Source: Clostridia bacterium
Lineage (GTDB): Bacteria > Bacillota > Clostridia > Christensenellales > CAG-138
Length of the DNA stretch: 50,684 bases
Assembly (NCBI GenBank): GCA_017394835.1
Contig: JAFPXD010000041.1
Location: 1-50,684, forward strand
Reading direction: 5' to 3'
In this document: positions 1-50,684 of the stretch, in pieces
Numbering within the stretch: position 1 is the stretch's first letter
Layout of the letters: each line of letters begins with the position of its first letter
Notes under the pieces: model-generated
The model's database searches: none
Seen by the model: only the letters and a program-made list of their open reading frames with translations
Told to the model about the DNA's origin: nothing
Made by a program: the position numbers and the translations under genes

Positions 1-303
1 ATCAGCCTCTCAGCTCGGCTACCCATCGCGGACTTGGTGGGCCGTTACCTCACCAACTATCTAATGGGACGCGAGCCCCTCTCAAAGCGAATTTCTTTGA
101 CCCCTAGAAGATGCCTCCCTGTGGTCTTATGCGGTATTAGCAGCCGTATCCAGCTGTTGTCCCCCTCTCTGAGTCAGGTTGCTCACGCGTTACTCACCCG
201 TTCGCCACTAAGTTAAAAACCGAAGTCTCTAACACCGATCGACTAGCATGTATTAGTCACGCCGCCAGCGTTCGTCCTGAGCCAGGATCAAACTCTTGAG
301 TTA
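1..303 (-). rRNA. rrs: 16S rRNA, 5' end (partial)
   Basis: The complement of the universal 27F site (AGAGTTTGATCCTGGCTCAG on the minus strand) lies at 277-296, so the mature 5' end should be near 303. Further in, the minus strand reads as the conserved 5' domain of bacterial 16S. The gene runs off the left edge of the window, so only about the first 300 nt are present. Confidence 0.97.
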
Positions 304-608
304 AAATCCTGAACGTCATCTTTTCGATGACTGCTCTTTACTTTGTACGTGGTCCCCTTCCGGGGACCTTCTAAGTCAGTCGTTATCCGACCGACCGCTG
401 GTCGTCTCAAAATTACTTGAACATTATCTCATGTTCTTGCGTTTTGTGCACTCACTTTCGTTTGTGCTGTTCATTCTCACTATACGGTTTTCAAGGTACT
501 CTTGCGACGTCGCTTCTTGCGAAGCTCCTTACGCTTCAAGGATCGCAGGCGATCCTTGCGCTCATCACTTTCTTGCGTTTTTCCGCGCTCGTTCGTGACA
601 GCTTGTGT
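304..608 (-). other. rRNA operon leader
   Basis: No protein gene is supported between the 16S start and its promoter. The minus-strand leader contains compact hairpins: arms 351-357/362-368 around a TTCC loop, and an eight-base-pair stem at 538-557. The hexamer CTTGCG recurs about five times on the plus strand between 434 and 580. A TTGAAAAC stretch on the minus strand near 488-495 resembles the boxA antitermination element of Firmicutes rRNA leaders; that is a motif match only. Confidence 0.6.
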
Positions 609-637
609 ATAATAGCACTTTCGCCACCCTTTGTCAA
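609..637 (-). promoter_or_regulatory. rRNA operon promoter
   Basis: On the minus strand, TTGACA (637-632), a 17-nt spacer and TATTAT (614-609) form a near-consensus sigma-A promoter aimed at the 16S gene. Transcription would start near 602, giving a leader of about 300 nt. It is the best -35/-10 pair in the left end of the window. Confidence 0.8.
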
Positions 638-931
638 CACTTTTTTTCAAACTTTTTTGTCCCCTTTTTTCGCGCTCCCCCGCCCTCCGTTTTCCCTTTT
701 GTCCATTGACTTTTTGCCGTTTCCGCCTACCCTCTTTTGAAATATTTGTTCTAATTATATTTTTAAGTATATAAAGAAATTTCTTCGTTTTTTTGTTTAT
801 ACCGATAAATAAAGGTATTACTATCGCGGAAAAGCTCCCGACAATGGTAATACCTTGGTTTTGCCGAAACGGCATTGAGATGAGCGATACGGCTTTTACG
901 CCGTTTTCTTCATATTATTATAATGCCGGTT
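638..931. other. AT-rich intergenic region between polA and the rRNA operon
   Basis: This stretch upstream of the rRNA promoter and downstream of polA is AT-rich around 740-800 (a possible UP-element context) and holds one clear inverted repeat at 812-856. No coding region with a ribosome binding site was found. Two small GC hairpins lie at 889-904 and near 863-873, neither followed by a U-run on the polA-sense strand. Confidence 0.5.
812..856. repeat. 10-bp inverted repeat downstream of polA
   Basis: AAGGTATTAC at 812-821 is perfectly complementary to GTAATACCTT at 847-856, separated by 25 nt. There is no U-tract on either side. It could be an mRNA 3' structure or a protein-binding site. 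Confidence 0.5.
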
Positions 932-3583
932 TTATTTTGTATCGAACCAGCTCCTGCCCTCCGCCACATCAGCAATGAGGGGCACGCTGAGCTTGAGCCT
1001 TTCGCCGATCTGCGTGGTTTCACGAAGCTCGCCTTCCACGGGCGTTCCCATCATGCAGTCATGCAGCAGCACGGCCACCCTGTCCTTCTCTTTCGAGGGG
1101 CAGTCGATAATGAGCTCGTCGTGGATCTGGAGAACGAGCTTTGCGCCGAAGCCGCCCTTCTTTAAAGCGGAATGGACCCTTACCATCGCAAGCTTTATTA
1201 TATCCGCCGCGGTGCCCTGCACGGGCATATTCATCGCAACGCGTTCACCGAAGGAGCGCGTATTGTAATTGCCGCTTTTGAGTTCGGGAAGCTCACGCCG
1301 GCGGCCCGTCATGGTGACGGCATAACCGCGCTCCCTGCCTTCCCGCTTGGCGCGTTCCATATAATCGCGCACGCCTATGCAGCGGGCGAGATACTTCTTT
1401 ATATATTCTCCCGCTTTCCAGCGCGATATTCCGAGCTGATTTGCAAGGCCGAATTCGCTTATGCCATAGACGATGCCGAAATTGACCGCTTTAGCCGCGG
1501 AGCGCATCTCCTTTGTGACCTCATCCTGCGGGACGCCGAATACCTCCGCCGCGGTGCGGGCATGGATGTCGCCGCCCGAGATGAACGCTTCACGCAGGGT
1601 CGTATCCCCGGACATTTCAGCAAGCACGCACAGCTCGATCTGGGAATAATCCGCGCCGACGAGCACGTTGCCGGGGCTTGCTATGAACGCCTTTCGGATC
1701 TCCCGCCCCTGGGCCGTGCGGACGGGGATGTTCTGCAGGTTAGGCTCCGCAGAAGAGATCCTGCCCGTGGCAGTCACGTTTTGATTGAAGGTGGTGTGGA
1801 TGCGCCCGTCCGGGCCCATCTTTTTGAGCATCGCTTCTATAAAAGTGGAGCGAAGCTTAGTCAGGAAGCGGTATTCCACCACGACTTCAACTATCGGGTG
1901 CATACCGCGAAGGCTTTCCAGCACGTCGCTGTCGGTGGAATAACCCGTTTTGGTCTTCTTCTGCGGGGGAAGGCCGAGCTCTTCGAAAAGCACGGCGCCG
2001 AGCTGCTTTGGCGAGAGGATGTTGAAATCATGCCCCGCGAGCTCATGCGCTTCGTTTTCGAGGATAGATATGCGCTCCGCCATGCCCGTGCCCAGCGCTT
2101 CAAGCGCTTCCGCGTCAACGGCAAAGCCCGCCTGCTCCATATCGAACAGGACGGTGACGAGGGGCAGCTCCACGCCGTAATACAGCTCCTCCATAGAACG
2201 CTGCCTGAGCTGCGACCCGAGTATGTGCGTGACCTGCATGAGGGCGGAGGCGTCACGCCCGGAGACGCCCAGCACGCCGCAGAGCGATTCGAGGCTCTTT
2301 GCGGGATCGAGCGCATTGATGAGATAATCGGCAACGGTCACGTCGAACGCAAGCCCGCGGAGCTCCGCGCCGCTGCGGGCAAGCTCGGTCATGAACCGCT
2401 TGCCGTCGAATACCGCTTTCCCGACGCCGGCGTTTTCGAGAACGGGCTTTAATTCCGTGTAGATCTCATCGGGATCGAGGCCGGGTTCAAGCAGAGTGCC
2501 TCCGGTTTTTATGACGTAAAGATCGCCGCCTTCGGTGAATACGGTGAGCTCGCCATCCGGGTGGACGGCGATGAACTTTTCATTTGCAAGGCGTTTCGCA
2601 GCGGAAACGAGCTCCTCATGGGTCGTGACCTCTGTGACGGACGAGACGGCGACGCCTTTGGTTTCCTCCGCCTGCGCGGGCTCGGAAACGGGATGCGCCT
2701 CCTTGCCGGGCTTATCGAGATCCGCCAGCGCCTTGAGCCTTGCGCCGTTTGCGCGAAGGCCGAGCTTCGCCATCTGGGGGACGCCGCCTTCGAGGGCTTC
2801 CATGCTGAACTTGCAGTCCTCCAGGCCTATCCCGATGGGCGCTTCGCGGCAGATCGTTCCTATCTTATAGCTCATGCGGGCGGAATCCACCCCCTCCATG
2901 AGCTTCTTTTGAAGGGCGCCCTTCTCGTTTTCGGCGTTTGAAAGCACGCCCTCAAGGTCGCCGTATTTCTGCAGAAGGTTCTTCGCCGTCTTTTCGCCTA
3001 TGCCCTTTATGCCGGGGATATTGTCCGAGCCGTCGCCCATGAGCGCCTTCAGATCGACCATGTGCGCGGGAGTGAGGCCGTAATCCTCCATTAGGGCCGC
3101 CTCGTCATATACGACGGTCTCCGTAATGCCCTTTTTGGTGAGCATCACGTGCGTCCTTTCCGAAACGAGCTGGAGCGCATCGCGGTCGCCCGTGACGAGG
3201 AGCGAGTCTATCCCCTGCTCTTCCGCCATGCGGGAGATCGTGCCCAGAATATCATCCGCCTCATAGCGGAAGCATTCGCAGACGGTGACGCCCATGCTTT
3301 TCAGCAGTTCCTTCAATGCGGGAAACTGCGGGCGAAGATCCTCGGGAGTTTCGCGGCGGCCCGCCTTATATTCGGGGTAGGTATCGTGGCGGAAGGTGCC
3401 GCCCGCTATATCGAACGCGACGAGCATATAATCGGGCTTCATTTCGATGAGCTTCAAAAGCATTGCGGTGAAGCCGTGTATGGCGTTTGTGGGAGTGCCG
3501 TCGCGGCTGGTCATGGCGGTCTGGATGGCGTAATACGCCCGGAACAGGAGCGAGTTGCCGTCGATGGCGATGAGTTTTTTCAT
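932..3583 (-). CDS. polA: DNA polymerase I
   Basis: Family A DNA polymerase, 883 residues, used in Okazaki fragment maturation and repair. The N-terminal 5' nuclease domain (about 1-290) shows EADDILGT, TGDRDALQL and the helix-hairpin-helix GDGSDNIPGIKGIGEKTA. The middle 3'-5' exonuclease-like domain lacks the DxE pair (IAVHPDG stands at the expected place), so proofreading is probably lost, as in many Firmicutes. The polymerase domain keeps motif A (DYSQIEL), motif B (RSAAKAVNFGIVYG) and motif C (QIHDE). Odd point: the Arg that normally follows DYSQIEL is Cys652 here (codon 1630-1628). The start is the ATG at 3583, 5-6 nt after GAGGA; an upstream in-frame ATG would run into scpB. Last gene of the M50-scpA-scpB-polA operon, 52 nt after scpB. 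Confidence 0.97.
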   Translation of the reverse strand: MKKLIAIDGNSLLFRAYYAIQTAMTSRDGTPTNAIHGFTAMLLKLIEMKPDYMLVAFDIAGGTFRHDTYPEYKAGRRETPEDLRPQFPALKELLKSMGVTVCECFRYEADDILGTISRMAEEQGIDSLLVTGDRDALQLVSERTHVMLTKKGITETVVYDEAALMEDYGLTPAHMVDLKALMGDGSDNIPGIKGIGEKTAKNLLQKYGDLEGVLSNAENEKGALQKKLMEGVDSARMSYKIGTICREAPIGIGLEDCKFSMEALEGGVPQMAKLGLRANGARLKALADLDKPGKEAHPVSEPAQAEETKGVAVSSVTEVTTHEELVSAAKRLANEKFIAVHPDGELTVFTEGGDLYVIKTGGTLLEPGLDPDEIYTELKPVLENAGVGKAVFDGKRFMTELARSGAELRGLAFDVTVADYLINALDPAKSLESLCGVLGVSGRDASALMQVTHILGSQLRQRSMEELYYGVELPLVTVLFDMEQAGFAVDAEALEALGTGMAERISILENEAHELAGHDFNILSPKQLGAVLFEELGLPPQKKTKTGYSTDSDVLESLRGMHPIVEVVVEYRFLTKLRSTFIEAMLKKMGPDGRIHTTFNQNVTATGRISSAEPNLQNIPVRTAQGREIRKAFIASPGNVLVGADYSQIELCVLAEMSGDTTLREAFISGGDIHARTAAEVFGVPQDEVTKEMRSAAKAVNFGIVYGISEFGLANQLGISRWKAGEYIKKYLARCIGVRDYMERAKREGRERGYAVTMTGRRRELPELKSGNYNTRSFGERVAMNMPVQGTAADIIKLAMVRVHSALKKGGFGAKLVLQIHDELIIDCPSKEKDRVAVLLHDCMMGTPVEGELRETTQIGERLKLSVPLIADVAEGRSWFDTK

Positions 3584-3635
3584 GGTTTTTTCCTCGTTTT
3601 CTGTGCGGTCGCGGGGATGGATACCGGCCGGAGGA

Positions 3636-4274
3636 TCACTCCTCCTCATCCGTTTCGATCTCCGGCATGGGGGGAAGGTCCGTCAGGGAATGCAGACCGA
3701 AGCGGCGCAGGAAGGCGTCGGTAGTGCCGAACAGCATGGGGCGGCCGACTACGTCCTTGCGTCCCAGTTCCTTTATGAAGCCCTGCTTCAAAAGCTGGGA
3801 CACCGCGTATTCGCAGCGGACTCCCCTGACCGCCTCAATATCCGCCCTTGTAACGGGCTGACGGTATGCGATCACGGAGAGCGTTTCGAGCATGGAATCC
3901 GAAAGGTTCTTTTCCTTTGGTGGGGCAAGGAGCTTTATGAGCCACGAATTGTATTTGGGCTCGGTCACGAGCTGGACGGTATCATCCGTGGTGAAAAGGC
4001 GGACTCCGCGCTCATTCAGCTCATATTCACCCGCCATTTCATCGAGCAGTACGTTGAGCTCCAGCGCGGTGAGTTCGAAAAGGTCAGCTATTTCCGCTTT
4101 GGGAAGCGGCTCGCCCGTTACGAAAAGTACACTTTCGAGCGCGCCCATCATCCCCTTGCGGGAAAGGGGCACGGGCTCGTTTTCGGCATTTTCGGTTTCG
4201 GCGTTTTCCGTTTCGTGTTCCTCGGGAAGGAGCTCTCGGGTCTCTTCATCGGGGAGAAGGGGTTTGTCTTCCAT
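3636..4274 (-). CDS. scpB: Segregation and condensation protein B
   Basis: ScpB subunit of the SMC-ScpA-ScpB condensin complex that compacts and segregates the chromosome; 212 residues, typical length. After an acidic Glu-rich N-terminal tail (about 1-35) come two winged-helix domains, with family hallmarks GALESVLFVTGEPL near residue 43, LETLSVIAYRQPVTR near 130 and GRPMLFGTTDAFL near 185. The start is the ATG at 4274 after AGGAGGACCCG. It lies 15 nt after scpA, the conserved scpAB order, and upstream of polA in the same transcription unit. Confidence 0.95.
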   Translation of the reverse strand: MEDKPLLPDEETRELLPEEHETENAETENAENEPVPLSRKGMMGALESVLFVTGEPLPKAEIADLFELTALELNVLLDEMAGEYELNERGVRLFTTDDTVQLVTEPKYNSWLIKLLAPPKEKNLSDSMLETLSVIAYRQPVTRADIEAVRGVRCEYAVSQLLKQGFIKELGRKDVVGRPMLFGTTDAFLRRFGLHSLTDLPPMPEIETDEEE

Positions 4275-4289
4275 CGGGTCCTCCTGTTA

Positions 4290-5078
4290 TCAATCTTCAA
4301 GCTCGTCGTCGTAGCTGATGTTTTCGTCGTCGGAGATGAGCTCCGCTTCGGTTATCGCAATGTCACCGAAATCACGCTCCTGACGCATGCGGATCTCGCC
4401 GCGGCGCATCATTTCGAGAAGGGCCATGAAGGTGACTATTATCTCCATTTTCCCCATGTTTTCAACGTAATCGAGGAACATGAGCCTGCCGCCCGCGGCC
4501 TTCAAACGCCGCCTCACAGCGCCCGTGCAGGCGCGGATGGTGTATTTATCCGCATCGACGGAGCGGACGGGCGCCTCCTTTTCCTCCTCGGGAAGGCGGT
4601 TCAAAGCGACGAGCAGCGCGTGATAAAGCCCCTCGACCGTCGTATCCTTCAATACGATCTCACGCGGGGGGAGGGGAAATTCCATGGGGAGCCTCGTATG
4701 CATGAGCGAAGCTTCCGAAAAGAGCCCGCGCAGGCCCTCCGAAGCTTCCTTGAAGGCCTTGTATTCGCGGAGCTGACGAATAAGCGCCTCGCCGGGATCC
4801 TCCTCCTCTTCCTCATCATCGCGCCGGGGCTTTGGCATGAGCGAGCGGGATTTCATATAGACGAGAGTCGCCGCGACGGATATGAAGGCGGAGGCCTGAT
4901 CCATATCGAGCTCGTCTATTTCGGAAAGGTAGGAAAGGAATTCGGAGGTGATCTCCGAAACGAATACCTCTCTTATATCGAGCTCCGCCTTTTCAATAAG
5001 GAACAGAAGCAGATCGAGAGGCCCATCGAACTGCTTTATGTGGACGTGATAGCCCTTATTTTCGTAAAGCTCCTCCAT
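4290..5078 (-). CDS. scpA: Segregation and condensation protein A
   Basis: ScpA kleisin subunit that bridges the SMC head and neck. The signature FDGPLDLLLFLIEKAELDI follows the N-terminus, and the C-terminal winged-helix segment reads VTFMALLEMMRRGEI. An acidic DDEEEEEDPGE stretch sits mid-protein and the tail is acidic. I chose the ATG at 5078 (262 residues), 1 nt after the stop of the M50 protease. An in-frame ATG at 5108 would add ten residues and overlap that gene by 29 nt, which I consider less likely. Translational coupling with the upstream gene is probable because no strong separate ribosome binding site is visible. Confidence 0.94.
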   Translation of the reverse strand: MEELYENKGYHVHIKQFDGPLDLLLFLIEKAELDIREVFVSEITSEFLSYLSEIDELDMDQASAFISVAATLVYMKSRSLMPKPRRDDEEEEEDPGEALIRQLREYKAFKEASEGLRGLFSEASLMHTRLPMEFPLPPREIVLKDTTVEGLYHALLVALNRLPEEEKEAPVRSVDADKYTIRACTGAVRRRLKAAGGRLMFLDYVENMGKMEIIVTFMALLEMMRRGEIRMRQERDFGDIAITEAELISDDENISYDDELED

Positions 5079-5079
5079 A

Positions 5080-5835
5080 TCAGAACACGAGCCCCGCAAG
5101 CCAAGCAAACAGCGCGCAGAACTTATCGTAGATCCAATAGGCCGCCGTGCCTATGGGCGAGAAATCGCTCACGCGGGAAAGCACGGCGGAAAGTATGAGC
5201 AAGCCGTAAAGGATGTAGGTGCCGTTGCGGTGGAGCCACATGAGCGCCTTCGCTCCCACGAGCTTGCCGAAGAAGAGCTCGAAAATATGCGAGCCGTCAA
5301 GGGGATAAACGGGGATGAGATTGAATACGGCAAGGCAGCAGTTGAGGCCGCCGAGGATGTAGAGGAACTGGTATATCTGCCAGGGAACGGTCGTATCGGA
5401 AGCGCCGTAGGAAACTATGCTGATAAAGGGCGCCGTTACCTCATAGCCCATTGCCCTCAGATCGAAGGAGGCGAGCACCGAAGCGATGAGCGCGGCGATA
5501 AGCGCGAGCATGAGGTTCATGAATATGCCCGCGAAGCTGACCATCAGCTCGCCCTTCCGGTAATTCCTGTAATTGCGGGGATTGACGGGAACGGGCTTTG
5601 CCCAGCCGAAGCCCACCACGAGCAGCAGTATAAAGCCCATCGGATCTATATGCGCGATGGGGTTCAGGGTCATCCTGCCCATGTTGCGGGCGGTATCATC
5701 GCCGTTTATATGGGCGGCGTATGCATGCCCCCATTCATGCAGGCTGAGCGAGAATATGATGGCGATCAAATACATTACAAGGTAGGTGGCCTTGGTAATG
5801 ATATCGCCTTCACCCAAAAGAACGGATATGAGCAT
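5080..5835 (-). CDS. Site-2 protease family (M50) membrane metalloprotease
   Basis: Compact M50 intramembrane metalloprotease of 251 residues with about six hydrophobic segments. The zinc site HEWGH lies near residue 33, and the second ligand motif [10 protein letters not shown] near residue 180. The length and lack of a PDZ domain fit the short clostridial site-2 protease family, not RseP. The ATG at 5835 follows AGGAGGTAAAG, an excellent site. It is the first gene of the operon with scpA, scpB and polA, a common neighbourhood in Clostridia. The substrate is unknown. Confidence 0.93.
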
Positions 5836-5886
5836 CTTTACCTCCTGAAAGGTTTTTCGGATCAATGCACATAATGCACCGTTTAT

Positions 5887-5915
5887 ATTATACCCGTTTT
5901 TATCCCGTTTGGCAA
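5887..5915 (-). promoter_or_regulatory. Promoter of the M50-scpA-scpB-polA operon
   Basis: On the minus strand, TTGCCA (5915-5910), 17 nt and TATAAT (5892-5887). The predicted start is near 5880, about 45 nt before the M50 ATG. Confidence 0.75.
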
Positions 5916-5944
5916 CAGGATACGGGCGGGCTTCCCAAAAACTG

Positions 5945-5973
5945 TTGCAAAGGGCGGCGGAATGCGGTATTAT
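5945..5973 (+). promoter_or_regulatory. Promoter of the EEP-family gene
   Basis: TTGCAA (5945-5950), 17 nt and TATTAT (5968-5973) on the plus strand, about 55 nt upstream of the ATG at 6035. It is divergent from the operon promoter at 5887-5915, with 30 bp between the two -35 boxes. Confidence 0.7.
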
Positions 5974-6034
5974 ATACAAAAGCCGTAAAAGAAGCGGACG
6001 CAGTTCCGTACAGACAAGCGGCAAGGAGGTTCCG

Positions 6035-7123
6035 ATGGAAACAGAACGCAAGGAGAAGAAGGCAAAGAAGCGCAGCCCCCTCAAAACGGTCCTCAAGACG
6101 CTGTTCGGCATAGTGCTTGCCGTTATAGTTCTTTTGAGCGCGGGGCTCATTGCGCTTTCGATAGGCGAATACAAGCCGAATGATACCGAAGCTGTCGCGG
6201 CCCCCGCGGGCACGCGCGCCGTCGATACGGGCAAGCCGCTTACGGTAGTGACGTACAATATAGGCTATGCCGCCCTCGGCGAGGATATGGATTTCATAAT
6301 GGACGGAGGCACGAAAACCCGGCCCGACAGCGCCTCCGTAATAGAGCGCAATCTCAAGGATATAGCCGATACCGTAAAGGGTCTCGGCGCGGACTATCTT
6401 CTCATACAGGAGATAGATCTGAATTCGAGGCGTTCATACAACGTGGATGAGCTCGAATACCTTAAGGAAGCGACCGGGCTCCCCGCAAGCTTCGCGCTCA
6501 ATTATTCCGCGCCTTTCGTGCCCTACCCCTTCCCCGATATGCTCGGCAGGGTGAACAGCGGCGTTGCGGTATTTACCGACCTCAATGTGAAGGAAAGCAC
6601 CCGCATTCAGCTCCCCGTGCCCTTCTCATGGCCTGTCAGCACCATCAACCTCAAGCGCTGTATGCTCGTGAACAGGACTCCCCTCGATAACGGGAAGGAG
6701 CTCGTCATAATAAACGTTCATCTTGAAGCCTATGACAGCGGCGAGGGCAAGATCGCCCAGACCAAACAGCTTTACGAATTCATGGACGCCGAGGCGAAGA
6801 AGGGCAATTACGTGATCGTGGGCGGCGATTTCAACCAGACCTTCCCCGGAGCAAAGCTCTTCCCCGCGATTTACGAAGGCTGCTGGATGCCGGAGGTGGT
6901 CGAAAAAGAGCTGCCCGAAGGCTTCAGCTTCGCATTCGACGCGGAGGAGCCCACCTGCAGGCTCCTGAACAAGCCCTATAAAGGCAACGACGACCCCATG
7001 TACTACATACTCGACGGTTTCATAGTCTCCGGCAACCTCCGCATTGAGGAACTGGAGGTCATCGACACCGCTTTCGTGAGCTCCGACCACAGACCTGTGA
7101 AGCTCACCGTATCCTTCAACTGA
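6035..7123 (+). CDS. Membrane-anchored endonuclease/exonuclease/phosphatase family protein
   Basis: A 362-residue protein: a Lys/Arg-rich cytoplasmic N-terminus, one TM helix (about 22-45), then an extracytoplasmic EEP-fold domain. Motifs in order are VVTYNIGY, LLIQEID (catalytic Glu), INVHLEAY, VGGDFNQTFPG (metal Asp and Asn) and SSDHRPV (catalytic Asp-His). The family hydrolyses phosphodiesters or phosphomonoesters in nucleic acids, sphingomyelin or inositol phosphates; the substrate cannot be read from sequence. The ATG at 6035 follows AAGGAGGTTCCG; an in-frame ATG at 5909 lies upstream of the promoter. The PH-domain gene follows 26 nt downstream. Confidence 0.88.
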   Translation: METERKEKKAKKRSPLKTVLKTLFGIVLAVIVLLSAGLIALSIGEYKPNDTEAVAAPAGTRAVDTGKPLTVVTYNIGYAALGEDMDFIMDGGTKTRPDSASVIERNLKDIADTVKGLGADYLLIQEIDLNSRRSYNVDELEYLKEATGLPASFALNYSAPFVPYPFPDMLGRVNSGVAVFTDLNVKESTRIQLPVPFSWPVSTINLKRCMLVNRTPLDNGKELVIINVHLEAYDSGEGKIAQTKQLYEFMDAEAKKGNYVIVGGDFNQTFPGAKLFPAIYEGCWMPEVVEKELPEGFSFAFDAEEPTCRLLNKPYKGNDDPMYYILDGFIVSGNLRIEELEVIDTAFVSSDHRPVKLTVSFN

Positions 7124-7149
7124 ACAAGCCGAGTGCGGAAAGGAGCACC

Positions 7150-7605
7150 ATGACGAAGCTGAAAAAACAAAAACCCCATTACATCTGGAAGGACAGGAAG
7201 CGCATACTCGGGCTCCCCATAACCTTCATACGCTACCGCATGAGCGAGGATCGCCTGTTTTTCGAAACGGGGCTGTTCAATCTTCGCGGCGAGGAGATAC
7301 TGCTTTACCGCATACGCGACGTGAGCGTTACCATTTCGTTCTGGCAGAGGTTCACGGGGGTTGGTACGGTCACGATCAACGCGGCGGATACCTCAGTACC
7401 CATGCTCTCCATGCGGAACATAAAACAGCCCAGGGAGGTCAAGGAGCTCATCCACGCGCAGGTGGAAAAGGCGAAGCTCGCCTACCGCGTGCGCTACACG
7501 GAGATGATGGGCGACATCGGCGGCCCCGGCGGAGGCCCGTGCATACACGGCGGCACGATAGACATGGACGGCGACGGTATGCCGGATATGATCGAAAATC
7601 TTTGA
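7150..7605 (+). CDS. PH domain-containing protein with a C-terminal Ca-loop-like tail
   Basis: Small 151-residue protein without a signal peptide. Residues about 10-115 resemble a bacterial PH (bPH2/YdbT-like) domain: KRILGLPITFIRYRMSEDRL, then RIRDVSVTISFWQRF, TVTINAADTSVP and a helix ending in KELIHAQVEKA. After a Gly/Pro hinge the protein ends in DMDGDGMPD (near 140-148), which fits the DxDxDGxxD calcium-loop consensus. GGAG precedes the ATG closely. Probably co-transcribed with the EEP gene upstream; a strong terminator follows. Confidence 0.75.
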   Translation: MTKLKKQKPHYIWKDRKRILGLPITFIRYRMSEDRLFFETGLFNLRGEEILLYRIRDVSVTISFWQRFTGVGTVTINAADTSVPMLSMRNIKQPREVKELIHAQVEKAKLAYRVRYTEMMGDIGGPGGGPCIHGGTIDMDGDGMPDMIENL

Positions 7606-7619
7606 TTTTTACGAATGCA

Positions 7620-7651
7620 AAGGGCGCTTGGTCTATGCACCAAGCGCCCTT
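7620..7651. terminator. Bidirectional terminator
   Basis: Perfect 13-bp stem (7620-7632 with 7639-7651) around a 6-nt loop, A-rich on the left and U-rich on the right. It separates the convergent PH-domain gene and GerMN lipoprotein gene. Confidence 0.85.
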
Positions 7652-7660
7652 ATTCATCCC

Positions 7661-8623
7661 TTATCCCGCCGGATCGAACGCGGCGGGCGGCGCGGCGGTC
7701 TCCGGGGCAAAGGGCTCGCCGTTCACACGGAGCTCGAGCTCCTTTACGCCGAAGCGTTCCGCAAGGGTGAGCAGTATCGTGTTATATGCAAGGCTGTAAA
7801 GGCCCTCGGTTTGGGCGGTCTCCCTGAAATCCTCCGAAAGATCGACCACCGCCCTGCCGTTTTCCGCAGCGGCGCCCAGCAGCAAAGTCCCTTCCGGGAA
7901 GCAGTTCATAAGCCCGCCGCCCTTTGCGCCGTCGATCAGCGCGGAAACGACCGTGTAGGCGGAGGGCCCCTCGCCGAGATACCTTGTTACCGGCACGGTG
8001 AGCGCGCCGCTCGAATTTGGAAAATAGAGCGTTACGGGAACGGCCCCTGCCATTGCGGGGACCTCCTCTTCCTCCGGGTTAAGCGGGACCCTCTCCTCCT
8101 CCACAGGGAGCGCGGCGCCGTTTTCAAGCGTGCCGCCCCTGCCGTCGCGCAGGACGGTGACGGTATCGACCGTATTGAACTCCGTCATTGCGTTGACTAT
8201 CGCCGCGAGCATCGCACGCTCCTCCGCCTCGGAGCCCAGCGCGGGCATTCCCGCAAGATCCACCACCGCATTCCCGTTTTCCACCTTGATCGAAATGCGC
8301 GTGCCTTCGGGGATCACCGGCTTTATGCCGAGCCTTGCCGCCGCTTCGCGGTTAACGGGAGTCGCCTGCATATAGCCGAGGCAGGCCTTCGCAATGCCCG
8401 TTTCCTTTGGGATGAGCTTCGTTACGGGCACAACGTAGCCTTCGTCGGAAAGAAAATAGAGCGTTGCGCGGTGGAAGGACGCCTGTGCGTCGGGGCCTTC
8501 CTTCTCGGTGGGGATGGGGTCTGCGCCCTCCTCCCCCGCTTTTTCGGGCTTAGGGATGCAGCCGAAAAGCGCCGCCATGAGCGCAAGCGTCAGCGCAAGC
8601 ATAAATGCAAACAGTTTTTTCAT
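7661..8623 (-). CDS. GerMN domain lipoprotein (two GerMN repeats)
   Basis: A 320-residue secreted lipoprotein with MKKLFAFMLALTLALMAALFGC as the type II signal, the lipobox ending at the Cys. Two GerMN-type repeats follow (about 50-170 and 190-310), each with the pattern TLYFLSDEGYVVPVTK / TLYFPNSSGALTVPVTR and a later VVDL strand. GerM proteins act at the envelope in sporulation and germination, and GerMN domains also occur in other lipoproteins, so a sporulation role is not proven. I chose the ATG at 8623 after GGAGGTGCCC; an ATG four codons upstream overlaps that site. Confidence 0.85.
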   Translation of the reverse strand: MKKLFAFMLALTLALMAALFGCIPKPEKAGEEGADPIPTEKEGPDAQASFHRATLYFLSDEGYVVPVTKLIPKETGIAKACLGYMQATPVNREAAARLGIKPVIPEGTRISIKVENGNAVVDLAGMPALGSEAEERAMLAAIVNAMTEFNTVDTVTVLRDGRGGTLENGAALPVEEERVPLNPEEEEVPAMAGAVPVTLYFPNSSGALTVPVTRYLGEGPSAYTVVSALIDGAKGGGLMNCFPEGTLLLGAAAENGRAVVDLSEDFRETAQTEGLYSLAYNTILLTLAERFGVKELELRVNGEPFAPETAAPPAAFDPAG

Positions 8624-8678
8624 GGGCACCTCCATGTGTTTTGCTCCATGTTTATTCCCGTCCCAATAAAAAAATGAT

Positions 8679-8706
8679 TTGCAGATCCGCTTCGGAGTGA
8701 TATAAT
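8679..8706 (+). promoter_or_regulatory. Promoter of radC
   Basis: TTGCAG (8679-8684), 16 nt, TATAAT (8701-8706), 28 nt before the radC ATG. Confidence 0.65.
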
Positions 8707-8733
8707 TGATTGTAATTGTTCTCGGAGGGAAAC

Positions 8734-9504
8734 ATGGAACACGGCAAGACCAAGTCCGAACACGAGGGGCACCGCAAACGAATAAAGGAAAGGTATCTCG
8801 AATACGGGATCGACTCGCTCGACGATAAGGATATTATCGAGCTTTTGCTCACCTACGCCATTCCGAGGAAGGACGTTTACGAGATCGCGCGCGGGCTCTT
8901 CCATAAATATGGGTCGCTTGCGAACCTGCTTGCCACCGATCCCGAGGTGCTCGCTTCCGAAAGCAGGCTTTCCACGCATACGGCGGTGCTTTTGAAGCTC
9001 GTGAACGATCTGCGCAGCCGCCCCGACCGCTCCGTGGAATACCGAAGCGAGCCCATTACCAATCTCTTGGCCGCCGCGCGCTACACCCACAGGATTTTGG
9101 GCGGCTTCACCAAGGAGACAATAATAGAGATATTCCTTGATCACGACAATGTTGTGACGGAGATCACCAAGGCCGCTCACGGGGATGAGGATTCCGTCGT
9201 TCTGCCGATAGAAAGGATAGTGCGCGACGCCGTCCGTATGGGCGTGGCGAGGATGCTCATCGCGCATAATCACCCTTCGGGCAATCCCGCCCCTTCCGAG
9301 GCGGATATACTCGCCACGACCACGCTGGAACGCGCGCTCATCTCGCGCGGGATAGTGCTGCTTGAACACTTCATAGTGACGGGCAGCGAATGCACCGCCA
9401 TACTGCACGATCAGCGCTTCACAATGGAAAAGGAATCGTTCGCCCCGTGGAGGGAGCCGGAGGGTCAAAGGGACGTTAGGGCGGAGGAGCCCGGTGAAAT
9501 TTGA
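8734..9504 (+). CDS. radC: RadC family JAB-domain protein
   Basis: A 256-residue RadC-type protein. The N-terminal helix-hairpin-helix-like region (about 10-100) has HRKRIKERYLEYG and ELLLTYAIPRKD. The C-terminal JAB/MPN metalloprotease-like domain carries the zinc motif AHNHPSGNPAPSEAD near residue 190, preceded by the catalytic Glu region. The molecular role of RadC is unsettled; an early link to DNA repair has not held up well. The ATG at 8734 follows CGGAGGGAAAC; an ATG six codons earlier lacks a site. Monocistronic between its own promoter and that of the next gene. Confidence 0.95.
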   Translation: MEHGKTKSEHEGHRKRIKERYLEYGIDSLDDKDIIELLLTYAIPRKDVYEIARGLFHKYGSLANLLATDPEVLASESRLSTHTAVLLKLVNDLRSRPDRSVEYRSEPITNLLAAARYTHRILGGFTKETIIEIFLDHDNVVTEITKAAHGDEDSVVLPIERIVRDAVRMGVARMLIAHNHPSGNPAPSEADILATTTLERALISRGIVLLEHFIVTGSECTAILHDQRFTMEKESFAPWREPEGQRDVRAEEPGEI

Positions 9505-9506
9505 TA

Positions 9507-9535
9507 TTGACATCTGTTTACAGCAGTGCTATCAT
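9507..9535 (+). promoter_or_regulatory. Promoter of the 9576 gene
   Basis: TTGACA (9507-9512), 17 nt, TATCAT (9530-9535), about 40 nt before the ATG. The -35 begins immediately after the radC stop. Confidence 0.75.
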
Positions 9536-9575
9536 ATTGATACATCCCAAAGACGCTTAAATTTCGGAGGTTAAC

Positions 9576-10457
9576 ATGCGCAGTCTTACTATCAAGCGGG
9601 CGAAGAGATACGTCGCGAGTCTTACCAAAATGAAGGTCTATATCGAGGATCCCGAATACGGCGATCTGACCATCAACGGCGCCCCCTGCCGCAAGCTCGG
9701 AGAGCTCAAAAACGGCGAGGAGGCGACCTTTGAAATAGGCGAGGACGCGGCGAAGGTTTACGTTATCGCGGACAAGCTCACCCGCGGATACTGCAACGAT
9801 TATTATCAGCTTGAAGCGGGCGCGGAGGATATTTATCTAACCGGCCGCAACGATTTCGATCTTGGCGCCGGAAACGCATTCCGTTTCGATAACAACGCGA
9901 ACGGGCCGGATGAAACGCAAAAAAAGAAAAGCCGCAGGACGGGACTTATCGTCACGATCGCCGCGGCGTTGGTTGGCGCCGTATTGGGGTACCTGATCGT
10001 TTCGGGCTTGCACTCGGCAAAGGCGGCCGCTCCCAAGACCTTTACCGCGGAGGAGATGAGCATAACGCTCACAAAGGAATTCTCCGAGACCGACGCGGGC
10101 GACTTTACCGCCGTGTTCGAATCGAACGATTCCGTCGTGCTCGCGCTAAAGGAGCCGTTCTCGCTCGGCGAAGGGTTCGGAGATCTCACCCTTGACGAGT
10201 ACGTGGATATTGCCATAAGCTCCAACGGGATAAAAAACGCCGAAAAGAAGGATCTTGGCGGGGTCCCCGGCTTTACTTATACCTATGACAACCCAAACAA
10301 CAACGAGTCATACAAGTATTATGTCTATACCTACAAGCTCGGCGACGCCTTCTGGATGATCCAGTTCGCCTCGCTCGAAAAGGACGCCGAAAAGCTCGCT
10401 CCGCAGTTTGCCGAATGGGCAAAAACCATAAGCTTCGCCCATGCTCAGGCGGAGTGA
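9576..10457 (+). CDS. Unrecognised single-pass membrane protein
   Basis: I do not recognise this 293-residue protein. Residues 1-115 are hydrophilic and predicted cytoplasmic, with beta-type segments (KVYIEDPEYGDLTINGAPC and later FEIGEDAAKVYVIADKL). A KKKSRR positive patch precedes one TM helix (about 124-145). The extracytoplasmic part (about 150-293) looks like a small alpha/beta domain with TAEEMSITLTKEF, then many Tyr and Asn residues. The topology resembles a membrane protein with an intracellular sensor and an extracellular output domain, but no function can be assigned. The ATG at 9576 follows GGAGGTTAAC. Own promoter and terminator, so probably monocistronic. Confidence 0.8.
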   Translation: MRSLTIKRAKRYVASLTKMKVYIEDPEYGDLTINGAPCRKLGELKNGEEATFEIGEDAAKVYVIADKLTRGYCNDYYQLEAGAEDIYLTGRNDFDLGAGNAFRFDNNANGPDETQKKKSRRTGLIVTIAAALVGAVLGYLIVSGLHSAKAAAPKTFTAEEMSITLTKEFSETDAGDFTAVFESNDSVVLALKEPFSLGEGFGDLTLDEYVDIAISSNGIKNAEKKDLGGVPGFTYTYDNPNNNESYKYYVYTYKLGDAFWMIQFASLEKDAEKLAPQFAEWAKTISFAHAQAE

Positions 10458-10488
10458 CGGGAGCCGCAGTATAACGATCGCATAATGA

Positions 10489-10528
10489 AAAAAGCCAAGC
10501 ACGGTACATTCCCGATGCTTGGCTTTTT
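10489..10528. terminator. Bidirectional terminator
   Basis: 13-bp stem AAAAAGCCAAGCA (10489-10501) with TGCTTGGCTTTTT (10516-10528), serving the plus-strand gene at 9576 and the minus-strand exoA. Confidence 0.85.
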
Positions 10529-10540
10529 AATGCACTTGGA

Positions 10541-11293
10541 TCATTTGAGTATCAGCCCCACAGGGCAATGGTCACTGCCCATAACGTCCTTATAGATGAG
10601 GGCGTCCTTGACGTTCGGGAGGAAGCGGCGGCTCGCAAGGAAATAGTCTATGCGCCAGCCTACGTCCTTTTCGCGCGCCTTGAACATATAGCTCCACCAG
10701 GTATAGGCGGCGCGGTCGGGATAGACGGTGCGGAAGGTATCGGCAAAGCCCGAATCCAAAAGGATCGAGAACTTTTCGCGCTCCTCATCGGTGAAGCCGG
10801 CGTTCCCGCGGTTGGACTTCGCGTTTTTGAGGTCTATCTCGTTATGGGCGACGTTCATATCCCCGCAGACGATCACGGGCTTGTCCGCATCGAGCGAAAG
10901 GAGGTATTCGCGGAAGGCGTCCTCCCACTCGCAGCGGAAGGGCAGGCGCGTAAGCTCCCTTTGAGCGTTGGGCGTATAGACGGTGACGAAATAGAAATCC
11001 CCCATATCGAGGGTGATGACCCTGCCCTCGCCCTCGAAGCGCTCGCCCATGTCCATTCCGTTGAACACTCGCAGGGGCTCCTTTTTGGTGAACACCGCCG
11101 TGCCGGAATAGCCCTTCTTTTCGGCATAATTCCAGAAGCAGTGATAGCCTTCGGGGGCGAAATCTATCTGCCCCTCCTGCAGCTTGGTTTCCTGCAGGGC
11201 GAAAATATCCGCGTCCTCGCTTTCAAAGAATTCGGCAAAGCCCTTGCCCATGCAGGCGCGGAGGCCGTTTACGTTCCAAGAGATGAGTTTCAT
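10541..11293 (-). CDS. exoA: Exodeoxyribonuclease III (AP endonuclease)
   Basis: 250-residue ExoIII/AP endonuclease for base excision repair: cleavage 5' to abasic sites and 3' end trimming. It starts with the family signature MKLISWNVNGLRAC; FALQETKLQ supplies the metal Glu, VYTPNAQRELTRLPFR the catalytic Tyr region, GDMNVAHNEIDL the Asp/Asn pair, WWSYMFKAREKDVGWRIDY the DNA-binding loop, and GSDHCPVGL the terminal Asp-His. The ATG at 11293 is preceded by AAAGGAG. It sits 11 nt after the VanZ-like gene and shares its promoter. Confidence 0.96.
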   Translation of the reverse strand: MKLISWNVNGLRACMGKGFAEFFESEDADIFALQETKLQEGQIDFAPEGYHCFWNYAEKKGYSGTAVFTKKEPLRVFNGMDMGERFEGEGRVITLDMGDFYFVTVYTPNAQRELTRLPFRCEWEDAFREYLLSLDADKPVIVCGDMNVAHNEIDLKNAKSNRGNAGFTDEEREKFSILLDSGFADTFRTVYPDRAAYTWWSYMFKAREKDVGWRIDYFLASRRFLPNVKDALIYKDVMGSDHCPVGLILK

Positions 11294-11304
11294 ATGATAC
11301 TCCT

Positions 11305-11823
11305 TTATCGGTTTGCTGTGATGAGAAGAATCGCGAAGCCTATGAACAGCGCCTCGGCGCAAAGGATGGCGATACTCGTCACGGCTTCGGCCCTTCGCTT
11401 GAATATCCTGCGGATGAGCAGCCAAAGGAGTGCTCCCATAAAGGCTCCGAGAGTATTTGTTATCACGTCGGTGATATCGGCACGTCCCAATGCAAACGCA
11501 TATTGCACCGCTTCAAATACAAGGCTCGATAAAAGCCCGAGCAGCGCCGCCTTCCATACCCCTCCTCTGTTGGAGAAGATCGCCATGAAAAGCCCAAGCG
11601 GGATGAACACCAAAGCGTTCTCGATGATCTCTCCCGTATTGACACTTCCGTTATTGATAACGGAAGCACCGAAGGGCACGAGATTCACGGGCGTTCTTGC
11701 GCCTCTCTCCTCAAGTACTCCCACTATATCCGTCTTGAAAACGACTATCCAAACAAGCAGGAGCAGATAGATCGCAAACGCCGCACAAGTGAGCGCATGA
11801 ACGCGTTTTTCGTTTTTATTCAT
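11305..11823 (-). CDS. VanZ family membrane protein
   Basis: 172-residue membrane protein with about four or five TM helices. VanZ-family features are the first TM followed by NLVPFGASV, then IIENALVFIPLGLFMAIF and VFEAVQYAFALGRADITDVITNTLGA split around the third helix. VanZ itself gives low teicoplanin resistance; most genomic homologues have no established role. The start is the ATG at 11823 after GGAGGCTTCT. First gene of a two-gene operon with exoA. Confidence 0.9.
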   Translation of the reverse strand: MNKNEKRVHALTCAAFAIYLLLLVWIVVFKTDIVGVLEERGARTPVNLVPFGASVINNGSVNTGEIIENALVFIPLGLFMAIFSNRGGVWKAALLGLLSSLVFEAVQYAFALGRADITDVITNTLGAFMGALLWLLIRRIFKRRAEAVTSIAILCAEALFIGFAILLITANR

Positions 11824-11855
11824 AGAAGCCTCCATCAGTATTATGTGTATTAACA

Positions 11856-11884
11856 ATATTAATACACTTTTCTCATTCTGTCAA
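11856..11884 (-). promoter_or_regulatory. Promoter of the vanZ-like/exoA operon
   Basis: Minus strand: TTGACA (11884-11879), 17 nt, TAATAT (11861-11856), about 30 nt before the ATG. Confidence 0.7.
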
Positions 11885-11898
11885 GAGGCTGTCATCCG

Positions 11899-13563
11899 TT
11901 AATTATAAAATGTGTTCCCGCCAATGAACTCGCGCAGGACGGAGGTCGGCGGGATCTCGTCCTCAACGTTCGCTTCGAGGAAGTAATTGAGATACTTCAC
12001 TATCGTGCGGGCCATGCAGTAATACTCGCTTTCGGGCGGGACGGTCAGAAGCAGCGGATAGACGTGCCGCTTCATTATGGCGGGCTCATAGTGGAGGATG
12101 GTGTTGAGTATCATATCCGCTTCCTCCTGGAAGGGGAATATCCAGCGCTTTTCGCCGCGGCGAACGCTCGCCCACATCGAGAGCGTGCGCTCCATGGAGG
12201 CGCCGCGCGTCTCGTAGTCGCGCACGAGGCGGCGGAGTATGCGAAGATCGGTGGTGCGGACGCGGTTATGGTCGTCGAGATTGATGGTGGTGAGGGCTGA
12301 AACATAGACCTTGAACACCTTTTCGCGGTCGATCCCTTCGCCCAGCATCATGGGATTCAATCCGTGTATGCCCTCGATTATGAGGAGCTGATCCTTACTG
12401 CAGCGAAGGACAAGGCCCTCATCTCTGGGCTTCTGCGTGACGAAATCGAATATGGGAGTCTCGACCTCCTCCCCCGCCATGAGGAGCTTAAGATCGTGAT
12501 TGAAGCGCTTTATATCGAGGGCGTTTATGTGCTCGAAATCGAGCTCGCCGTTCTCATCGCGCGGGCAGAAGCGGCGGTCGCAATAATAATTATCGAGCGA
12601 GATCATTATGGGATCGAGCCCTTCCGCGCGGAGCTGAGTTGCGATGCGGTTAGCGGAGGTGGTCTTGCCCGAGGAGGAGGGCCCCGCTATCATGACAGCC
12701 CTTGCGCCGCGCTCGATTATGGCGTCCGCGGTGCGGGCGTACATCTTTTCATGAAGCGCCTCGTTTACCCTTATAAGCTCGCGCACGGAGCCGTTTTCGA
12801 CCCGCGTATTCAGTTCGTTCGCGGTGGAGCAGGTCATGAGCTTGCCCCAATCGTTGGTGCGCTTGAACACCGCGGACATTTTGGGATACGGCACGAAGGG
12901 CGCGGGACGATCGGGCGCTTCCCTTGCGGGGCGCATCATCATGAGCCCGCCTTCTAACCAGTGCACGTCGAAAACGCCGACGTAGCCCGTGGAGGGAGCT
13001 GTTTCGCCATAGTAATAATCTATGTAATCGCTGTAATCGGGGCAGCGATAGACGTCAAAATAGCTGAAGCGGCGCCATTTTAAGAGCTTCGCCTTATCGG
13101 TCTGCCCGTCCTTTTCGTAAAAATCTATGGCGTCCTGTATGTTCATGCGCTTTCTTTGGAGCTTCAGATCGAGCTTCGTCACGCGCTCCATCTCCGCTTT
13201 AAGAAGCTCGCAGTCCTCCTTTGAGAACGCGGGCTCCTTATCGACCGTCATATAGACTCCCTTGCCGAGCGAATAGTGAACGAACACGCGCGCATGCCCG
13301 AAGAGCTTCCTCATGCACATTATGAGCACGAACTGGAGCGTCCTTTCATAGACGCGGACGCCCTCCTCATCCCCGAAATAGACGAGGTCTATTTCCGCCT
13401 CATGCATGGGGGTATAGGAAAGGTTGAATATCTCCCCGCCGATGCGCGCGGCAAGGGGCCTTTCGGCAAGTGAGGAGCCTTCCAGCCCCAGCTCCTTTAT
13501 TTTTTCGAGAATGGTCTGCCCCGCCGCCATTTCGCAGGGCTTGCCTTCGAGGATCATATTCAT
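11899..13563 (-). CDS. Nucleoside (uridine) kinase-like protein with TGS and tRNA-synthetase-like N-terminus
   Basis: 554-residue fusion typical of Clostridia. The N-terminus (about 1-60) is a TGS-like ubiquitin-fold domain, followed by a region related to the second additional domain of threonyl-tRNA synthetase (about 65-240). The C-terminal half is a phosphoribulokinase/uridine-kinase P-loop domain with Walker A GPSSSGKTT near residue 290, MISLDNYYCDR, then LLIIEGIHGLN (Walker B). Members are annotated as nucleoside kinase or uridine kinase; the natural substrate is not certain. The ATG at 13563 follows GGGAGGTCCGCT. Single gene with its own promoter, divergent from thiT. Confidence 0.88.
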   Translation of the reverse strand: MNMILEGKPCEMAAGQTILEKIKELGLEGSSLAERPLAARIGGEIFNLSYTPMHEAEIDLVYFGDEEGVRVYERTLQFVLIMCMRKLFGHARVFVHYSLGKGVYMTVDKEPAFSKEDCELLKAEMERVTKLDLKLQRKRMNIQDAIDFYEKDGQTDKAKLLKWRRFSYFDVYRCPDYSDYIDYYYGETAPSTGYVGVFDVHWLEGGLMMMRPAREAPDRPAPFVPYPKMSAVFKRTNDWGKLMTCSTANELNTRVENGSVRELIRVNEALHEKMYARTADAIIERGARAVMIAGPSSSGKTTSANRIATQLRAEGLDPIMISLDNYYCDRRFCPRDENGELDFEHINALDIKRFNHDLKLLMAGEEVETPIFDFVTQKPRDEGLVLRCSKDQLLIIEGIHGLNPMMLGEGIDREKVFKVYVSALTTINLDDHNRVRTTDLRILRRLVRDYETRGASMERTLSMWASVRRGEKRWIFPFQEEADMILNTILHYEPAIMKRHVYPLLLTVPPESEYYCMARTIVKYLNYFLEANVEDEIPPTSVLREFIGGNTFYN

Positions 13564-13597
13564 AGCGGACCTCCCGGTTTTCGTTTCTGACGATACA

Positions 13598-13626
13598 ATT
13601 ATATTATAACATATGCCTTATGGCAA
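13598..13626 (-). promoter_or_regulatory. Promoter of the uridine-kinase-like gene
   Basis: Minus strand: TTGCCA (13626-13621), 17 nt, TATAAT (13603-13598), about 35 nt before the ATG. Confidence 0.7.
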
Positions 13627-13640
13627 GCGCGGATTTGGGC

Positions 13641-13668
13641 TTGATTATTTTTTCACAGGTGGTATAAT
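13641..13668 (+). promoter_or_regulatory. Promoter of the TPP riboswitch-thiT unit
   Basis: TTGATT (13641-13646), 16 nt, TATAAT (13663-13668). Transcription would start near 13675, just ahead of the riboswitch. Confidence 0.7.
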
Positions 13669-13688
13669 GTGGCTGAAAAGCAAAACAG

Positions 13689-13781
13689 CTCCGCTGGGCG
13701 CGCTTTAGGGGGCATCCCCCTTAAAGCTGAGATCGAGCCTTTGAACCTGTTGGGGTAATACCTGCGTAGGGAAGCGGTACG
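13689..13781 (+). ncRNA. TPP riboswitch (THI element)
   Basis: The two conserved arms of the thiamine pyrophosphate aptamer are present: GCTGAGAT with flanking CTTAAA (pyrimidine-sensing arm) and the CCTTTGAACCTG ... GGTAATACCTGCGTAGGGAA block (13737-13773) of the pyrophosphate arm. CCGCT (13691-13695) pairs with AGCGG (13773-13777) as P1. It lies directly upstream of the thiamine transporter gene, so TPP is expected to repress it. Confidence 0.95.
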
Positions 13782-13798
13782 GAAAATAAAAGCGCAAG

Positions 13799-13830
13799 CC
13801 TTCCGCACCGTGAGCGGAAGGTTTTGTTTT
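13799..13830 (+). terminator. Riboswitch expression-platform terminator
   Basis: Stem CCTTCCGC (13799-13806) with GCGGAAGG (13814-13821) followed by TTTTGTTTT, ending just before the thiT ribosome binding site. CGGTACGGAA (13775-13784), which overlaps the 3' strand of P1, can pair with TTCCGCACCG (13801-13810) at nine of ten positions and would act as antiterminator. TPP binding locks P1 and frees the terminator. Confidence 0.85.
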
Positions 13831-13841
13831 CAGGAGGAATC

Positions 13842-14618
13842 ATGTTTCTTGTTGTATTGGGTATCCTGTTTCTGCTGATAGGCGGAGCGGGAGTAGTGCT
13901 CGGCGTTATGAATCCCGAAGCGCTCGCAAAGCTTTTGGGCGAAAAGGTTGCCGAACTCGGCAGCTTCGCTCCCCTCTTCTTCATAGTGGTCGGCGGCATA
14001 TTCGCGCTCATCGGCCTCGTAATGCTCATAGTCGGCTTGAAGAGCAAGCCCCGCGTGACGGTGCTCCAGCTCGTTGAAAGCGCGATCATGATAGGCGTTG
14101 CGACGGGCCTCAGCTTCGTCAAGTTCGATCTGCCCTACGGCGGCGGCGTTACGCTCGTCAGCATGCTGCCCATTATTATCATCAGCCATCGCTACGGCCC
14201 CGCATGGGGGATATTCACCGCGTTCGTTTACAGCGTGCTCCAGCTCATGTTCGGCCTTGACAACGTGGGCTACGCGACCAACGCAGTTATGGCCGTCGGC
14301 GTCATTCTGCTCGACTACATCCTGGCGTACACCGTCATAGGCCTTTCCGGTATTTTCGGTCAGAGCCGCGGCGCCGTTGCGGGAGGCATCTGCTTCACGT
14401 TCGCGCTCCGCTTCCTCTGCCATTACGTCACCGGCGTGTGGATCTGGCGCGAATGGATGCCCGAAGAGTTCATGGGCCTCAAGATGACCACTCCCTTCGT
14501 CTATTCCGCGCTCTATAACGGCTGGTATATGCTGGCCGAGCTCGTGCTGACCATGATCGTTGCAATGATCATCTACAAGCCCCTGGAAAAATACTTCCAC
14601 GGGCCCGCCAAGAAATAA
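13842..14618 (+). CDS. thiT: Energy-coupled thiamine transporter ThiT (ECF S component)
   Basis: 258-residue membrane protein. From about residue 75 it is a ThiT S component, with VESAIMIGVATGLSFVKFDL, the YGGGVTLVSMLPIIIISHRYG block and a C-terminal HYVTGVWIWREWMPE ... YSALYNGWYM segment that in ThiT lines the thiamine site. It captures thiamine and docks on a shared ECF energising module (EcfA/A'/T) not seen here. Odd: residues 1-70 add two extra TM helices with a PEALAKLLGEKVAELG loop not usual in ThiT. The ATG at 13842 follows CAGGAGGAATC. Control is by the upstream TPP riboswitch. Confidence 0.95.
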   Translation: MFLVVLGILFLLIGGAGVVLGVMNPEALAKLLGEKVAELGSFAPLFFIVVGGIFALIGLVMLIVGLKSKPRVTVLQLVESAIMIGVATGLSFVKFDLPYGGGVTLVSMLPIIIISHRYGPAWGIFTAFVYSVLQLMFGLDNVGYATNAVMAVGVILLDYILAYTVIGLSGIFGQSRGAVAGGICFTFALRFLCHYVTGVWIWREWMPEEFMGLKMTTPFVYSALYNGWYMLAELVLTMIVAMIIYKPLEKYFHGPAKK

Positions 14619-14630
14619 TCTGCGGATCCC

Positions 14631-14922
14631 AAGGGAAGCGTCCAAAGGGTGCATTCACTTAAGGAGACGCAGGTTTTCAGCCGTGAAAACCGAGCTTTAC
14701 TGAAAAAGAAACCGGGGATGACGATCCATCCTCGGTTTTTTGTTCTCTAATGGCTGTAAACCGCGAAGCGTCTCAAAAGAGGAGATTTTTGTGCCGGACA
14801 AGGAGAAAAGCGCAGGAATACTTACTGAAGTCTTTCGAGCATTTTTGACGCGGTGCGGCGCAAAAAGATCCCTTTTGAGGCTGTGTATCGTTAAGTGAAT
14901 GCGCCCAAGCGGCGCTTCCCTT
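14631..14922. repeat. 292-bp nested inverted-repeat element
   Basis: The outer arms 14631-14662 and 14891-14922 are imperfect 32-bp inverted repeats: the 12 inner positions (TTAAGTGAATGC) and the 10 outer positions (CGCTTCCCTT) are identical, with a mismatch patch between. Nested inside are GAGACGC/GCGTCTC (14664-14670/14768-14774), a perfect 8-bp hairpin at 14672-14691, a terminator-like hairpin near 14711-14738 ending in T6, and CTCAAAAG/CTTTTGAG arms near 14772-14779 and 14872-14879. The right arm is followed by a T-run. Either a non-autonomous mobile repeat or a structured RNA inserted in the thiT terminator. Confidence 0.65.
14711..14740 (+). terminator. Terminator-like hairpin after thiT
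   Basis: AACCGGGGATG with CATCCTCGGTT and a following T6 run on the plus strand, one bulged or mismatched position; plausible thiT terminator inside the inverted-repeat element. Confidence 0.6.
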
Positions 14923-14935
14923 TTTTGCTCCCGCC

Positions 14936-14983
14936 TTTTTCAATTCAATATTCGTCCCTGTTTTTCAATTCAATATTCGTCCC
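14936..14983. repeat. Two tandem 23-bp direct repeats
   Basis: TTTTTCAATTCAATATTCGT followed by CCC occurs at 14936-14958 and again, identical, at 14961-14983, with a 25-bp period. It lies between the inverted-repeat element and coaE. It may be a regulator site pair or part of a mobile repeat boundary. Confidence 0.75.
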
Positions 14984-15040
14984 GCGCTTTATTTTTTGCT
15001 CCGTTTATGGTATGATGGAGTATTGAAGGGAGGTGCGGCT

Positions 15041-15664
15041 ATGATAGGCTTGACAGGGGGCATTGCCTCGGGCAAGAGCACGGTGACGAAAAGGCTCCGC
15101 GAGCTCGGCGCGTTCGTTGCGGATGCTGATATCGTCTCGCGCGAGGCGATAGACTTTCCCGAAGCGAGGGCGCGCATAGCGGAAGAATTCGGCGCGGACG
15201 TCTATTTTGAAGACGGCACGCTCGACCGTGCGGCGCTCGCCGCAAAAGCGTTCGCCTCCGAGGAGAGTACGGAGCGCTTGAATTCCATACTCCACCCGGT
15301 CATAGCTTCAAGGCTTGCCGAAATGGCGGGTGAAGCCGCAAGCCGTTACCCGCTCGTGTTCGTTGACGCGGCTCTGCTCATAGAGGCCGGCTTCGACCGT
15401 CTTTGCGACGGGGTGTGGCTTATAACCGCGAATACCGAAACGCGCATAAACCGTATCATGGAAAGGGACGGCCTGACCCGCGAGCAGGCGGAGCTGCGTA
15501 TAGCGCGGCAGATGCCGGATGAGCAAAAGCGCGCATACGCCTCCGTTGTGATAGAGAATGACGGCACGTTCGATGAGCTTATTGAAAAGACAGACGCCGC
15601 CTATGAAAACGAGTTGTTCGGTTCATCCGAGCTCGATGAGATAAGGGATGTTTATGAAGAATAA
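15041..15664 (+). CDS. coaE: Dephospho-CoA kinase
   Basis: 207-residue P-loop kinase that phosphorylates the 3' hydroxyl of dephospho-CoA in the last step of CoA synthesis. It opens with MIGLTGGIASGKSTV (Walker A), followed by GAFVADADIVSRE (DADxxxRE signature), the HPVIASRL segment and VFVDAALLIEAGFD. LTREQAELRIARQMPDE is the typical lid region. The ATG at 15041 follows GGGAGGTGCGGCT; an in-frame ATG at 14996 has no site. The end overlaps the next gene by 11 nt, so coaE, the transglycosylase and the binding protein form an operon. Confidence 0.96.
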   Translation: MIGLTGGIASGKSTVTKRLRELGAFVADADIVSREAIDFPEARARIAEEFGADVYFEDGTLDRAALAAKAFASEESTERLNSILHPVIASRLAEMAGEAASRYPLVFVDAALLIEAGFDRLCDGVWLITANTETRINRIMERDGLTREQAELRIARQMPDEQKRAYASVVIENDGTFDELIEKTDAAYENELFGSSELDEIRDVYEE

Positions 15665-16244
15665 CGGCAAGCGGTCATCACTCATATTGGCGGCGCTCAT
15701 AACGGCGCTCATGATCGGCGCGGCGGTGCTCGTCTTTTTCTATGCCAAGGGGAAGCTGAAAAAAGCCGCATATCCCATCGCCTATACCGATGAATTCACT
15801 GCCGCCGCGGAAAGGTACGGGCTCGATAAAAGCCTCGTCGCCGCCCTCATCTGCACGGAAAGCCGCTTTCGCTCGGACGCCGTTTCGGGCGACGGAGCGG
15901 TGGGGCTGATGCAGCTTCTGCCCTCCACCGCCGAATGGATCGCCATGCGGCGCGGGCTCGATTTTACCGAGGAGCGCCTTTACGATCCCGAAACGAACCT
16001 CGATTACGGGTGCTGGCTGCTTTCATGGCTTCTGGAACGCTATAACGGAAGCGAGCGGAATGCGCTCATCGCCTACAACGCGGGCGTGGGGAGGCTCGAC
16101 GAGTGGCTCAAATCGGGAGCGGATGAAAACGGCGAGCTTACCGAGATCCCCTTTGCCGAAACGAGGAATTACGTTCAAAGGATAACAATGCTTAAGGAGA
16201 AATACGGAGAGGTCTATGCGAAAGAGCTTGGCATCGACAATTAA
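15654..16244 (+). CDS. Lytic transglycosylase, Slt family, membrane-anchored
   Basis: 196-residue peptidoglycan lytic transglycosylase. One N-terminal TM anchor (about 8-32) precedes an SLT domain with ICTESRFRSDAVSG (catalytic Glu), GAVGLMQLLPSTAEW and ALIAYNAGVGRLDEW, the three family hallmarks. It cleaves MurNAc-GlcNAc bonds with anhydro-MurNAc formation, outside the membrane. I prefer the ATG at 15654, 6 nt after AAGGG; an in-frame ATG at 15648 abuts that site. The coaE-slt pairing is common in Clostridia. Confidence 0.93.
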   Translation: MKNNGKRSSLILAALITALMIGAAVLVFFYAKGKLKKAAYPIAYTDEFTAAAERYGLDKSLVAALICTESRFRSDAVSGDGAVGLMQLLPSTAEWIAMRRGLDFTEERLYDPETNLDYGCWLLSWLLERYNGSERNALIAYNAGVGRLDEWLKSGADENGELTEIPFAETRNYVQRITMLKEKYGEVYAKELGIDN

Positions 16245-17826
16245 AAAGGCTTTGGCCTGCCTGATGGCCTGCCTTGCGGCGGCTTCGCTTTGCGCCTGCG
16301 GCAAGGGCGTAAAGCCCGCGCCCGCGGAAACGCCCGCGCCATCCCTCTCGCCGGAGGCGACGGCCGCGCCCGAGCAGGGCGGCATTCTTCGCATGCCCAT
16401 TCCGGTCAACGCCCCGCGCAGCGATCCGATGAACGTCAACACGAAGGAAATGCTCTACCTGTTTTCACTGATATACGAGCCCCTTCTCAATGTCGGCCCC
16501 GCGGGCGAGCTCGAGCCCTGCCTCTGCGAAAGCTGGGTGAGCGAGGGGAACGGGCTGTGGCTGCTGCGGCTTCGTGAAGGAGTCCGCTGGCATGACGGCA
16601 GCGCCTTGAAGACGGAGGACGTTATCTCATCATACAACGCCCTTGCCGCAATGGAGGGCGGGCATTACAAGCCCTGCCTCACCCATATCACCGGAATGAG
16701 CGCCGCGGGGCCCTCCTCCCTGCGAGTGCAGTTCGATATCCCCGGCATGGCGGCGCTCTATGCGCTCAGCTTCCCCATCAAAAAGGCCGCTCCCATGATG
16801 GGAACGGGCAGTTATATGCTCGAGTATTCCGACGACAGCTCCGTAATACTCCGGGTCAATGAGAATTGGTGGGACAGGCGCCCCTATATAGACCGCATCA
16901 TATTCGAGGAAAGGGACAATAACACGACGGCGCTGGCCTCGTTTGAAGCGGGGCAGTTCGATCTTGTTCCGACCGACATATTGACGGCGGGCAGGTATTT
17001 CGAAAGCGGCGTTTCAAACGTATTCGATATAATGACCCAGGGCATGGAAACGCTCATGTTCAACGATTCCGCGGCGGCGCTGAAGGACGTGAGGATAAGG
17101 CTTGCCATAGCCCACGCGATAGACAGGACCCGCATCATCACCAACGTTTACAGCAACCGCGCGAGGGCGGCGGACGTGCCCTTTGCGCCCGATAATTGGC
17201 TTTACGATACAAGGAGCGCGGTGTTCAATTACGATCCCGACGTCTCGAAGGAGCTCATTGCCGAAGCGGGCTACACCGTTATGAGCAAGGAGGGGCTCCT
17301 CTATTCGAAGGCGGGCGGCAATCTTTACGTGAGACTGCTCACCAGCGCCACCACGGATAACACCGTCAGGAGCGACGCGGCGGCCGTCATTGCCGAAAAC
17401 CTCACCGAGATCGGATTCATGGTGGAGATCGTGACCGCTCCGCATACCTTGGGCGATCCCGAAAGCGAATTCGTAAAGGCCCTTGCCGAAGGGAATTGGG
17501 AAATAGCGCTCGTGGGGTTCAATCTGGGGTTCGGCTGTGAGCTTTCGGATTATCTCGAACCCGAGGGCGCAAACAATTACGGGCATTTCAGCATACCCGA
17601 AACGAGCGCTTTGGCAAAGGCCCTTATGAACGCCGAAAACGAGGAGGAGCTGCGTGAAGCGGCATACACGTTCCAGGGCAGCTTCGTTGAGAACGTGCCT
17701 TTTATCACCCTCTATTTCAGGCTGAACAGCCTTATCTGCTCCGCGGCGCTCAAAGGCACGGAGAATGCGAGGGAGCCTTACTTATTCGCAAACGAAAAGG
17801 ATTGGTATTTGAAAAAGGCGCAGTAA
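16216..17826 (+). CDS. ABC transporter substrate-binding lipoprotein (family 5, peptide/nickel type)
   Basis: 536-residue extracytoplasmic solute-binding protein. Signal peptide with lipobox ending LCAC near residue 28, a Pro/Ala/Glu linker, then the SBP family 5 fold: LFSLIYEPLLNVGPAGELEP, WVSEGNGLWLLRLREGVRWHDG, LKTEDVISSYNA, and later IRLAIAHAIDRTRI, all characteristic of OppA/DppA-like proteins. No permease or ATPase genes adjoin it, so it is an orphan binding protein or works with a distant transporter. The ATG at 16216 follows GAGAGGTCT and lies 29 nt inside the transglycosylase gene, suggesting coupled translation. Confidence 0.92.
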   Translation: MRKSLASTIKKALACLMACLAAASLCACGKGVKPAPAETPAPSLSPEATAAPEQGGILRMPIPVNAPRSDPMNVNTKEMLYLFSLIYEPLLNVGPAGELEPCLCESWVSEGNGLWLLRLREGVRWHDGSALKTEDVISSYNALAAMEGGHYKPCLTHITGMSAAGPSSLRVQFDIPGMAALYALSFPIKKAAPMMGTGSYMLEYSDDSSVILRVNENWWDRRPYIDRIIFEERDNNTTALASFEAGQFDLVPTDILTAGRYFESGVSNVFDIMTQGMETLMFNDSAAALKDVRIRLAIAHAIDRTRIITNVYSNRARAADVPFAPDNWLYDTRSAVFNYDPDVSKELIAEAGYTVMSKEGLLYSKAGGNLYVRLLTSATTDNTVRSDAAAVIAENLTEIGFMVEIVTAPHTLGDPESEFVKALAEGNWEIALVGFNLGFGCELSDYLEPEGANNYGHFSIPETSALAKALMNAENEEELREAAYTFQGSFVENVPFITLYFRLNSLICSAALKGTENAREPYLFANEKDWYLKKAQ

Positions 17827-17856
17827 AGAGCGGATCCAATACGGTTTCAAGACAAC

Positions 17857-17882
17857 AGAACGGGGACCATAGTCCCCGTTCT
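17857..17882 (+). terminator. Strong hairpin after the coaE operon
   Basis: Perfect 11-bp stem AGAACGGGGAC (17857-17867) with GTCCCCGTTCT (17872-17882), loop CATA. The U-tract after it is poor, so it may be a 3' stabilising hairpin as well as a terminator. Confidence 0.65.
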
Positions 17883-17922
17883 GCTCTGTTATGGATGCAA
17901 ATATGGAATTTAGGAGGTTTCC

Positions 17923-17961
17923 ATGAAAGACATTCGCACTGTGCTTTTCTTTCGCATATAG
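17923..17961 (+). CDS. Possible 12-codon micro-ORF or gene remnant
   Basis: TAGGAGGTTTCC places a near-perfect Shine-Dalgarno 4 nt before ATG, followed by 12 codons (MKDIRTVLFFRI) and TAG. Nothing longer continues in frame. It could be a leader peptide, a real micro-peptide, or the stump of a gene lost between the coaE operon and tetR. It has no detectable promoter of its own. Low confidence that it is functional. Confidence 0.3.
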   Translation: MKDIRTVLFFRI

Positions 17962-18025
17962 AGTACCATTATTTGTTCCCTCCGTCAATCGTGCTTTCCC
18001 GCTTTATTATTAACAAACTGTTAAA

Positions 18026-18577
18026 TTATTTCAGCGCGGAAAGAAGGGAAGCGTACAGCCTTTCCTCCATCGCGGCGAAGTCTTCCTCACTGCCGAGCAT
18101 TACCGCCGCCCCGTATATCAGGGAACGGACGGTGAATATCCTCCCGCGGAGCTCATCCCTCAAAAGCGCATGCTTTCTGCCGTATATGACGAAGAGCCGC
18201 TTTGCCGTTATGCTTATGCCTATGGGTTCTGCGGCGGAGGGAGTATCCAGCCCCGTCTCCTTAATGAGCAGTACGGATCTGAAATGAGGATTGCGGCAGA
18301 GGAAGCCGATGTGACTGCACGCAAGGCGCGCTATCGCGTTTTCGACGCCGTGCTTCATGGAATTGCCGAGATCGATGCTTTCATGCCATTTCACCTTTAT
18401 GTAATCGACCATTGCAGCGAAGAGCGCATCCTTATCGGCAAAATGCTTATACGGCGCGGCGCATGATATGCCGCAGTTTTTGGCGACGCGGCGAAGCGAA
18501 AACCCCTGCAGGCCGTATGCGCGTATTTCTTCCATTCCCGAGAGGATGAGCCTTTCCCTTGTTGATATGGTTTCCAT
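18026..18577 (-). CDS. TetR/AcrR family transcriptional regulator
   Basis: 183-residue one-domain-plus-ligand-pocket regulator. The N-terminal helix-turn-helix (about 5-52) reads STRERLILSGMEEIRAYG, FSLRRVAKNCGISCAAPYKHF and ADKDALFAAMV, a standard TetR DNA-binding arrangement. The C-terminal helices are not conserved enough to name a ligand. The ATG at 18577 follows GGAGCTTAATA. It is transcribed away from the ABC transporter at 18767 and is the obvious candidate regulator for it, though no operator was proven. Confidence 0.9.
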   Translation of the reverse strand: METISTRERLILSGMEEIRAYGLQGFSLRRVAKNCGISCAAPYKHFADKDALFAAMVDYIKVKWHESIDLGNSMKHGVENAIARLACSHIGFLCRNPHFRSVLLIKETGLDTPSAAEPIGISITAKRLFVIYGRKHALLRDELRGRIFTVRSLIYGAAVMLGSEEDFAAMEERLYASLLSALK

Positions 18578-18672
18578 TATTAAGCTCCGTTCGTTTTTTC
18601 GATTATACCACACTGCGGAGCCGTTTTCATCTGTTTTTGGCTGAAAACGCCAAATATACGTTTCTTTCGGGA

Positions 18673-18701
18673 TTGCCCGCAGCCCGGGGTTGTGATAGAA
18701 T
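18673..18701 (+). promoter_or_regulatory. Promoter of the ABC transporter operon
   Basis: TTGCCC (18673-18678), 17 nt, TAGAAT (18696-18701). The start would be near 18708, inside the following GC hairpin. Confidence 0.6.
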
Positions 18702-18703
18702 AA

Positions 18704-18735
18704 GGGGCGGCGCGGGCGTCACCGCGCCGTGCCCC
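18704..18735 (+). promoter_or_regulatory. GC-rich leader hairpin of the ABC transporter operon
   Basis: GGGGC and GGCGCGG (18704-18715) pair with CCGCGCC (18722-18728) and GCCCC (18731-18735) with a 6-nt loop. It sits right at the predicted transcript start, 30 nt before the ATG, with no U-run, so it is not a classical terminator. It may be an mRNA-stabilising 5' hairpin or, as DNA, an operator for the divergent TetR protein. Confidence 0.5.
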
Positions 18736-18766
18736 GCTTCACTGCGGGAGAAAGGAAGATAACACA

Positions 18767-19717
18767 ATGAAGAAACTGCTTTCGATCGTTCTCGCGGCGC
18801 TCATGCTCGCCGCCGTATTCGCCTTTGCGGGCTGCAAAAAGGCGCCCGCCGATGATACCGTCATCCGCATCGCCGCCCTCAAGGGCCCGACCGGTATGGG
18901 CATGGCCCCCCTCACGAATAAGGAGACCTACCCCCGCTACAATATCGAGATCGGCTCCGATCCTTCCGCCGTGACCTCCGCGTTCATCGCGGGCGATTAC
19001 GATATTGCCGCCCTGCCCGTGAATGTTGCCGCCGTGCTTTATAACAAGCTGGAGGGCGACGTTGTGATGCTCGGCATCAACACGCTGGGCGTGCTCTACG
19101 TGCTTGAAAACGGCAGCGAGATAAACTCCATGGCCGATCTTTCCGGCAAGACCCTCTATGCGACGGGTCAGGGCTCCACTCCCGAATACATTTTGAACTA
19201 TCTGCTCGATAAGAACGGCCTGACCGACGTTACCGTTGAGTTCAAGGCCGAGCATTCCGAGCTTGCGGCCCTCATGGCGGAGGGCTCCGTCACCCTCGGC
19301 ATGATGCCCGAGCCCAACGTGACCGCGACAATGGTCAAGAACGATCAGCTCCGCGTGGCGCTCGACTTGACCTCCGAGTGGAGCAAGATCACAAGCACCA
19401 AGCTCGTTCAGGGCGTTATAATCGCAAGGCGCAGCTTCGTCAAGGAGCATGAGGCGCGAGTCAAGACCTTCATCGAGGATTACGGCAAGGCGGTCGAGCT
19501 CATCAACACCGCTTCCGACGAGGCCTGCCAGATGATAGTCGACGCAGGCATACTCCCCGCCGCGCCCGTTGCCAAGAAGGCCATCCCCCGCTGCAACATA
19601 GTGCTCATCACCGGCGACGAAATGAAGGCCGCGGCATCCGCCATGTATGAGGTGCTCTTCAATGCGGACGCGAAGTCCGTTGGCGGCAAGATCCCCGCGG
19701 AAGACCTTTACTATTGA
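18767..19717 (+). CDS. ABC transporter substrate-binding lipoprotein (NMT1/SsuA-like)
   Basis: 316-residue periplasmic-binding-protein-like lipoprotein with a signal peptide ending in FAFAGC at about residue 23. The domain has the NMT1/SsuA/TauA pattern: RIAALKGPTGMGMAPL, YNIEIGSDPSAVTSAFIAGDYDIAALPVN, then MADLSGKTLYATGQGSTPEYIL. Relatives bind nitrate, sulfonates, taurine or thiamine precursors; the ligand here is unknown. The ATG at 18767 has AAGGAAG 8-9 nt upstream. First gene of a three-gene importer operon. Confidence 0.9.
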   Translation: MKKLLSIVLAALMLAAVFAFAGCKKAPADDTVIRIAALKGPTGMGMAPLTNKETYPRYNIEIGSDPSAVTSAFIAGDYDIAALPVNVAAVLYNKLEGDVVMLGINTLGVLYVLENGSEINSMADLSGKTLYATGQGSTPEYILNYLLDKNGLTDVTVEFKAEHSELAALMAEGSVTLGMMPEPNVTATMVKNDQLRVALDLTSEWSKITSTKLVQGVIIARRSFVKEHEARVKTFIEDYGKAVELINTASDEACQMIVDAGILPAAPVAKKAIPRCNIVLITGDEMKAAASAMYEVLFNADAKSVGGKIPAEDLYY

Positions 19718-20469
19718 TGAAGCGTCTGCTCAAAAGCAGAATATTCAGGAAAACAGCCGTTTTCGCCTGCTGGATGCTCGCCTGGCAGGCGGCGGCCTGG
19801 GCGGTCGGGAGCGATCTGCTGCTCCCCTCCCCCTTCGTGACCGCAAGGGCGCTCGTTTCCCTTTGCGGCACGGGTGCTTTTTGGCTGAGCTGCGCGCTGA
19901 CGCTGCTCCGCGTGTTCACGGGCTTCATACTCGGAATACTCGCGGGGAGCGCACTGGGCGTGCTCACGGCGGCCTCGCCCATTGCGGAGGAGCTGCTTTC
20001 CCCCATCCGCTCCATAGTCAAGGCGGCGCCCATCACTTCGTTCATAATACTCGTGCTTTTATACCTTTCCTCGGCGCTTACGCCCATGTTCATTGCATTT
20101 CTCATGGTAATGCCCATCGCATGGACGAACGTTGCGGCGGGGATACTCTCAACGGACAAACAGCTCCTTGAGATGGCGCGGGTATTCGGCTTTTCAAGGG
20201 CAAAGACCTTAAAGACGGTCTATGCGCCTTCGGTGCTGCCCCATTTCGTTTCCGCCTGCACCGCGGGGCTTGGCTTCGCGTGGAAATCGGGCGTTACGGC
20301 GGAGGTCATCGCGCACCCCGCATTCGGAATGGGAAAGGCGATCTACGAGAGCAAGCTCTACCTCGAAACGCCGGAGCTCTTCGCTTGGACGGCGGCGGTC
20401 ATAATAATGAGCTTTGCGCTTGAAAAGCTGATAACGGCTCTTTTGGGGAGGCTCGCGCCATGGAACTGA
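19717..20469 (+). CDS. ABC transporter permease (SsuC/TauC-like)
   Basis: 250-residue BPD_transp_1 permease with about six TM helices. The EAA loop region, which contacts the ATPase, reads QLLEMARVFGFSRAKTLKTVYAPSVLP after about residue 150. AGLGFAWKSGVTAEVIAHPAFGMGKAIYESK is typical of the SsuC/TauC/ThiX family. The ATG at 19717 overlaps the previous stop (TGATG), so translation is coupled. An in-frame TTG one codon earlier is possible. Confidence 0.93.
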   Translation: MKRLLKSRIFRKTAVFACWMLAWQAAAWAVGSDLLLPSPFVTARALVSLCGTGAFWLSCALTLLRVFTGFILGILAGSALGVLTAASPIAEELLSPIRSIVKAAPITSFIILVLLYLSSALTPMFIAFLMVMPIAWTNVAAGILSTDKQLLEMARVFGFSRAKTLKTVYAPSVLPHFVSACTAGLGFAWKSGVTAEVIAHPAFGMGKAIYESKLYLETPELFAWTAAVIIMSFALEKLITALLGRLAPWN

Positions 20470-21023
20470 AAAACGTTTATTTTTCCTATGAAAACGAGCC
20501 CGTGATAAACGGGTTTTCGCTGAAGCTCGAGGGCGGCCGCCGCGTCGCCGTCATGGGCGGGAGCGGCAAGGGAAAGACTACGCTCCTAAGGCTCATGCTG
20601 GGGCTTATCGCGCCCGACTCCGGCGAAGTCATAATTGATGCAGGCGAGCGCCCCTCCGTGGTGTTCCAGGAGGACAGGCTGCTTTCGTGGTTCACCGCCG
20701 AGCGGAACGTCGAAGAGGTGCGGCGCGAGGGCTCGCCCGAGGCGCGCGAGCTGCTCCGCGACATGGAGCTTGAGGAAGCCGCGAATAAGCTCCCGAAGGA
20801 ATTATCGGGAGGCATGCAGAGGCGCGTCGCGATAGCGCGGGCGCTTGCTTTCCGCGGCGATCCCCTGCTTCTCGACGAGCCGTTCAAGGGGCTCGACCCC
20901 GACCTTCGCGAAAGGGTCGCGGGCGTTATCCTGAAGCGTGCGGGAAACGCTTCGATCCTGCTCATCACCCATGACGAGCGGGAAGCGGAGCTTCTGCGGT
21001 GTGAAGAGCTCATCAGGCTGTAA
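20460..21023 (+). CDS. ABC transporter ATP-binding protein, compact
   Basis: 187-residue ATPase of the importer. Walker A GGSGKGKTT, Q-loop region VVFQEDRLLSW, signature LSGGMQRRVAIARAL, Walker B PLLLDEPF and switch LLITHDE are all intact. It is about 50-70 residues shorter than usual SsuB/TauB proteins, mainly from a reduced C-terminus and a short segment between Walker A and the Q-loop. Overlaps the permease gene by 10 nt. Terminator at 21041-21075. Confidence 0.93.
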   Translation: MELKNVYFSYENEPVINGFSLKLEGGRRVAVMGGSGKGKTTLLRLMLGLIAPDSGEVIIDAGERPSVVFQEDRLLSWFTAERNVEEVRREGSPEARELLRDMELEEAANKLPKELSGGMQRRVAIARALAFRGDPLLLDEPFKGLDPDLRERVAGVILKRAGNASILLITHDEREAELLRCEELIRL

Positions 21024-21040
21024 AAGACAAAACCAAAAAC

Positions 21041-21075
21041 AAGAGGCTGCGGTGCATTCAAAACCGCAGCCTCTT
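21041..21075. terminator. Bidirectional terminator
   Basis: 13-bp stem AAGAGGCTGCGGT (21041-21053) with ACCGCAGCCTCTT (21063-21075); separates the convergent ABC operon and the anti-sigma gene. Confidence 0.85.
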
Positions 21076-21088
21076 AGTTTTCAATTAT

Positions 21089-22303
21089 TCAGTTGACTCC
21101 CTCCGAGAACATATACGCGACGCCCTCGAGCCCGTAGAGCCGCTCTATCGTTTCCGCATCGCCCGTCAAGGCTATGCCATAGACGGAAAAGCCGTTTTCT
21201 GCGATGTATTCGGCGGATTCGCGCATACCGTCCGCGACGGAGTCCACCTCCGCGTCGGGATAGAAGAGCTTCATATCGCTCCTGTTATCCGAGAACCAGT
21301 TGAGAAGGCTCACGATATGCTTCGTCATAAGCTCCTTTCCGGCATAGTTCTCCGTTCTGTCGGCCGCCTCGGAAAGGGAATAGACCGAGAGATATGGGTA
21401 TTTTTCATCATCAAAGCCCTGCATTACGCTCGTGAGCGCGAACCTTGCCCCGAAGAAGCGGGAAGTCTTCACCTCGTCCCCTGTACAAACGGCTCCCCAC
21501 ATCGCGCTGACGTCGTTCCGTTCGCACCATGCTATGACCTCGTCATAATCCATAGGTCTGTTGAAGGTAACGTAGATCACGCGCTGTTCGCCCTCCTTGG
21601 CGCCGTTCAATGCGTAATCGAGGCCATATAAGCCTTCAAAGCTGACCCGAACGCCGCCATGAACGCCCGCGGCGACGGTATCAAACAGATTCATAACGGG
21701 GAGCTTTATGAGATTTGGATCGTACAGCGTGAGCTTGCCTCGGTCTATAACGCCCGCGACGTCGCGGAAGGAGCCGCCGTTGGCAAAGTTCTGGTGAACG
21801 CAAATGCTGTATCTGCCGTAGCCTGAGCTCTCGGCGCTGACGAGCTCTCTGAACCCCGCGGGCAGCAGCAGCTCGGAATAAACGGCGATATCGCGGCTTA
21901 TGCGGTTGGTCTTGACCTGATCCCACACCTTGCCGTCACTATCCTTATACATGCCGACGATTTCGGTGGGATCATAATTCAAGCGGTCAACGATCTTGGG
22001 CAGAGCGTACGTGCAAAATAACACTATGCCGAGCACCAAAAGCCCCGTGATGAGCCCTGCCTTCAGAAACGCCCTGCGGATCTGCCTTTTGATCTTCTTC
22101 GTAAAGTCAGCGGCGCCGTCATTCTGCGCGGCTTCGCCCTTATTACCGTTTGAGCGAAGCATTTCAAGCTCAGGGATATCCTCCCTCTCCGCGAGGTAAT
22201 CGGAGATCGCCTCGTGCTTTTCTATATCGCGCTCGACCTCGCCCGCTTCGGTTTCATTGAGCTCGCCTTTTTCGTATTTTTCGATCAGTTCGGAATACTT
22301 CAT
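21089..22303 (-). CDS. Anti-sigma factor with Sigma_reg_N/Sigma_reg_C-type domains
   Basis: 404-residue membrane protein encoded with the ECF sigma factor. The cytoplasmic N-terminus (about 1-75) starts MKYSELIEKYEKGELNETEA, like the sigma-regulator N domain and lacking a zinc HxxxCxxC motif. One TM helix spans about 80-103. The large outer part contains a sensor-like domain with YVTFNRPMDYDEVIAWCE, as in Sigma_reg_C proteins. It is expected to hold the sigma factor at the membrane until an envelope signal arrives. Its ATG overlaps the sigma stop (ATGA), so translation is coupled. Confidence 0.82.
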   Translation of the reverse strand: MKYSELIEKYEKGELNETEAGEVERDIEKHEAISDYLAEREDIPELEMLRSNGNKGEAAQNDGAADFTKKIKRQIRRAFLKAGLITGLLVLGIVLFCTYALPKIVDRLNYDPTEIVGMYKDSDGKVWDQVKTNRISRDIAVYSELLLPAGFRELVSAESSGYGRYSICVHQNFANGGSFRDVAGVIDRGKLTLYDPNLIKLPVMNLFDTVAAGVHGGVRVSFEGLYGLDYALNGAKEGEQRVIYVTFNRPMDYDEVIAWCERNDVSAMWGAVCTGDEVKTSRFFGARFALTSVMQGFDDEKYPYLSVYSLSEAADRTENYAGKELMTKHIVSLLNWFSDNRSDMKLFYPDAEVDSVADGMRESAEYIAENGFSVYGIALTGDAETIERLYGLEGVAYMFSEGVN

Positions 22304-22788
22304 TTTTGATTATCCTCCAAATATTTTTTCAGTTCTTTCTTCGCCCTGTACGCCAGTACACGAACGTTTTCGAGCGTCAGCCCCATGACGGAGGCTATTT
22401 CGGAAAACGACAGATCCGAGAAGTAGTGGAGCCGGATCACTTCTCGCTTTCTTTCGTCGAGCCTTGATACAGCCATTCTGAGCCTTTCGTTTTCCTGCTT
22501 CTCGATCATCAGCTCTTCGGGAGAAGCGGCTCTGTCTTCGCCCTCCGACTCAAGCCCCGGAGTCTCGAATCTTGATCTTCGCGCTCTGTCAAGAAAAAGG
22601 TTCCTTGCGACGGTATAGAGCCATGCGCGCGCATTCGAATGCGAATCGGGAAGTGAGAGAAGCGCCTTGACGAAGGTTTCCTGCATAAGTTCCTCCGCGG
22701 TCGCTTTGTTTCCGCAGAGGCTCAGAAGATAAAGGAATATCTCGCGGCTGTACTCTTCGTAAATAAGCTTCAGCGCGTCGTTTTTCAA
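22300..22788 (-). CDS. ECF-family RNA polymerase sigma factor
   Basis: 162-residue extracytoplasmic-function sigma factor. Region 2 has SREIFLYLLSLCGNKATAEELMQETF and NARAWLYTVARNLFLDRAR; region 4 has VSRLDERKREVIRLHYFSDLSFSEIASVMG, a helix-turn-helix for the -35 element. I chose the TTG at 22788 because AAGGAGGG lies 8-9 nt upstream; the in-frame ATG at 22821 would place that site inside the gene and has none of its own. The partner is the anti-sigma factor immediately downstream. Confidence 0.9.
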   Translation of the reverse strand: MKNDALKLIYEEYSREIFLYLLSLCGNKATAEELMQETFVKALLSLPDSHSNARAWLYTVARNLFLDRARRSRFETPGLESEGEDRAASPEELMIEKQENERLRMAVSRLDERKREVIRLHYFSDLSFSEIASVMGLTLENVRVLAYRAKKELKKYLEDNQK

Positions 22789-22830
22789 TCCGCTTCCCTC
22801 CTTTCCTTTCAATTCGACCATATAACGAAT

Positions 22831-22854
22831 GGGCGCGTTTTTTGTTACGCGCCC
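22831..22854. terminator. Hairpin between the dehydrogenase and sigma genes
   Basis: GGGCGCGT (22831-22838) with ACGCGCCC (22847-22854), 8-nt T-rich loop on the plus strand. It is probably a weak terminator for the dehydrogenase on the minus strand; the U-tract is absent. Confidence 0.45.
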
Positions 22855-22875
22855 ACGGTAATATATTATTTCAAC

Positions 22876-23850
22876 CTACGCTCTGCCTTCCTCCCGGCGG
22901 TAGCCCGTTTCGGGATCGACTATGTTCAGAAGCTCCTCGCCGGCGATGAGACGGCGGAAATTCTCGGCGCCGATATGGATTATCCTGTCAAGCGTCTGCT
23001 GCAGGTGGAAGAAGCCCGAAACGTGCGGCGTGATATAGACGTTCGGGGTGTTCCAGATCGGATGATCGGCGGGAAGCGGCTCGGGATCGGTCACGTCGAG
23101 AGCGGCGTAAATGCGCCTCTCACAGCAGACCTTTTGGAGATCGTCGGTAACTACCGCCTTGCCGCGGCCTACGTTTATGAGCACCGCGCCCTCCTTCATA
23201 AGGCGCAGACGGCGCTCGTCCATGAGACCCGTCGAAGCAGGCCCCGAGGGGAGCGACAGCGCGACGACGTCCGCTTTTGGAAGGAGCTCGTCAAGCTCGT
23301 CAAGGGTATGGAGCTCATCCAGCCACTCGGGCTTTTCGCGCACGGTGCGGCGGATGCCCATCGTGTAGGCGCCCAGAAGCTTGCACTTCCTTGCAAATTC
23401 GCCGCCTATATCTCCCATGCCCACGGAAAGCACCACCGCGTCCTCTATGGAGGTGACGGGGCCTTCGTCAGTCCAGAAGGAATGGAGCTGATCGGCATAG
23501 TAGGTATAGAGCTTCTTTTTGACCGCAAGGAGCATGCCGAGCATGTGCTCGGAGATGGCAAGGCCGAACGCGCCGCTGGAGTTGGTGAGCCGTGCGCCTT
23601 CGGGCACTATGCCGGGGTAGCCGTCCGCGCCCGCCATGTTGAGGTGGAGGAGCTTGAGCTTTTTGCATTCGGGCACGAGCGCATGGGGGATGTTGCCTAT
23701 TATAACGTCGGCGTCACGAACGTCCTCCGCGGTCAAATCGCTTTGCGGGATATAGAAATACCGGGCTTCGGGGCAGACGGCTTCGATCTCCGCCTTATGC
23801 TTATCGTTTACCGGGGGCGTGACTATAACTTTTTTTATATCTTTTTCCAT
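22876..23850 (-). CDS. D-isomer specific 2-hydroxyacid dehydrogenase family protein
   Basis: 324-residue NAD-dependent dehydrogenase. The substrate domain has the family segment LKLLHLNMAGADGYPG; the NAD domain has VGMGDIGGEFA (GxGxxG). Catalytic residues are visible as Arg in INVGRGKAVV, Glu in DVTDPEPLP and His in TPHVSG. This subgroup includes reductases of 2-keto acids and phosphoglycerate-like substrates; the specific substrate is not clear. The ATG at 23850 follows AAGGAGAAAACAGCC. Divergent from ywlG. Confidence 0.9.
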   Translation of the reverse strand: MEKDIKKVIVTPPVNDKHKAEIEAVCPEARYFYIPQSDLTAEDVRDADVIIGNIPHALVPECKKLKLLHLNMAGADGYPGIVPEGARLTNSSGAFGLAISEHMLGMLLAVKKKLYTYYADQLHSFWTDEGPVTSIEDAVVLSVGMGDIGGEFARKCKLLGAYTMGIRRTVREKPEWLDELHTLDELDELLPKADVVALSLPSGPASTGLMDERRLRLMKEGAVLINVGRGKAVVTDDLQKVCCERRIYAALDVTDPEPLPADHPIWNTPNVYITPHVSGFFHLQQTLDRIIHIGAENFRRLIAGEELLNIVDPETGYRREEGRA

Positions 23851-23863
23851 GGCTGTTTTCTCC

Positions 23864-23892
23864 TTGTAATTTATTCGGTACGGTTATATAAT
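23864..23892 (+). promoter_or_regulatory. Promoter of the YwlG-family gene
   Basis: TTGTAA (23864-23869), 17 nt, TATAAT (23887-23892), about 25 nt before the GTG start. Confidence 0.65.
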
Positions 23893-23916
23893 ACACTTGC
23901 AACGGAGGTGATTCAA

Positions 23917-24513
23917 GTGGAAATTTCACTGGATACTATAAAATCTCAGGCCAAAGCGGCAATTACCGAGCTTTTGAATTACGGCGAGGTCGGGCTCCCC
24001 TACGCAGGGACCTCCTCGCACAATATCCCGCCCCTCAAAAAGGGCGATATAGTCGTGGTCGGCTGCTCTACGAGCCGTGTCGTGGGCTTCCACATGGGCA
24101 CTCATTCCACCGAGGATATCGCAAAGGCGATAATGGAAGCGGTGCTTCCCGCAGTGCGCGAGCGCGGGCTCAATCTTGCCTGTCAGTGCTGCGAGCATTT
24201 GAACCGCGCGGTGGTAGTTGAGCGTGAGTGCATGGAAAAGTACGGCTTTGAGCAGGTCTGCGTGAAGCCCGCTCTGCACGCCGGCGGCGCATGGAGCGTG
24301 AGAGCGACCGAGGTGTTCGACGAGCCCGTCGTGGTCGAGGATATAAAGGGCATGGCGCGCGCCGGTATGGATATAGGCGGCGTATTGATAGGGATGCACC
24401 TGCATACCGTGGCGGTGCCCGTTCATGCCGAGAACGACCGCATAGGCAACGCAAACGTCATTATGGCAAGGGTAAGGCCCAAGCTCATTGGCGGAGCGAG
24501 AGCGCAGTATTGA
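23917..24513 (+). CDS. ywlG: UPF0340/TIGR01440 family protein (YwlG-like)
   Basis: 198-residue protein of the conserved YwlG family, function unknown. Family hallmarks are VVGCSTSRVVGFHMGTHS (Cys near 50), then LACQCCEHLNRAVVVERE with a CxCCEH cluster, and HAGGAWSVRATEVF with two conserved His. The Cys/His pattern suggests a metal or catalytic thiol site. I start at the GTG at 23917 after GGAGGTGATTCAA. Monocistronic with promoter and terminator. Confidence 0.93.
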   Translation: MEISLDTIKSQAKAAITELLNYGEVGLPYAGTSSHNIPPLKKGDIVVVGCSTSRVVGFHMGTHSTEDIAKAIMEAVLPAVRERGLNLACQCCEHLNRAVVVERECMEKYGFEQVCVKPALHAGGAWSVRATEVFDEPVVVEDIKGMARAGMDIGGVLIGMHLHTVAVPVHAENDRIGNANVIMARVRPKLIGGARAQY

Positions 24514-24526
24514 CCATAAACCGAAT

Positions 24527-24559
24527 AAGGAGCCCCGTTATTGCAGCGGGGCTCCTTTT
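24527..24559. terminator. Terminator shared by ywlG and the redox operon
   Basis: 11-bp stem AAGGAGCCCCG (24527-24537) with CGGGGCTCCTT (24547-24557) followed by TT; U-rich in both directions enough to serve the convergent six-gene operon. Confidence 0.8.
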
Positions 24560-24575
24560 GTATTGGCCTTAATTC

Positions 24576-25724
24576 TTACTTCCTCTTCCTGCTTGATGCA
24601 AGAGCGGCGCCCGCGCATACCGCGATAACGCCAACGAAGGCAAGGCTCATGCCGCCCGTCACGGGGGGCTCGGGGTTGGGATCGACGGGCTCGGCGGGCT
24701 CGCCGGGCACGGCAGGCTCCGTGGGATCGGCGGGCTCCGTGGGATCGGCGGGCTCGGTGGGATCGACGGGCTCATCGCTGCCGAACACGAACTCATCGTT
24801 ATAGCGAACGGCTTCGCACCCAGCAAGGAACACGCCGTCGGTCATAACGTCGGCAATGCCGTCATCGGTGAAGCCGAAGAAGCCCATAATATCGTTATAA
24901 GCGCGCTCAAGGGCTTCGAACCTTGTGCCGGAGGTGACCACGTCGGAGGGATCTTCAACCGCGGTATAGCGCACGCCCTTGGTATCATCGGAGCGGATAT
25001 AGTCCCTCTCGTTGAGGCAGACGTAATAGCTGTCAAAGAGGCCGTCTTCCGTAAAGAACTTCATGGCGCGGATCTGAACGGTCATAACGTCCTTGTTGAC
25101 AACTGAAATGCAGTTATCCTCAACGGTGACCTTGCCCACGGAGAAGTGGGTGGGCAGCCTGTACTGACCGATCGTGACGGAAACGGGCAGCGTTACGAGG
25201 GTATCCTTTGCGGCGCCGGTGATGATGACTTCGATCACGTCGCCGGGGAGCAGATCGACAACGAGCGCGCCATCCCTTATATCGGCGTTTTCATAGCCGG
25301 GAAGGGGCATGCAGAAGCCGTTGTCATAATCGCAGTAGGAGTTGCCCACAAGGCCGGTGCCCTCGACAAGCTCCGCATTTTCAAGGCCGGCAAGATCCAC
25401 AAGGAGCTCTATCTGGTGCAGGGCTTCCTCATCATATTCGGCGTAATCCCAGGGAATATCCGCGCGAACGGCAAAAGTCACGGTATCGCCCGCGGCAAAG
25501 GGCTCGTCTTCCATGGGGACCCAAACGTTGTAGCTCTCGCCCCAAGGGGTCTGCTCAACGGCGGGCTCGTTTTCAACACGCTCGATCTCAACGGGGAAGA
25601 AGGGTTCTTCGACCGTCTCGATCTCGGGCATGCCGGGATCTTCATCATAGCCGGTGAAGGCGAATACGGGGAGCGCCGCAGTCATAAGAAGAGCGGCAAG
25701 CAGTACAGCAACGATCTTTTTCAT
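24576..25724 (-). CDS. Cell-surface protein with Pro-Thr stalk and PPVTG sortase-like signal
   Basis: 382-residue secreted protein; I do not recognise its main domain. A signal peptide (1-22) is followed by an acidic segment, then a beta-rich region (about 60-310) including AAGDTVTFAVRADIPW and TLVTLPVSVTIGQYRLP. Cysteines occur in NSYC, NGFC, DNC, YVC and AGC contexts. A DPTEPA-type repeat stalk ends in NPEPPVTGG, one hydrophobic helix and SSRKRK. PPVTG fits the (S/P)PxTG sorting motif known from Clostridioides difficile sortase, so wall attachment is likely. The ATG at 25724 follows AAAGGAGAATTACT. Last gene of the six-gene operon, 17 nt after the polyferredoxin. Candidate thiol substrate or terminal component of that system (inference). 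Confidence 0.8.
   Translation of the reverse strand: MKKIVAVLLAALLMTAALPVFAFTGYDEDPGMPEIETVEEPFFPVEIERVENEPAVEQTPWGESYNVWVPMEDEPFAAGDTVTFAVRADIPWDYAEYDEEALHQIELLVDLAGLENAELVEGTGLVGNSYCDYDNGFCMPLPGYENADIRDGALVVDLLPGDVIEVIITGAAKDTLVTLPVSVTIGQYRLPTHFSVGKVTVEDNCISVVNKDVMTVQIRAMKFFTEDGLFDSYYVCLNERDYIRSDDTKGVRYTAVEDPSDVVTSGTRFEALERAYNDIMGFFGFTDDGIADVMTDGVFLAGCEAVRYNDEFVFGSDEPVDPTEPADPTEPADPTEPAVPGEPAEPVDPNPEPPVTGGMSLAFVGVIAVCAGAALASSRKRK
24715..24775 (-). repeat. 18-bp tandem repeats encoding DPTEPA units
   Basis: Three to four near-identical 18-bp units encode the DPTEPA stalk of the surface protein. Confidence 0.75.
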
Positions 25725-25741
25725 AGTAATTCTCCTTTTAA

Positions 25742-26884
25742 TTATTTTCTCTTTGAAACGCGTATCGCCCGACCTTCCGCGGTCTTGAGCTTGAAGCCGG
25801 GGCGGATCGCCTTTTGGGGACAGGACGCTGCGCAGGTCCCGCAGCGGATACATTCGGGGCTGTTGGGATCCTTTACCGGATCGACGCCCATCGGGCAGAC
25901 CTTTGCGCAGGCGGAGCAGCCCTTACAGCGATTGCAGGCGGTATCGTCTATGCCGTATCGGTAGAGCGAGACCTTATTGAACAGGGAATAGATGGCGCCG
26001 AGCGGGCAGATATACCTGCAGAACGGCCTGTAAAGGAACACGGACAGCACCACTATGAAAGTAAGTATGGAGCACTTGAGCACCGTCAGCGTGCCCGCCG
26101 CATCCGCAAGGCCCTTATCCATGCTCATAAGCGGAATGCCGCCAAGCAGCATGCCGGAGGGGCAGACGTACTTGCAGAACCAGGGGTTGGCCTTTACCAT
26201 AAGGGGCAGGAATATGACCATCACTATAAGGAAGGCATATTTTGCGTACCTCAGATACCTATCGAGCCCAAGCAGGAACCTTACGAAGCCGGGATGTGCG
26301 GCTCTGTTTATCGAAGCCTCGTTCCTGGGGAGCTTTATCTTCTTTACGGGGATCTTGTAGAGCAGATCCTGCACCCAGCCGAAGGGGCAAAGGAGGCCGC
26401 AGACGAGCCTTCCGCACAGAGCGCCTATCACCATCAGGATGCCTATCACATAGACGGCGACCCAATAGAGGGGAGCCTGAACGTATGTGCCGGACTGGGA
26501 AACGTAGGACTTTTTCCAATCGAATTCATCGAGTATCGCCTGCAGGGCGCCTATGGGGCAGGAGCCGAACGCGCCGGGGCAGGAATAGCAGTTCATGCCC
26601 GGTACGCACATGTATTTTATGGGGCCCTGATAGATGGTGCCCTTTATCCAGCCTATCATAAAGCTGTTGGTGAGGGCGAACCACATCGTCTGGATAAGGA
26701 GCTTCGTCCTCTGCCAGACCTTATTGCCGAACGAGCGGACGCGGAGCCTCCCCTTGGCGAGCAATATGATGAAGCCCGCTATGCAGACGGCTATCACTCC
26801 GAGCGTGAGCCACGCGCCGAGACGGACGGTGGGATCCGCCGCCATGCTTTCATCTATTCCGAGGAGCCAAAGCAGTTTTTCCAT
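25742..26884 (-). CDS. NapH-like membrane 4Fe-4S protein (polyferredoxin)
   Basis: 380-residue integral membrane iron-sulfur protein. About six TM helices alternate with cysteine motifs: CVPGMNCYSCPGAFGSCPIG, CGLLCPFGW, FCKYVCPSG and FCRYICPLG. The C-terminus holds two 4Fe-4S ferredoxin motifs, CNRCKGCSACAKVCP and CIRCGTCAASCP. NapH/RnfA-like proteins of this type pass electrons between quinol or cytoplasmic donors and extracytoplasmic partners. The ATG at 26884 follows GAGGAGGTAGGCT, overlapping the end of the CXXC mini-protein gene by context (11 nt gap). Its operon partners are thioredoxin-like proteins, suggesting it powers extracytoplasmic thiol reduction. Confidence 0.92.
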   Translation of the reverse strand: MEKLLWLLGIDESMAADPTVRLGAWLTLGVIAVCIAGFIILLAKGRLRVRSFGNKVWQRTKLLIQTMWFALTNSFMIGWIKGTIYQGPIKYMCVPGMNCYSCPGAFGSCPIGALQAILDEFDWKKSYVSQSGTYVQAPLYWVAVYVIGILMVIGALCGRLVCGLLCPFGWVQDLLYKIPVKKIKLPRNEASINRAAHPGFVRFLLGLDRYLRYAKYAFLIVMVIFLPLMVKANPWFCKYVCPSGMLLGGIPLMSMDKGLADAAGTLTVLKCSILTFIVVLSVFLYRPFCRYICPLGAIYSLFNKVSLYRYGIDDTACNRCKGCSACAKVCPMGVDPVKDPNSPECIRCGTCAASCPQKAIRPGFKLKTAEGRAIRVSKRK

Positions 26885-26895
26885 AGCCTACCTCC

Positions 26896-27048
26896 TCAGC
26901 CTATGCCAATGCATTCCATGCAGATCGAGATCGCCTTGCGCAGCACCGCGCCGGCTTCGCCGTCGGTCACGCCATAGACGATGCAGCCTGCGCCGATCAG
27001 CACGAGCAGTACGGGGAAGAAATACCTTGTGAACACGCTTTTTTTCAT
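26896..27048 (-). CDS. CD1871A-type CXXC motif mini membrane protein
   Basis: 50-residue gene, short and easily missed. MKKSVFTRYFFPVLLVLIGA starts with a positive N-terminus and one TM helix (about 8-26), then a hydrophilic stretch and the terminus SICMECIGIG with a CMEC pair. This matches the clostridial family known as CD1871A family CXXC motif-containing proteins, which I recall next to membrane 4Fe-4S proteins. Function unknown; the CXXC suggests a thiol relay between membrane and surface. The ATG at 27048 follows AAGGTGAGAGC. Lies 9 nt after the TlpA lipoprotein gene and 11 nt before the polyferredoxin. Confidence 0.88.
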   Translation of the reverse strand: MKKSVFTRYFFPVLLVLIGAGCIVYGVTDGEAGAVLRKAISICMECIGIG

Positions 27049-27057
27049 GCTCTCACC

Positions 27058-28059
27058 TTACCATCCTATTATTCCCTCAATGGTTTTCTTCCATTGTTCA
27101 AAAGTCTGTGTTCCCATATGTGGTTCCCCGATAAGCTTTCCGTTTTCATCAAAGAATAATGTGACCGGTAAAGCGGTGGACTTAAGATACCTATCAAAGG
27201 CGGCTTTTATGGAATCGTTCCTTCTGAGAGCAGGAAGAGTTATTCCATTCGACGCCATAATGCCCTTCGCCCTTTCTACAGCACCGGACTCGCCGGAATC
27301 ATACAAAACAGTAAGAATTGTAAGCTTGCTGGAATAAAGCTCAGAGCATTGTTGAATATAAGGCAATTCTACAATGCATGGACCGCATGACGTGGACCAG
27401 AAGTTTATCATAGTAAACTTCTTTTCTTGGAACACACTCTCATTGTATTCCTGATTGTAAACAATGTCCCAAGTCTTGAACACATGGTCAGGGGTGGGCT
27501 TGGGAGTCGCCGTGGGTTTGGCGGTCGGCTTCGGAGTAGGCGTGGGCTTGGGAGTCGCGGTCGGGTTTGCCGTGGGCTTGGGAGTCGCCGTGGGCTTGGG
27601 TGTGGGGGTCGCCTTAGGAGTCGCCGTGGGCTTGGGAGTCGCAGTCGGCTTGGGAGTCGCAGTCGGCTTGGGAGTCGCAGTCGAGCCGGGCTCCGGAGTG
27701 GGGCCGGGCGTGGGCTCGGGCTCGGGCGTGGGCTGCTCTGTGGGAACCTCGGTCGGGCTCTCGGTGGGAGCCTCGGTCGGCTCGTCGGTATCTGCGGGCT
27801 CGTCGGTATCCACGGGCTCGTCTGAAACAACGGGCTCGTCGGTATCCGCGGGCTCGTCTGAAACAACGGGCTCTTCCGTGACGACGGGCTCATCCGTGGG
27901 CTCCCCGGCGGGATCGGGCGCTTCCGTGGTGAAGGCCTCCTTGGGTTCCGCCGTGGGGTTGGGATTTTGGGCTACGCGCCAGGTGTAGCATCCCGCAAGG
28001 CTCATGAGCATAGCGGCAAGCAGGAGAAGCGCGGCTGCGGTTTTGATCTTGTTTTTCAT
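27058..28059 (-). CDS. TlpA-like thioredoxin lipoprotein with long Pro/Thr stalk
   Basis: 333-residue lipoprotein. The signal peptide ends at LAGC (Cys24). Residues about 35-188 form an extreme low-complexity stalk: first DEPVV/DTDEP units, then ATPKPT repeats. The C-terminal TlpA/ResA-type thioredoxin domain (about 192-333) has NFWSTSCGPCIVELP with an intact CGPC at 224-227, a cis-Pro segment ALPVTLFFDENGK and GEPHMG. It should reduce or isomerise thiols outside the membrane, held about 150 residues away from it. ATG at 28059, 5 nt after the dockerin gene; the ribosome binding site is weak, so coupling is likely. Confidence 0.92.
   Translation of the reverse strand: MKNKIKTAAALLLLAAMLMSLAGCYTWRVAQNPNPTAEPKEAFTTEAPDPAGEPTDEPVVTEEPVVSDEPADTDEPVVSDEPVDTDEPADTDEPTEAPTESPTEVPTEQPTPEPEPTPGPTPEPGSTATPKPTATPKPTATPKPTATPKATPTPKPTATPKPTANPTATPKPTPTPKPTAKPTATPKPTPDHVFKTWDIVYNQEYNESVFQEKKFTMINFWSTSCGPCIVELPYIQQCSELYSSKLTILTVLYDSGESGAVERAKGIMASNGITLPALRRNDSIKAAFDRYLKSTALPVTLFFDENGKLIGEPHMGTQTFEQWKKTIEGIIGW
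27491..27690 (-). repeat. 18-bp tandem repeats encoding ATPKPT units
   Basis: About ten degenerate 18-bp units encode the TPKPTA stalk of the TlpA lipoprotein. On the plus strand they read GTGGGCTTGGGAGTCGC and variants. Prone to copy-number change. Confidence 0.85.
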
Positions 28060-28064
28060 CGGCT

Positions 28065-28757
28065 TTATACCATTCCCATTGATATTCTGAATATGAGGAG
28101 CGCATCCGAAGCGTCTATCACGCCATCGGGATTTACGTCGCCGTGGGCGAGCATTGCGGGGGTGCAGCTCATCATATCCATTGCGATTCGCATGGCAACA
28201 AGGGCGTCTTCGGTGGTAACGACGCCGTTGAGCGTAATATCCCCATCCGGCTGCATGGGCGCCCATGCGGCGAGCCTTTCGAGGATCGCCGCCGCGGAGG
28301 TGAATTCCGCCTGCCACGCCTCAACAATTATGCCCTCGCTGTTGACTATGAAGGTCTGCGGGATGAAGGAAGATCCGTCCGCCGCCGAAAGCCACTGCTC
28401 TTCGCAGACGAACGAGGGGAAGGTTATCCCGTGGGAGCTCATGTATTCGAGCGCCGCGGCGGGAGTGCTCGTCGCATCGGTAAGGAGCGCGCCGTAAACG
28501 CCGAAATCGGGGCGCGCTTCATGCACCTGCTGCATCAGGGCGAGCTGGCGGAGCGAGGGAAAGCTCCACGTCGCCCAAAACATAACGACAGAAATGCCGT
28601 GCTCCGAGAATACGGAGCCGTCGATGGCGTTCCCGTCAACAGTTTCAGATGTAAAACCGCTCATATCCCTGCCGATCTGCGCGCGTAAACCTGCCGCCGT
28701 TACCGAAACGGCGAGGATGCAGACGGTGATGGCTAGGGCTGTGATGCATTTCATCAT
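28065..28757 (-). CDS. Secreted TlpA-like protein with SxxS active site and C-terminal dockerin
   Basis: 230-residue secreted protein. After a signal peptide (1-23), a thioredoxin-like domain (about 30-165) has VVMFWATWSFPSLRQL where the redox motif WCxPC is expected: both cysteines are serines (Ser65, Ser68). The later STSFIPQTFIV-type cis-Pro segment is kept as SSFIPQTFIVNSEG. The C-terminus (172-230) is a type I dockerin with two calcium-loop repeats, GDITLNGVVTTED and GDVNPDGVIDASD. So it is a redox-inactive thioredoxin fold that docks on a cohesin, most simply the one encoded 1 nt upstream. The start at 28757 could also be the next codon. Confidence 0.88.
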   Translation of the reverse strand: MMKCITALAITVCILAVSVTAAGLRAQIGRDMSGFTSETVDGNAIDGSVFSEHGISVVMFWATWSFPSLRQLALMQQVHEARPDFGVYGALLTDATSTPAAALEYMSSHGITFPSFVCEEQWLSAADGSSFIPQTFIVNSEGIIVEAWQAEFTSAAAILERLAAWAPMQPDGDITLNGVVTTEDALVAMRIAMDMMSCTPAMLAHGDVNPDGVIDASDALLIFRISMGMV

Positions 28758-28758
28758 A

Positions 28759-29742
28759 TTATGCCTTCTTCTTTTTGGCGATCAGTATAACAACGAGCGC
28801 ACAGAGCGCGAGGAGCAGCAGCGAGCCGCCTGCTATGAGGCCCGTCTTGAGCGCCCTTTCGGACGCCGTACCCGGGTCGTGGGGGGATTCGGTGCTTATT
28901 TCCTTCGCATTATCGGGAGCCGGGCTGAATTCGGCATTGCCGGGCTCGCCGGAGGTCTCGGGCAGGTTCTCGGTGGGGCCTGCGGTGGAGTTGGGGTCTT
29001 CCGTCGCACCGGGATCGGCGCTTTCGCCGGGGCCGGCCGTCTCTCCGGGAGCGGGAGTGGGCTCTGTGCCTTCCGTCCTCCTTGTATTGTTATCGTCGGT
29101 ATTCGCGGGGCCCGTTGTCTCACCGGGCTTGGGAGTGTTCGCAGGACCGGGGGTATTTATGGCCTTGGGCGTGGCGGTGGGCTTGGGAGTCGCCTCCGGA
29201 CGCGAGGTGGGCGCGGGAGTCGTACCGGTGCCGGTGCCGCCGGTGATATGGATCGAGAAAGGCTCCGCGGTGTACGGGATGGGTTCGCTGTTGACCGCAC
29301 CCACGGGCATGTACTCGAACTCATCCACGAGGATGGTAAACGACGCCTCGGGGGAAGCGGTCGAGAGCACCTCGAACGTGAATTCTATGAACTCGCCCGG
29401 CTCCGTTGCCGGATCGGTGAGCATCATAAGACCGACCGCGATGGCGTTGCCATCCGGATTGATACTGCTGAGGGGGTATCCGCCAACGCCGATCGCGGCG
29501 TTGTAAGCATCCTTATTCTTCTTGCCGACGTAGCGCAGAGAGGTATTGTCGAAGAATACGCTCAGGTTGATAATATGAGCGGCAAATTCTCCGTCAATAT
29601 GGAGCGTTACCTTTACGGTATCGCCCACTTTGGCGGATGTATCGCCCGTGAGGTAGAACCTTGCTCCGCCGCTTGCGGAAGCGGGGATGGCGGCGAACGT
29701 GAGCAGCATCAAAGCTGCGAGAATCAATGCGATCTTTTTCAT
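28759..29742 (-). CDS. Membrane-anchored cohesin domain protein
   Basis: 327-residue surface protein. The signal peptide (1-24, ending SASA) is followed by a cohesin domain (about 25-167): AKVGDTVKVTLHIDGEF, AHIINLSVFFDNTSLRYVG, then EFIEFTFEVLS and FEYMPVGAVNSEPIPY. A Pro/Thr/Gly-rich stalk (about 168-290) leads to one C-terminal TM helix (about 298-322) and KKKKA. It should display one cohesin from the cell membrane. It shares the PVG...SPIP ending and FD/FFDxxxL strand with the cohesin inside the nuclease at 40466-43147. The ATG at 29742 has AAAGGA 9 nt upstream. First gene of the six-gene operon, next to a dockerin gene. Confidence 0.88.
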   Translation of the reverse strand: MKKIALILAALMLLTFAAIPASASGGARFYLTGDTSAKVGDTVKVTLHIDGEFAAHIINLSVFFDNTSLRYVGKKNKDAYNAAIGVGGYPLSSINPDGNAIAVGLMMLTDPATEPGEFIEFTFEVLSTASPEASFTILVDEFEYMPVGAVNSEPIPYTAEPFSIHITGGTGTGTTPAPTSRPEATPKPTATPKAINTPGPANTPKPGETTGPANTDDNNTRRTEGTEPTPAPGETAGPGESADPGATEDPNSTAGPTENLPETSGEPGNAEFSPAPDNAKEISTESPHDPGTASERALKTGLIAGGSLLLLALCALVVILIAKKKKA

Positions 29743-29788
29743 CTATAATGTTCCTTTCGGTGTACTTTTCAATCGATACCCTTTTTAT

Positions 29789-29817
29789 ATTCTATCACAA
29801 TACCCGCCTCATTGCAA
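29789..29817 (-). promoter_or_regulatory. Promoter of the six-gene cohesin/redox operon
   Basis: Minus strand: TTGCAA (29817-29812), 17 nt, TAGAAT (29794-29789), about 45 nt before the cohesin ATG. No other good promoter was seen within the operon, whose gene gaps are 1, 5, 9, 11 and 17 nt. Confidence 0.75.
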
Positions 29818-29846
29818 CTGTAAAATTGACCGTTTGAGGATCGGTA

Positions 29847-29875
29847 TTGCGAATATGCGCGAATGCGTCTATAAT
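29847..29875 (+). promoter_or_regulatory. Promoter of the alpha/beta hydrolase gene
   Basis: TTGCGA (29847-29852), 17 nt, TATAAT (29870-29875), about 30 nt before the ATG. Confidence 0.7.
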
Positions 29876-29908
29876 GTCTGTGGATGTGAAAAAAGGAGGT
29901 GCGCCGCA

Positions 29909-30682
29909 ATGAAAAAGAGCCAAGCCGCAAGCGCGAAAAACAAGGAATGGGGCTTTACGGAGCTTTCGCTCCCCCGCTCCCATAAGGGGAGTGAAACGGG
30001 CGTGCTCATATGCCATGGCTTCGGCGGGACGCCCGACAATATGCGCTGTTTGTATGACGCCGCCGTGAGCCGGGGGTTTTCCTGTGTTATGCCCCTTCTT
30101 TCCGGCCATGCCAAGACCCTTGGGGATATGGACGCCTGCTCGCTCGAGGACTGGCGGCGCGACGCGGAGGCCGCATACGGCGAGCTCGTTTCCATGGGCT
30201 GCAGAAGGATATTCCTTTGCGGGCTCAGCATGGGCGCGCTGCTCATGGCGGATATTGCGGCGAGGCGCCGTGAGGATACCCGCATAGCGGGGCTCATACT
30301 CATGTGCCCGCCCGTGAAAATGAAGCTGTACCTGCGTTTTCTGGGGCTCGTCTCCCCCGCCGTCCCCTTCATTCTGACGCGCGACACATTTGAGAGCAAG
30401 GATACGGAGATCTACTGCGGGACGGCGTCAAGGAAGCTCCGGGACCTCATGCGGCCGGGAAGGCTCGTGAGGGACGAGGCGGGCGCGATCGCCTGCCCCA
30501 CGCTGCTCATAAAGGCGGGCGCGGACGACCGGGTGGATGAAAAAAGCTTCGACATACTCATGAAAAAACTGCCGGATGCAAGGCTCGTGCTTGTGCCGGG
30601 AGCACCCCACGGGATAACCTACAGCCCGTATAAGGAAGAGGCCGTCCGGCTGTTCCTCGAAACGGTGAAGCAAGAAGCATGA
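29909..30682 (+). CDS. Alpha/beta hydrolase (carboxylesterase/monoacylglycerol lipase type)
   Basis: 257-residue cytoplasmic alpha/beta hydrolase. The oxyanion region VLICHGFGGTP comes first, the nucleophile elbow GLSMGALL near residue 108, the acid in AGADDRVD, and the catalytic His in GAPHGI. The pattern fits the Est30-like carboxylesterase/Hydrolase_4 group, which cleaves short-chain esters or monoacylglycerols. The ATG at 29909 follows AAAGGAGGTGCGCCGCA. Monocistronic with its own promoter and terminator. Confidence 0.92.
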   Translation: MKKSQAASAKNKEWGFTELSLPRSHKGSETGVLICHGFGGTPDNMRCLYDAAVSRGFSCVMPLLSGHAKTLGDMDACSLEDWRRDAEAAYGELVSMGCRRIFLCGLSMGALLMADIAARRREDTRIAGLILMCPPVKMKLYLRFLGLVSPAVPFILTRDTFESKDTEIYCGTASRKLRDLMRPGRLVRDEAGAIACPTLLIKAGADDRVDEKSFDILMKKLPDARLVLVPGAPHGITYSPYKEEAVRLFLETVKQEA

Positions 30683-30686
30683 AAAA

Positions 30687-30714
30687 AACGGAAGCGCGGT
30701 GCGGCGCTTCCGTT
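30687..30714. terminator. Bidirectional terminator
   Basis: 11-bp stem AACGGAAGCGC (30687-30697) with GCGCTTCCGTT (30704-30714) plus A- and T-runs on the two sides. Confidence 0.85.
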
Positions 30715-30735
30715 TTTATGTGATAGCAGAAAGTC

Positions 30736-31152
30736 TTAGTCGGTGATGCTCTCGTCCTCTTTGGAGACGGCGCCGGGCATCTTCTTGTTGATCTGGATAA
30801 TGTTGTTTACGGCGATGATGGCAAGCATCATGAGCTCATAAACGATACGCACGACGATGGGCCCGATGATCATGGTGAGCAGACCGCCGAGAAGGTTCGC
30901 GCCGAAGTTGCCCTTCGTGAAGATCATGAAGAAGCCGGCAAAGATGACGGCCGCGGTGCAGAGGATGTAAAGGAACCTCAGGATCTTCTCAATGAGAAGG
31001 GTCTTGAAATGGAGCACATCATGCAGCCAGAGCAGGAACTTGTTATCCTTGAACTTTTCCTTTTTCTCTTCCGGAAGGAAGAAAATGAAGGCAAGGATCG
31101 TCACGATGAGACCGAAAATACCGCCGAGTACACCGGCAAGAGCAGTAGGCAT
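30736..31152 (-). CDS. Small membrane protein, DUF4282-like
   Basis: 138-residue membrane protein. A first TM helix (about 5-27), a charged loop EEKKEKFKDN, then a region reading LRFLYILCTAAVIFAGFFMIF and LLTMIIGPIVVRIVYELMMLAIIAV with two or three helices and an acidic tail. The second half resembles DUF4282 membrane proteins, which have no known function; this is a pattern-level call. The ATG at 31152 follows AGGAGGGAATTCT. Own promoter; probably monocistronic. Confidence 0.7.
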   Translation of the reverse strand: MPTALAGVLGGIFGLIVTILAFIFFLPEEKKEKFKDNKFLLWLHDVLHFKTLLIEKILRFLYILCTAAVIFAGFFMIFTKGNFGANLLGGLLTMIIGPIVVRIVYELMMLAIIAVNNIIQINKKMPGAVSKEDESITD

Positions 31153-31211
31153 AGAATTCCCTCCTAAAAATAAATACTTATGTTAAGCCCGTTTGGACTT
31201 ACATCGATATT

Positions 31212-31240
31212 ATTATACCACGTTCGCGCTTATTCCGCAA
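31212..31240 (-). promoter_or_regulatory. Promoter of the DUF4282-like gene
   Basis: Minus strand: TTGCGG (31240-31235), 17 nt, TATAAT (31217-31212). Confidence 0.65.
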
Positions 31241-31270
31241 CAGCAAATATATAAAAATCGAGCTGTTTTG

Positions 31271-32128
31271 TTACATCAGATAATCTTCTGTAAGCTCGTC
31301 GCAGGTGCCGAAGTCAAAGCCCTTTGCAATGAGGTCGTCCAGTATTCGGGGCAGAAGCTCTATGCTTTCCGGCACCGTATCGTGGATTATGAGTATGAGG
31401 GGATCCTTATCCTTATACCATGAATAGGTCTCGAGATAGCTCTGCCAGAAGTATTCGGAAACGGGAAGATGCTCCGTATTGCCCGCAAGCCATTTATCGT
31501 TTGTCGCAAGGTTCCAATCCATTGCGATATAGCCCTTTTCGTGCATGGCTTCAACGTAAGCGCCCCTGCCCGCACGCCCGCCGACGGAGGAATTGTTGGA
31601 GCCGCCGGGGAAGCGGTAAACGTAAGCGCCCGCATCGTAACCGACCGTCGCAATGACCTGCGCCCGCCATTCGTCAACGTCCTGCACGAACGCTTCGGGG
31701 CTCTTGTAAATGATATTGAAATCATGGCTCATGGTATGGCAGGCGAGAAGATGCCCCTCCTCCGCTATGCGCTTCGCCTCGGCGGGGTGGCTCTTGATGC
31801 TGCGGCCTATCGTGAAGAAGGTCGCCTTTATGCCGTATGCGGCGAGAATATCGAGCAGCTCGCCCGTATGCTCCCACGGGCCGTCGTCAACGGTCAGATA
31901 AACCCTGCGCTTGGTCGAAGGGTTCAGGGGCGGGTCGGTCGGCTCTTCCGTCGGAACCTCGGTGGGGGCTTCCGTGGGGACTTCCGTAGGGACCGCCGTG
32001 GGGGCCGCCGACGCGGGGGCGTCCGTCGGTATCTCTACCTCGACGGGGATGCTTTCATGCGGTTTGCAGGCGCCGAGCGCCGCAAAGCAGGCAAGCGCCA
32101 GAAAGAGCGCCGCAAATCTTTTTATCAT
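31271..32128 (-). CDS. Polysaccharide deacetylase lipoprotein (NodB homology, PgdA-like)
   Basis: 285-residue lipoprotein: type II signal ending LGAC near residue 20, a short VPTEVPTEAPTE stalk, then a NodB carbohydrate esterase 4 domain. Visible motifs are YLTVDDGPW (catalytic Asp and metal Asp), HTMSHDF (metal His pair), RFPGGSNN, a DWN segment and LILIIHDT (catalytic His). Such enzymes de-N-acetylate peptidoglycan or chitin-type sugars at the cell surface, giving lysozyme resistance. I prefer the ATG at 32128, preceded by AAAGGAAGCAAAAGGA, over one eight codons upstream with no site. Confidence 0.92.
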   Translation of the reverse strand: MIKRFAALFLALACFAALGACKPHESIPVEVEIPTDAPASAAPTAVPTEVPTEAPTEVPTEEPTDPPLNPSTKRRVYLTVDDGPWEHTGELLDILAAYGIKATFFTIGRSIKSHPAEAKRIAEEGHLLACHTMSHDFNIIYKSPEAFVQDVDEWRAQVIATVGYDAGAYVYRFPGGSNNSSVGGRAGRGAYVEAMHEKGYIAMDWNLATNDKWLAGNTEHLPVSEYFWQSYLETYSWYKDKDPLILIIHDTVPESIELLPRILDDLIAKGFDFGTCDELTEDYLM

Positions 32129-32186
32129 TCCTTTTGCTTCCTTTATGCTCATATTGCAAATGCGCGATGCCGCGCATTCCTTTCAT

Positions 32187-32204
32187 TGAATGGAACGCCA
32201 TTCA
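32187..32204. promoter_or_regulatory. Operator-like palindrome near the deacetylase promoter
   Basis: TGAATGG-AACG-CCATTCA, 7-bp perfect arms, lies between the -10 and the coding start of the deacetylase. A half-site CCATTCG recurs near 32248. Possible repressor site. Confidence 0.45.
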
Positions 32205-32215
32205 TATACGTTTAC

Positions 32216-32244
32216 AATATAATACCGTTCATCCCTTTTTTCAA
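32216..32244 (-). promoter_or_regulatory. Promoter of the deacetylase gene
   Basis: Minus strand: TTGAAA (32244-32239), 17 nt, TATATT (32221-32216). Confidence 0.55.
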
Positions 32245-32274
32245 TGCCATTCGTCAATATATTTACAAACGGGC

Positions 32275-32311
32275 GCAAAAAAGCGGAGGCCACAGGCAGC
32301 GGCCTCCGCTT
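32275..32311 (-). terminator. valS terminator
   Basis: Stem AAGCGGAGGCC (32281-32291 on plus) with GGCCTCCGCTT (32301-32311); read on the minus strand it is followed by TTTTTTG just after the valS stop. Confidence 0.85.
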
Positions 32312-32325
32312 CGGAGCGTATCATC

Positions 32326-34992
32326 TTATTTTTTGAGCTCCGCTATCCTCGCCAGAAGCTTTTCCATAAGGTCCTTCGCGGCGGCGAGCTTGCCCCGCTC
32401 CTCCTCTATAACCTTTTCGGGAGCCTTGGCGATGAAGCCCTGATTCGCGAGCTTGCCTTCGGCGCGCTTTATCTCGCCTTCGACCCTTGCACGCTCCTTC
32501 TCGAGGCGTGCGAGCTCCTTTTCAATATCGATGAGCTCGTTCAAGGGAATGAACGCGTCGCCCACGGCGGATACGACGGAAACGGCGTCAGGCGCGATGC
32601 CCTCCTTATCGGTCCTGACGGTGACCTCGGAGGCGCCCGCCAGCTTGTTGAAGTAGGGCGCGGCCTCGCGCACGGCGGCCTCGTTCCCCTCGCCCGTCAC
32701 TATGAACATGTGCGCGCGCTTTGCGGGGGGCACGTTCATCTCGGCGCGGACGTTGCGGATGGCGCGGACGAGCTCCATAATGCCGTCCATGGTCTCCGCG
32801 TCCTTTATGAAATCGAACCTCTCCTCCGCCTTGGGCCAGCTTTCGAGCATTACGGTCTCGCCCGAGCCGGGAAGGCGCGTGTAGATATCCTCCGTGATGA
32901 AGGGCATGAAGGGGTGCAGGAGCTTCATGGAATCGCCCAGCACGCGCACGAGTATCGCGCGGACGTTCTTCTTGGCCTCCTCATCCTCGCCGTAAAGGCG
33001 GGGCTTCGCCATCTCGATGTACCAGTCGCAGAGCTCCGTCCAGATGAAGCTGTAGATCTTCTCAACGGCAAGGTTCAGATCGAACGCGTCTATATTGGCG
33101 GTCTCCTCGCGGATGACGGCGTTCAGGCGGGTCAGTATCCACTTATCGGCAATATCGAGCTTATCCATATCGATCTCGCCGATGGGCTCCTCGCCCAGAT
33201 TCATCATCACGAAGCGGGAGGCGTTATAGACCTTGTTGCAGAAATTCCTTGCGGCTTCAACCTTTTTGATCTGGAAACGCATATCGGTGCCCGCTGCAGT
33301 GCCGCTCGTTAACGAGAACCTTAACGAATCCGCACCATAATCCTTGATTATGAGCAGGGGGTCTATGCCGTTGCCCAGGGATTTCGACATCTTGCGGCCG
33401 AGCTCGTCGCGCACCATGCCGTGTATGAACACGTGATCGAAGGGGACTTCGCCCATGGCGTAGAGGCCGAACATTATCATCCTCGCGATCCAGAAGAATA
33501 CGAGATCGTAGCCCGTGGCAAGGGTCGAGGTGGGATAGTAATACTTGAGCTCCTCCGTCTTTTCGGGCCAGCCCAGAGTGGAGAAGGGCCACATTCCGGA
33601 GGAGAACCAGGTATCGAGCACGTCCTCATCCTGATGCATCCTGCCGCCGCACTTCGGGCATTTTTCGGGAGCGGCCTCGGCAACGACGGTCTCGCCGCAG
33701 TCGTCGCAGTAATAGGCGGGAATGCGGTGCCCCCACCAGAGCTGACGGGAGATGCACCAATCCTTGATGTTGTACATCCAGTTGAAATAGGTCTGGGCGT
33801 ACCTTTCGGGAACGAACTTTATGCGCCCGTCCTCGACCGCCTTTATCGCGGGCTCGGCAAGATCCTTTATCGCAACGAACCACTGCTTTGAGACCATGGG
33901 CTCAATGGTGGTGTGGCAGCGGTAGCAGGTGCCCACGTTATGCGTATAGGGCTCTATCTTCACAAGATTGCCCGCTTTTTCAAGATCCTCGACGAACACC
34001 CTGCGGCATTCCTTGGTGGTAAGGCCTTCGTATTTGCCGCCGAGCTCGTTAATGTGCCCGTCCTCGGTGAACACGCACATGCGGGGAAGCCCCGTCCTTA
34101 TGCCGACCTCAAAATCGTTGGGATCGTGCGAGGGGGTTATTTTGACGGCGCCGGTGCCGAAATCCATCTCGACGTATTCATCCGCGACGATGGGGATCTC
34201 CCTGCCCACTACGGGCACGACAACGGTCTTGCCGACTATATCGGTATAGCGCTCATCCTTGGGGTTTACCGCGATGCCGGTATCGCCGAGGATGGTCTCG
34301 GGGCGGGTGGTGGCGACGGTTATGGAATAGCTCTTATCGGGCGCGTCATAGCGGACGTGCCAGAGGTTGGAGGGCTGCTCCTCGAATTCCACCTCCGCAT
34401 TGGATATGGCCGTTTTGCAGCAGGGGCACCAGTTTACTATGCGGTCGCCGCGGTAGATCATACCCTTGTTGTAAAGATCGACGAACACCTTCTGAACGGC
34501 CTTGGAACAGCCTTCGTCCATTGTGAAGCGCTCGCGCGCCCAATCGCAGGACGAGCCCAGCTTGCGGAGCTGGGAAACGATCCTTCCGCCGTATTCGTCC
34601 TTCCACGCCCAGGCGCGGCGCAAAAAACCTTCGCGGCCGACGTCCTGCTTGGTCAAGCCCTCCTCCGCCATCTTGCCGACTATTTTCACCTCGGTCGCGA
34701 TGGAGGCGTGATCCGTTCCGGGAAGCCAGAGCGTTTCATACCCGCACATGCGCTTGTAGCGGATGAGGATATCCTGCATCGTTTCGTCGAGCGCGTGCCC
34801 CATGTGGAGCTGACCCGTGATATTGGGCGGCGGTATGACGATGGTGTAGGGCTTCTTTTCGGGATTGGGAGCGGAATGAAAATAACCCGACTCCTCCCAC
34901 TTTTTGTAGAGACGATCCTCAACTGACGAGGGATCGTAGGTCTTGGGCATCTCGTTTATGAGATCCGCGCCCGTTTTGTGTTCTTCACACAT
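32326..34992 (-). CDS. valS: Valyl-tRNA synthetase
   Basis: 888-residue class I aminoacyl-tRNA synthetase charging tRNA-Val. Features in order: PPPNITGQLHMGHAL (HIGH motif), a CP1 editing domain, zinc-type cysteine pairs CPCCKT and CDDCGE...CPKCGG, WARxR-like regions, GRKMSKSLGNGIDP (KMSKS), the anticodon-binding domain, and the C-terminal coiled coil IDIEKELARLEKERARVEGE typical of ValRS. Length is standard. The ATG at 34992 follows GGAGGTACAAAAAA. Controlled by the T-box leader upstream. Confidence 0.98.
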   Translation of the reverse strand: MCEEHKTGADLINEMPKTYDPSSVEDRLYKKWEESGYFHSAPNPEKKPYTIVIPPPNITGQLHMGHALDETMQDILIRYKRMCGYETLWLPGTDHASIATEVKIVGKMAEEGLTKQDVGREGFLRRAWAWKDEYGGRIVSQLRKLGSSCDWARERFTMDEGCSKAVQKVFVDLYNKGMIYRGDRIVNWCPCCKTAISNAEVEFEEQPSNLWHVRYDAPDKSYSITVATTRPETILGDTGIAVNPKDERYTDIVGKTVVVPVVGREIPIVADEYVEMDFGTGAVKITPSHDPNDFEVGIRTGLPRMCVFTEDGHINELGGKYEGLTTKECRRVFVEDLEKAGNLVKIEPYTHNVGTCYRCHTTIEPMVSKQWFVAIKDLAEPAIKAVEDGRIKFVPERYAQTYFNWMYNIKDWCISRQLWWGHRIPAYYCDDCGETVVAEAAPEKCPKCGGRMHQDEDVLDTWFSSGMWPFSTLGWPEKTEELKYYYPTSTLATGYDLVFFWIARMIMFGLYAMGEVPFDHVFIHGMVRDELGRKMSKSLGNGIDPLLIIKDYGADSLRFSLTSGTAAGTDMRFQIKKVEAARNFCNKVYNASRFVMMNLGEEPIGEIDMDKLDIADKWILTRLNAVIREETANIDAFDLNLAVEKIYSFIWTELCDWYIEMAKPRLYGEDEEAKKNVRAILVRVLGDSMKLLHPFMPFITEDIYTRLPGSGETVMLESWPKAEERFDFIKDAETMDGIMELVRAIRNVRAEMNVPPAKRAHMFIVTGEGNEAAVREAAPYFNKLAGASEVTVRTDKEGIAPDAVSVVSAVGDAFIPLNELIDIEKELARLEKERARVEGEIKRAEGKLANQGFIAKAPEKVIEEERGKLAAAKDLMEKLLARIAELKK

Positions 34993-35002
34993 TTTTTTGT
35001 AC

Positions 35003-35264
35003 CTCCGAACAAAATAATACGTCCCTCCCGCCAAAGGACGAGAGGGACGCTCGTGGTACCACCTTTGTTGAGCGGGCAGACCCGCTCCACTTGATATGCG
35101 CTTTATCGGGCGCTCCCGCTTCCGCTCCCCGGGCGACCTTCACGAAACCTTTTGCCGGCGGCTTTCACCTTGCCCGCCTCTCTTTGGACACCGGTTTTTC
35201 GCTACTCCTCCCGCATCATCGCGGAGAATATTCTTTTCGGCTTGGGATGCTTCCCTCCCCCGCC
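35003..35264 (-). ncRNA. T-box riboswitch of valS
   Basis: The T-box core TGGTACCACG with AAGG in front is at 35065-35052 on the minus strand. Upstream lie stem I features: GAGGAGTA near 35210, and AGAGAGGCGGG...GGTGAAAGCC near 35180-35155. The terminator stem GCGTCCCTC/GAGGGACG (35049-35042 with 35027-35020) ends in an A/T-rich tail. Uncharged tRNA-Val is expected to stabilise the antiterminator and allow valS transcription. A GTC in GAAGGTCGCC is the likely specifier, not proven. Confidence 0.9.
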
Positions 35265-35270
35265 AGTATA

Positions 35271-35299
35271 ATTATAACCGCAACGGGAGGGATCGTCAA
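35271..35299 (-). promoter_or_regulatory. Promoter of the T-box-valS unit
   Basis: Minus strand: TTGACG (35299-35294), 17 nt, TATAAT (35276-35271). Confidence 0.75.
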
Positions 35300-35330
35300 G
35301 GGGCGATCAAAAAGATGCGGACGCAAAAAG

Positions 35331-35379
35331 GAGTCCCGAGGGAGACACTTCGCAAGGAAGTGCCTCCCTTTGGGCTCTG
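35331..35379. repeat. Long imperfect hairpin upstream of the ADP-ribosyltransferase-like gene
   Basis: GGGAGaCACTTC (35340-35351) pairs with GAAGTGcCTCCC (35357-35368) with one internal mismatch; GAGTCCC (35331-35337) and GGGCTC (35373-35378) extend it. No plus-strand gene precedes it and no U-run follows, so it is not an obvious terminator. Confidence 0.5.
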
Positions 35380-35391
35380 AGGAAAAAGCGA

Positions 35392-35420
35392 TTGACAGTG
35401 CCTATCATTGATGGTATGAT
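35392..35420 (+). promoter_or_regulatory. Promoter of the ADP-ribosyltransferase-like gene
   Basis: TTGACA (35392-35397), 17 nt, TATGAT (35415-35420), about 35 nt before the ATG. Confidence 0.75.
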
Positions 35421-35455
35421 TCTTTCATCCAATCAGAGTCGATGGAGAGATAGAC

Positions 35456-36115
35456 ATGACCGATGCGCAAAAAGAAACCCTGCGATTTTATACAACGAAT
35501 GATTATTTGCTGATAAACGGTCTTCTTTGGGGAGAAGACAAGGAAACGATCGATCAGTTTATCCAATTGATCAATGACGATGGCAGAGGCGTGATAGCCG
35601 AAGCGATTGAGCAAGGATTTGATGTGCGGTGGAATTGCAGTAAAGAAGAGGGCGAGAGACTATATCAAGTCTACCAAGAGCGATTTCCGCCGCTTGACGG
35701 CCAAAAGGCCAAGGACAGGATTCTTGAGCAGGCAAGGGCAGATATTTCCAATATGATGTCCTGTATGACGCCCCTTCCCTCTGAAATGGTGCTATACAGA
35801 AATATCAAAACCAAGTTTGTCGAAAATATAAAAGAAGGAATGACCCTGAACTATTTGGGCTTTTCCTCTTGCAGCCTGAGCCCTCACATTGCTGAAAATG
35901 CCAGCTATGGCTCAAGCGGATGCACCTTGACTGAGATACTCGCCCCAGTCGGCACACCCGCAATCCGACTTGACTTGATGCCCGACGTGCAAAACGAAGC
36001 CGACGAAGTCATTTTGGCTCCGATAGAGCTTTTCGTTTCCATGGTTGACATAGAGAACAACAAGATATATATGGCTTGTCGTAAACCGCTGAATGAACAT
36101 ATATGCGGGTTATAG
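35456..36115 (+). CDS. ADP-ribosyltransferase exoenzyme-like protein, orphan
   Basis: 219 residues, no signal peptide or TM helix. The C-terminal half follows the R-S-E pattern of ADP-ribosyltransferase exoenzymes: LYRNIK supplies Arg115, LGFSSCSLSP supplies the STS-like strand (Ser137, Ser138), and NEADEVILAP holds the expected catalytic Glu184. The partner Glu is at 181, so the motif is ExxE in place of the usual ExE, and activity is uncertain. The N-terminal 100 residues are unrecognised. Codon use is less GC-biased than the neighbours and there is no operon partner, which suggests acquisition. The ATG at 35456 follows GGAGAGATAGAC. Possible toxin, effector or prophage remnant. Confidence 0.6.
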   Translation: MTDAQKETLRFYTTNDYLLINGLLWGEDKETIDQFIQLINDDGRGVIAEAIEQGFDVRWNCSKEEGERLYQVYQERFPPLDGQKAKDRILEQARADISNMMSCMTPLPSEMVLYRNIKTKFVENIKEGMTLNYLGFSSCSLSPHIAENASYGSSGCTLTEILAPVGTPAIRLDLMPDVQNEADEVILAPIELFVSMVDIENNKIYMACRKPLNEHICGL

Positions 36116-36181
36116 GGAAGATCACCCCCTGTCCACAGTGATAACGAGCATCGGATATTGCCCCACAAAATCCAAGAGACA

Positions 36182-36214
36182 AAACAGGCGTGACCGCAAT
36201 GGCCACGCCTGTTT
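36182..36214. terminator. Bidirectional terminator
   Basis: 11-bp stem AAACAGGCGTG (36182-36192) with CACGCCTGTTT (36204-36214), between the convergent ART-like and RCC1 genes. Confidence 0.75.
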
Positions 36215-36303
36215 CATATCCTTTTGAGCCGGTAATAGCTGCCTCAAAGCAACCTCTTTACGGAGTGCGCCCCGAAGGGCTCCTTTTGACATGGTCGGTC
36301 ATT

Positions 36304-37932
36304 TTAATTAAACTTCGGATCCATTATCTTGACGGGCGAATCGGCGCGTTTGGTGCCGCCGTTGCCGATAAGGCCGTTTTCGCCGGAGCCCCACGCCCAG
36401 ACCGAGCCGTCCGACTTCACCGCGTAGCGGGTGGTGGCGTAATCATAGCTGGGCTCGTCGCTGTCTTCGGGAATACTTTCATAGATAAGGATCTGATAGA
36501 CCTTCAAAACGTCCTTGGTGATCTTCTTGAACTTTTTGACGGTTTCATAGGAGCCGTCGCCTATGCCGCCCTTATAATGCCCCTTTACGGTCAAACCGCA
36601 GCCGTAAAGGGCGCCGTCCGACTTTATCGCGTAGGAGCTTATGCCGTTTGTGAAGACCGCCTTGACGTCGCTTAAGACCTTCCTCGGCACGTCGAAGGGC
36701 TCGTTTTCCTGCGTAGTCTCTGCGCCGAGCGCGGCAAGCCGCGCGGGTATGTAATACTCCTCGTTCGTCCACGAATACAGATCTCCGTTTTCCTTTATGG
36801 CAAGCATAACGGGTACGGGCTCGTAGCCGTACAGATAACCGCCGACGACCAATTCCCTGACTTTTGAAAGCACTTTTTCCTTCGCGGGCTGCTCGATCTC
36901 ATAGTCATAGCGGAAATACCAGAGCTCGCCGTTTGTCTTCAAATAATAGTACTGCCAGTCGGTGACCCCCATAAGCTCTTCGGGATAGCAATGGAAGGAG
37001 CTGACGTCTCTGTCGATGTAGTGCAGCTTCGCTTCATCATACGCATCGCGGGCTACCCAAAATATCCCGTCGGATTTGAGATAGTAGACATCATACGAGT
37101 CGGCAAAGTCAAGAAACTCTTCGACGGAGTAATCGATCGTATTGCCTTCGATCATCGCGACAAGCGACCCGTTCTTCAGCAGAGCGGCCTTATGACCGAC
37201 GTCCGCAACGCCCGTCATATACTGAACGGGCTTATTGTGGCTCTCCGCCCCCCATTTCAGCGATCCGGCGATATCGAGCGTGCCGTCCTTATGAAGTATC
37301 CTCGCAGACCCTTCGTCAACGAGGACCTTTTCAACGTTTTCGGCGGCCTTTTTGGGCTTTTTGACGATTTCATCCGAAGAACCCACGCCGAGGCGCCCCG
37401 CGGCGTTCCAGCCCCAGGCCCAAAGGCTCGAATCGGTCTTGATCGCGAAGACGCTCCTTTCCTCGGTGTAAACGGATCTGACGCCGTCCATTATTTTGAC
37501 GGGGGAGGTGCGGTCTTTGGTCGAATTATCACCGATCTGACCGCTGTCGTTTTTACCCCATGCCCAAAGCTCGCCGTTCGGATAGAGCAGATATACCGAA
37601 TCCTCGCCCATTATCATCTCCGGTATCATCGCATCTGGAGCGGCCGTGGGCTTCGGAGTATCGGTCGGCTCGGGAGCGGGCGTTGCCGTAGGCTCGGTCG
37701 TCGGCTCCTCGGTCGGTTCCTCGGTTACGACGGGCTCGTCCGTTACGGCGGGCTCATCGGTAAGCGCGGGCTCATCGCTCTGTACGGGTTCGTCGGTAGT
37801 CTCCCCGGTAGGAAGAGCCGCCTGCTGCTCCGTGGGCGCGGGGGTGGGATCGTTGTTGCCGGAGGGCTTTGTGCATGCCGCAAGCGGCAAAAGCATCAGC
37901 AAAGCAAGAATGAAAGCAATCGACTTTTTCAC
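36304..37932 (-). CDS. RCC1-repeat lipoprotein
   Basis: 542-residue lipoprotein. Signal peptide with lipobox ending LAAC near residue 20, a DEPV/TEEP and PAPEPTDTPKPT stalk to about residue 100, then repeated RCC1/alpha-tubulin-suppressor-like beta-propeller blades: GELWAWGKNDSGQIGDNST, SSLWAWGWNAAGRLGVGSS, GALYGCGLTVKGHYKGGIGD and GSVWAWGSGENGLIGNGGT, with degenerate blades between. About six or seven blades are expected. Surface RCC1 proteins are presumed binding scaffolds; the ligand is unknown. The start is GTG at 37932 after AAGGAGGATACC. Monocistronic. Confidence 0.9.
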   Translation of the reverse strand: MKKSIAFILALLMLLPLAACTKPSGNNDPTPAPTEQQAALPTGETTDEPVQSDEPALTDEPAVTDEPVVTEEPTEEPTTEPTATPAPEPTDTPKPTAAPDAMIPEMIMGEDSVYLLYPNGELWAWGKNDSGQIGDNSTKDRTSPVKIMDGVRSVYTEERSVFAIKTDSSLWAWGWNAAGRLGVGSSDEIVKKPKKAAENVEKVLVDEGSARILHKDGTLDIAGSLKWGAESHNKPVQYMTGVADVGHKAALLKNGSLVAMIEGNTIDYSVEEFLDFADSYDVYYLKSDGIFWVARDAYDEAKLHYIDRDVSSFHCYPEELMGVTDWQYYYLKTNGELWYFRYDYEIEQPAKEKVLSKVRELVVGGYLYGYEPVPVMLAIKENGDLYSWTNEEYYIPARLAALGAETTQENEPFDVPRKVLSDVKAVFTNGISSYAIKSDGALYGCGLTVKGHYKGGIGDGSYETVKKFKKITKDVLKVYQILIYESIPEDSDEPSYDYATTRYAVKSDGSVWAWGSGENGLIGNGGTKRADSPVKIMDPKFN

Positions 37933-37984
37933 GGTATCCTCCTTTTTGAGCCGAAGCGATCGGCGCGGTATTTCACATGAATAT

Positions 37985-38013
37985 ATTTTACAGCAAATAG
38001 TCGGAAAAAGCAA
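37985..38013 (-). promoter_or_regulatory. Promoter of the RCC1 lipoprotein gene
   Basis: Minus strand: TTGCTT (38013-38008), 17 nt, TAAAAT (37990-37985). Confidence 0.6.
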
Positions 38014-38156
38014 GCATTCGACGAAACCGAGATCATCCGGAAACAGCTCCCGCGCGAAGCGGAAGGATCCCTCCGGCATTGACCCCGGCCGCAGATAATT
38101 GCCTCCGCATAAAAGGAAAAATGGTGTTTTTGTTCTCCAAGCGATCACCTATTTGA

Positions 38157-38185
38157 TTGCAAAAGGCGGCGCGGTATGCTAAAAT
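38157..38185 (+). promoter_or_regulatory. Promoter of the MFS-pcp operon
   Basis: TTGCAA (38157-38162), 17 nt, TAAAAT (38180-38185), about 32 nt before the MFS ATG. Confidence 0.65.
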
Positions 38186-38217
38186 ATCCTTATCCATTCG
38201 ATTTGGAGGATGATCAC

Positions 38218-39765
38218 ATGAAACTCAAGTATTGGCGCACGATATGCGTCGGATTCGCTTTCTTCCTCATCTGCGCCTTCTGGCAGGCGTATGACAACAT
38301 AATCCCCAAGATACTTACCGATAAATTCGGCATGGCGCAGGGCTGGTCGGGCGTTATAATGGCGCTCGATAACGTGCTGGCGCTGTTCATGTTGCCGCTC
38401 TTCGGCGCGATCTCCGACAAGTGCAAGAGCCCCCGCGGCAAGAGGACGCCCTTCATAGTGGTCGGCACGATAATAGCCGTCATCGCATTCATAGGGCTTT
38501 CGTTCATTGACAACGCACAGCTTGGCAAGCTCGATACCGCGGCGAATTTCGATCAGAAGGCCGTGCATACCGTCTATGCGGACGCCGATATTGCGAAAGC
38601 GACGCTCAAGACCCATGAGGGCGAAGAATACGTGCTTTCCGAAAGGTACACCTTGGAAGAGCTCGATTCCGTGATAGGCAAGGCCATGCAGGGCGATAAG
38701 GAAGCGCTTGCCGAATGGGAGGAATACTTCGTTCCCGCCCGTCAGGCATACGCCGCAAAGACGACCGCGGGCAATAAGCTCATTCTCATTGCGTTCATGG
38801 CGGTGCTGCTCGTGACGCTCGTTGCGATGAGCACGTTCCGCTCCCCCGCCGTCGCGCTGATGCCTGACGTTACCATAAAGCCGCTCCGCTCGAAGGCGAA
38901 CGCGGTCATAAACCTCATGGGTTCCTTCGGCGGCATACTGGTGCTGGCGCTCGGCATGGTATTCGGCACGGGCAAGACACAGAATTCCATGATGAGCTAC
39001 ATAGTCTTCTTCACGGTGATCGCCGCGATAATGATCATTGCGCTCATCGCGTTCCTCATCACGGTCAAGGAGCCCAAATTCGTCAAGGAAATGGAGGAAG
39101 AATCCAAGCGCTTCGGCATAAACGATTCCGAAGAGAGCGCCGAGGGCTCGAGGAAGCTTTCAAAGGGCGAGCTCGCCTCCCTCATACTGATACTCGCCTC
39201 CGTCGCGCTGTGGTTCTTCGGCTACAACGCGGTAACGAGCAAATACTCCGTCTATGCGGGCAAGGTATTGAATCTCGACTATAACATGACGCTCATAATC
39301 GCGCAGGCGGCGGCTATAATCTCCTACCTGCCCGTGGGCATGATCTCTTCGAAGATAGGCCGCAAGAAGGCGATCCTCGCGGGCGTCGTGATGCTGTTCA
39401 CCGCGTTCACCGTCGCGGCGTTCCTGAGAGCGGGCAGCCCCGCCATGCTCATGAACGCGATGTTCGCGCTTGCGGGCATCGGCTGGGCGACGATCAACGT
39501 CAACTCCTTCCCGATGGTGGTAGAGCTTGCCAAGGGCGGCACGATAGGCAAATACACGGGCTATTATTACACCGCCTCCATGGCGGCGCAGGTGCTGACT
39601 CCCATCCTTTCCGGCTTCCTTATGGACGCTTTCGGCTTGAAGATACTCTTCCCCTACGCGGCGGCATTCGTTGCCTGCGCGTTCGTGACGATGCTGTTCG
39701 TCCGCCACGGCGACAACAAGCCCATAGCGAAGACGGGTCTGGAGGCGCTGGATGTCGGAGACTGA
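38218..39765 (+). CDS. MFS transporter, SLC45/sugar-cation symporter-like
   Basis: 515-residue major facilitator with about twelve TM helices. The N-half has GWSGVIMALDNVLALFMLPLFGAISDKCKSP, the A-loop motif (GxxSDK) followed by RGKRTP, as in SLC45/GPH sugar symporters; STFRSPAVALMPDVT matches the SLC45 helix 4-5 region. Unusually, a hydrophilic insert of about 90 residues (near 100-190, rich in Asp/Glu/Thr) separates two N-half helices. The C-half has GMISSKIGRKKAIL. The substrate is probably a sugar, inferred from family only. The ATG at 38218 follows GGAGGATGATCAC. Overlaps pcp by 14 nt. Confidence 0.88.
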   Translation: MKLKYWRTICVGFAFFLICAFWQAYDNIIPKILTDKFGMAQGWSGVIMALDNVLALFMLPLFGAISDKCKSPRGKRTPFIVVGTIIAVIAFIGLSFIDNAQLGKLDTAANFDQKAVHTVYADADIAKATLKTHEGEEYVLSERYTLEELDSVIGKAMQGDKEALAEWEEYFVPARQAYAAKTTAGNKLILIAFMAVLLVTLVAMSTFRSPAVALMPDVTIKPLRSKANAVINLMGSFGGILVLALGMVFGTGKTQNSMMSYIVFFTVIAAIMIIALIAFLITVKEPKFVKEMEEESKRFGINDSEESAEGSRKLSKGELASLILILASVALWFFGYNAVTSKYSVYAGKVLNLDYNMTLIIAQAAAIISYLPVGMISSKIGRKKAILAGVVMLFTAFTVAAFLRAGSPAMLMNAMFALAGIGWATINVNSFPMVVELAKGGTIGKYTGYYYTASMAAQVLTPILSGFLMDAFGLKILFPYAAAFVACAFVTMLFVRHGDNKPIAKTGLEALDVGD

Positions 39766-40378
39766 TATCCTCGTCACCGCATTCATGCCCTTCGGCGGGG
39801 ACAGCATGAACCCCACCGAGGCGATACTTGTGCGGCTTCCCGCCAAGATCCGCGGGGCAAGGCTTTTCAAGCTGCTCCTCCCCGTGGAATTCAAGGCGGC
39901 GCCCGAAATGCTGCTTGACGGGATGCGGCGCATCTCCCCCGCCGCCGTAATAATGCTCGGGCAGGCGGGCGGAAGGAGCGCGGTCACGCCGGAGCTTTTC
40001 GGACGGAACGTTATGGAGGCGCGGATCCCCGACAACGCGGGCTTTTCGCCCCACGGCGAACCGGTTGCGGAGGGCTGCGCGGAAACGCTTTCTTCCACCC
40101 TTCCGAACGAGCGGATAGTCGGGGCGATACGCGCGCTGGGCCTCCCCGCGGAGCTTTCCGAAAGCGCGGGGACCTACGTCTGCAACACGCTCCTGTATTC
40201 GGCGCTCAGCGCCGCGGGCGGGAGCCTCCCCGTGGGGTTTATCCATATCCCCTTTGCAAGGGAGCAGACGGAGGGCGTTACCGGCCGCGAGCAAACGCCC
40301 TTCATGGAGCTTTCCGATATGGAGCGGGCGGTGATCGCCGCGATAGAGGCGGTCGCGCAAACGCTTGAAGCCGAATGA
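39752..40378 (+). CDS. pcp: Pyroglutamyl-peptidase I
   Basis: 208-residue cysteine peptidase (family C15) that removes N-terminal pyroglutamate. Opens with ILVTAFMPFGGDSMNPT (family start). The catalytic Glu lies in GQAGGRSAVTPELFGRN, the Cys in GTYVCNTLLYS and the His in VGFIHIPFA, all in correct order. The ATG at 39752 sits inside the MFS gene after GGAGGCGCTGG, so the two are translationally coupled; a link between uptake and peptide processing is possible. Confidence 0.95.
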   Translation: MSETDILVTAFMPFGGDSMNPTEAILVRLPAKIRGARLFKLLLPVEFKAAPEMLLDGMRRISPAAVIMLGQAGGRSAVTPELFGRNVMEARIPDNAGFSPHGEPVAEGCAETLSSTLPNERIVGAIRALGLPAELSESAGTYVCNTLLYSALSAAGGSLPVGFIHIPFAREQTEGVTGREQTPFMELSDMERAVIAAIEAVAQTLEAE

Positions 40379-40402
40379 AGGTCTAAGTTAATAAGGATAA
40401 AA

Positions 40403-40430
40403 CGGCGGCTCCCGTTTATGGGAGCCGCCG
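40403..40430. terminator. Terminator after pcp
   Basis: Perfect 11-bp stem CGGCGGCTCCC (40403-40413) with GGGAGCCGCCG (40420-40430). The U-run is short. Confidence 0.7.
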
Positions 40431-40465
40431 ATCGTTGCTTATGGGAGCGGTCATGCCGCTCTTTT

Positions 40466-40759
40466 TTATCCCTGGATGTACGAATACAGCGCGGAAAGAT
40501 CCGCCGCAGTGAGGAAGCCGTCGCCGTTCATATCGCCGTTTGCGACGCCCTGAGCGGTGACCTCGCCCGCGGACATGGAATATGCCGCAGCCAAGGTTAT
40601 ATCGGCGGAATCGACTATGCCGTCGCAGTTGACGTCGCCCTTGAGATACTGGGAGGGAGCGTTCTGCTCATACAGAGCGGTGACGGTGAGATCGGTCGTC
40701 ACAAAAGAGAAATCCGTATCCCAGCCTATGAATGTGTAACCCTCGCGCCCGGGGACTTC
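40466..40759 (-). repeat. Copy 1 of a 294-bp near-identical 3' gene segment
   Basis: Matches 45369-45662 with about four single-base differences that I could see. Encodes the end of the InlB repeat and the whole dockerin. Confidence 0.9.
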
Positions 40760-43147
40760 TGGAGCGGCGGCCGACGCGCCTTCCTCGACCTCCTGCACGG
40801 AAAGCACTGTGCCGTCCCAATCAACGAAGGTCACGGTGTGATAAACGTGCGCGGCGGGGATGAATTTGTATAGGTACAGATCCTTAGCGTTGCTCAGCAG
40901 ATAGGGGCGGAAATCGCTCTGATATATGCTTATGCCCCTGCCATTTGCCGAGGAGTCAGTGCTTTTCAGGAAGAAATTCGAGGTGGAATTGCCGTTCCTG
41001 TACTCAACGGTAAAGCCCGACTCCGCGGTTTGGGCCGCTGCAAAGCCGCTCGTGCTGTCGCCGTTTATAACACAGTAGATGTTCTCCGCGGCATTGTAAA
41101 GGGTAACGGAGCCATCCGCCTGTTTTTCGAGGCGCCAAACGACCTCCGCGGCGGGATCGACCACGGTATCGCCCGAGATCGTGACCGCTTCGGCCGCAAA
41201 TCTGCCGCTGCTGCTGAACACAGCGCTCATCGCTCCCTTATTGTTTCCGTTCACGCCGTAAAGCACGTAATCGCCGTCGGTTATATCCGCAATATCCGTC
41301 ACGAGCACGTAGCTGCCCTCGCCCGCGGGAGTGGGCGCGGCGGTGGGTTCCGCGGTGGGTTCCGCGGTGGGCTCGGGAGTGGGCGTGGGATCGGGCTCGG
41401 CCATCAGTATTGCGCCGTCATAATCGTCATGGGGGATCGGGGAAGGCATTGCCTGGCCAATGGGAGCATAATCAAAGGAAACCACGTTTATGTGAAGGGG
41501 CTGATCCTGCGTGCAGTTTTCGGAAACGGTAAAGCGCAGGTTCGCGAGCACGCCGCTGCCCGTCACGGGATCGCTAATGCCGAGTATCGTAAAGGCCGCG
41601 GTCCCCTGAACGGAGGTCTCGGGGAAGAACATCGCCCCTTCCGCAGCGGAAACGAGCGGCCCGGAGGTCACGGCGTTAAGCGTGAGCATATCGGGATCGA
41701 ATTCGACCTTGACCAGAATGGAATGAGCTTCATATTCCCCGCTGACTGTCACGGGGACGGTCACGGTCTCGCCGGGATGGACGCCGGTCGCCGTGCCGAC
41801 GGATATTATGCAGGGAGTTTCGGGAACGCCCGTACCGTCCCACTGCGCAAGAGTATAGATCACGCCCGCATTGCCGCCCATCCAACCGCTCCAGCCGCTC
41901 ATGCCGTTCACGTAATAGATCTTGAGACCTTCGGGCAGTTCATTGATATCGGAGCCGGAGATCAGGGGGTTGACAATATCCTCGTTTTCGAAAACGGGGG
42001 CTGCGCCGCTGAAATAGACGCCCGTGAGCGAGGGGCATCTGCGCAGAGCCCTGCGTGCGAACGTGACGGCGGAAGCCGACTGCACGTAAAGCGAAGCGAG
42101 GGCGGGATCGTTATAGAAGGCGTGGGAGCCTATCTTCGTTACGCTTTCCGGGAGCAAGACGGAGGTAAGCTCCGTGTTGTTCGCAAAGGAAGCGCAGCCG
42201 AGCTCCGTTACGGGGCAGCCGCCGAGGGTATCGGGAACGCTGACAGCGGAGGCGGAACCGTTATAGGAGACTATGACCGCGGAGCCGTCCTTTACGTAAT
42301 AGGTGTAATCGCCGCTCGTCACGGGAGTATAGTCGAAGCCGTTTTCGGCGGAGCCGTAAACGAGCCTGCCGAATTCGGGATAATCTATAAATACGTTGCG
42401 GTTGCCCTGAACGCTTTCCGCATAGTCGTTGCGGGTCTGTTCAGAGGTATCGGCGGGATCCAGAAGGTTCCATTCGAGAAGAGTTTGGAAGGTATCGTCC
42501 GAAACGGGGCTCTTCAGATCCTCGCCCCAGCGGGCGGCAACGTAGAAATAGATGCGCGCTACGTCGCCTTTCACGGTGTCGCACGGCTCTATCTCATTGC
42601 CGGCGTTGATATAGCACTCGGTCTCGATCACAGCGGAAGAGCTATGATAAATGATCTCGTCTCCGGGAGAGTCGATCCACGCCATCAGACGGCTGCCGCG
42701 GGCGTTGTTGACCGAAGGATCCGTGGGGCGGATATGGTGCAGATCCGCGCCGGCATTGCTCGTTGAGAAGGAGCCGAGCGACTGCGGCCATACGTGCTCG
42801 CGGTTAAAGGTGACTCCGGAATCCCATGAGCCGTTTGCGGAAACGCGGCTGTAGAAAAGGATCAGATTGCCGGGAACGGCGGGATCGGGATCGGAGCCTA
42901 CAAGCATATCCCTTATCTCGTTATAGCTCGTAATATGGGTATGGGTGCGCGTCATCAGGCTGTTCAGATCGGAAAGAAGCGCATTGCCGCTTTCGGCAAG
43001 CAGAGCGCCGATGTTGACGCCGTTATCGGTATAGTACGAGCCGGAGTATTCCGTCTCGATGGGAGCGGCCTGCGGGATCGCATAAGCGGGCAGGACCGCA
43101 AGCAGCATGAGCGCCGCAATGAGCAGCGCGGCTATTCGTTTGAACAC
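40466..43147 (-). CDS. Secreted EndoI-type nuclease with BspA repeats, cohesin, InlB repeat and dockerin
   Basis: 893-residue modular exoprotein. Signal peptide (1-23); nuclease domain of the endonuclease I family (about 35-275) with FNREHVWPQSLG (114-125) and DLHHIRPTDPSVNNARG (135-151), the His-metal-type active site; BspA-like leucine-rich repeats (about 285-440); a cohesin domain (about 445-582); a Pro/Thr linker; an unassigned beta-rich domain (about 611-765); an InlB B-repeat (about 768-828) with GYTFIGWDTDF; and a type I dockerin (837-893) with DVNCDGIVDSAD and DMNGDGFLTAAD. Carrying both cohesin and dockerin, it can act as an adaptor. The start is GTG at 43147 after AAGGAGGCTGAAACT. 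Confidence 0.9.
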   Translation of the reverse strand: MFKRIAALLIAALMLLAVLPAYAIPQAAPIETEYSGSYYTDNGVNIGALLAESGNALLSDLNSLMTRTHTHITSYNEIRDMLVGSDPDPAVPGNLILFYSRVSANGSWDSGVTFNREHVWPQSLGSFSTSNAGADLHHIRPTDPSVNNARGSRLMAWIDSPGDEIIYHSSSAVIETECYINAGNEIEPCDTVKGDVARIYFYVAARWGEDLKSPVSDDTFQTLLEWNLLDPADTSEQTRNDYAESVQGNRNVFIDYPEFGRLVYGSAENGFDYTPVTSGDYTYYVKDGSAVIVSYNGSASAVSVPDTLGGCPVTELGCASFANNTELTSVLLPESVTKIGSHAFYNDPALASLYVQSASAVTFARRALRRCPSLTGVYFSGAAPVFENEDIVNPLISGSDINELPEGLKIYYVNGMSGWSGWMGGNAGVIYTLAQWDGTGVPETPCIISVGTATGVHPGETVTVPVTVSGEYEAHSILVKVEFDPDMLTLNAVTSGPLVSAAEGAMFFPETSVQGTAAFTILGISDPVTGSGVLANLRFTVSENCTQDQPLHINVVSFDYAPIGQAMPSPIPHDDYDGAILMAEPDPTPTPEPTAEPTAEPTAAPTPAGEGSYVLVTDIADITDGDYVLYGVNGNNKGAMSAVFSSSGRFAAEAVTISGDTVVDPAAEVVWRLEKQADGSVTLYNAAENIYCVINGDSTSGFAAAQTAESGFTVEYRNGNSTSNFFLKSTDSSANGRGISIYQSDFRPYLLSNAKDLYLYKFIPAAHVYHTVTFVDWDGTVLSVQEVEEGASAAAPEVPGREGYTFIGWDTDFSFVTTDLTVTALYEQNAPSQYLKGDVNCDGIVDSADITLAAAYSMSAGEVTAQGVANGDMNGDGFLTAADLSALYSYIQG

Positions 43148-43179
43148 AGTTTCAGCCTCCTTGCAGAGAATACCCTTAA

Positions 43180-43208
43180 ATTATAAGCCATAACGCCGGG
43201 ATGTGCAA
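43180..43208 (-). promoter_or_regulatory. Promoter of the nuclease gene
   Basis: Minus strand: TTGCAC (43208-43203), 17 nt, TATAAT (43185-43180). Confidence 0.7.
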
Positions 43209-43263
43209 GAACCGTATAGAAAAAGCGCCGATTTTTTCGCAGTAAAGCGCGCCTATCCCGAGC

Positions 43264-43292
43264 TTGACTTCACTGCGGCGTTAATGTAAAAT
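43264..43292 (+). promoter_or_regulatory. Promoter of the apbE operon (leaderless configuration)
   Basis: TTGACT (43264-43269), 17 nt, TAAAAT (43287-43292). The -10 ends 7 nt before the apbE ATG at 43300, which places the transcript start at or next to the initiation codon. Confidence 0.7.
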
Positions 43293-43299
43293 CTTTTGT

Positions 43300-44376
43300 A
43301 TGAACAGTCAGGCCACGTTCGGAAAGAATAAGGGGCTCGGCAGGCGCGGGAAGCTTATCCCGGCGCTTGTTTTCGCACTCATTCTGAGCCTTGTTCCCGG
43401 CTGCGCGAAGCGGGCGCGGCTGGAGCTTTTCGCGATGGATACCTATATGGAACTCACCGTTTACGGCAATAAAGCGGAGGAAGCCCTCGCCGGGGCGGAA
43501 TACGAGATAAAGGATCTGGACGGGAAGCTTTCCGCAACGGACGGATCGAGCGAGCTTTCGAGAATAAACCTTTCGAACGGCGAGCCCGTATCCGTTTCAT
43601 CGGATACTGCCGAGGTGATACATAACGCGCTTATCGCGGCGGAACCGCTCCGCGGCGCGCTGCAGTTAACGCTCCGCCCCGTGAGCCTTGCCTGGGGCTT
43701 CACCACGGGCGAATACCGCATCCCCGCGGAGGAGGAGCTTGAAGAGCTGTTAAAGCTCGTTGACGACGGCAGGATCCGGGTGGACGTCGGCTCGAACACG
43801 GTCGCCCTTCCGGAGGGGATGGCGCTCGATCTGGGCTCCGTCGCAAAGGGTTACTCCTGCGATATTGCCGCGGCGATCCTTCAAAAGTATAACGTGAGCG
43901 GTTTTTTGCTCAACATGGGCTCGAGCACCATTATGGCTTGGGGCAAGAAGCCCGATGGCGGCAGATGGCGCATCGCCGTGCGCGATCCCGCGGGCGAAGG
44001 CTATGCCGGCGTTATCGAGACCGACGGCGCATGCGTGAGCACCTCCGGCGGAAGAGAGCGCTTTTTCACGGGAGAGGACGGCAATACCTATTGTCACATA
44101 CTCGATCCCGAAACGGGCAGGCCCGTGGATAACGGTGTGCTCGCGGTAACGGTCGTTACGGAAAGCGGGCTTTGGGGCGACGCGCTCTCCACGGCGCTGT
44201 TCGTGATGGGCGCCGAAAAAGCGGAAGAGCTGTACAACTCCGCGGATATGAGCCCGGAGCGGAGGCGCTTTGAATACCTGTTCATAATGGAGGACGGGAG
44301 CCTTGTGCTCTCCCCCGGCATGGAGGAGCTGTTCACACCTCTCGGCCGGTTTGCGGAAGGCGGCGCGGCGCAATGA
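43300..44376 (+). CDS. apbE: FAD:protein FMN transferase lipoprotein
   Basis: 358-residue ApbE flavin transferase, which attaches FMN to a Thr or Ser of extracytoplasmic target proteins using FAD and Mg. A long basic N-terminus and hydrophobic stretch end in a lipobox LVPGC near residue 35. Family motifs are AMDTYMELTVYG, ALDLGSVAKGYSCD, LLNMGSSTIMAWG and DGACVSTSGGRERF, then HILDPETGRPVD and DALSTALFVMG. No ribosome binding site precedes the ATG at 43300, and the promoter predicts a leaderless mRNA. First of three genes with a NusG-II protein and a Gx transporter. Confidence 0.94.
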   Translation: MNSQATFGKNKGLGRRGKLIPALVFALILSLVPGCAKRARLELFAMDTYMELTVYGNKAEEALAGAEYEIKDLDGKLSATDGSSELSRINLSNGEPVSVSSDTAEVIHNALIAAEPLRGALQLTLRPVSLAWGFTTGEYRIPAEEELEELLKLVDDGRIRVDVGSNTVALPEGMALDLGSVAKGYSCDIAAAILQKYNVSGFLLNMGSSTIMAWGKKPDGGRWRIAVRDPAGEGYAGVIETDGACVSTSGGRERFFTGEDGNTYCHILDPETGRPVDNGVLAVTVVTESGLWGDALSTALFVMGAEKAEELYNSADMSPERRRFEYLFIMEDGSLVLSPGMEELFTPLGRFAEGGAAQ

Positions 44377-44750
44377 AAACGAGGGTCTGGATCGTCATTT
44401 TCGCGGCTCTTATCGCCGTTTGTCTGCCGCTCGCTTTCATTTTGGGAAGGCTCGGCGGAGGGCATATAGCCAACATCTACCGCGACGGGAAATGCATCTG
44501 TTCGATAGATCTCGATTCCGTGACGGAGGGCTATTCAATGACGCTCGACGACGGCGAAGGGCATATAAACACAATAAGGATAGAGCCCGGGAGCATCTGC
44601 GTTGAGGATGCGAACTGCCCCGACCGCGTGTGCGTGAACACGGGCCGTATAACGGGCGGCTCAAAGCCCATAATCTGTATGCCCGCGAAGCTCGTGATAA
44701 GGCTCGAAAGCCGCCCTGCGGAAGGCTTCGACGCGGAAACGGGAGGTTAA
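44373..44750 (+). CDS. NusG domain II-containing protein
   Basis: 125-residue protein with one N-terminal TM anchor (about 5-27) and a small outward-facing beta domain: ANIYRDGKCICSIDLD, IRIEPGSICVEDANCPDRVC and GSKPIICMPAKLVIRLE. This is the DUF1312/NusG-II family, often encoded with ApbE and ECF-like or Rnf-type genes; it carries four or more conserved cysteines. Its biochemical role is unknown. Overlaps apbE by ATGA, so translation is coupled. Confidence 0.9.
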   Translation: MKTRVWIVIFAALIAVCLPLAFILGRLGGGHIANIYRDGKCICSIDLDSVTEGYSMTLDDGEGHINTIRIEPGSICVEDANCPDRVCVNTGRITGGSKPIICMPAKLVIRLESRPAEGFDAETGG

Positions 44751-44754
44751 CGGG

Positions 44755-45255
44755 ATGAGCGTTAAAAGACTTACAAGGCTTGCGGTTTTGACGGCGCTTG
44801 CGCTCGCTCTTCACGTTTTGGAAGCGCAGATACCGCCCCTTGCCCCCATCCCCGGCATAAAGCCCGGATTTGCGAATATAGTGACGGTTTGGGCGCTCGT
44901 CGCTCTGGGGCCGCTCGACGCGGCGCTCATACTCATTGCGAGGATACTCTTGGGCTCGCTCTTTGCGGGGTCCGTAACGGCGCTTATCTACAGCCTTGCG
45001 GGCGGGACGCTCTGCTTTATCGCGTCGCTCGCTCTGCGGCGGTTCGTGAGCGAAAAACAGCTTTGGGCGCTCGGCGCGGTCGGCGCTATCGCGCATAACG
45101 CGGGCCAGCTCGCCGCGGCTTCACTTATATTGAAGAGCGCCGCAATTTGGAGCTATGCGCCCGTGCTTACCGTTTCCGCGATAGTGACGGGCGTATTCAC
45201 GGGACTTATCGCACAGCTCGTTCACGCAAGGCTCAAAGGAAAAACAAGCAAGTAA
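44755..45255 (+). CDS. Gx transporter family protein (HepI-like)
   Basis: 166-residue membrane protein of about five TM helices. IPGIKPGFANIVTVWALVALGPLDAALI and LGSLFAGSVTALIYSLAGG with repeated small residues are typical of the Gx transporter family, older name heptaprenyl diphosphate synthase component I. It resembles ECF S components, and in this operon it may bring flavin or a precursor to ApbE (inference from neighbours). The ATG at 44755 follows GGGAGGTTAACGGG. Confidence 0.9.
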   Translation: MSVKRLTRLAVLTALALALHVLEAQIPPLAPIPGIKPGFANIVTVWALVALGPLDAALILIARILLGSLFAGSVTALIYSLAGGTLCFIASLALRRFVSEKQLWALGAVGAIAHNAGQLAAASLILKSAAIWSYAPVLTVSAIVTGVFTGLIAQLVHARLKGKTSK

Positions 45256-45258
45256 AAA

Positions 45259-45295
45259 GGCTCGGGAGCGAATGGATCGCCCGGAGCCTTTTTTT
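45259..45295 (+). terminator. Terminator after the apbE operon
   Basis: GGCTCGGG (45259-45266) pairs with CCC-GAGCC (45280-45288, one bulge) followed by TTTTTTT. Confidence 0.85.
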
Positions 45296-45368
45296 GCGGT
45301 ACTATCGGCGCGTTTCGCCTCTTAATGGGGAAACGCGCCTATTCTGTTTCAGCTCGGTATAGCGGGTT

Positions 45369-45662
45369 TTATCCCTGGATGTACGAATACAGCGCGGAAA
45401 GATCCGCCGCGGTGAGGAAGCCGTCGCCGTTCATATCGCCGTTTGCGACGCCCTGAGCGGTGACCTCGCCCGCGGACATGGAGTATGCCGCAGCCAAGGT
45501 TATATCGGCGGAATCGACTATGCCGTCGCAGTTGACGTCGCCCTTGAGATACTGGGAGGGAGCGTTCTGCTCATACAGAGCGGTGACGGTGAGATCGGTC
45601 GTCACGAAGGAGAAATCCGTATCCCAGCCTATGAATGTGTAACCCTCGCGCCCGGGGACTTC
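45369..45662 (-). repeat. Copy 2 of the 294-bp near-identical 3' gene segment
   Basis: Pairs with 40466-40759; identity ends abruptly after the codons for the segment before GREGYTF, beyond which the two genes differ. Confidence 0.9.
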
Positions 45663-47816
45663 GGGAGCGGCGGCCGATCCGCCGTAACCGACCGTCTGAG
45701 TTGAAAGCACTGCGCCGTCCCAATCGACGAACGTTACGGTGAAGCCCTCCAGCATGGGAATTTCGACCTCATAATACTGGGTCTCGAACGCCTCGTTTTC
45801 GAATTCGGCGGAATACCTGCCGAGGCCGGGAGCGGTGTAGGTGGGATCGGTCACAACGGTATAAACGGAGGCGGCCGTCTCGGTCTCAACGTGGGAAGCG
45901 TCCCTCGTGCAGGTGCGGGAAGCGGTGCATTCGCTGTGATCCGCGTTCCAGACGTATTCGGGCGCGTTCCAATCGTGACCGAGAGCGGGGATCTCGACGT
46001 TCTTCTGATAATCGTCGTAATAATCGGCGTCAACGGCGCTGCAGGTGCAGTAGCGGTAGCCGAGGCCCGCTTCCGTGCAGGTGGGCTCGTGCCCCTCGTA
46101 GGGAACGTAGGTATAGGTGTGGGTATGGGCGGGCCTGCCGCCGTCGGCGTTTTCAGCGGTGTAGAGGCTCAGCGTATGGAATCTCGCGCCGGGATCGCCC
46201 GCTTCATTGATCTTGGCCTGTATAACGGTGTAGGTATCCATGAAATGCGGCTCGGTGAGCTTTGTGGCGTAGGGGACGAGGCTCCATTTGCCGAAATCGA
46301 ACTTATCCGCAAGCTTGTTGCTGGTGATGAACGAGGAGGCGCCGCTGATGATATTGCCAACGCCGCCCTGACCTACCTCGGCCAGCAGCTCGACGAGCAC
46401 CTGCATGCAGTATGCGGGGGTCTGGCAGATGCCGCCGTCCCAATAGCTGTACTTGCGGAGGCGGACGGGATACTTATTGTAGTAATCGGTCTCATACGGC
46501 CCACCGATCAAAGCCCATGCGCGGAAGGTAGTGGACTGATAATTGCCGTTCGTTTCGCCCGCATGGTTATGACCGCAGTGGTAAACATATACCTCGCGCC
46601 AGCCCAATATCTTGCCGGGGTTATCGCGGTCCGCATTCTCGCCGGTGATGCAGATGAACTTGCCGAGCAGGGTGTTCATATCGCTCGCGGAGATATAATT
46701 GCCGTCATAGGTAACGCCCGTGAGGGTCTTTATATCGTTCTTCCACTGGGAAGCGTCAACCATCGCCGTCTTGCCGTAGCGGGTGAAGCCCCAGGCGGTC
46801 ATGGGCAGCATGGGCACGAAATCGTTGGAGTTTACCAGATTGAATATGCAGTCGTACCTTTCCGCCGAAGCTTCGGTATTGGCAGTATTGTTGGGCGACG
46901 CATAGGTATAGGCGTAGATCTCGTTACCCTCGTCGATAAGATAGGAGGCCATGAGATTTGCCACCGCCGCGCCCCTCGAATGGCCCGTGAGCCAGTACGT
47001 GAGCGACGCGCCGGGGTTGGCTTCGAGCTCGGAAGTCACGTATTCATCAAGATAATAGGTTTTAAGATAGTTCAAAAGCCTCGTCGCACAGACGTCGAAG
47101 CCGCGGTGATTTGTCTTGCGCGTCCAATCGTCGTTGCGCTGACGGAGGGGCTTGTCCGCGTTGGAATCGTACTCGTCAAAGAAGCGCACGAGATCGCCCA
47201 CGTTGAAATTCGAGCTCCACTCCTCGGCGGATTTGGGCTCCGTGCCGCGCACCCAGATGGCGATTATTATTTTGGTTTCGCCGTTGTAGGTCACAGCCTG
47301 GTGGCCTATCGTGACTTCGCAGATATCGTCGTCGCCATAATGATCGAGAGTGTAGTTGACAACGTCCTTAAAGCCGAAAACGGGCATGAGCGCGGGGCCG
47401 TCGAACTGAATGCCCGTGCCGCTTTCCCAACTCTGATAATCATCGAACCTTATATAGGTGGGCGGGGAATCCTGCGATTCGGTATTGTAGTACGCCAGCG
47501 CGGATCCTATCGCCGAAAAGCTCGCAAGCTCGGGGTGATAAACGGTGTTGTCCCCAAAGAAATCGCGGAAGTCCACCGTGAACGAAACCGTGGTGGTCTG
47601 GTTTTCATGGCTGCTGCGGAGCTGCCCCGTGAAAACGTTGCTGCCGGGATCCGCATCGTAAGCGTCGGGGATGCCGTCATAATCCGAATCGGGCTCGCCG
47701 GGATCCTTTAGGACCGAGGGGCGTGCGCTGTGGGCAAAAACTCCGTCGGCCGCGCATATTGCCGCGAGCATAACGACTGCCAGCAGGATCGAGAGCATTT
47801 TTTTGAACAGTTTCAT
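45369..47816 (-). CDS. Secreted class 3 lipase with InlB repeat and dockerin
   Basis: 815-residue exoprotein. Signal peptide (1-29), then a short calcium-type DSDYDGIPDAYDADP segment (43-57). The lipase domain (about 90-580) has WVRGTEP, the nucleophile motif TGHSRGAAVANL (Ser280), VNSNDFVPMLP (likely acid) and EPHFMDTY (likely His). Then a Cys/His-rich repeat region with EPTCTEAGLGYRYCTC and HDWNAPEYVWNADHSECTASRTC, an InlB B-repeat and a type I dockerin almost identical to that of the nuclease. The ATG at 47816 follows AGAGGTACCGATC. Lipid substrate unknown. Confidence 0.9.
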   Translation of the reverse strand: MKLFKKMLSILLAVVMLAAICAADGVFAHSARPSVLKDPGEPDSDYDGIPDAYDADPGSNVFTGQLRSSHENQTTTVSFTVDFRDFFGDNTVYHPELASFSAIGSALAYYNTESQDSPPTYIRFDDYQSWESGTGIQFDGPALMPVFGFKDVVNYTLDHYGDDDICEVTIGHQAVTYNGETKIIIAIWVRGTEPKSAEEWSSNFNVGDLVRFFDEYDSNADKPLRQRNDDWTRKTNHRGFDVCATRLLNYLKTYYLDEYVTSELEANPGASLTYWLTGHSRGAAVANLMASYLIDEGNEIYAYTYASPNNTANTEASAERYDCIFNLVNSNDFVPMLPMTAWGFTRYGKTAMVDASQWKNDIKTLTGVTYDGNYISASDMNTLLGKFICITGENADRDNPGKILGWREVYVYHCGHNHAGETNGNYQSTTFRAWALIGGPYETDYYNKYPVRLRKYSYWDGGICQTPAYCMQVLVELLAEVGQGGVGNIISGASSFITSNKLADKFDFGKWSLVPYATKLTEPHFMDTYTVIQAKINEAGDPGARFHTLSLYTAENADGGRPAHTHTYTYVPYEGHEPTCTEAGLGYRYCTCSAVDADYYDDYQKNVEIPALGHDWNAPEYVWNADHSECTASRTCTRDASHVETETAASVYTVVTDPTYTAPGLGRYSAEFENEAFETQYYEVEIPMLEGFTVTFVDWDGAVLSTQTVGYGGSAAAPEVPGREGYTFIGWDTDFSFVTTDLTVTALYEQNAPSQYLKGDVNCDGIVDSADITLAAAYSMSAGEVTAQGVANGDMNGDGFLTAADLSALYSYIQG

Positions 47817-47874
47817 GATCGGTACCTCTTTTCTTTTTTTGCCGCGGGCTTGCCCGCAGTGTAACTGCGCTTAT

Positions 47875-47904
47875 ATTATACAAAGCGCGGCGGCGGTGAG
47901 TCAA
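47875..47904 (-). promoter_or_regulatory. Promoter of the lipase gene
   Basis: Minus strand: TTGACT (47904-47899), 18 nt, TATAAT (47880-47875), about 55 nt before the ATG. Confidence 0.6.
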
Positions 47905-47942
47905 GGCGGAATACAGCAAAATAAGAAAAATCGAGCTCCGCC

Positions 47943-47979
47943 GGATAAAAAAATCGGGGGAGAGCGGCGCTCTCCCCCG
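47943..47979 (-). terminator. Terminator of the 47989-50139 gene
   Basis: Stem CGGGGGAGAGC (47955-47965) with GCTCTCCCCCG (47969-47979), followed on the minus strand by ATTTTTTTATCC. Confidence 0.9.
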
Positions 47980-47988
47980 TGTTTCGGA

Positions 47989-50139
47989 TCAGCCCTGTAT
48001 GAAGCTGTACAGAGCGGAGAGGTCGGCAGCGGTCAATACGCCGTCGCCGTTCATGTCGCCGTTGGCAATGCCCTGCTCGGAAACGCTGCCCGCGGACATC
48101 GCGTATGCCGCCGCAAGGGTGATATCCGCGGAATCAATGACGTCGTCGCCGTTGACGTCCCCCGGCATACCGGTATCGACCTTGCGGAAGAACTGTACGT
48201 ATCTGTTTTCCGGGACGGAATAATTGATTCCCATCACCTCGTGCAGACCTTCTCTCCAGTGCTGAGCATAATAAGTCGTCGATCCATACCAGTATTTCGC
48301 TTCCCATGATAAGGTTTTATTAACGGGATCCCACTGCCAAGTTGAGATCCTGCCGCGCTCGGCCGCAGGACACAGATCGCCGTAATAATAAATACTGTTT
48401 GTATTGCTCGACAGGACGTATTCAGGCTGATAAACGCTCCGGAAGACGTACCCATCGTCATTGATCTCCACAGTCCAGGAACAGTGAAGAAGATCTTCCG
48501 CATTTCCGTGAACTCCGATAACTGCCTGCCCGGACATAAATGCCGGAGCGGTGAAACCGAGACCTGCCTCGCATATAACGGAAAAGTAGCAGTAATGATC
48601 GGCATTGAAGGGACTGTAACTGACGGCAAGATAGATCACATCATTATCTGCAAATCCGATCAGATATTCACCTTCGTTCGTCAGCTCGTCGGTTGGCTCC
48701 CATCGAACGGACTTCTTTACCTCGACGTCAACGGTATCGCTCATAACGGTCCCCGCAGTCGTCGTTAACACCGCAGTAACGGAAGCGGATCCAACGCAGA
48801 TCCCGTTGACTTTACACGATCTGCCGTCGGCGCTCGGCTCTATCGAGGCATTGCCGTTTGAGACCGTCCATTCAACACTGTACCGGTTGGCGTTCACGGG
48901 CGTAGTTTTAAGCTTAAGGTTGAGGCTCGTGCCCTGCACGACAGCCGACTGCTCTATATCGATGCCGTGATCATCGACGATTCGGAAGCTGTTGACGTTC
49001 ACCGGATCATTCGCGAAAAGGACCCAATCGCAGTTGACGGACTGATGACTGTTGGGATCGTCCGGGAACGGATCCGAAGCGCTCATAACTATCGGGTAAG
49101 CGCCGCACGAACTAAAGGGCTCGTAATACTCCATTGCTGCGGCAGTCGAATCGAAGGCTTCGGCAACGGTGGCTCCGTTGATCATTTCATGCCAGAAGAC
49201 CTCGCCATATTTGTATCTGCATCGATCCAAGCCTTCTGAAAAGCCGAAAACGCAGCCGGCTCCCGCGGCAAGAAGCGCGTTGCCGGTGGTGCCCTTGCCT
49301 GTTTTCGACATTATGCCGCACCCCATCCAAACAAAGCTGTTCTTGAGCGGGCCGTTTGCGTGATTTTGAATGTAACGTCCGTCGATATAGGTCAATACAA
49401 GCGTTGCCCCGGAAACACCCACTTCGTATCCATATACCGCCCATCCGTTCAAATAATCATCGGATGTAATGCCCTCATCTGTTGTGAGCTCTATATAGGA
49501 GCTGCTTCCGGTTACCATCTGGGATGAATCGACAATGATAACGCCGCTGTTTCCGATCCATGAAGCTACAAGAGGTGCGGTGGCATCGGTACCCAACAGC
49601 GCCCTGAACGAACCGTTGATGGCTTGAGAAACTGCATAGGCCTGATCACCTGACTCATGAGTATAGCCAATGTCATAAAAATCTATACCTCCGCCTTCAA
49701 TATCGACCATAGGGCAAATATAAAGCACGGTGTTTGAGCTTGGCCCGCCGGATCCGCTTCTTGTCATATCCGTATTTATTTCGTCTAATGCAGGGCTTGT
49801 TTCGGAAAACGTATGACCGTTGCGGCTGCTGTAGCTGTAAACGCAGTGCATACCGTCAACAGTGAAAGCAAACTGATCCTCGCTTTCCCATACGATACTG
49901 CCCTTATCTATGAGCGGGGTGTTCAGCGCCGCTATATAGAGCGCTTCCGCAGTTTCGCATGCAGTGGCTTTATGCTCGAGCATCTCGCTTTCAACATCCG
50001 ACATCGTTGACCAAGCTTCCTTGAGCTTTGCAAGCTTTCGTGTTTCCGAAGCCTCCTGTGCAAGCGACGATAACGGAACTACCGCCATTATCATCAGCAC
50101 GGAAAGAAGCAATACCAACAGTTTCATGACCCTTGACAT
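47989..50139 (-). CDS. Secreted dockerin protein with a possible caspase-fold (CHAT-like) domain
   Basis: 716-residue exoprotein. Signal peptide (1-28). Residues about 135-355 follow the order seen in caspase-fold CHAT/C25-like domains: VLYICPMVDIEGG, a small-residue strand GNSGVIIVDSS, a late strand SFVWMGCGIMSKTGKGT (Cys274 where the catalytic Cys would be), ALLAAGAGCVFGF and GATVAEAFDSTAAAM. The usual His of the HG pair is absent (NSG at 197-199), so it may be inactive or another fold. Then a bacterial Ig-like (BIG2) domain (about 385-480), an unassigned beta domain and a type I dockerin. ATG at 50139 after AAGGAGGACAACGA. Confidence 0.7.
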   Translation of the reverse strand: MSRVMKLLVLLLSVLMIMAVVPLSSLAQEASETRKLAKLKEAWSTMSDVESEMLEHKATACETAEALYIAALNTPLIDKGSIVWESEDQFAFTVDGMHCVYSYSSRNGHTFSETSPALDEINTDMTRSGSGGPSSNTVLYICPMVDIEGGGIDFYDIGYTHESGDQAYAVSQAINGSFRALLGTDATAPLVASWIGNSGVIIVDSSQMVTGSSSYIELTTDEGITSDDYLNGWAVYGYEVGVSGATLVLTYIDGRYIQNHANGPLKNSFVWMGCGIMSKTGKGTTGNALLAAGAGCVFGFSEGLDRCRYKYGEVFWHEMINGATVAEAFDSTAAAMEYYEPFSSCGAYPIVMSASDPFPDDPNSHQSVNCDWVLFANDPVNVNSFRIVDDHGIDIEQSAVVQGTSLNLKLKTTPVNANRYSVEWTVSNGNASIEPSADGRSCKVNGICVGSASVTAVLTTTAGTVMSDTVDVEVKKSVRWEPTDELTNEGEYLIGFADNDVIYLAVSYSPFNADHYCYFSVICEAGLGFTAPAFMSGQAVIGVHGNAEDLLHCSWTVEINDDGYVFRSVYQPEYVLSSNTNSIYYYGDLCPAAERGRISTWQWDPVNKTLSWEAKYWYGSTTYYAQHWREGLHEVMGINYSVPENRYVQFFRKVDTGMPGDVNGDDVIDSADITLAAAYAMSAGSVSEQGIANGDMNGDGVLTAADLSALYSFIQG

Positions 50140-50280
50140 TTCGTTGTCCTCCTTTTTGGTTATGGCATTTATAAGTCTTGGTTTTTCACTTCTGATAACA
50201 CAGGAGCGAGCCTGCAGATCCCGGCAAGGCCGCGGCGGCGAGTCAATGCGGAGCAAAATAAAGAACAGAGCCCCGTCGGG

Positions 50281-50315
50281 TAAAAAAGCTTTGGGGGAGA
50301 GCGGCGCTCTCCCCC
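50281..50315 (-). terminator. Terminator of the partial dockerin gene
   Basis: Stem GGGGGAGAGC (50293-50302) with GCTCTCCCCC (50306-50315), same hairpin as at 47955-47979, followed on the minus strand by AAAGCTTTTTTACCC. Confidence 0.85.
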
Positions 50316-50325
50316 GTGTTTCGGA

Positions 50326-50684
50326 TCAGCCCTGTATGAAGCTGTACAGCGCGGAAAGGTCGGCCGCGGTGAGGAGGCCGTCGCCGTTCATGTCGCCGTT
50401 CGCAACGCCCTGCTCGGAAACGCTGCCCGCGGACATCGCGTATGCCGCCGCAAGGGTGATGTCGGCGGAATCGACAATGCCGTCGCAGTTGACGTCGCCC
50501 TTCAGATACTCGGAGGGAGCGTTCTGCTCATACTGAGCGGTAACGGTGAGGTCGCCGGTCACGTTGGTGAAGTCAACGTCCCAACCGGTGAAGGTGTAGC
50601 CTTCGCGCTCGGGATCCGCGGGAGCGGTGGCCGCACTGCCGTGCTCTACCTCCTGAGTGGAGATCTCGGTGCCGTCCCAATCGA
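50326..50684 (-). CDS. Dockerin protein, C-terminal part only (runs off the window)
   Basis: Only the last 118 residues are in the window; the reading frame continues past 50684. They hold an InlB B-repeat (DWDGTEISTQEVEHG ... GYTFTGWDVDF) and a type I dockerin with DVNCDGIVDSAD and DMNGDGLLTAAD. The dockerin belongs to the YAMSAGSVSEQG subtype shared with the 47989 gene, while the InlB repeat is more like those of the nuclease and lipase. Third of the tandem minus-strand dockerin genes. The catalytic domain cannot be known from this window. Confidence 0.85.
   Translation of the reverse strand, partial: DWDGTEISTQEVEHGSAATAPADPEREGYTFTGWDVDFTNVTGDLTVTAQYEQNAPSEYLKGDVNCDGIVDSADITLAAAYAMSAGSVSEQGVANGDMNGDGLLTAADLSALYSFIQG

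Follow-up and report, generated by a model that had tools for sequence, protein, structure and literature searches.

Gene content and order of the locus

The window analysed here, a stretch of 50,684 nucleotides from contig JAFPXD010000041.1 of a Clostridia bacterium, holds a six-gene operon on its minus strand that consists of two separable modules. Module A comprises a TlpA lipoprotein, a CD1871A-family mini-protein, a NapH-like polyferredoxin and a sortase-type wall protein, and module B a cohesin with a predicted membrane anchor and a pseudo-TlpA-dockerin, here termed docTrx. The features, in the order of transcription, are the following:

29789..29817, minus strand: promoter-like site TTGCAA-17-TAGAAT with TG before the -10 element; with 9 of 12 consensus positions this is weak evidence
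28759..29742, minus strand: single cohesin with signal peptide, P/T-rich linker and C-terminal transmembrane segment plus KKKK (module B)
28065..28757, minus strand: docTrx, a ResA-like thioredoxin fold without CXXC followed by Dockerin_1 (module B)
28554..28568, minus strand: WSFPS at the site of the lost CXXC active site, docTrx residues 64-68
28404..28406, minus strand: docTrx Cys118, outside the active site
27058..28059, minus strand: TlpA lipoprotein with lipobox LAGC, a P/T stalk of ~160 residues and a CGPC thioredoxin domain (module A)
26896..27048, minus strand: CD1871A-family mini-protein with CMEC and, judged from its sequence, one transmembrane-like stretch (module A)
25742..26884, minus strand: NapH/MauN-like membrane polyferredoxin (module A)
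24576..25724, minus strand: wall protein with a C131-x6-C138 pair and a sortase-like PPVTGG-TM-RKRK end (module A)
25332-25334, minus strand: codon of wall protein C131
25311-25313, minus strand: codon of wall protein C138
24527..24557, no strand given (listed on the plus strand only): 13-bp hairpin between convergent genes

The order cohesin, docTrx, TlpA, CD1871A, NapH, wall protein is kept at eight of the nine same-genus loci fetched around CD1871A; at the ninth (L053) the TlpA and wall genes are missing. Conservation of this order within the genus rules out an operon arisen by chance. The first-pass annotation had proposed the six-gene operon, and the check on gene order in relatives found it conserved and hence gave no refutation. 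The association also extends beyond the genus. Loci were fetched from 60 of the 80 relatives with CD1871A, and at 20 of these 60, which represent four genera, the cluster has a dockerin gene on its upstream side (L106, whose extra dockerin gene carries no thioredoxin and follows NapH, is not counted among them). Domains in the locus surveys were assigned with small custom profiles rather than with Pfam. One part of the earlier reading that did not stand is that the dockerin protein is a dithiol carrier. The host organisms of the operon are uncultured Clostridia, part of them rumen-derived.

The cohesin and its thioredoxin-dockerin gene partner

The cohesin matches the PF00963 profile above its cut-off and has a cohesin fold. 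The docTrx dockerin possesses two Ca-loop repeats and scores 24.5 bits with PF00404 (cut-off 22.9). Residues G172, D173, D184, D207 and D218 are invariant across 20 aligned rows; in the window copy, loop 1 has the degenerate sequence DITLN. The thioredoxin domain matches ResA (4nmu, E 9.7e-10) and falls slightly below the AhpC-TSA cut-off. As WSFPS replaces CXXC in the window copy, docTrx does not qualify as a TlpA/ResA oxidoreductase and is therefore not a dithiol carrier. The cis-proline is retained in 25 of 25 docTrx copies. Decay to a pseudogene was ruled out because each of the 52 TlpA-dockerins examined keeps an open frame (counting L079, the frame belonging to the G032 match that shows one internal stop), together with dN/dS values of 0.15-0.33 in four close pairs, which indicate purifying selection on docTrx.

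According to the first-pass annotation, the cohesin organises a whole electron chain in which the dockerin protein is a thiol carrier between the polyferredoxin and surface thiols. The conserved operon speaks for this explanation, as do the dockerin-tagged TlpAs beside NapH in g13 and g16, which keep the nucleophilic cysteine C1 in 13 of 14 cases, so that thiol carriers there do bear dockerins. For the copies linked to a cohesin the claim is not supported: C1 is present in 0 of 24 cohesin-linked TlpA-dockerins and in 26 of 27 unlinked ones, the latter being a selection among the matches listed that leaves out the truncated L218. Oxidoreductase activity requires C1 according to the available part of PMC6282202. 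Among the NapH clusters fetched, those with a C1-bearing TlpA-dockerin showed no cohesin. In the sister genomes G083 and G086, which belong to the genus, the pair furthermore stands alone, the remaining four genes being absent, and in g13 it occupies loci separate from the NapH cluster. Because the partner lacks C1 throughout and the pair exists without the relay, we conclude that the cohesin is not primarily an organiser of an electron chain, and we consider this explanation improbable.

The pair is present in 13 of 13 genomes of the genus, in one related genus and in 10 of the 11 genomes of a third genus, g13, the eleventh having the pair cut by a contig end. At the g4 locus L057 the CGPC TlpA gene sits between cohesin and docTrx. 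Each of the 24 cohesins examined, at loci that were found through searches for docTrx or CD1871A, adjoins a C1-less TlpA-dockerin or, in one case, is one gene away from it. The cohesin-linked TlpA-dockerins form one clade (support 0.93), and their 24 cohesins form one clade against 11 others (support 0.84; domains of <70 residues were dropped from the cohesin tree). Linkage and shared trees are also expected under vertical inheritance.

Cohesin-dockerin pairs are known mainly as connectors of the cellulosome. Dockerin-bearing glycoside hydrolases would mark such a system, and no glycoside hydrolase family was found at E <= 1e-4 on the 36 dockerin proteins scanned from this genome (assembly 93% complete; five contig-end fragments left out). 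A cellulosome was rejected on this ground. The genome has about 42 dockerin matches above cut-off against only about 10 cohesins, and many of its dockerins share DALLILR-type ends with docTrx; the cohesin could therefore serve others as well. These numbers speak for the explanation that the cohesin is a general anchor of the ScaE/OlpA type for many dockerins; docTrx would then be no more than a plug or the first, structural item of cargo, and the place in a redox operon due to incidental co-transcription. It gains from 18 control loci with single cohesins in genera g2, g20 and g24 (G001, G038-G049, G091-G093, G095 and G096; custom-profile cohesin match in 17 of 18), where the sequence fetched, mostly 2-3 kb to each side, showed neither a thioredoxin nor a dockerin gene. 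These loci refute the proposition that a docTrx accompanies each anchored single cohesin, and they indicate that anchored cohesins of the family have other uses too. Against a general anchor stand the separate clade of the pair's cohesins among those compared, the constant neighbourhood of a C1-less TlpA-dockerin and the purifying selection on docTrx. On balance we regard it as somewhat unlikely.

The relay, the wall protein and genomes with one module

The TlpA lipoprotein combines its CGPC motif with a thioredoxin fold, scoring above cut-off with both Redoxin and Thioredoxin, and stays below the cut-off of the ResA subfamily (43.1 versus 170). The mini-protein is a member of the CD1871A family (NF040920, E 6.1e-14, 51.6 bits, cut-off 32). 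The polyferredoxin matches Fer4_5 (E 1.7e-17) and is a relative, not a member, of NapH proper, with 55.1 bits against a TIGR02163 cut-off of 213. Within the family, a thioredoxin-type gene and NapH lie beside CD1871A at 57 of 60 fetched loci. The literature searched gave no paper under the name CD1871A. Where the bare relay occurs in named genomes, the genes around it, judged by eye from N-termini, are mixed and give no single functional lead. A DsbD_TM/CcdA-like protein occurs in 13 of 13 genomes of the genus, so that the relay is not the sole possible thiol route.

The wall protein was found at 19 of the 20 loci with an upstream dockerin gene versus none of the 40 others. Of the 60 loci, 40 are without both wall protein and upstream dockerin gene, and 50 are without a cohesin. 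When 396 genomes were drawn from across the order and only four candidates were scored in each one listed, wall protein matches came up in 14, all of them from the host's family. The set A3 draws on 30 of the database matches, P0006, P0035 and P0057-P0069 being left out; among the 30 is P0001, whose identity to the protein of the window is 99%. C131 and C138 are invariant in 23 of 23 sequences and lie on two consecutive predicted strands (127-132 and 137-144). The AF2 model (pLDDT 80.5) gave only weak matches to pilin/adhesin beta-sandwiches, with a TM of about 0.2, and the protein was assigned to no family. In two members of the wall family, L050 and P0024, a dockerin replaces the sortase signal, and L202, a second wall copy, ends in a dockerin. 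This suggests that the sortase and dockerin anchoring routes are interchangeable in wall-family proteins.

G083 and G086 carry module B alone at the same syntenic site, with flanking proteins 53-90% identical to those of the window; neither CD1871A nor the wall protein was found anywhere in the two genomes. Two observations point to a loss of the relay there: the arrangement in g4 is the joined one, and in the docTrx tree both genomes fall inside the genus. The cohesin tree, however, places both outside the genus and g4, so that the relay may have been lost or never gained. Cys118 is found in exactly those 11 of the 13 docTrx copies of the genus whose genomes show relay genes, the only two copies without it being those of the relay-less sister genomes. 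As cysteine and relay are absent together in these two, they count as one event only. The g4 and g13 docTrx copies have cysteines elsewhere or none.

These distributions bear on the explanation that module A alone is an extracytoplasmic reductase, whether for the assembly of cofactors, the folding of wall proteins or defence against peroxide, and that docTrx is a thioredoxin-fold binding glue unrelated to thiols. Most of the 40 other loci have thioredoxin, CD1871A and NapH without cohesin, TlpA-dockerin or wall gene, and 4 of 25 docTrx copies, that of the window included, have lost C2, both of which agree with it. Against it argue the restriction of the wall protein to loci with dockerin genes and, within the genus, the joint occurrence of C118 and relay, a single event, and we find it hardly probable.

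Proposed function and comparison with known systems

Cohesin-dockerin display here likely serves redox biology and not plant-fibre digestion, because the cohesin and the C1-less docTrx adjoin genes predicted to pass electrons to surface thiols. As a tentative working model, to which we give somewhat less than an even chance, the redox-dead docTrx would be held at the surface by the cohesin and bind clients there, and the task of the relay would be to keep the remaining docTrx cysteine and the wall pair C131/C138 in the reduced state. From what is known of the respective families, the Fe-S clusters of the NapH-like protein may take electrons from a donor in the cytoplasm, which is probably ferredoxin, and deliver them to the CXXC of CD1871A. 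The next acceptor would be the CGPC domain of the TlpA lipoprotein, and the stalk of this lipoprotein may let the domain reach outward. The putative anchored cohesin would display docTrx through a putative dockerin contact. The docked pseudo-TlpA might act like the SXXC chaperedoxin CnoX, its cis-proline groove binding unfolded or oxidised surface proteins, while the lone C118 could form mixed disulfides to be resolved by the relay. A more far-reaching version, which we hold to be distinctly unlikely, is a surface proteostasis device in which the anchored cohesin presents an inactivated thioredoxin that captures oxidised or unfolded clients at the surface and a ferredoxin-driven NapH-CD1871A-TlpA relay of the same operon releases them by reduction of the mixed disulfides, the capture cysteine being absent where the relay is absent.

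If the model is true, cohesin-dockerin pairs also display a catalytically silenced thioredoxin on uncultured gut Clostridia, and the wall protein with its invariant cysteine pair becomes a candidate partner of the CD1871A-NapH relay. Purified domains would allow a direct test of the function, given the split in C1, which is lacking in the cohesin-linked copies and kept in nearly all unlinked ones.

Single-cohesin surface anchors of cellulosomes are known in ScaE of Ruminococcus flavefaciens and OlpA of Clostridium thermocellum; unlike these, the cohesin described here has a C1-less thioredoxin-dockerin as its gene partner, in a genome without a glycoside hydrolase family on the scanned dockerin proteins. 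Non-cellulosomal cohesin or dockerin proteins are known from C. perfringens, Archaeoglobus and ANME archaea. The pair resembles these in the use of such modules outside fibre digestion, and in the ANME archaea the dockerins sit on substrate-binding proteins; the accessible portion of that source mentions neither a thioredoxin-dockerin nor an operon for a thiol relay (PMC9012536). In the available sections of a paper on R. flavefaciens, thioredoxin serves as a fusion tag.

E. coli CnoX has SXXC, lacks oxidoreductase activity and uses a second cysteine for mixed disulfides, as given in the available text of PMC6282202. The likeness to docTrx lies in a thioredoxin domain without C1 and, in CnoX, an extra conserved cysteine. 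CnoX has a TPR domain and the cytoplasmic partners GroEL and DnaK, whereas docTrx is secreted, of TlpA type and fused to a dockerin. docTrx shares the loss of C1 with CnoX; a Pfam scan found no TPR domain in it, so that it does not qualify as a CnoX chaperedoxin and the comparison concerns the way of working only. In the CcdA-Etrx-MsrAB2 system of Streptococcus pneumoniae, surface thioredoxin lipoproteins are fed through the membrane; its transmembrane step, as the available part of PMC3914529 describes it, is CcdA, in contrast to the NapH-like polyferredoxin and CD1871A here, and no methionine sulfoxide reductase is among the six genes. The same core is found in the TlpA-CD1871A-NapH cluster of Clostridia (marker NF040920), to which the operon described here adds the cohesin, the wall protein and the upstream dockerin gene.

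A six-gene operon and its conservation around CD1871A

The operon consists of six minus-strand open reading frames separated by gaps of 1, 5, 9, 11 and 17 nt; their signal peptides, transmembrane (TM) stretches and sortase-like end were called from sequence.

Genes of the operon
28759-29742, minus strand: cohesin that starts with a signal peptide and has a P/T-rich linker before a TM stretch at the C-terminus
28065-28757, minus strand: docTrx, a thioredoxin-fold dockerin protein
27058-28059, minus strand: TlpA lipoprotein with long P/T stalk and CGPC
26896-27048, minus strand: CD1871A mini-protein
25742-26884, minus strand: NapH-like polyferredoxin
24576-25724, minus strand: wall protein with PPVTGG-TM-RKRK end

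The cohesin domain was modelled with a pLDDT of 91.7 (alignment A4, with five relatives), and all 50 PDB matches listed for the model were cohesin or scaffoldin entries. Downstream of the operon (21089-22821, minus strand) lie, as judged by eye, a putative RNA polymerase sigma factor and what looks like its anti-sigma partner, a membrane protein.

CD1871A matched 81 of the 103 genomes of the family, the window's own counted, and its surroundings were examined in 60 of the other 80. A thioredoxin-type gene was present nearby in 58 of these 60 loci, NapH likewise in 58, and both in 57. The cluster carried an upstream dockerin gene at 20 loci (nine from the same genus, nine of ten from genus g13, and one each from g4 and g16) and a cohesin at ten (nine same-genus, one g4); the wall protein was found at 19, each among the 20 with the dockerin gene. 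The six-gene operon that had been proposed in the first-pass annotation was borne out, the order being intact in eight of the nine same-genus loci; at the exception, L053, neither the TlpA lipoprotein nor the wall protein is present. In three bare TlpA-CD1871A-NapH clusters (L132, L133, L136), genes resembling CobW-type metal-handling GTPases, as judged by eye from their N-termini, follow NapH.

Cysteine loss in docTrx and its linkage to the cohesin gene

The same annotation had taken docTrx as a thiol carrier. Its thioredoxin domain aligns with ResA, but WSFPS stands where WCxxC is expected, so docTrx is not a dithiol carrier. Of the 52 TlpA-dockerin proteins encoded at the loci examined, all 24 cohesin-linked copies lack the first, nucleophilic cysteine (C1) and 26 of the other 28 keep it; the two remaining are L218, from a truncated pair, and L069 9236-10387 (WSGNC). 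In the database alignment A3, C1 is missing in 8 of 31 rows and the remaining 23 read CGPC. The cohesin-linked copies together with L218 form a single clade (support 0.93), and the 24 pair cohesins cluster as one clade against 11 others (support 0.84); the loss of C1 thus appears to be a single ancient change that has been retained, rather than many independent losses. Decay of the gene was ruled out by the cis-proline, retained in 25 of 25 docTrx copies, and by dN/dS values of 0.15-0.33 (four pairs). The second cysteine is kept in 21 of the 25 copies, the window's being one without it. Outside the active site, C118 is present in 11 of the 13 copies of the genus; its absence from genomes G083 and G086 counts as one event, since the two are sisters in both the docTrx and the cohesin tree. 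The g13 copies have other extra cysteines in two columns (9/11 and 7/11).

The window's genome encodes a second TlpA-dockerin (L165 2645-3853, contig C69), not cohesin-linked and with CGYC intact, in which the thioredoxin family was found by a custom profile and the A1 alignment search and not by Pfam at 1e-4. L209 7301-9670 holds three tandem TlpA-dockerin genes, each with CXXC (WCGPC, WCGPC, WCVPC).

As a control for the partner of anchored single cohesins, 18 single-cohesin loci from genera g2, g20 and g24 were inspected. A thioredoxin or dockerin gene beside the cohesin was found in none of them, mostly over 2-3 kb on each side with some stretches shorter; in one, L226, the cohesin was not re-detected by the custom profile. 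The pair is therefore a feature of a single cohesin clade, found in three genera, and anchored cohesins elsewhere in the family serve something else. The g20 proteins (L227-L237, about 310-380 residues, with no such neighbour) share a similar acidic tail and a short basic stretch at the end (such as PPIQIVRR).

These partnerless loci strengthen the alternative that the cohesin is a general anchor for many dockerin proteins and slightly lower our confidence in a dedicated display of docTrx. The window's genome gave 42 dockerin and 10 cohesin matches over the cut-off, and other dockerins may be served by the operon's cohesin. When 36 dockerin proteins were scanned with Pfam (E <= 1e-4; docTrx and five contig-end fragments left out), their families included subtilases, M23, CotH, LRR, adhesin, lipase and endonuclease domains, and no glycoside hydrolase family was found on any of the 36.

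Four further dockerin proteins lie in the window on the minus strand (40466-43147, 45369-47816, 47989-50256 and 50326-50682, of which the last is truncated by the edge of the window), and one of the four also has a cohesin. Their dockerins share a near-identical TAADLSALYS[YF]IQG tail, which marks them as a second class beside the DALLILR type to which docTrx belongs. Elsewhere in the genome (L181 3275-6019, contig C24), a 914-residue scaffoldin combines four cohesins with a TM-like stretch at its C-terminus; three of the four group well away from the cohesin of the operon.

Two separable modules

Relatives of docTrx occur in genomes without CD1871A. In the same-genus genomes G083 and G086, cohesin and docTrx occur by themselves between the genes that flank the operon in the window, with a long protein resembling an aminoacyl-tRNA synthetase (judged by eye to be of the valyl type) to one side and a 2-hydroxyacid dehydrogenase to the other. 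The other four operon genes are missing from this site, and neither CD1871A nor the wall protein had a match anywhere in the two whole assemblies. The pair is present in 13 of 13 genomes of the genus, and genes of the relay (TlpA lipoprotein, CD1871A, NapH) were seen in 11. Ten have CD1871A and NapH (one of them, G087, without the TlpA lipoprotein), and the eleventh is G089, counted only for the start of the TlpA lipoprotein on the 3.5-kb contig that carries its pair. In 10 of the 11 g13 genomes the pair is encoded at a site separate from the NapH cluster; in the other (L218) the sequence upstream of docTrx is cut off by the contig end. In g4 (L057) the NapH cluster includes both genes, separated by a TlpA gene with CGPC. 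On whether G083 and G086 have lost the relay or were always without it, the trees point different ways: docTrx places them within the genus, the cohesin outside both the genus and g4.

A proposed reductive relay and its possible surface targets

The genes, their order, the cysteine losses and the division into modules are direct findings of the sequence comparison; the mechanism that follows is inferred. From what is known of these families, electrons would enter from a cytoplasmic donor at the NapH-like clusters and reach the TlpA lipoprotein by way of CD1871A. The direction would be reduction and not oxidation, because the reverse would have thiols donate electrons uphill to low-potential clusters. 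A CcdA-like protein is also present, which counts against the model as a second candidate thiol route. The cohesin may display docTrx, which would bind clients in the manner of CnoX (PMC6282202). The relay would then resolve mixed disulfides at C118, although this residue is missing outside the genus, and might also hold the C-x6-C of the wall protein in the reduced state.

The wall protein was found full-length or nearly so in 20 of the 103 family genomes; when 396 genomes were drawn from across the order, the 14 with a match were all of this family (four candidates scored per genome listed). Its C131 and C138 are invariant (23/23) and fall on two successive predicted strands, so that a cross-strand disulfide could form. 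In the copies of L050 and database protein P0024, a C-terminal dockerin replaces the sortase signal, and a second copy in G088 (L202 7785-8930), away from the operon, is likewise dockerin-terminated. Together with the sortases encoded in 13 of 13 genomes of the genus, these proteins suggest that cohesin-dockerin and sortase anchoring share the same destination surface.

Non-cellulosomal cohesin-dockerin proteins and surface thioredoxin lipoproteins fed by CcdA are both already known (PMC9012536 and PMC3914529, respectively). A limited literature search brought up no dockerin-tagged thioredoxin in an operon of this kind.
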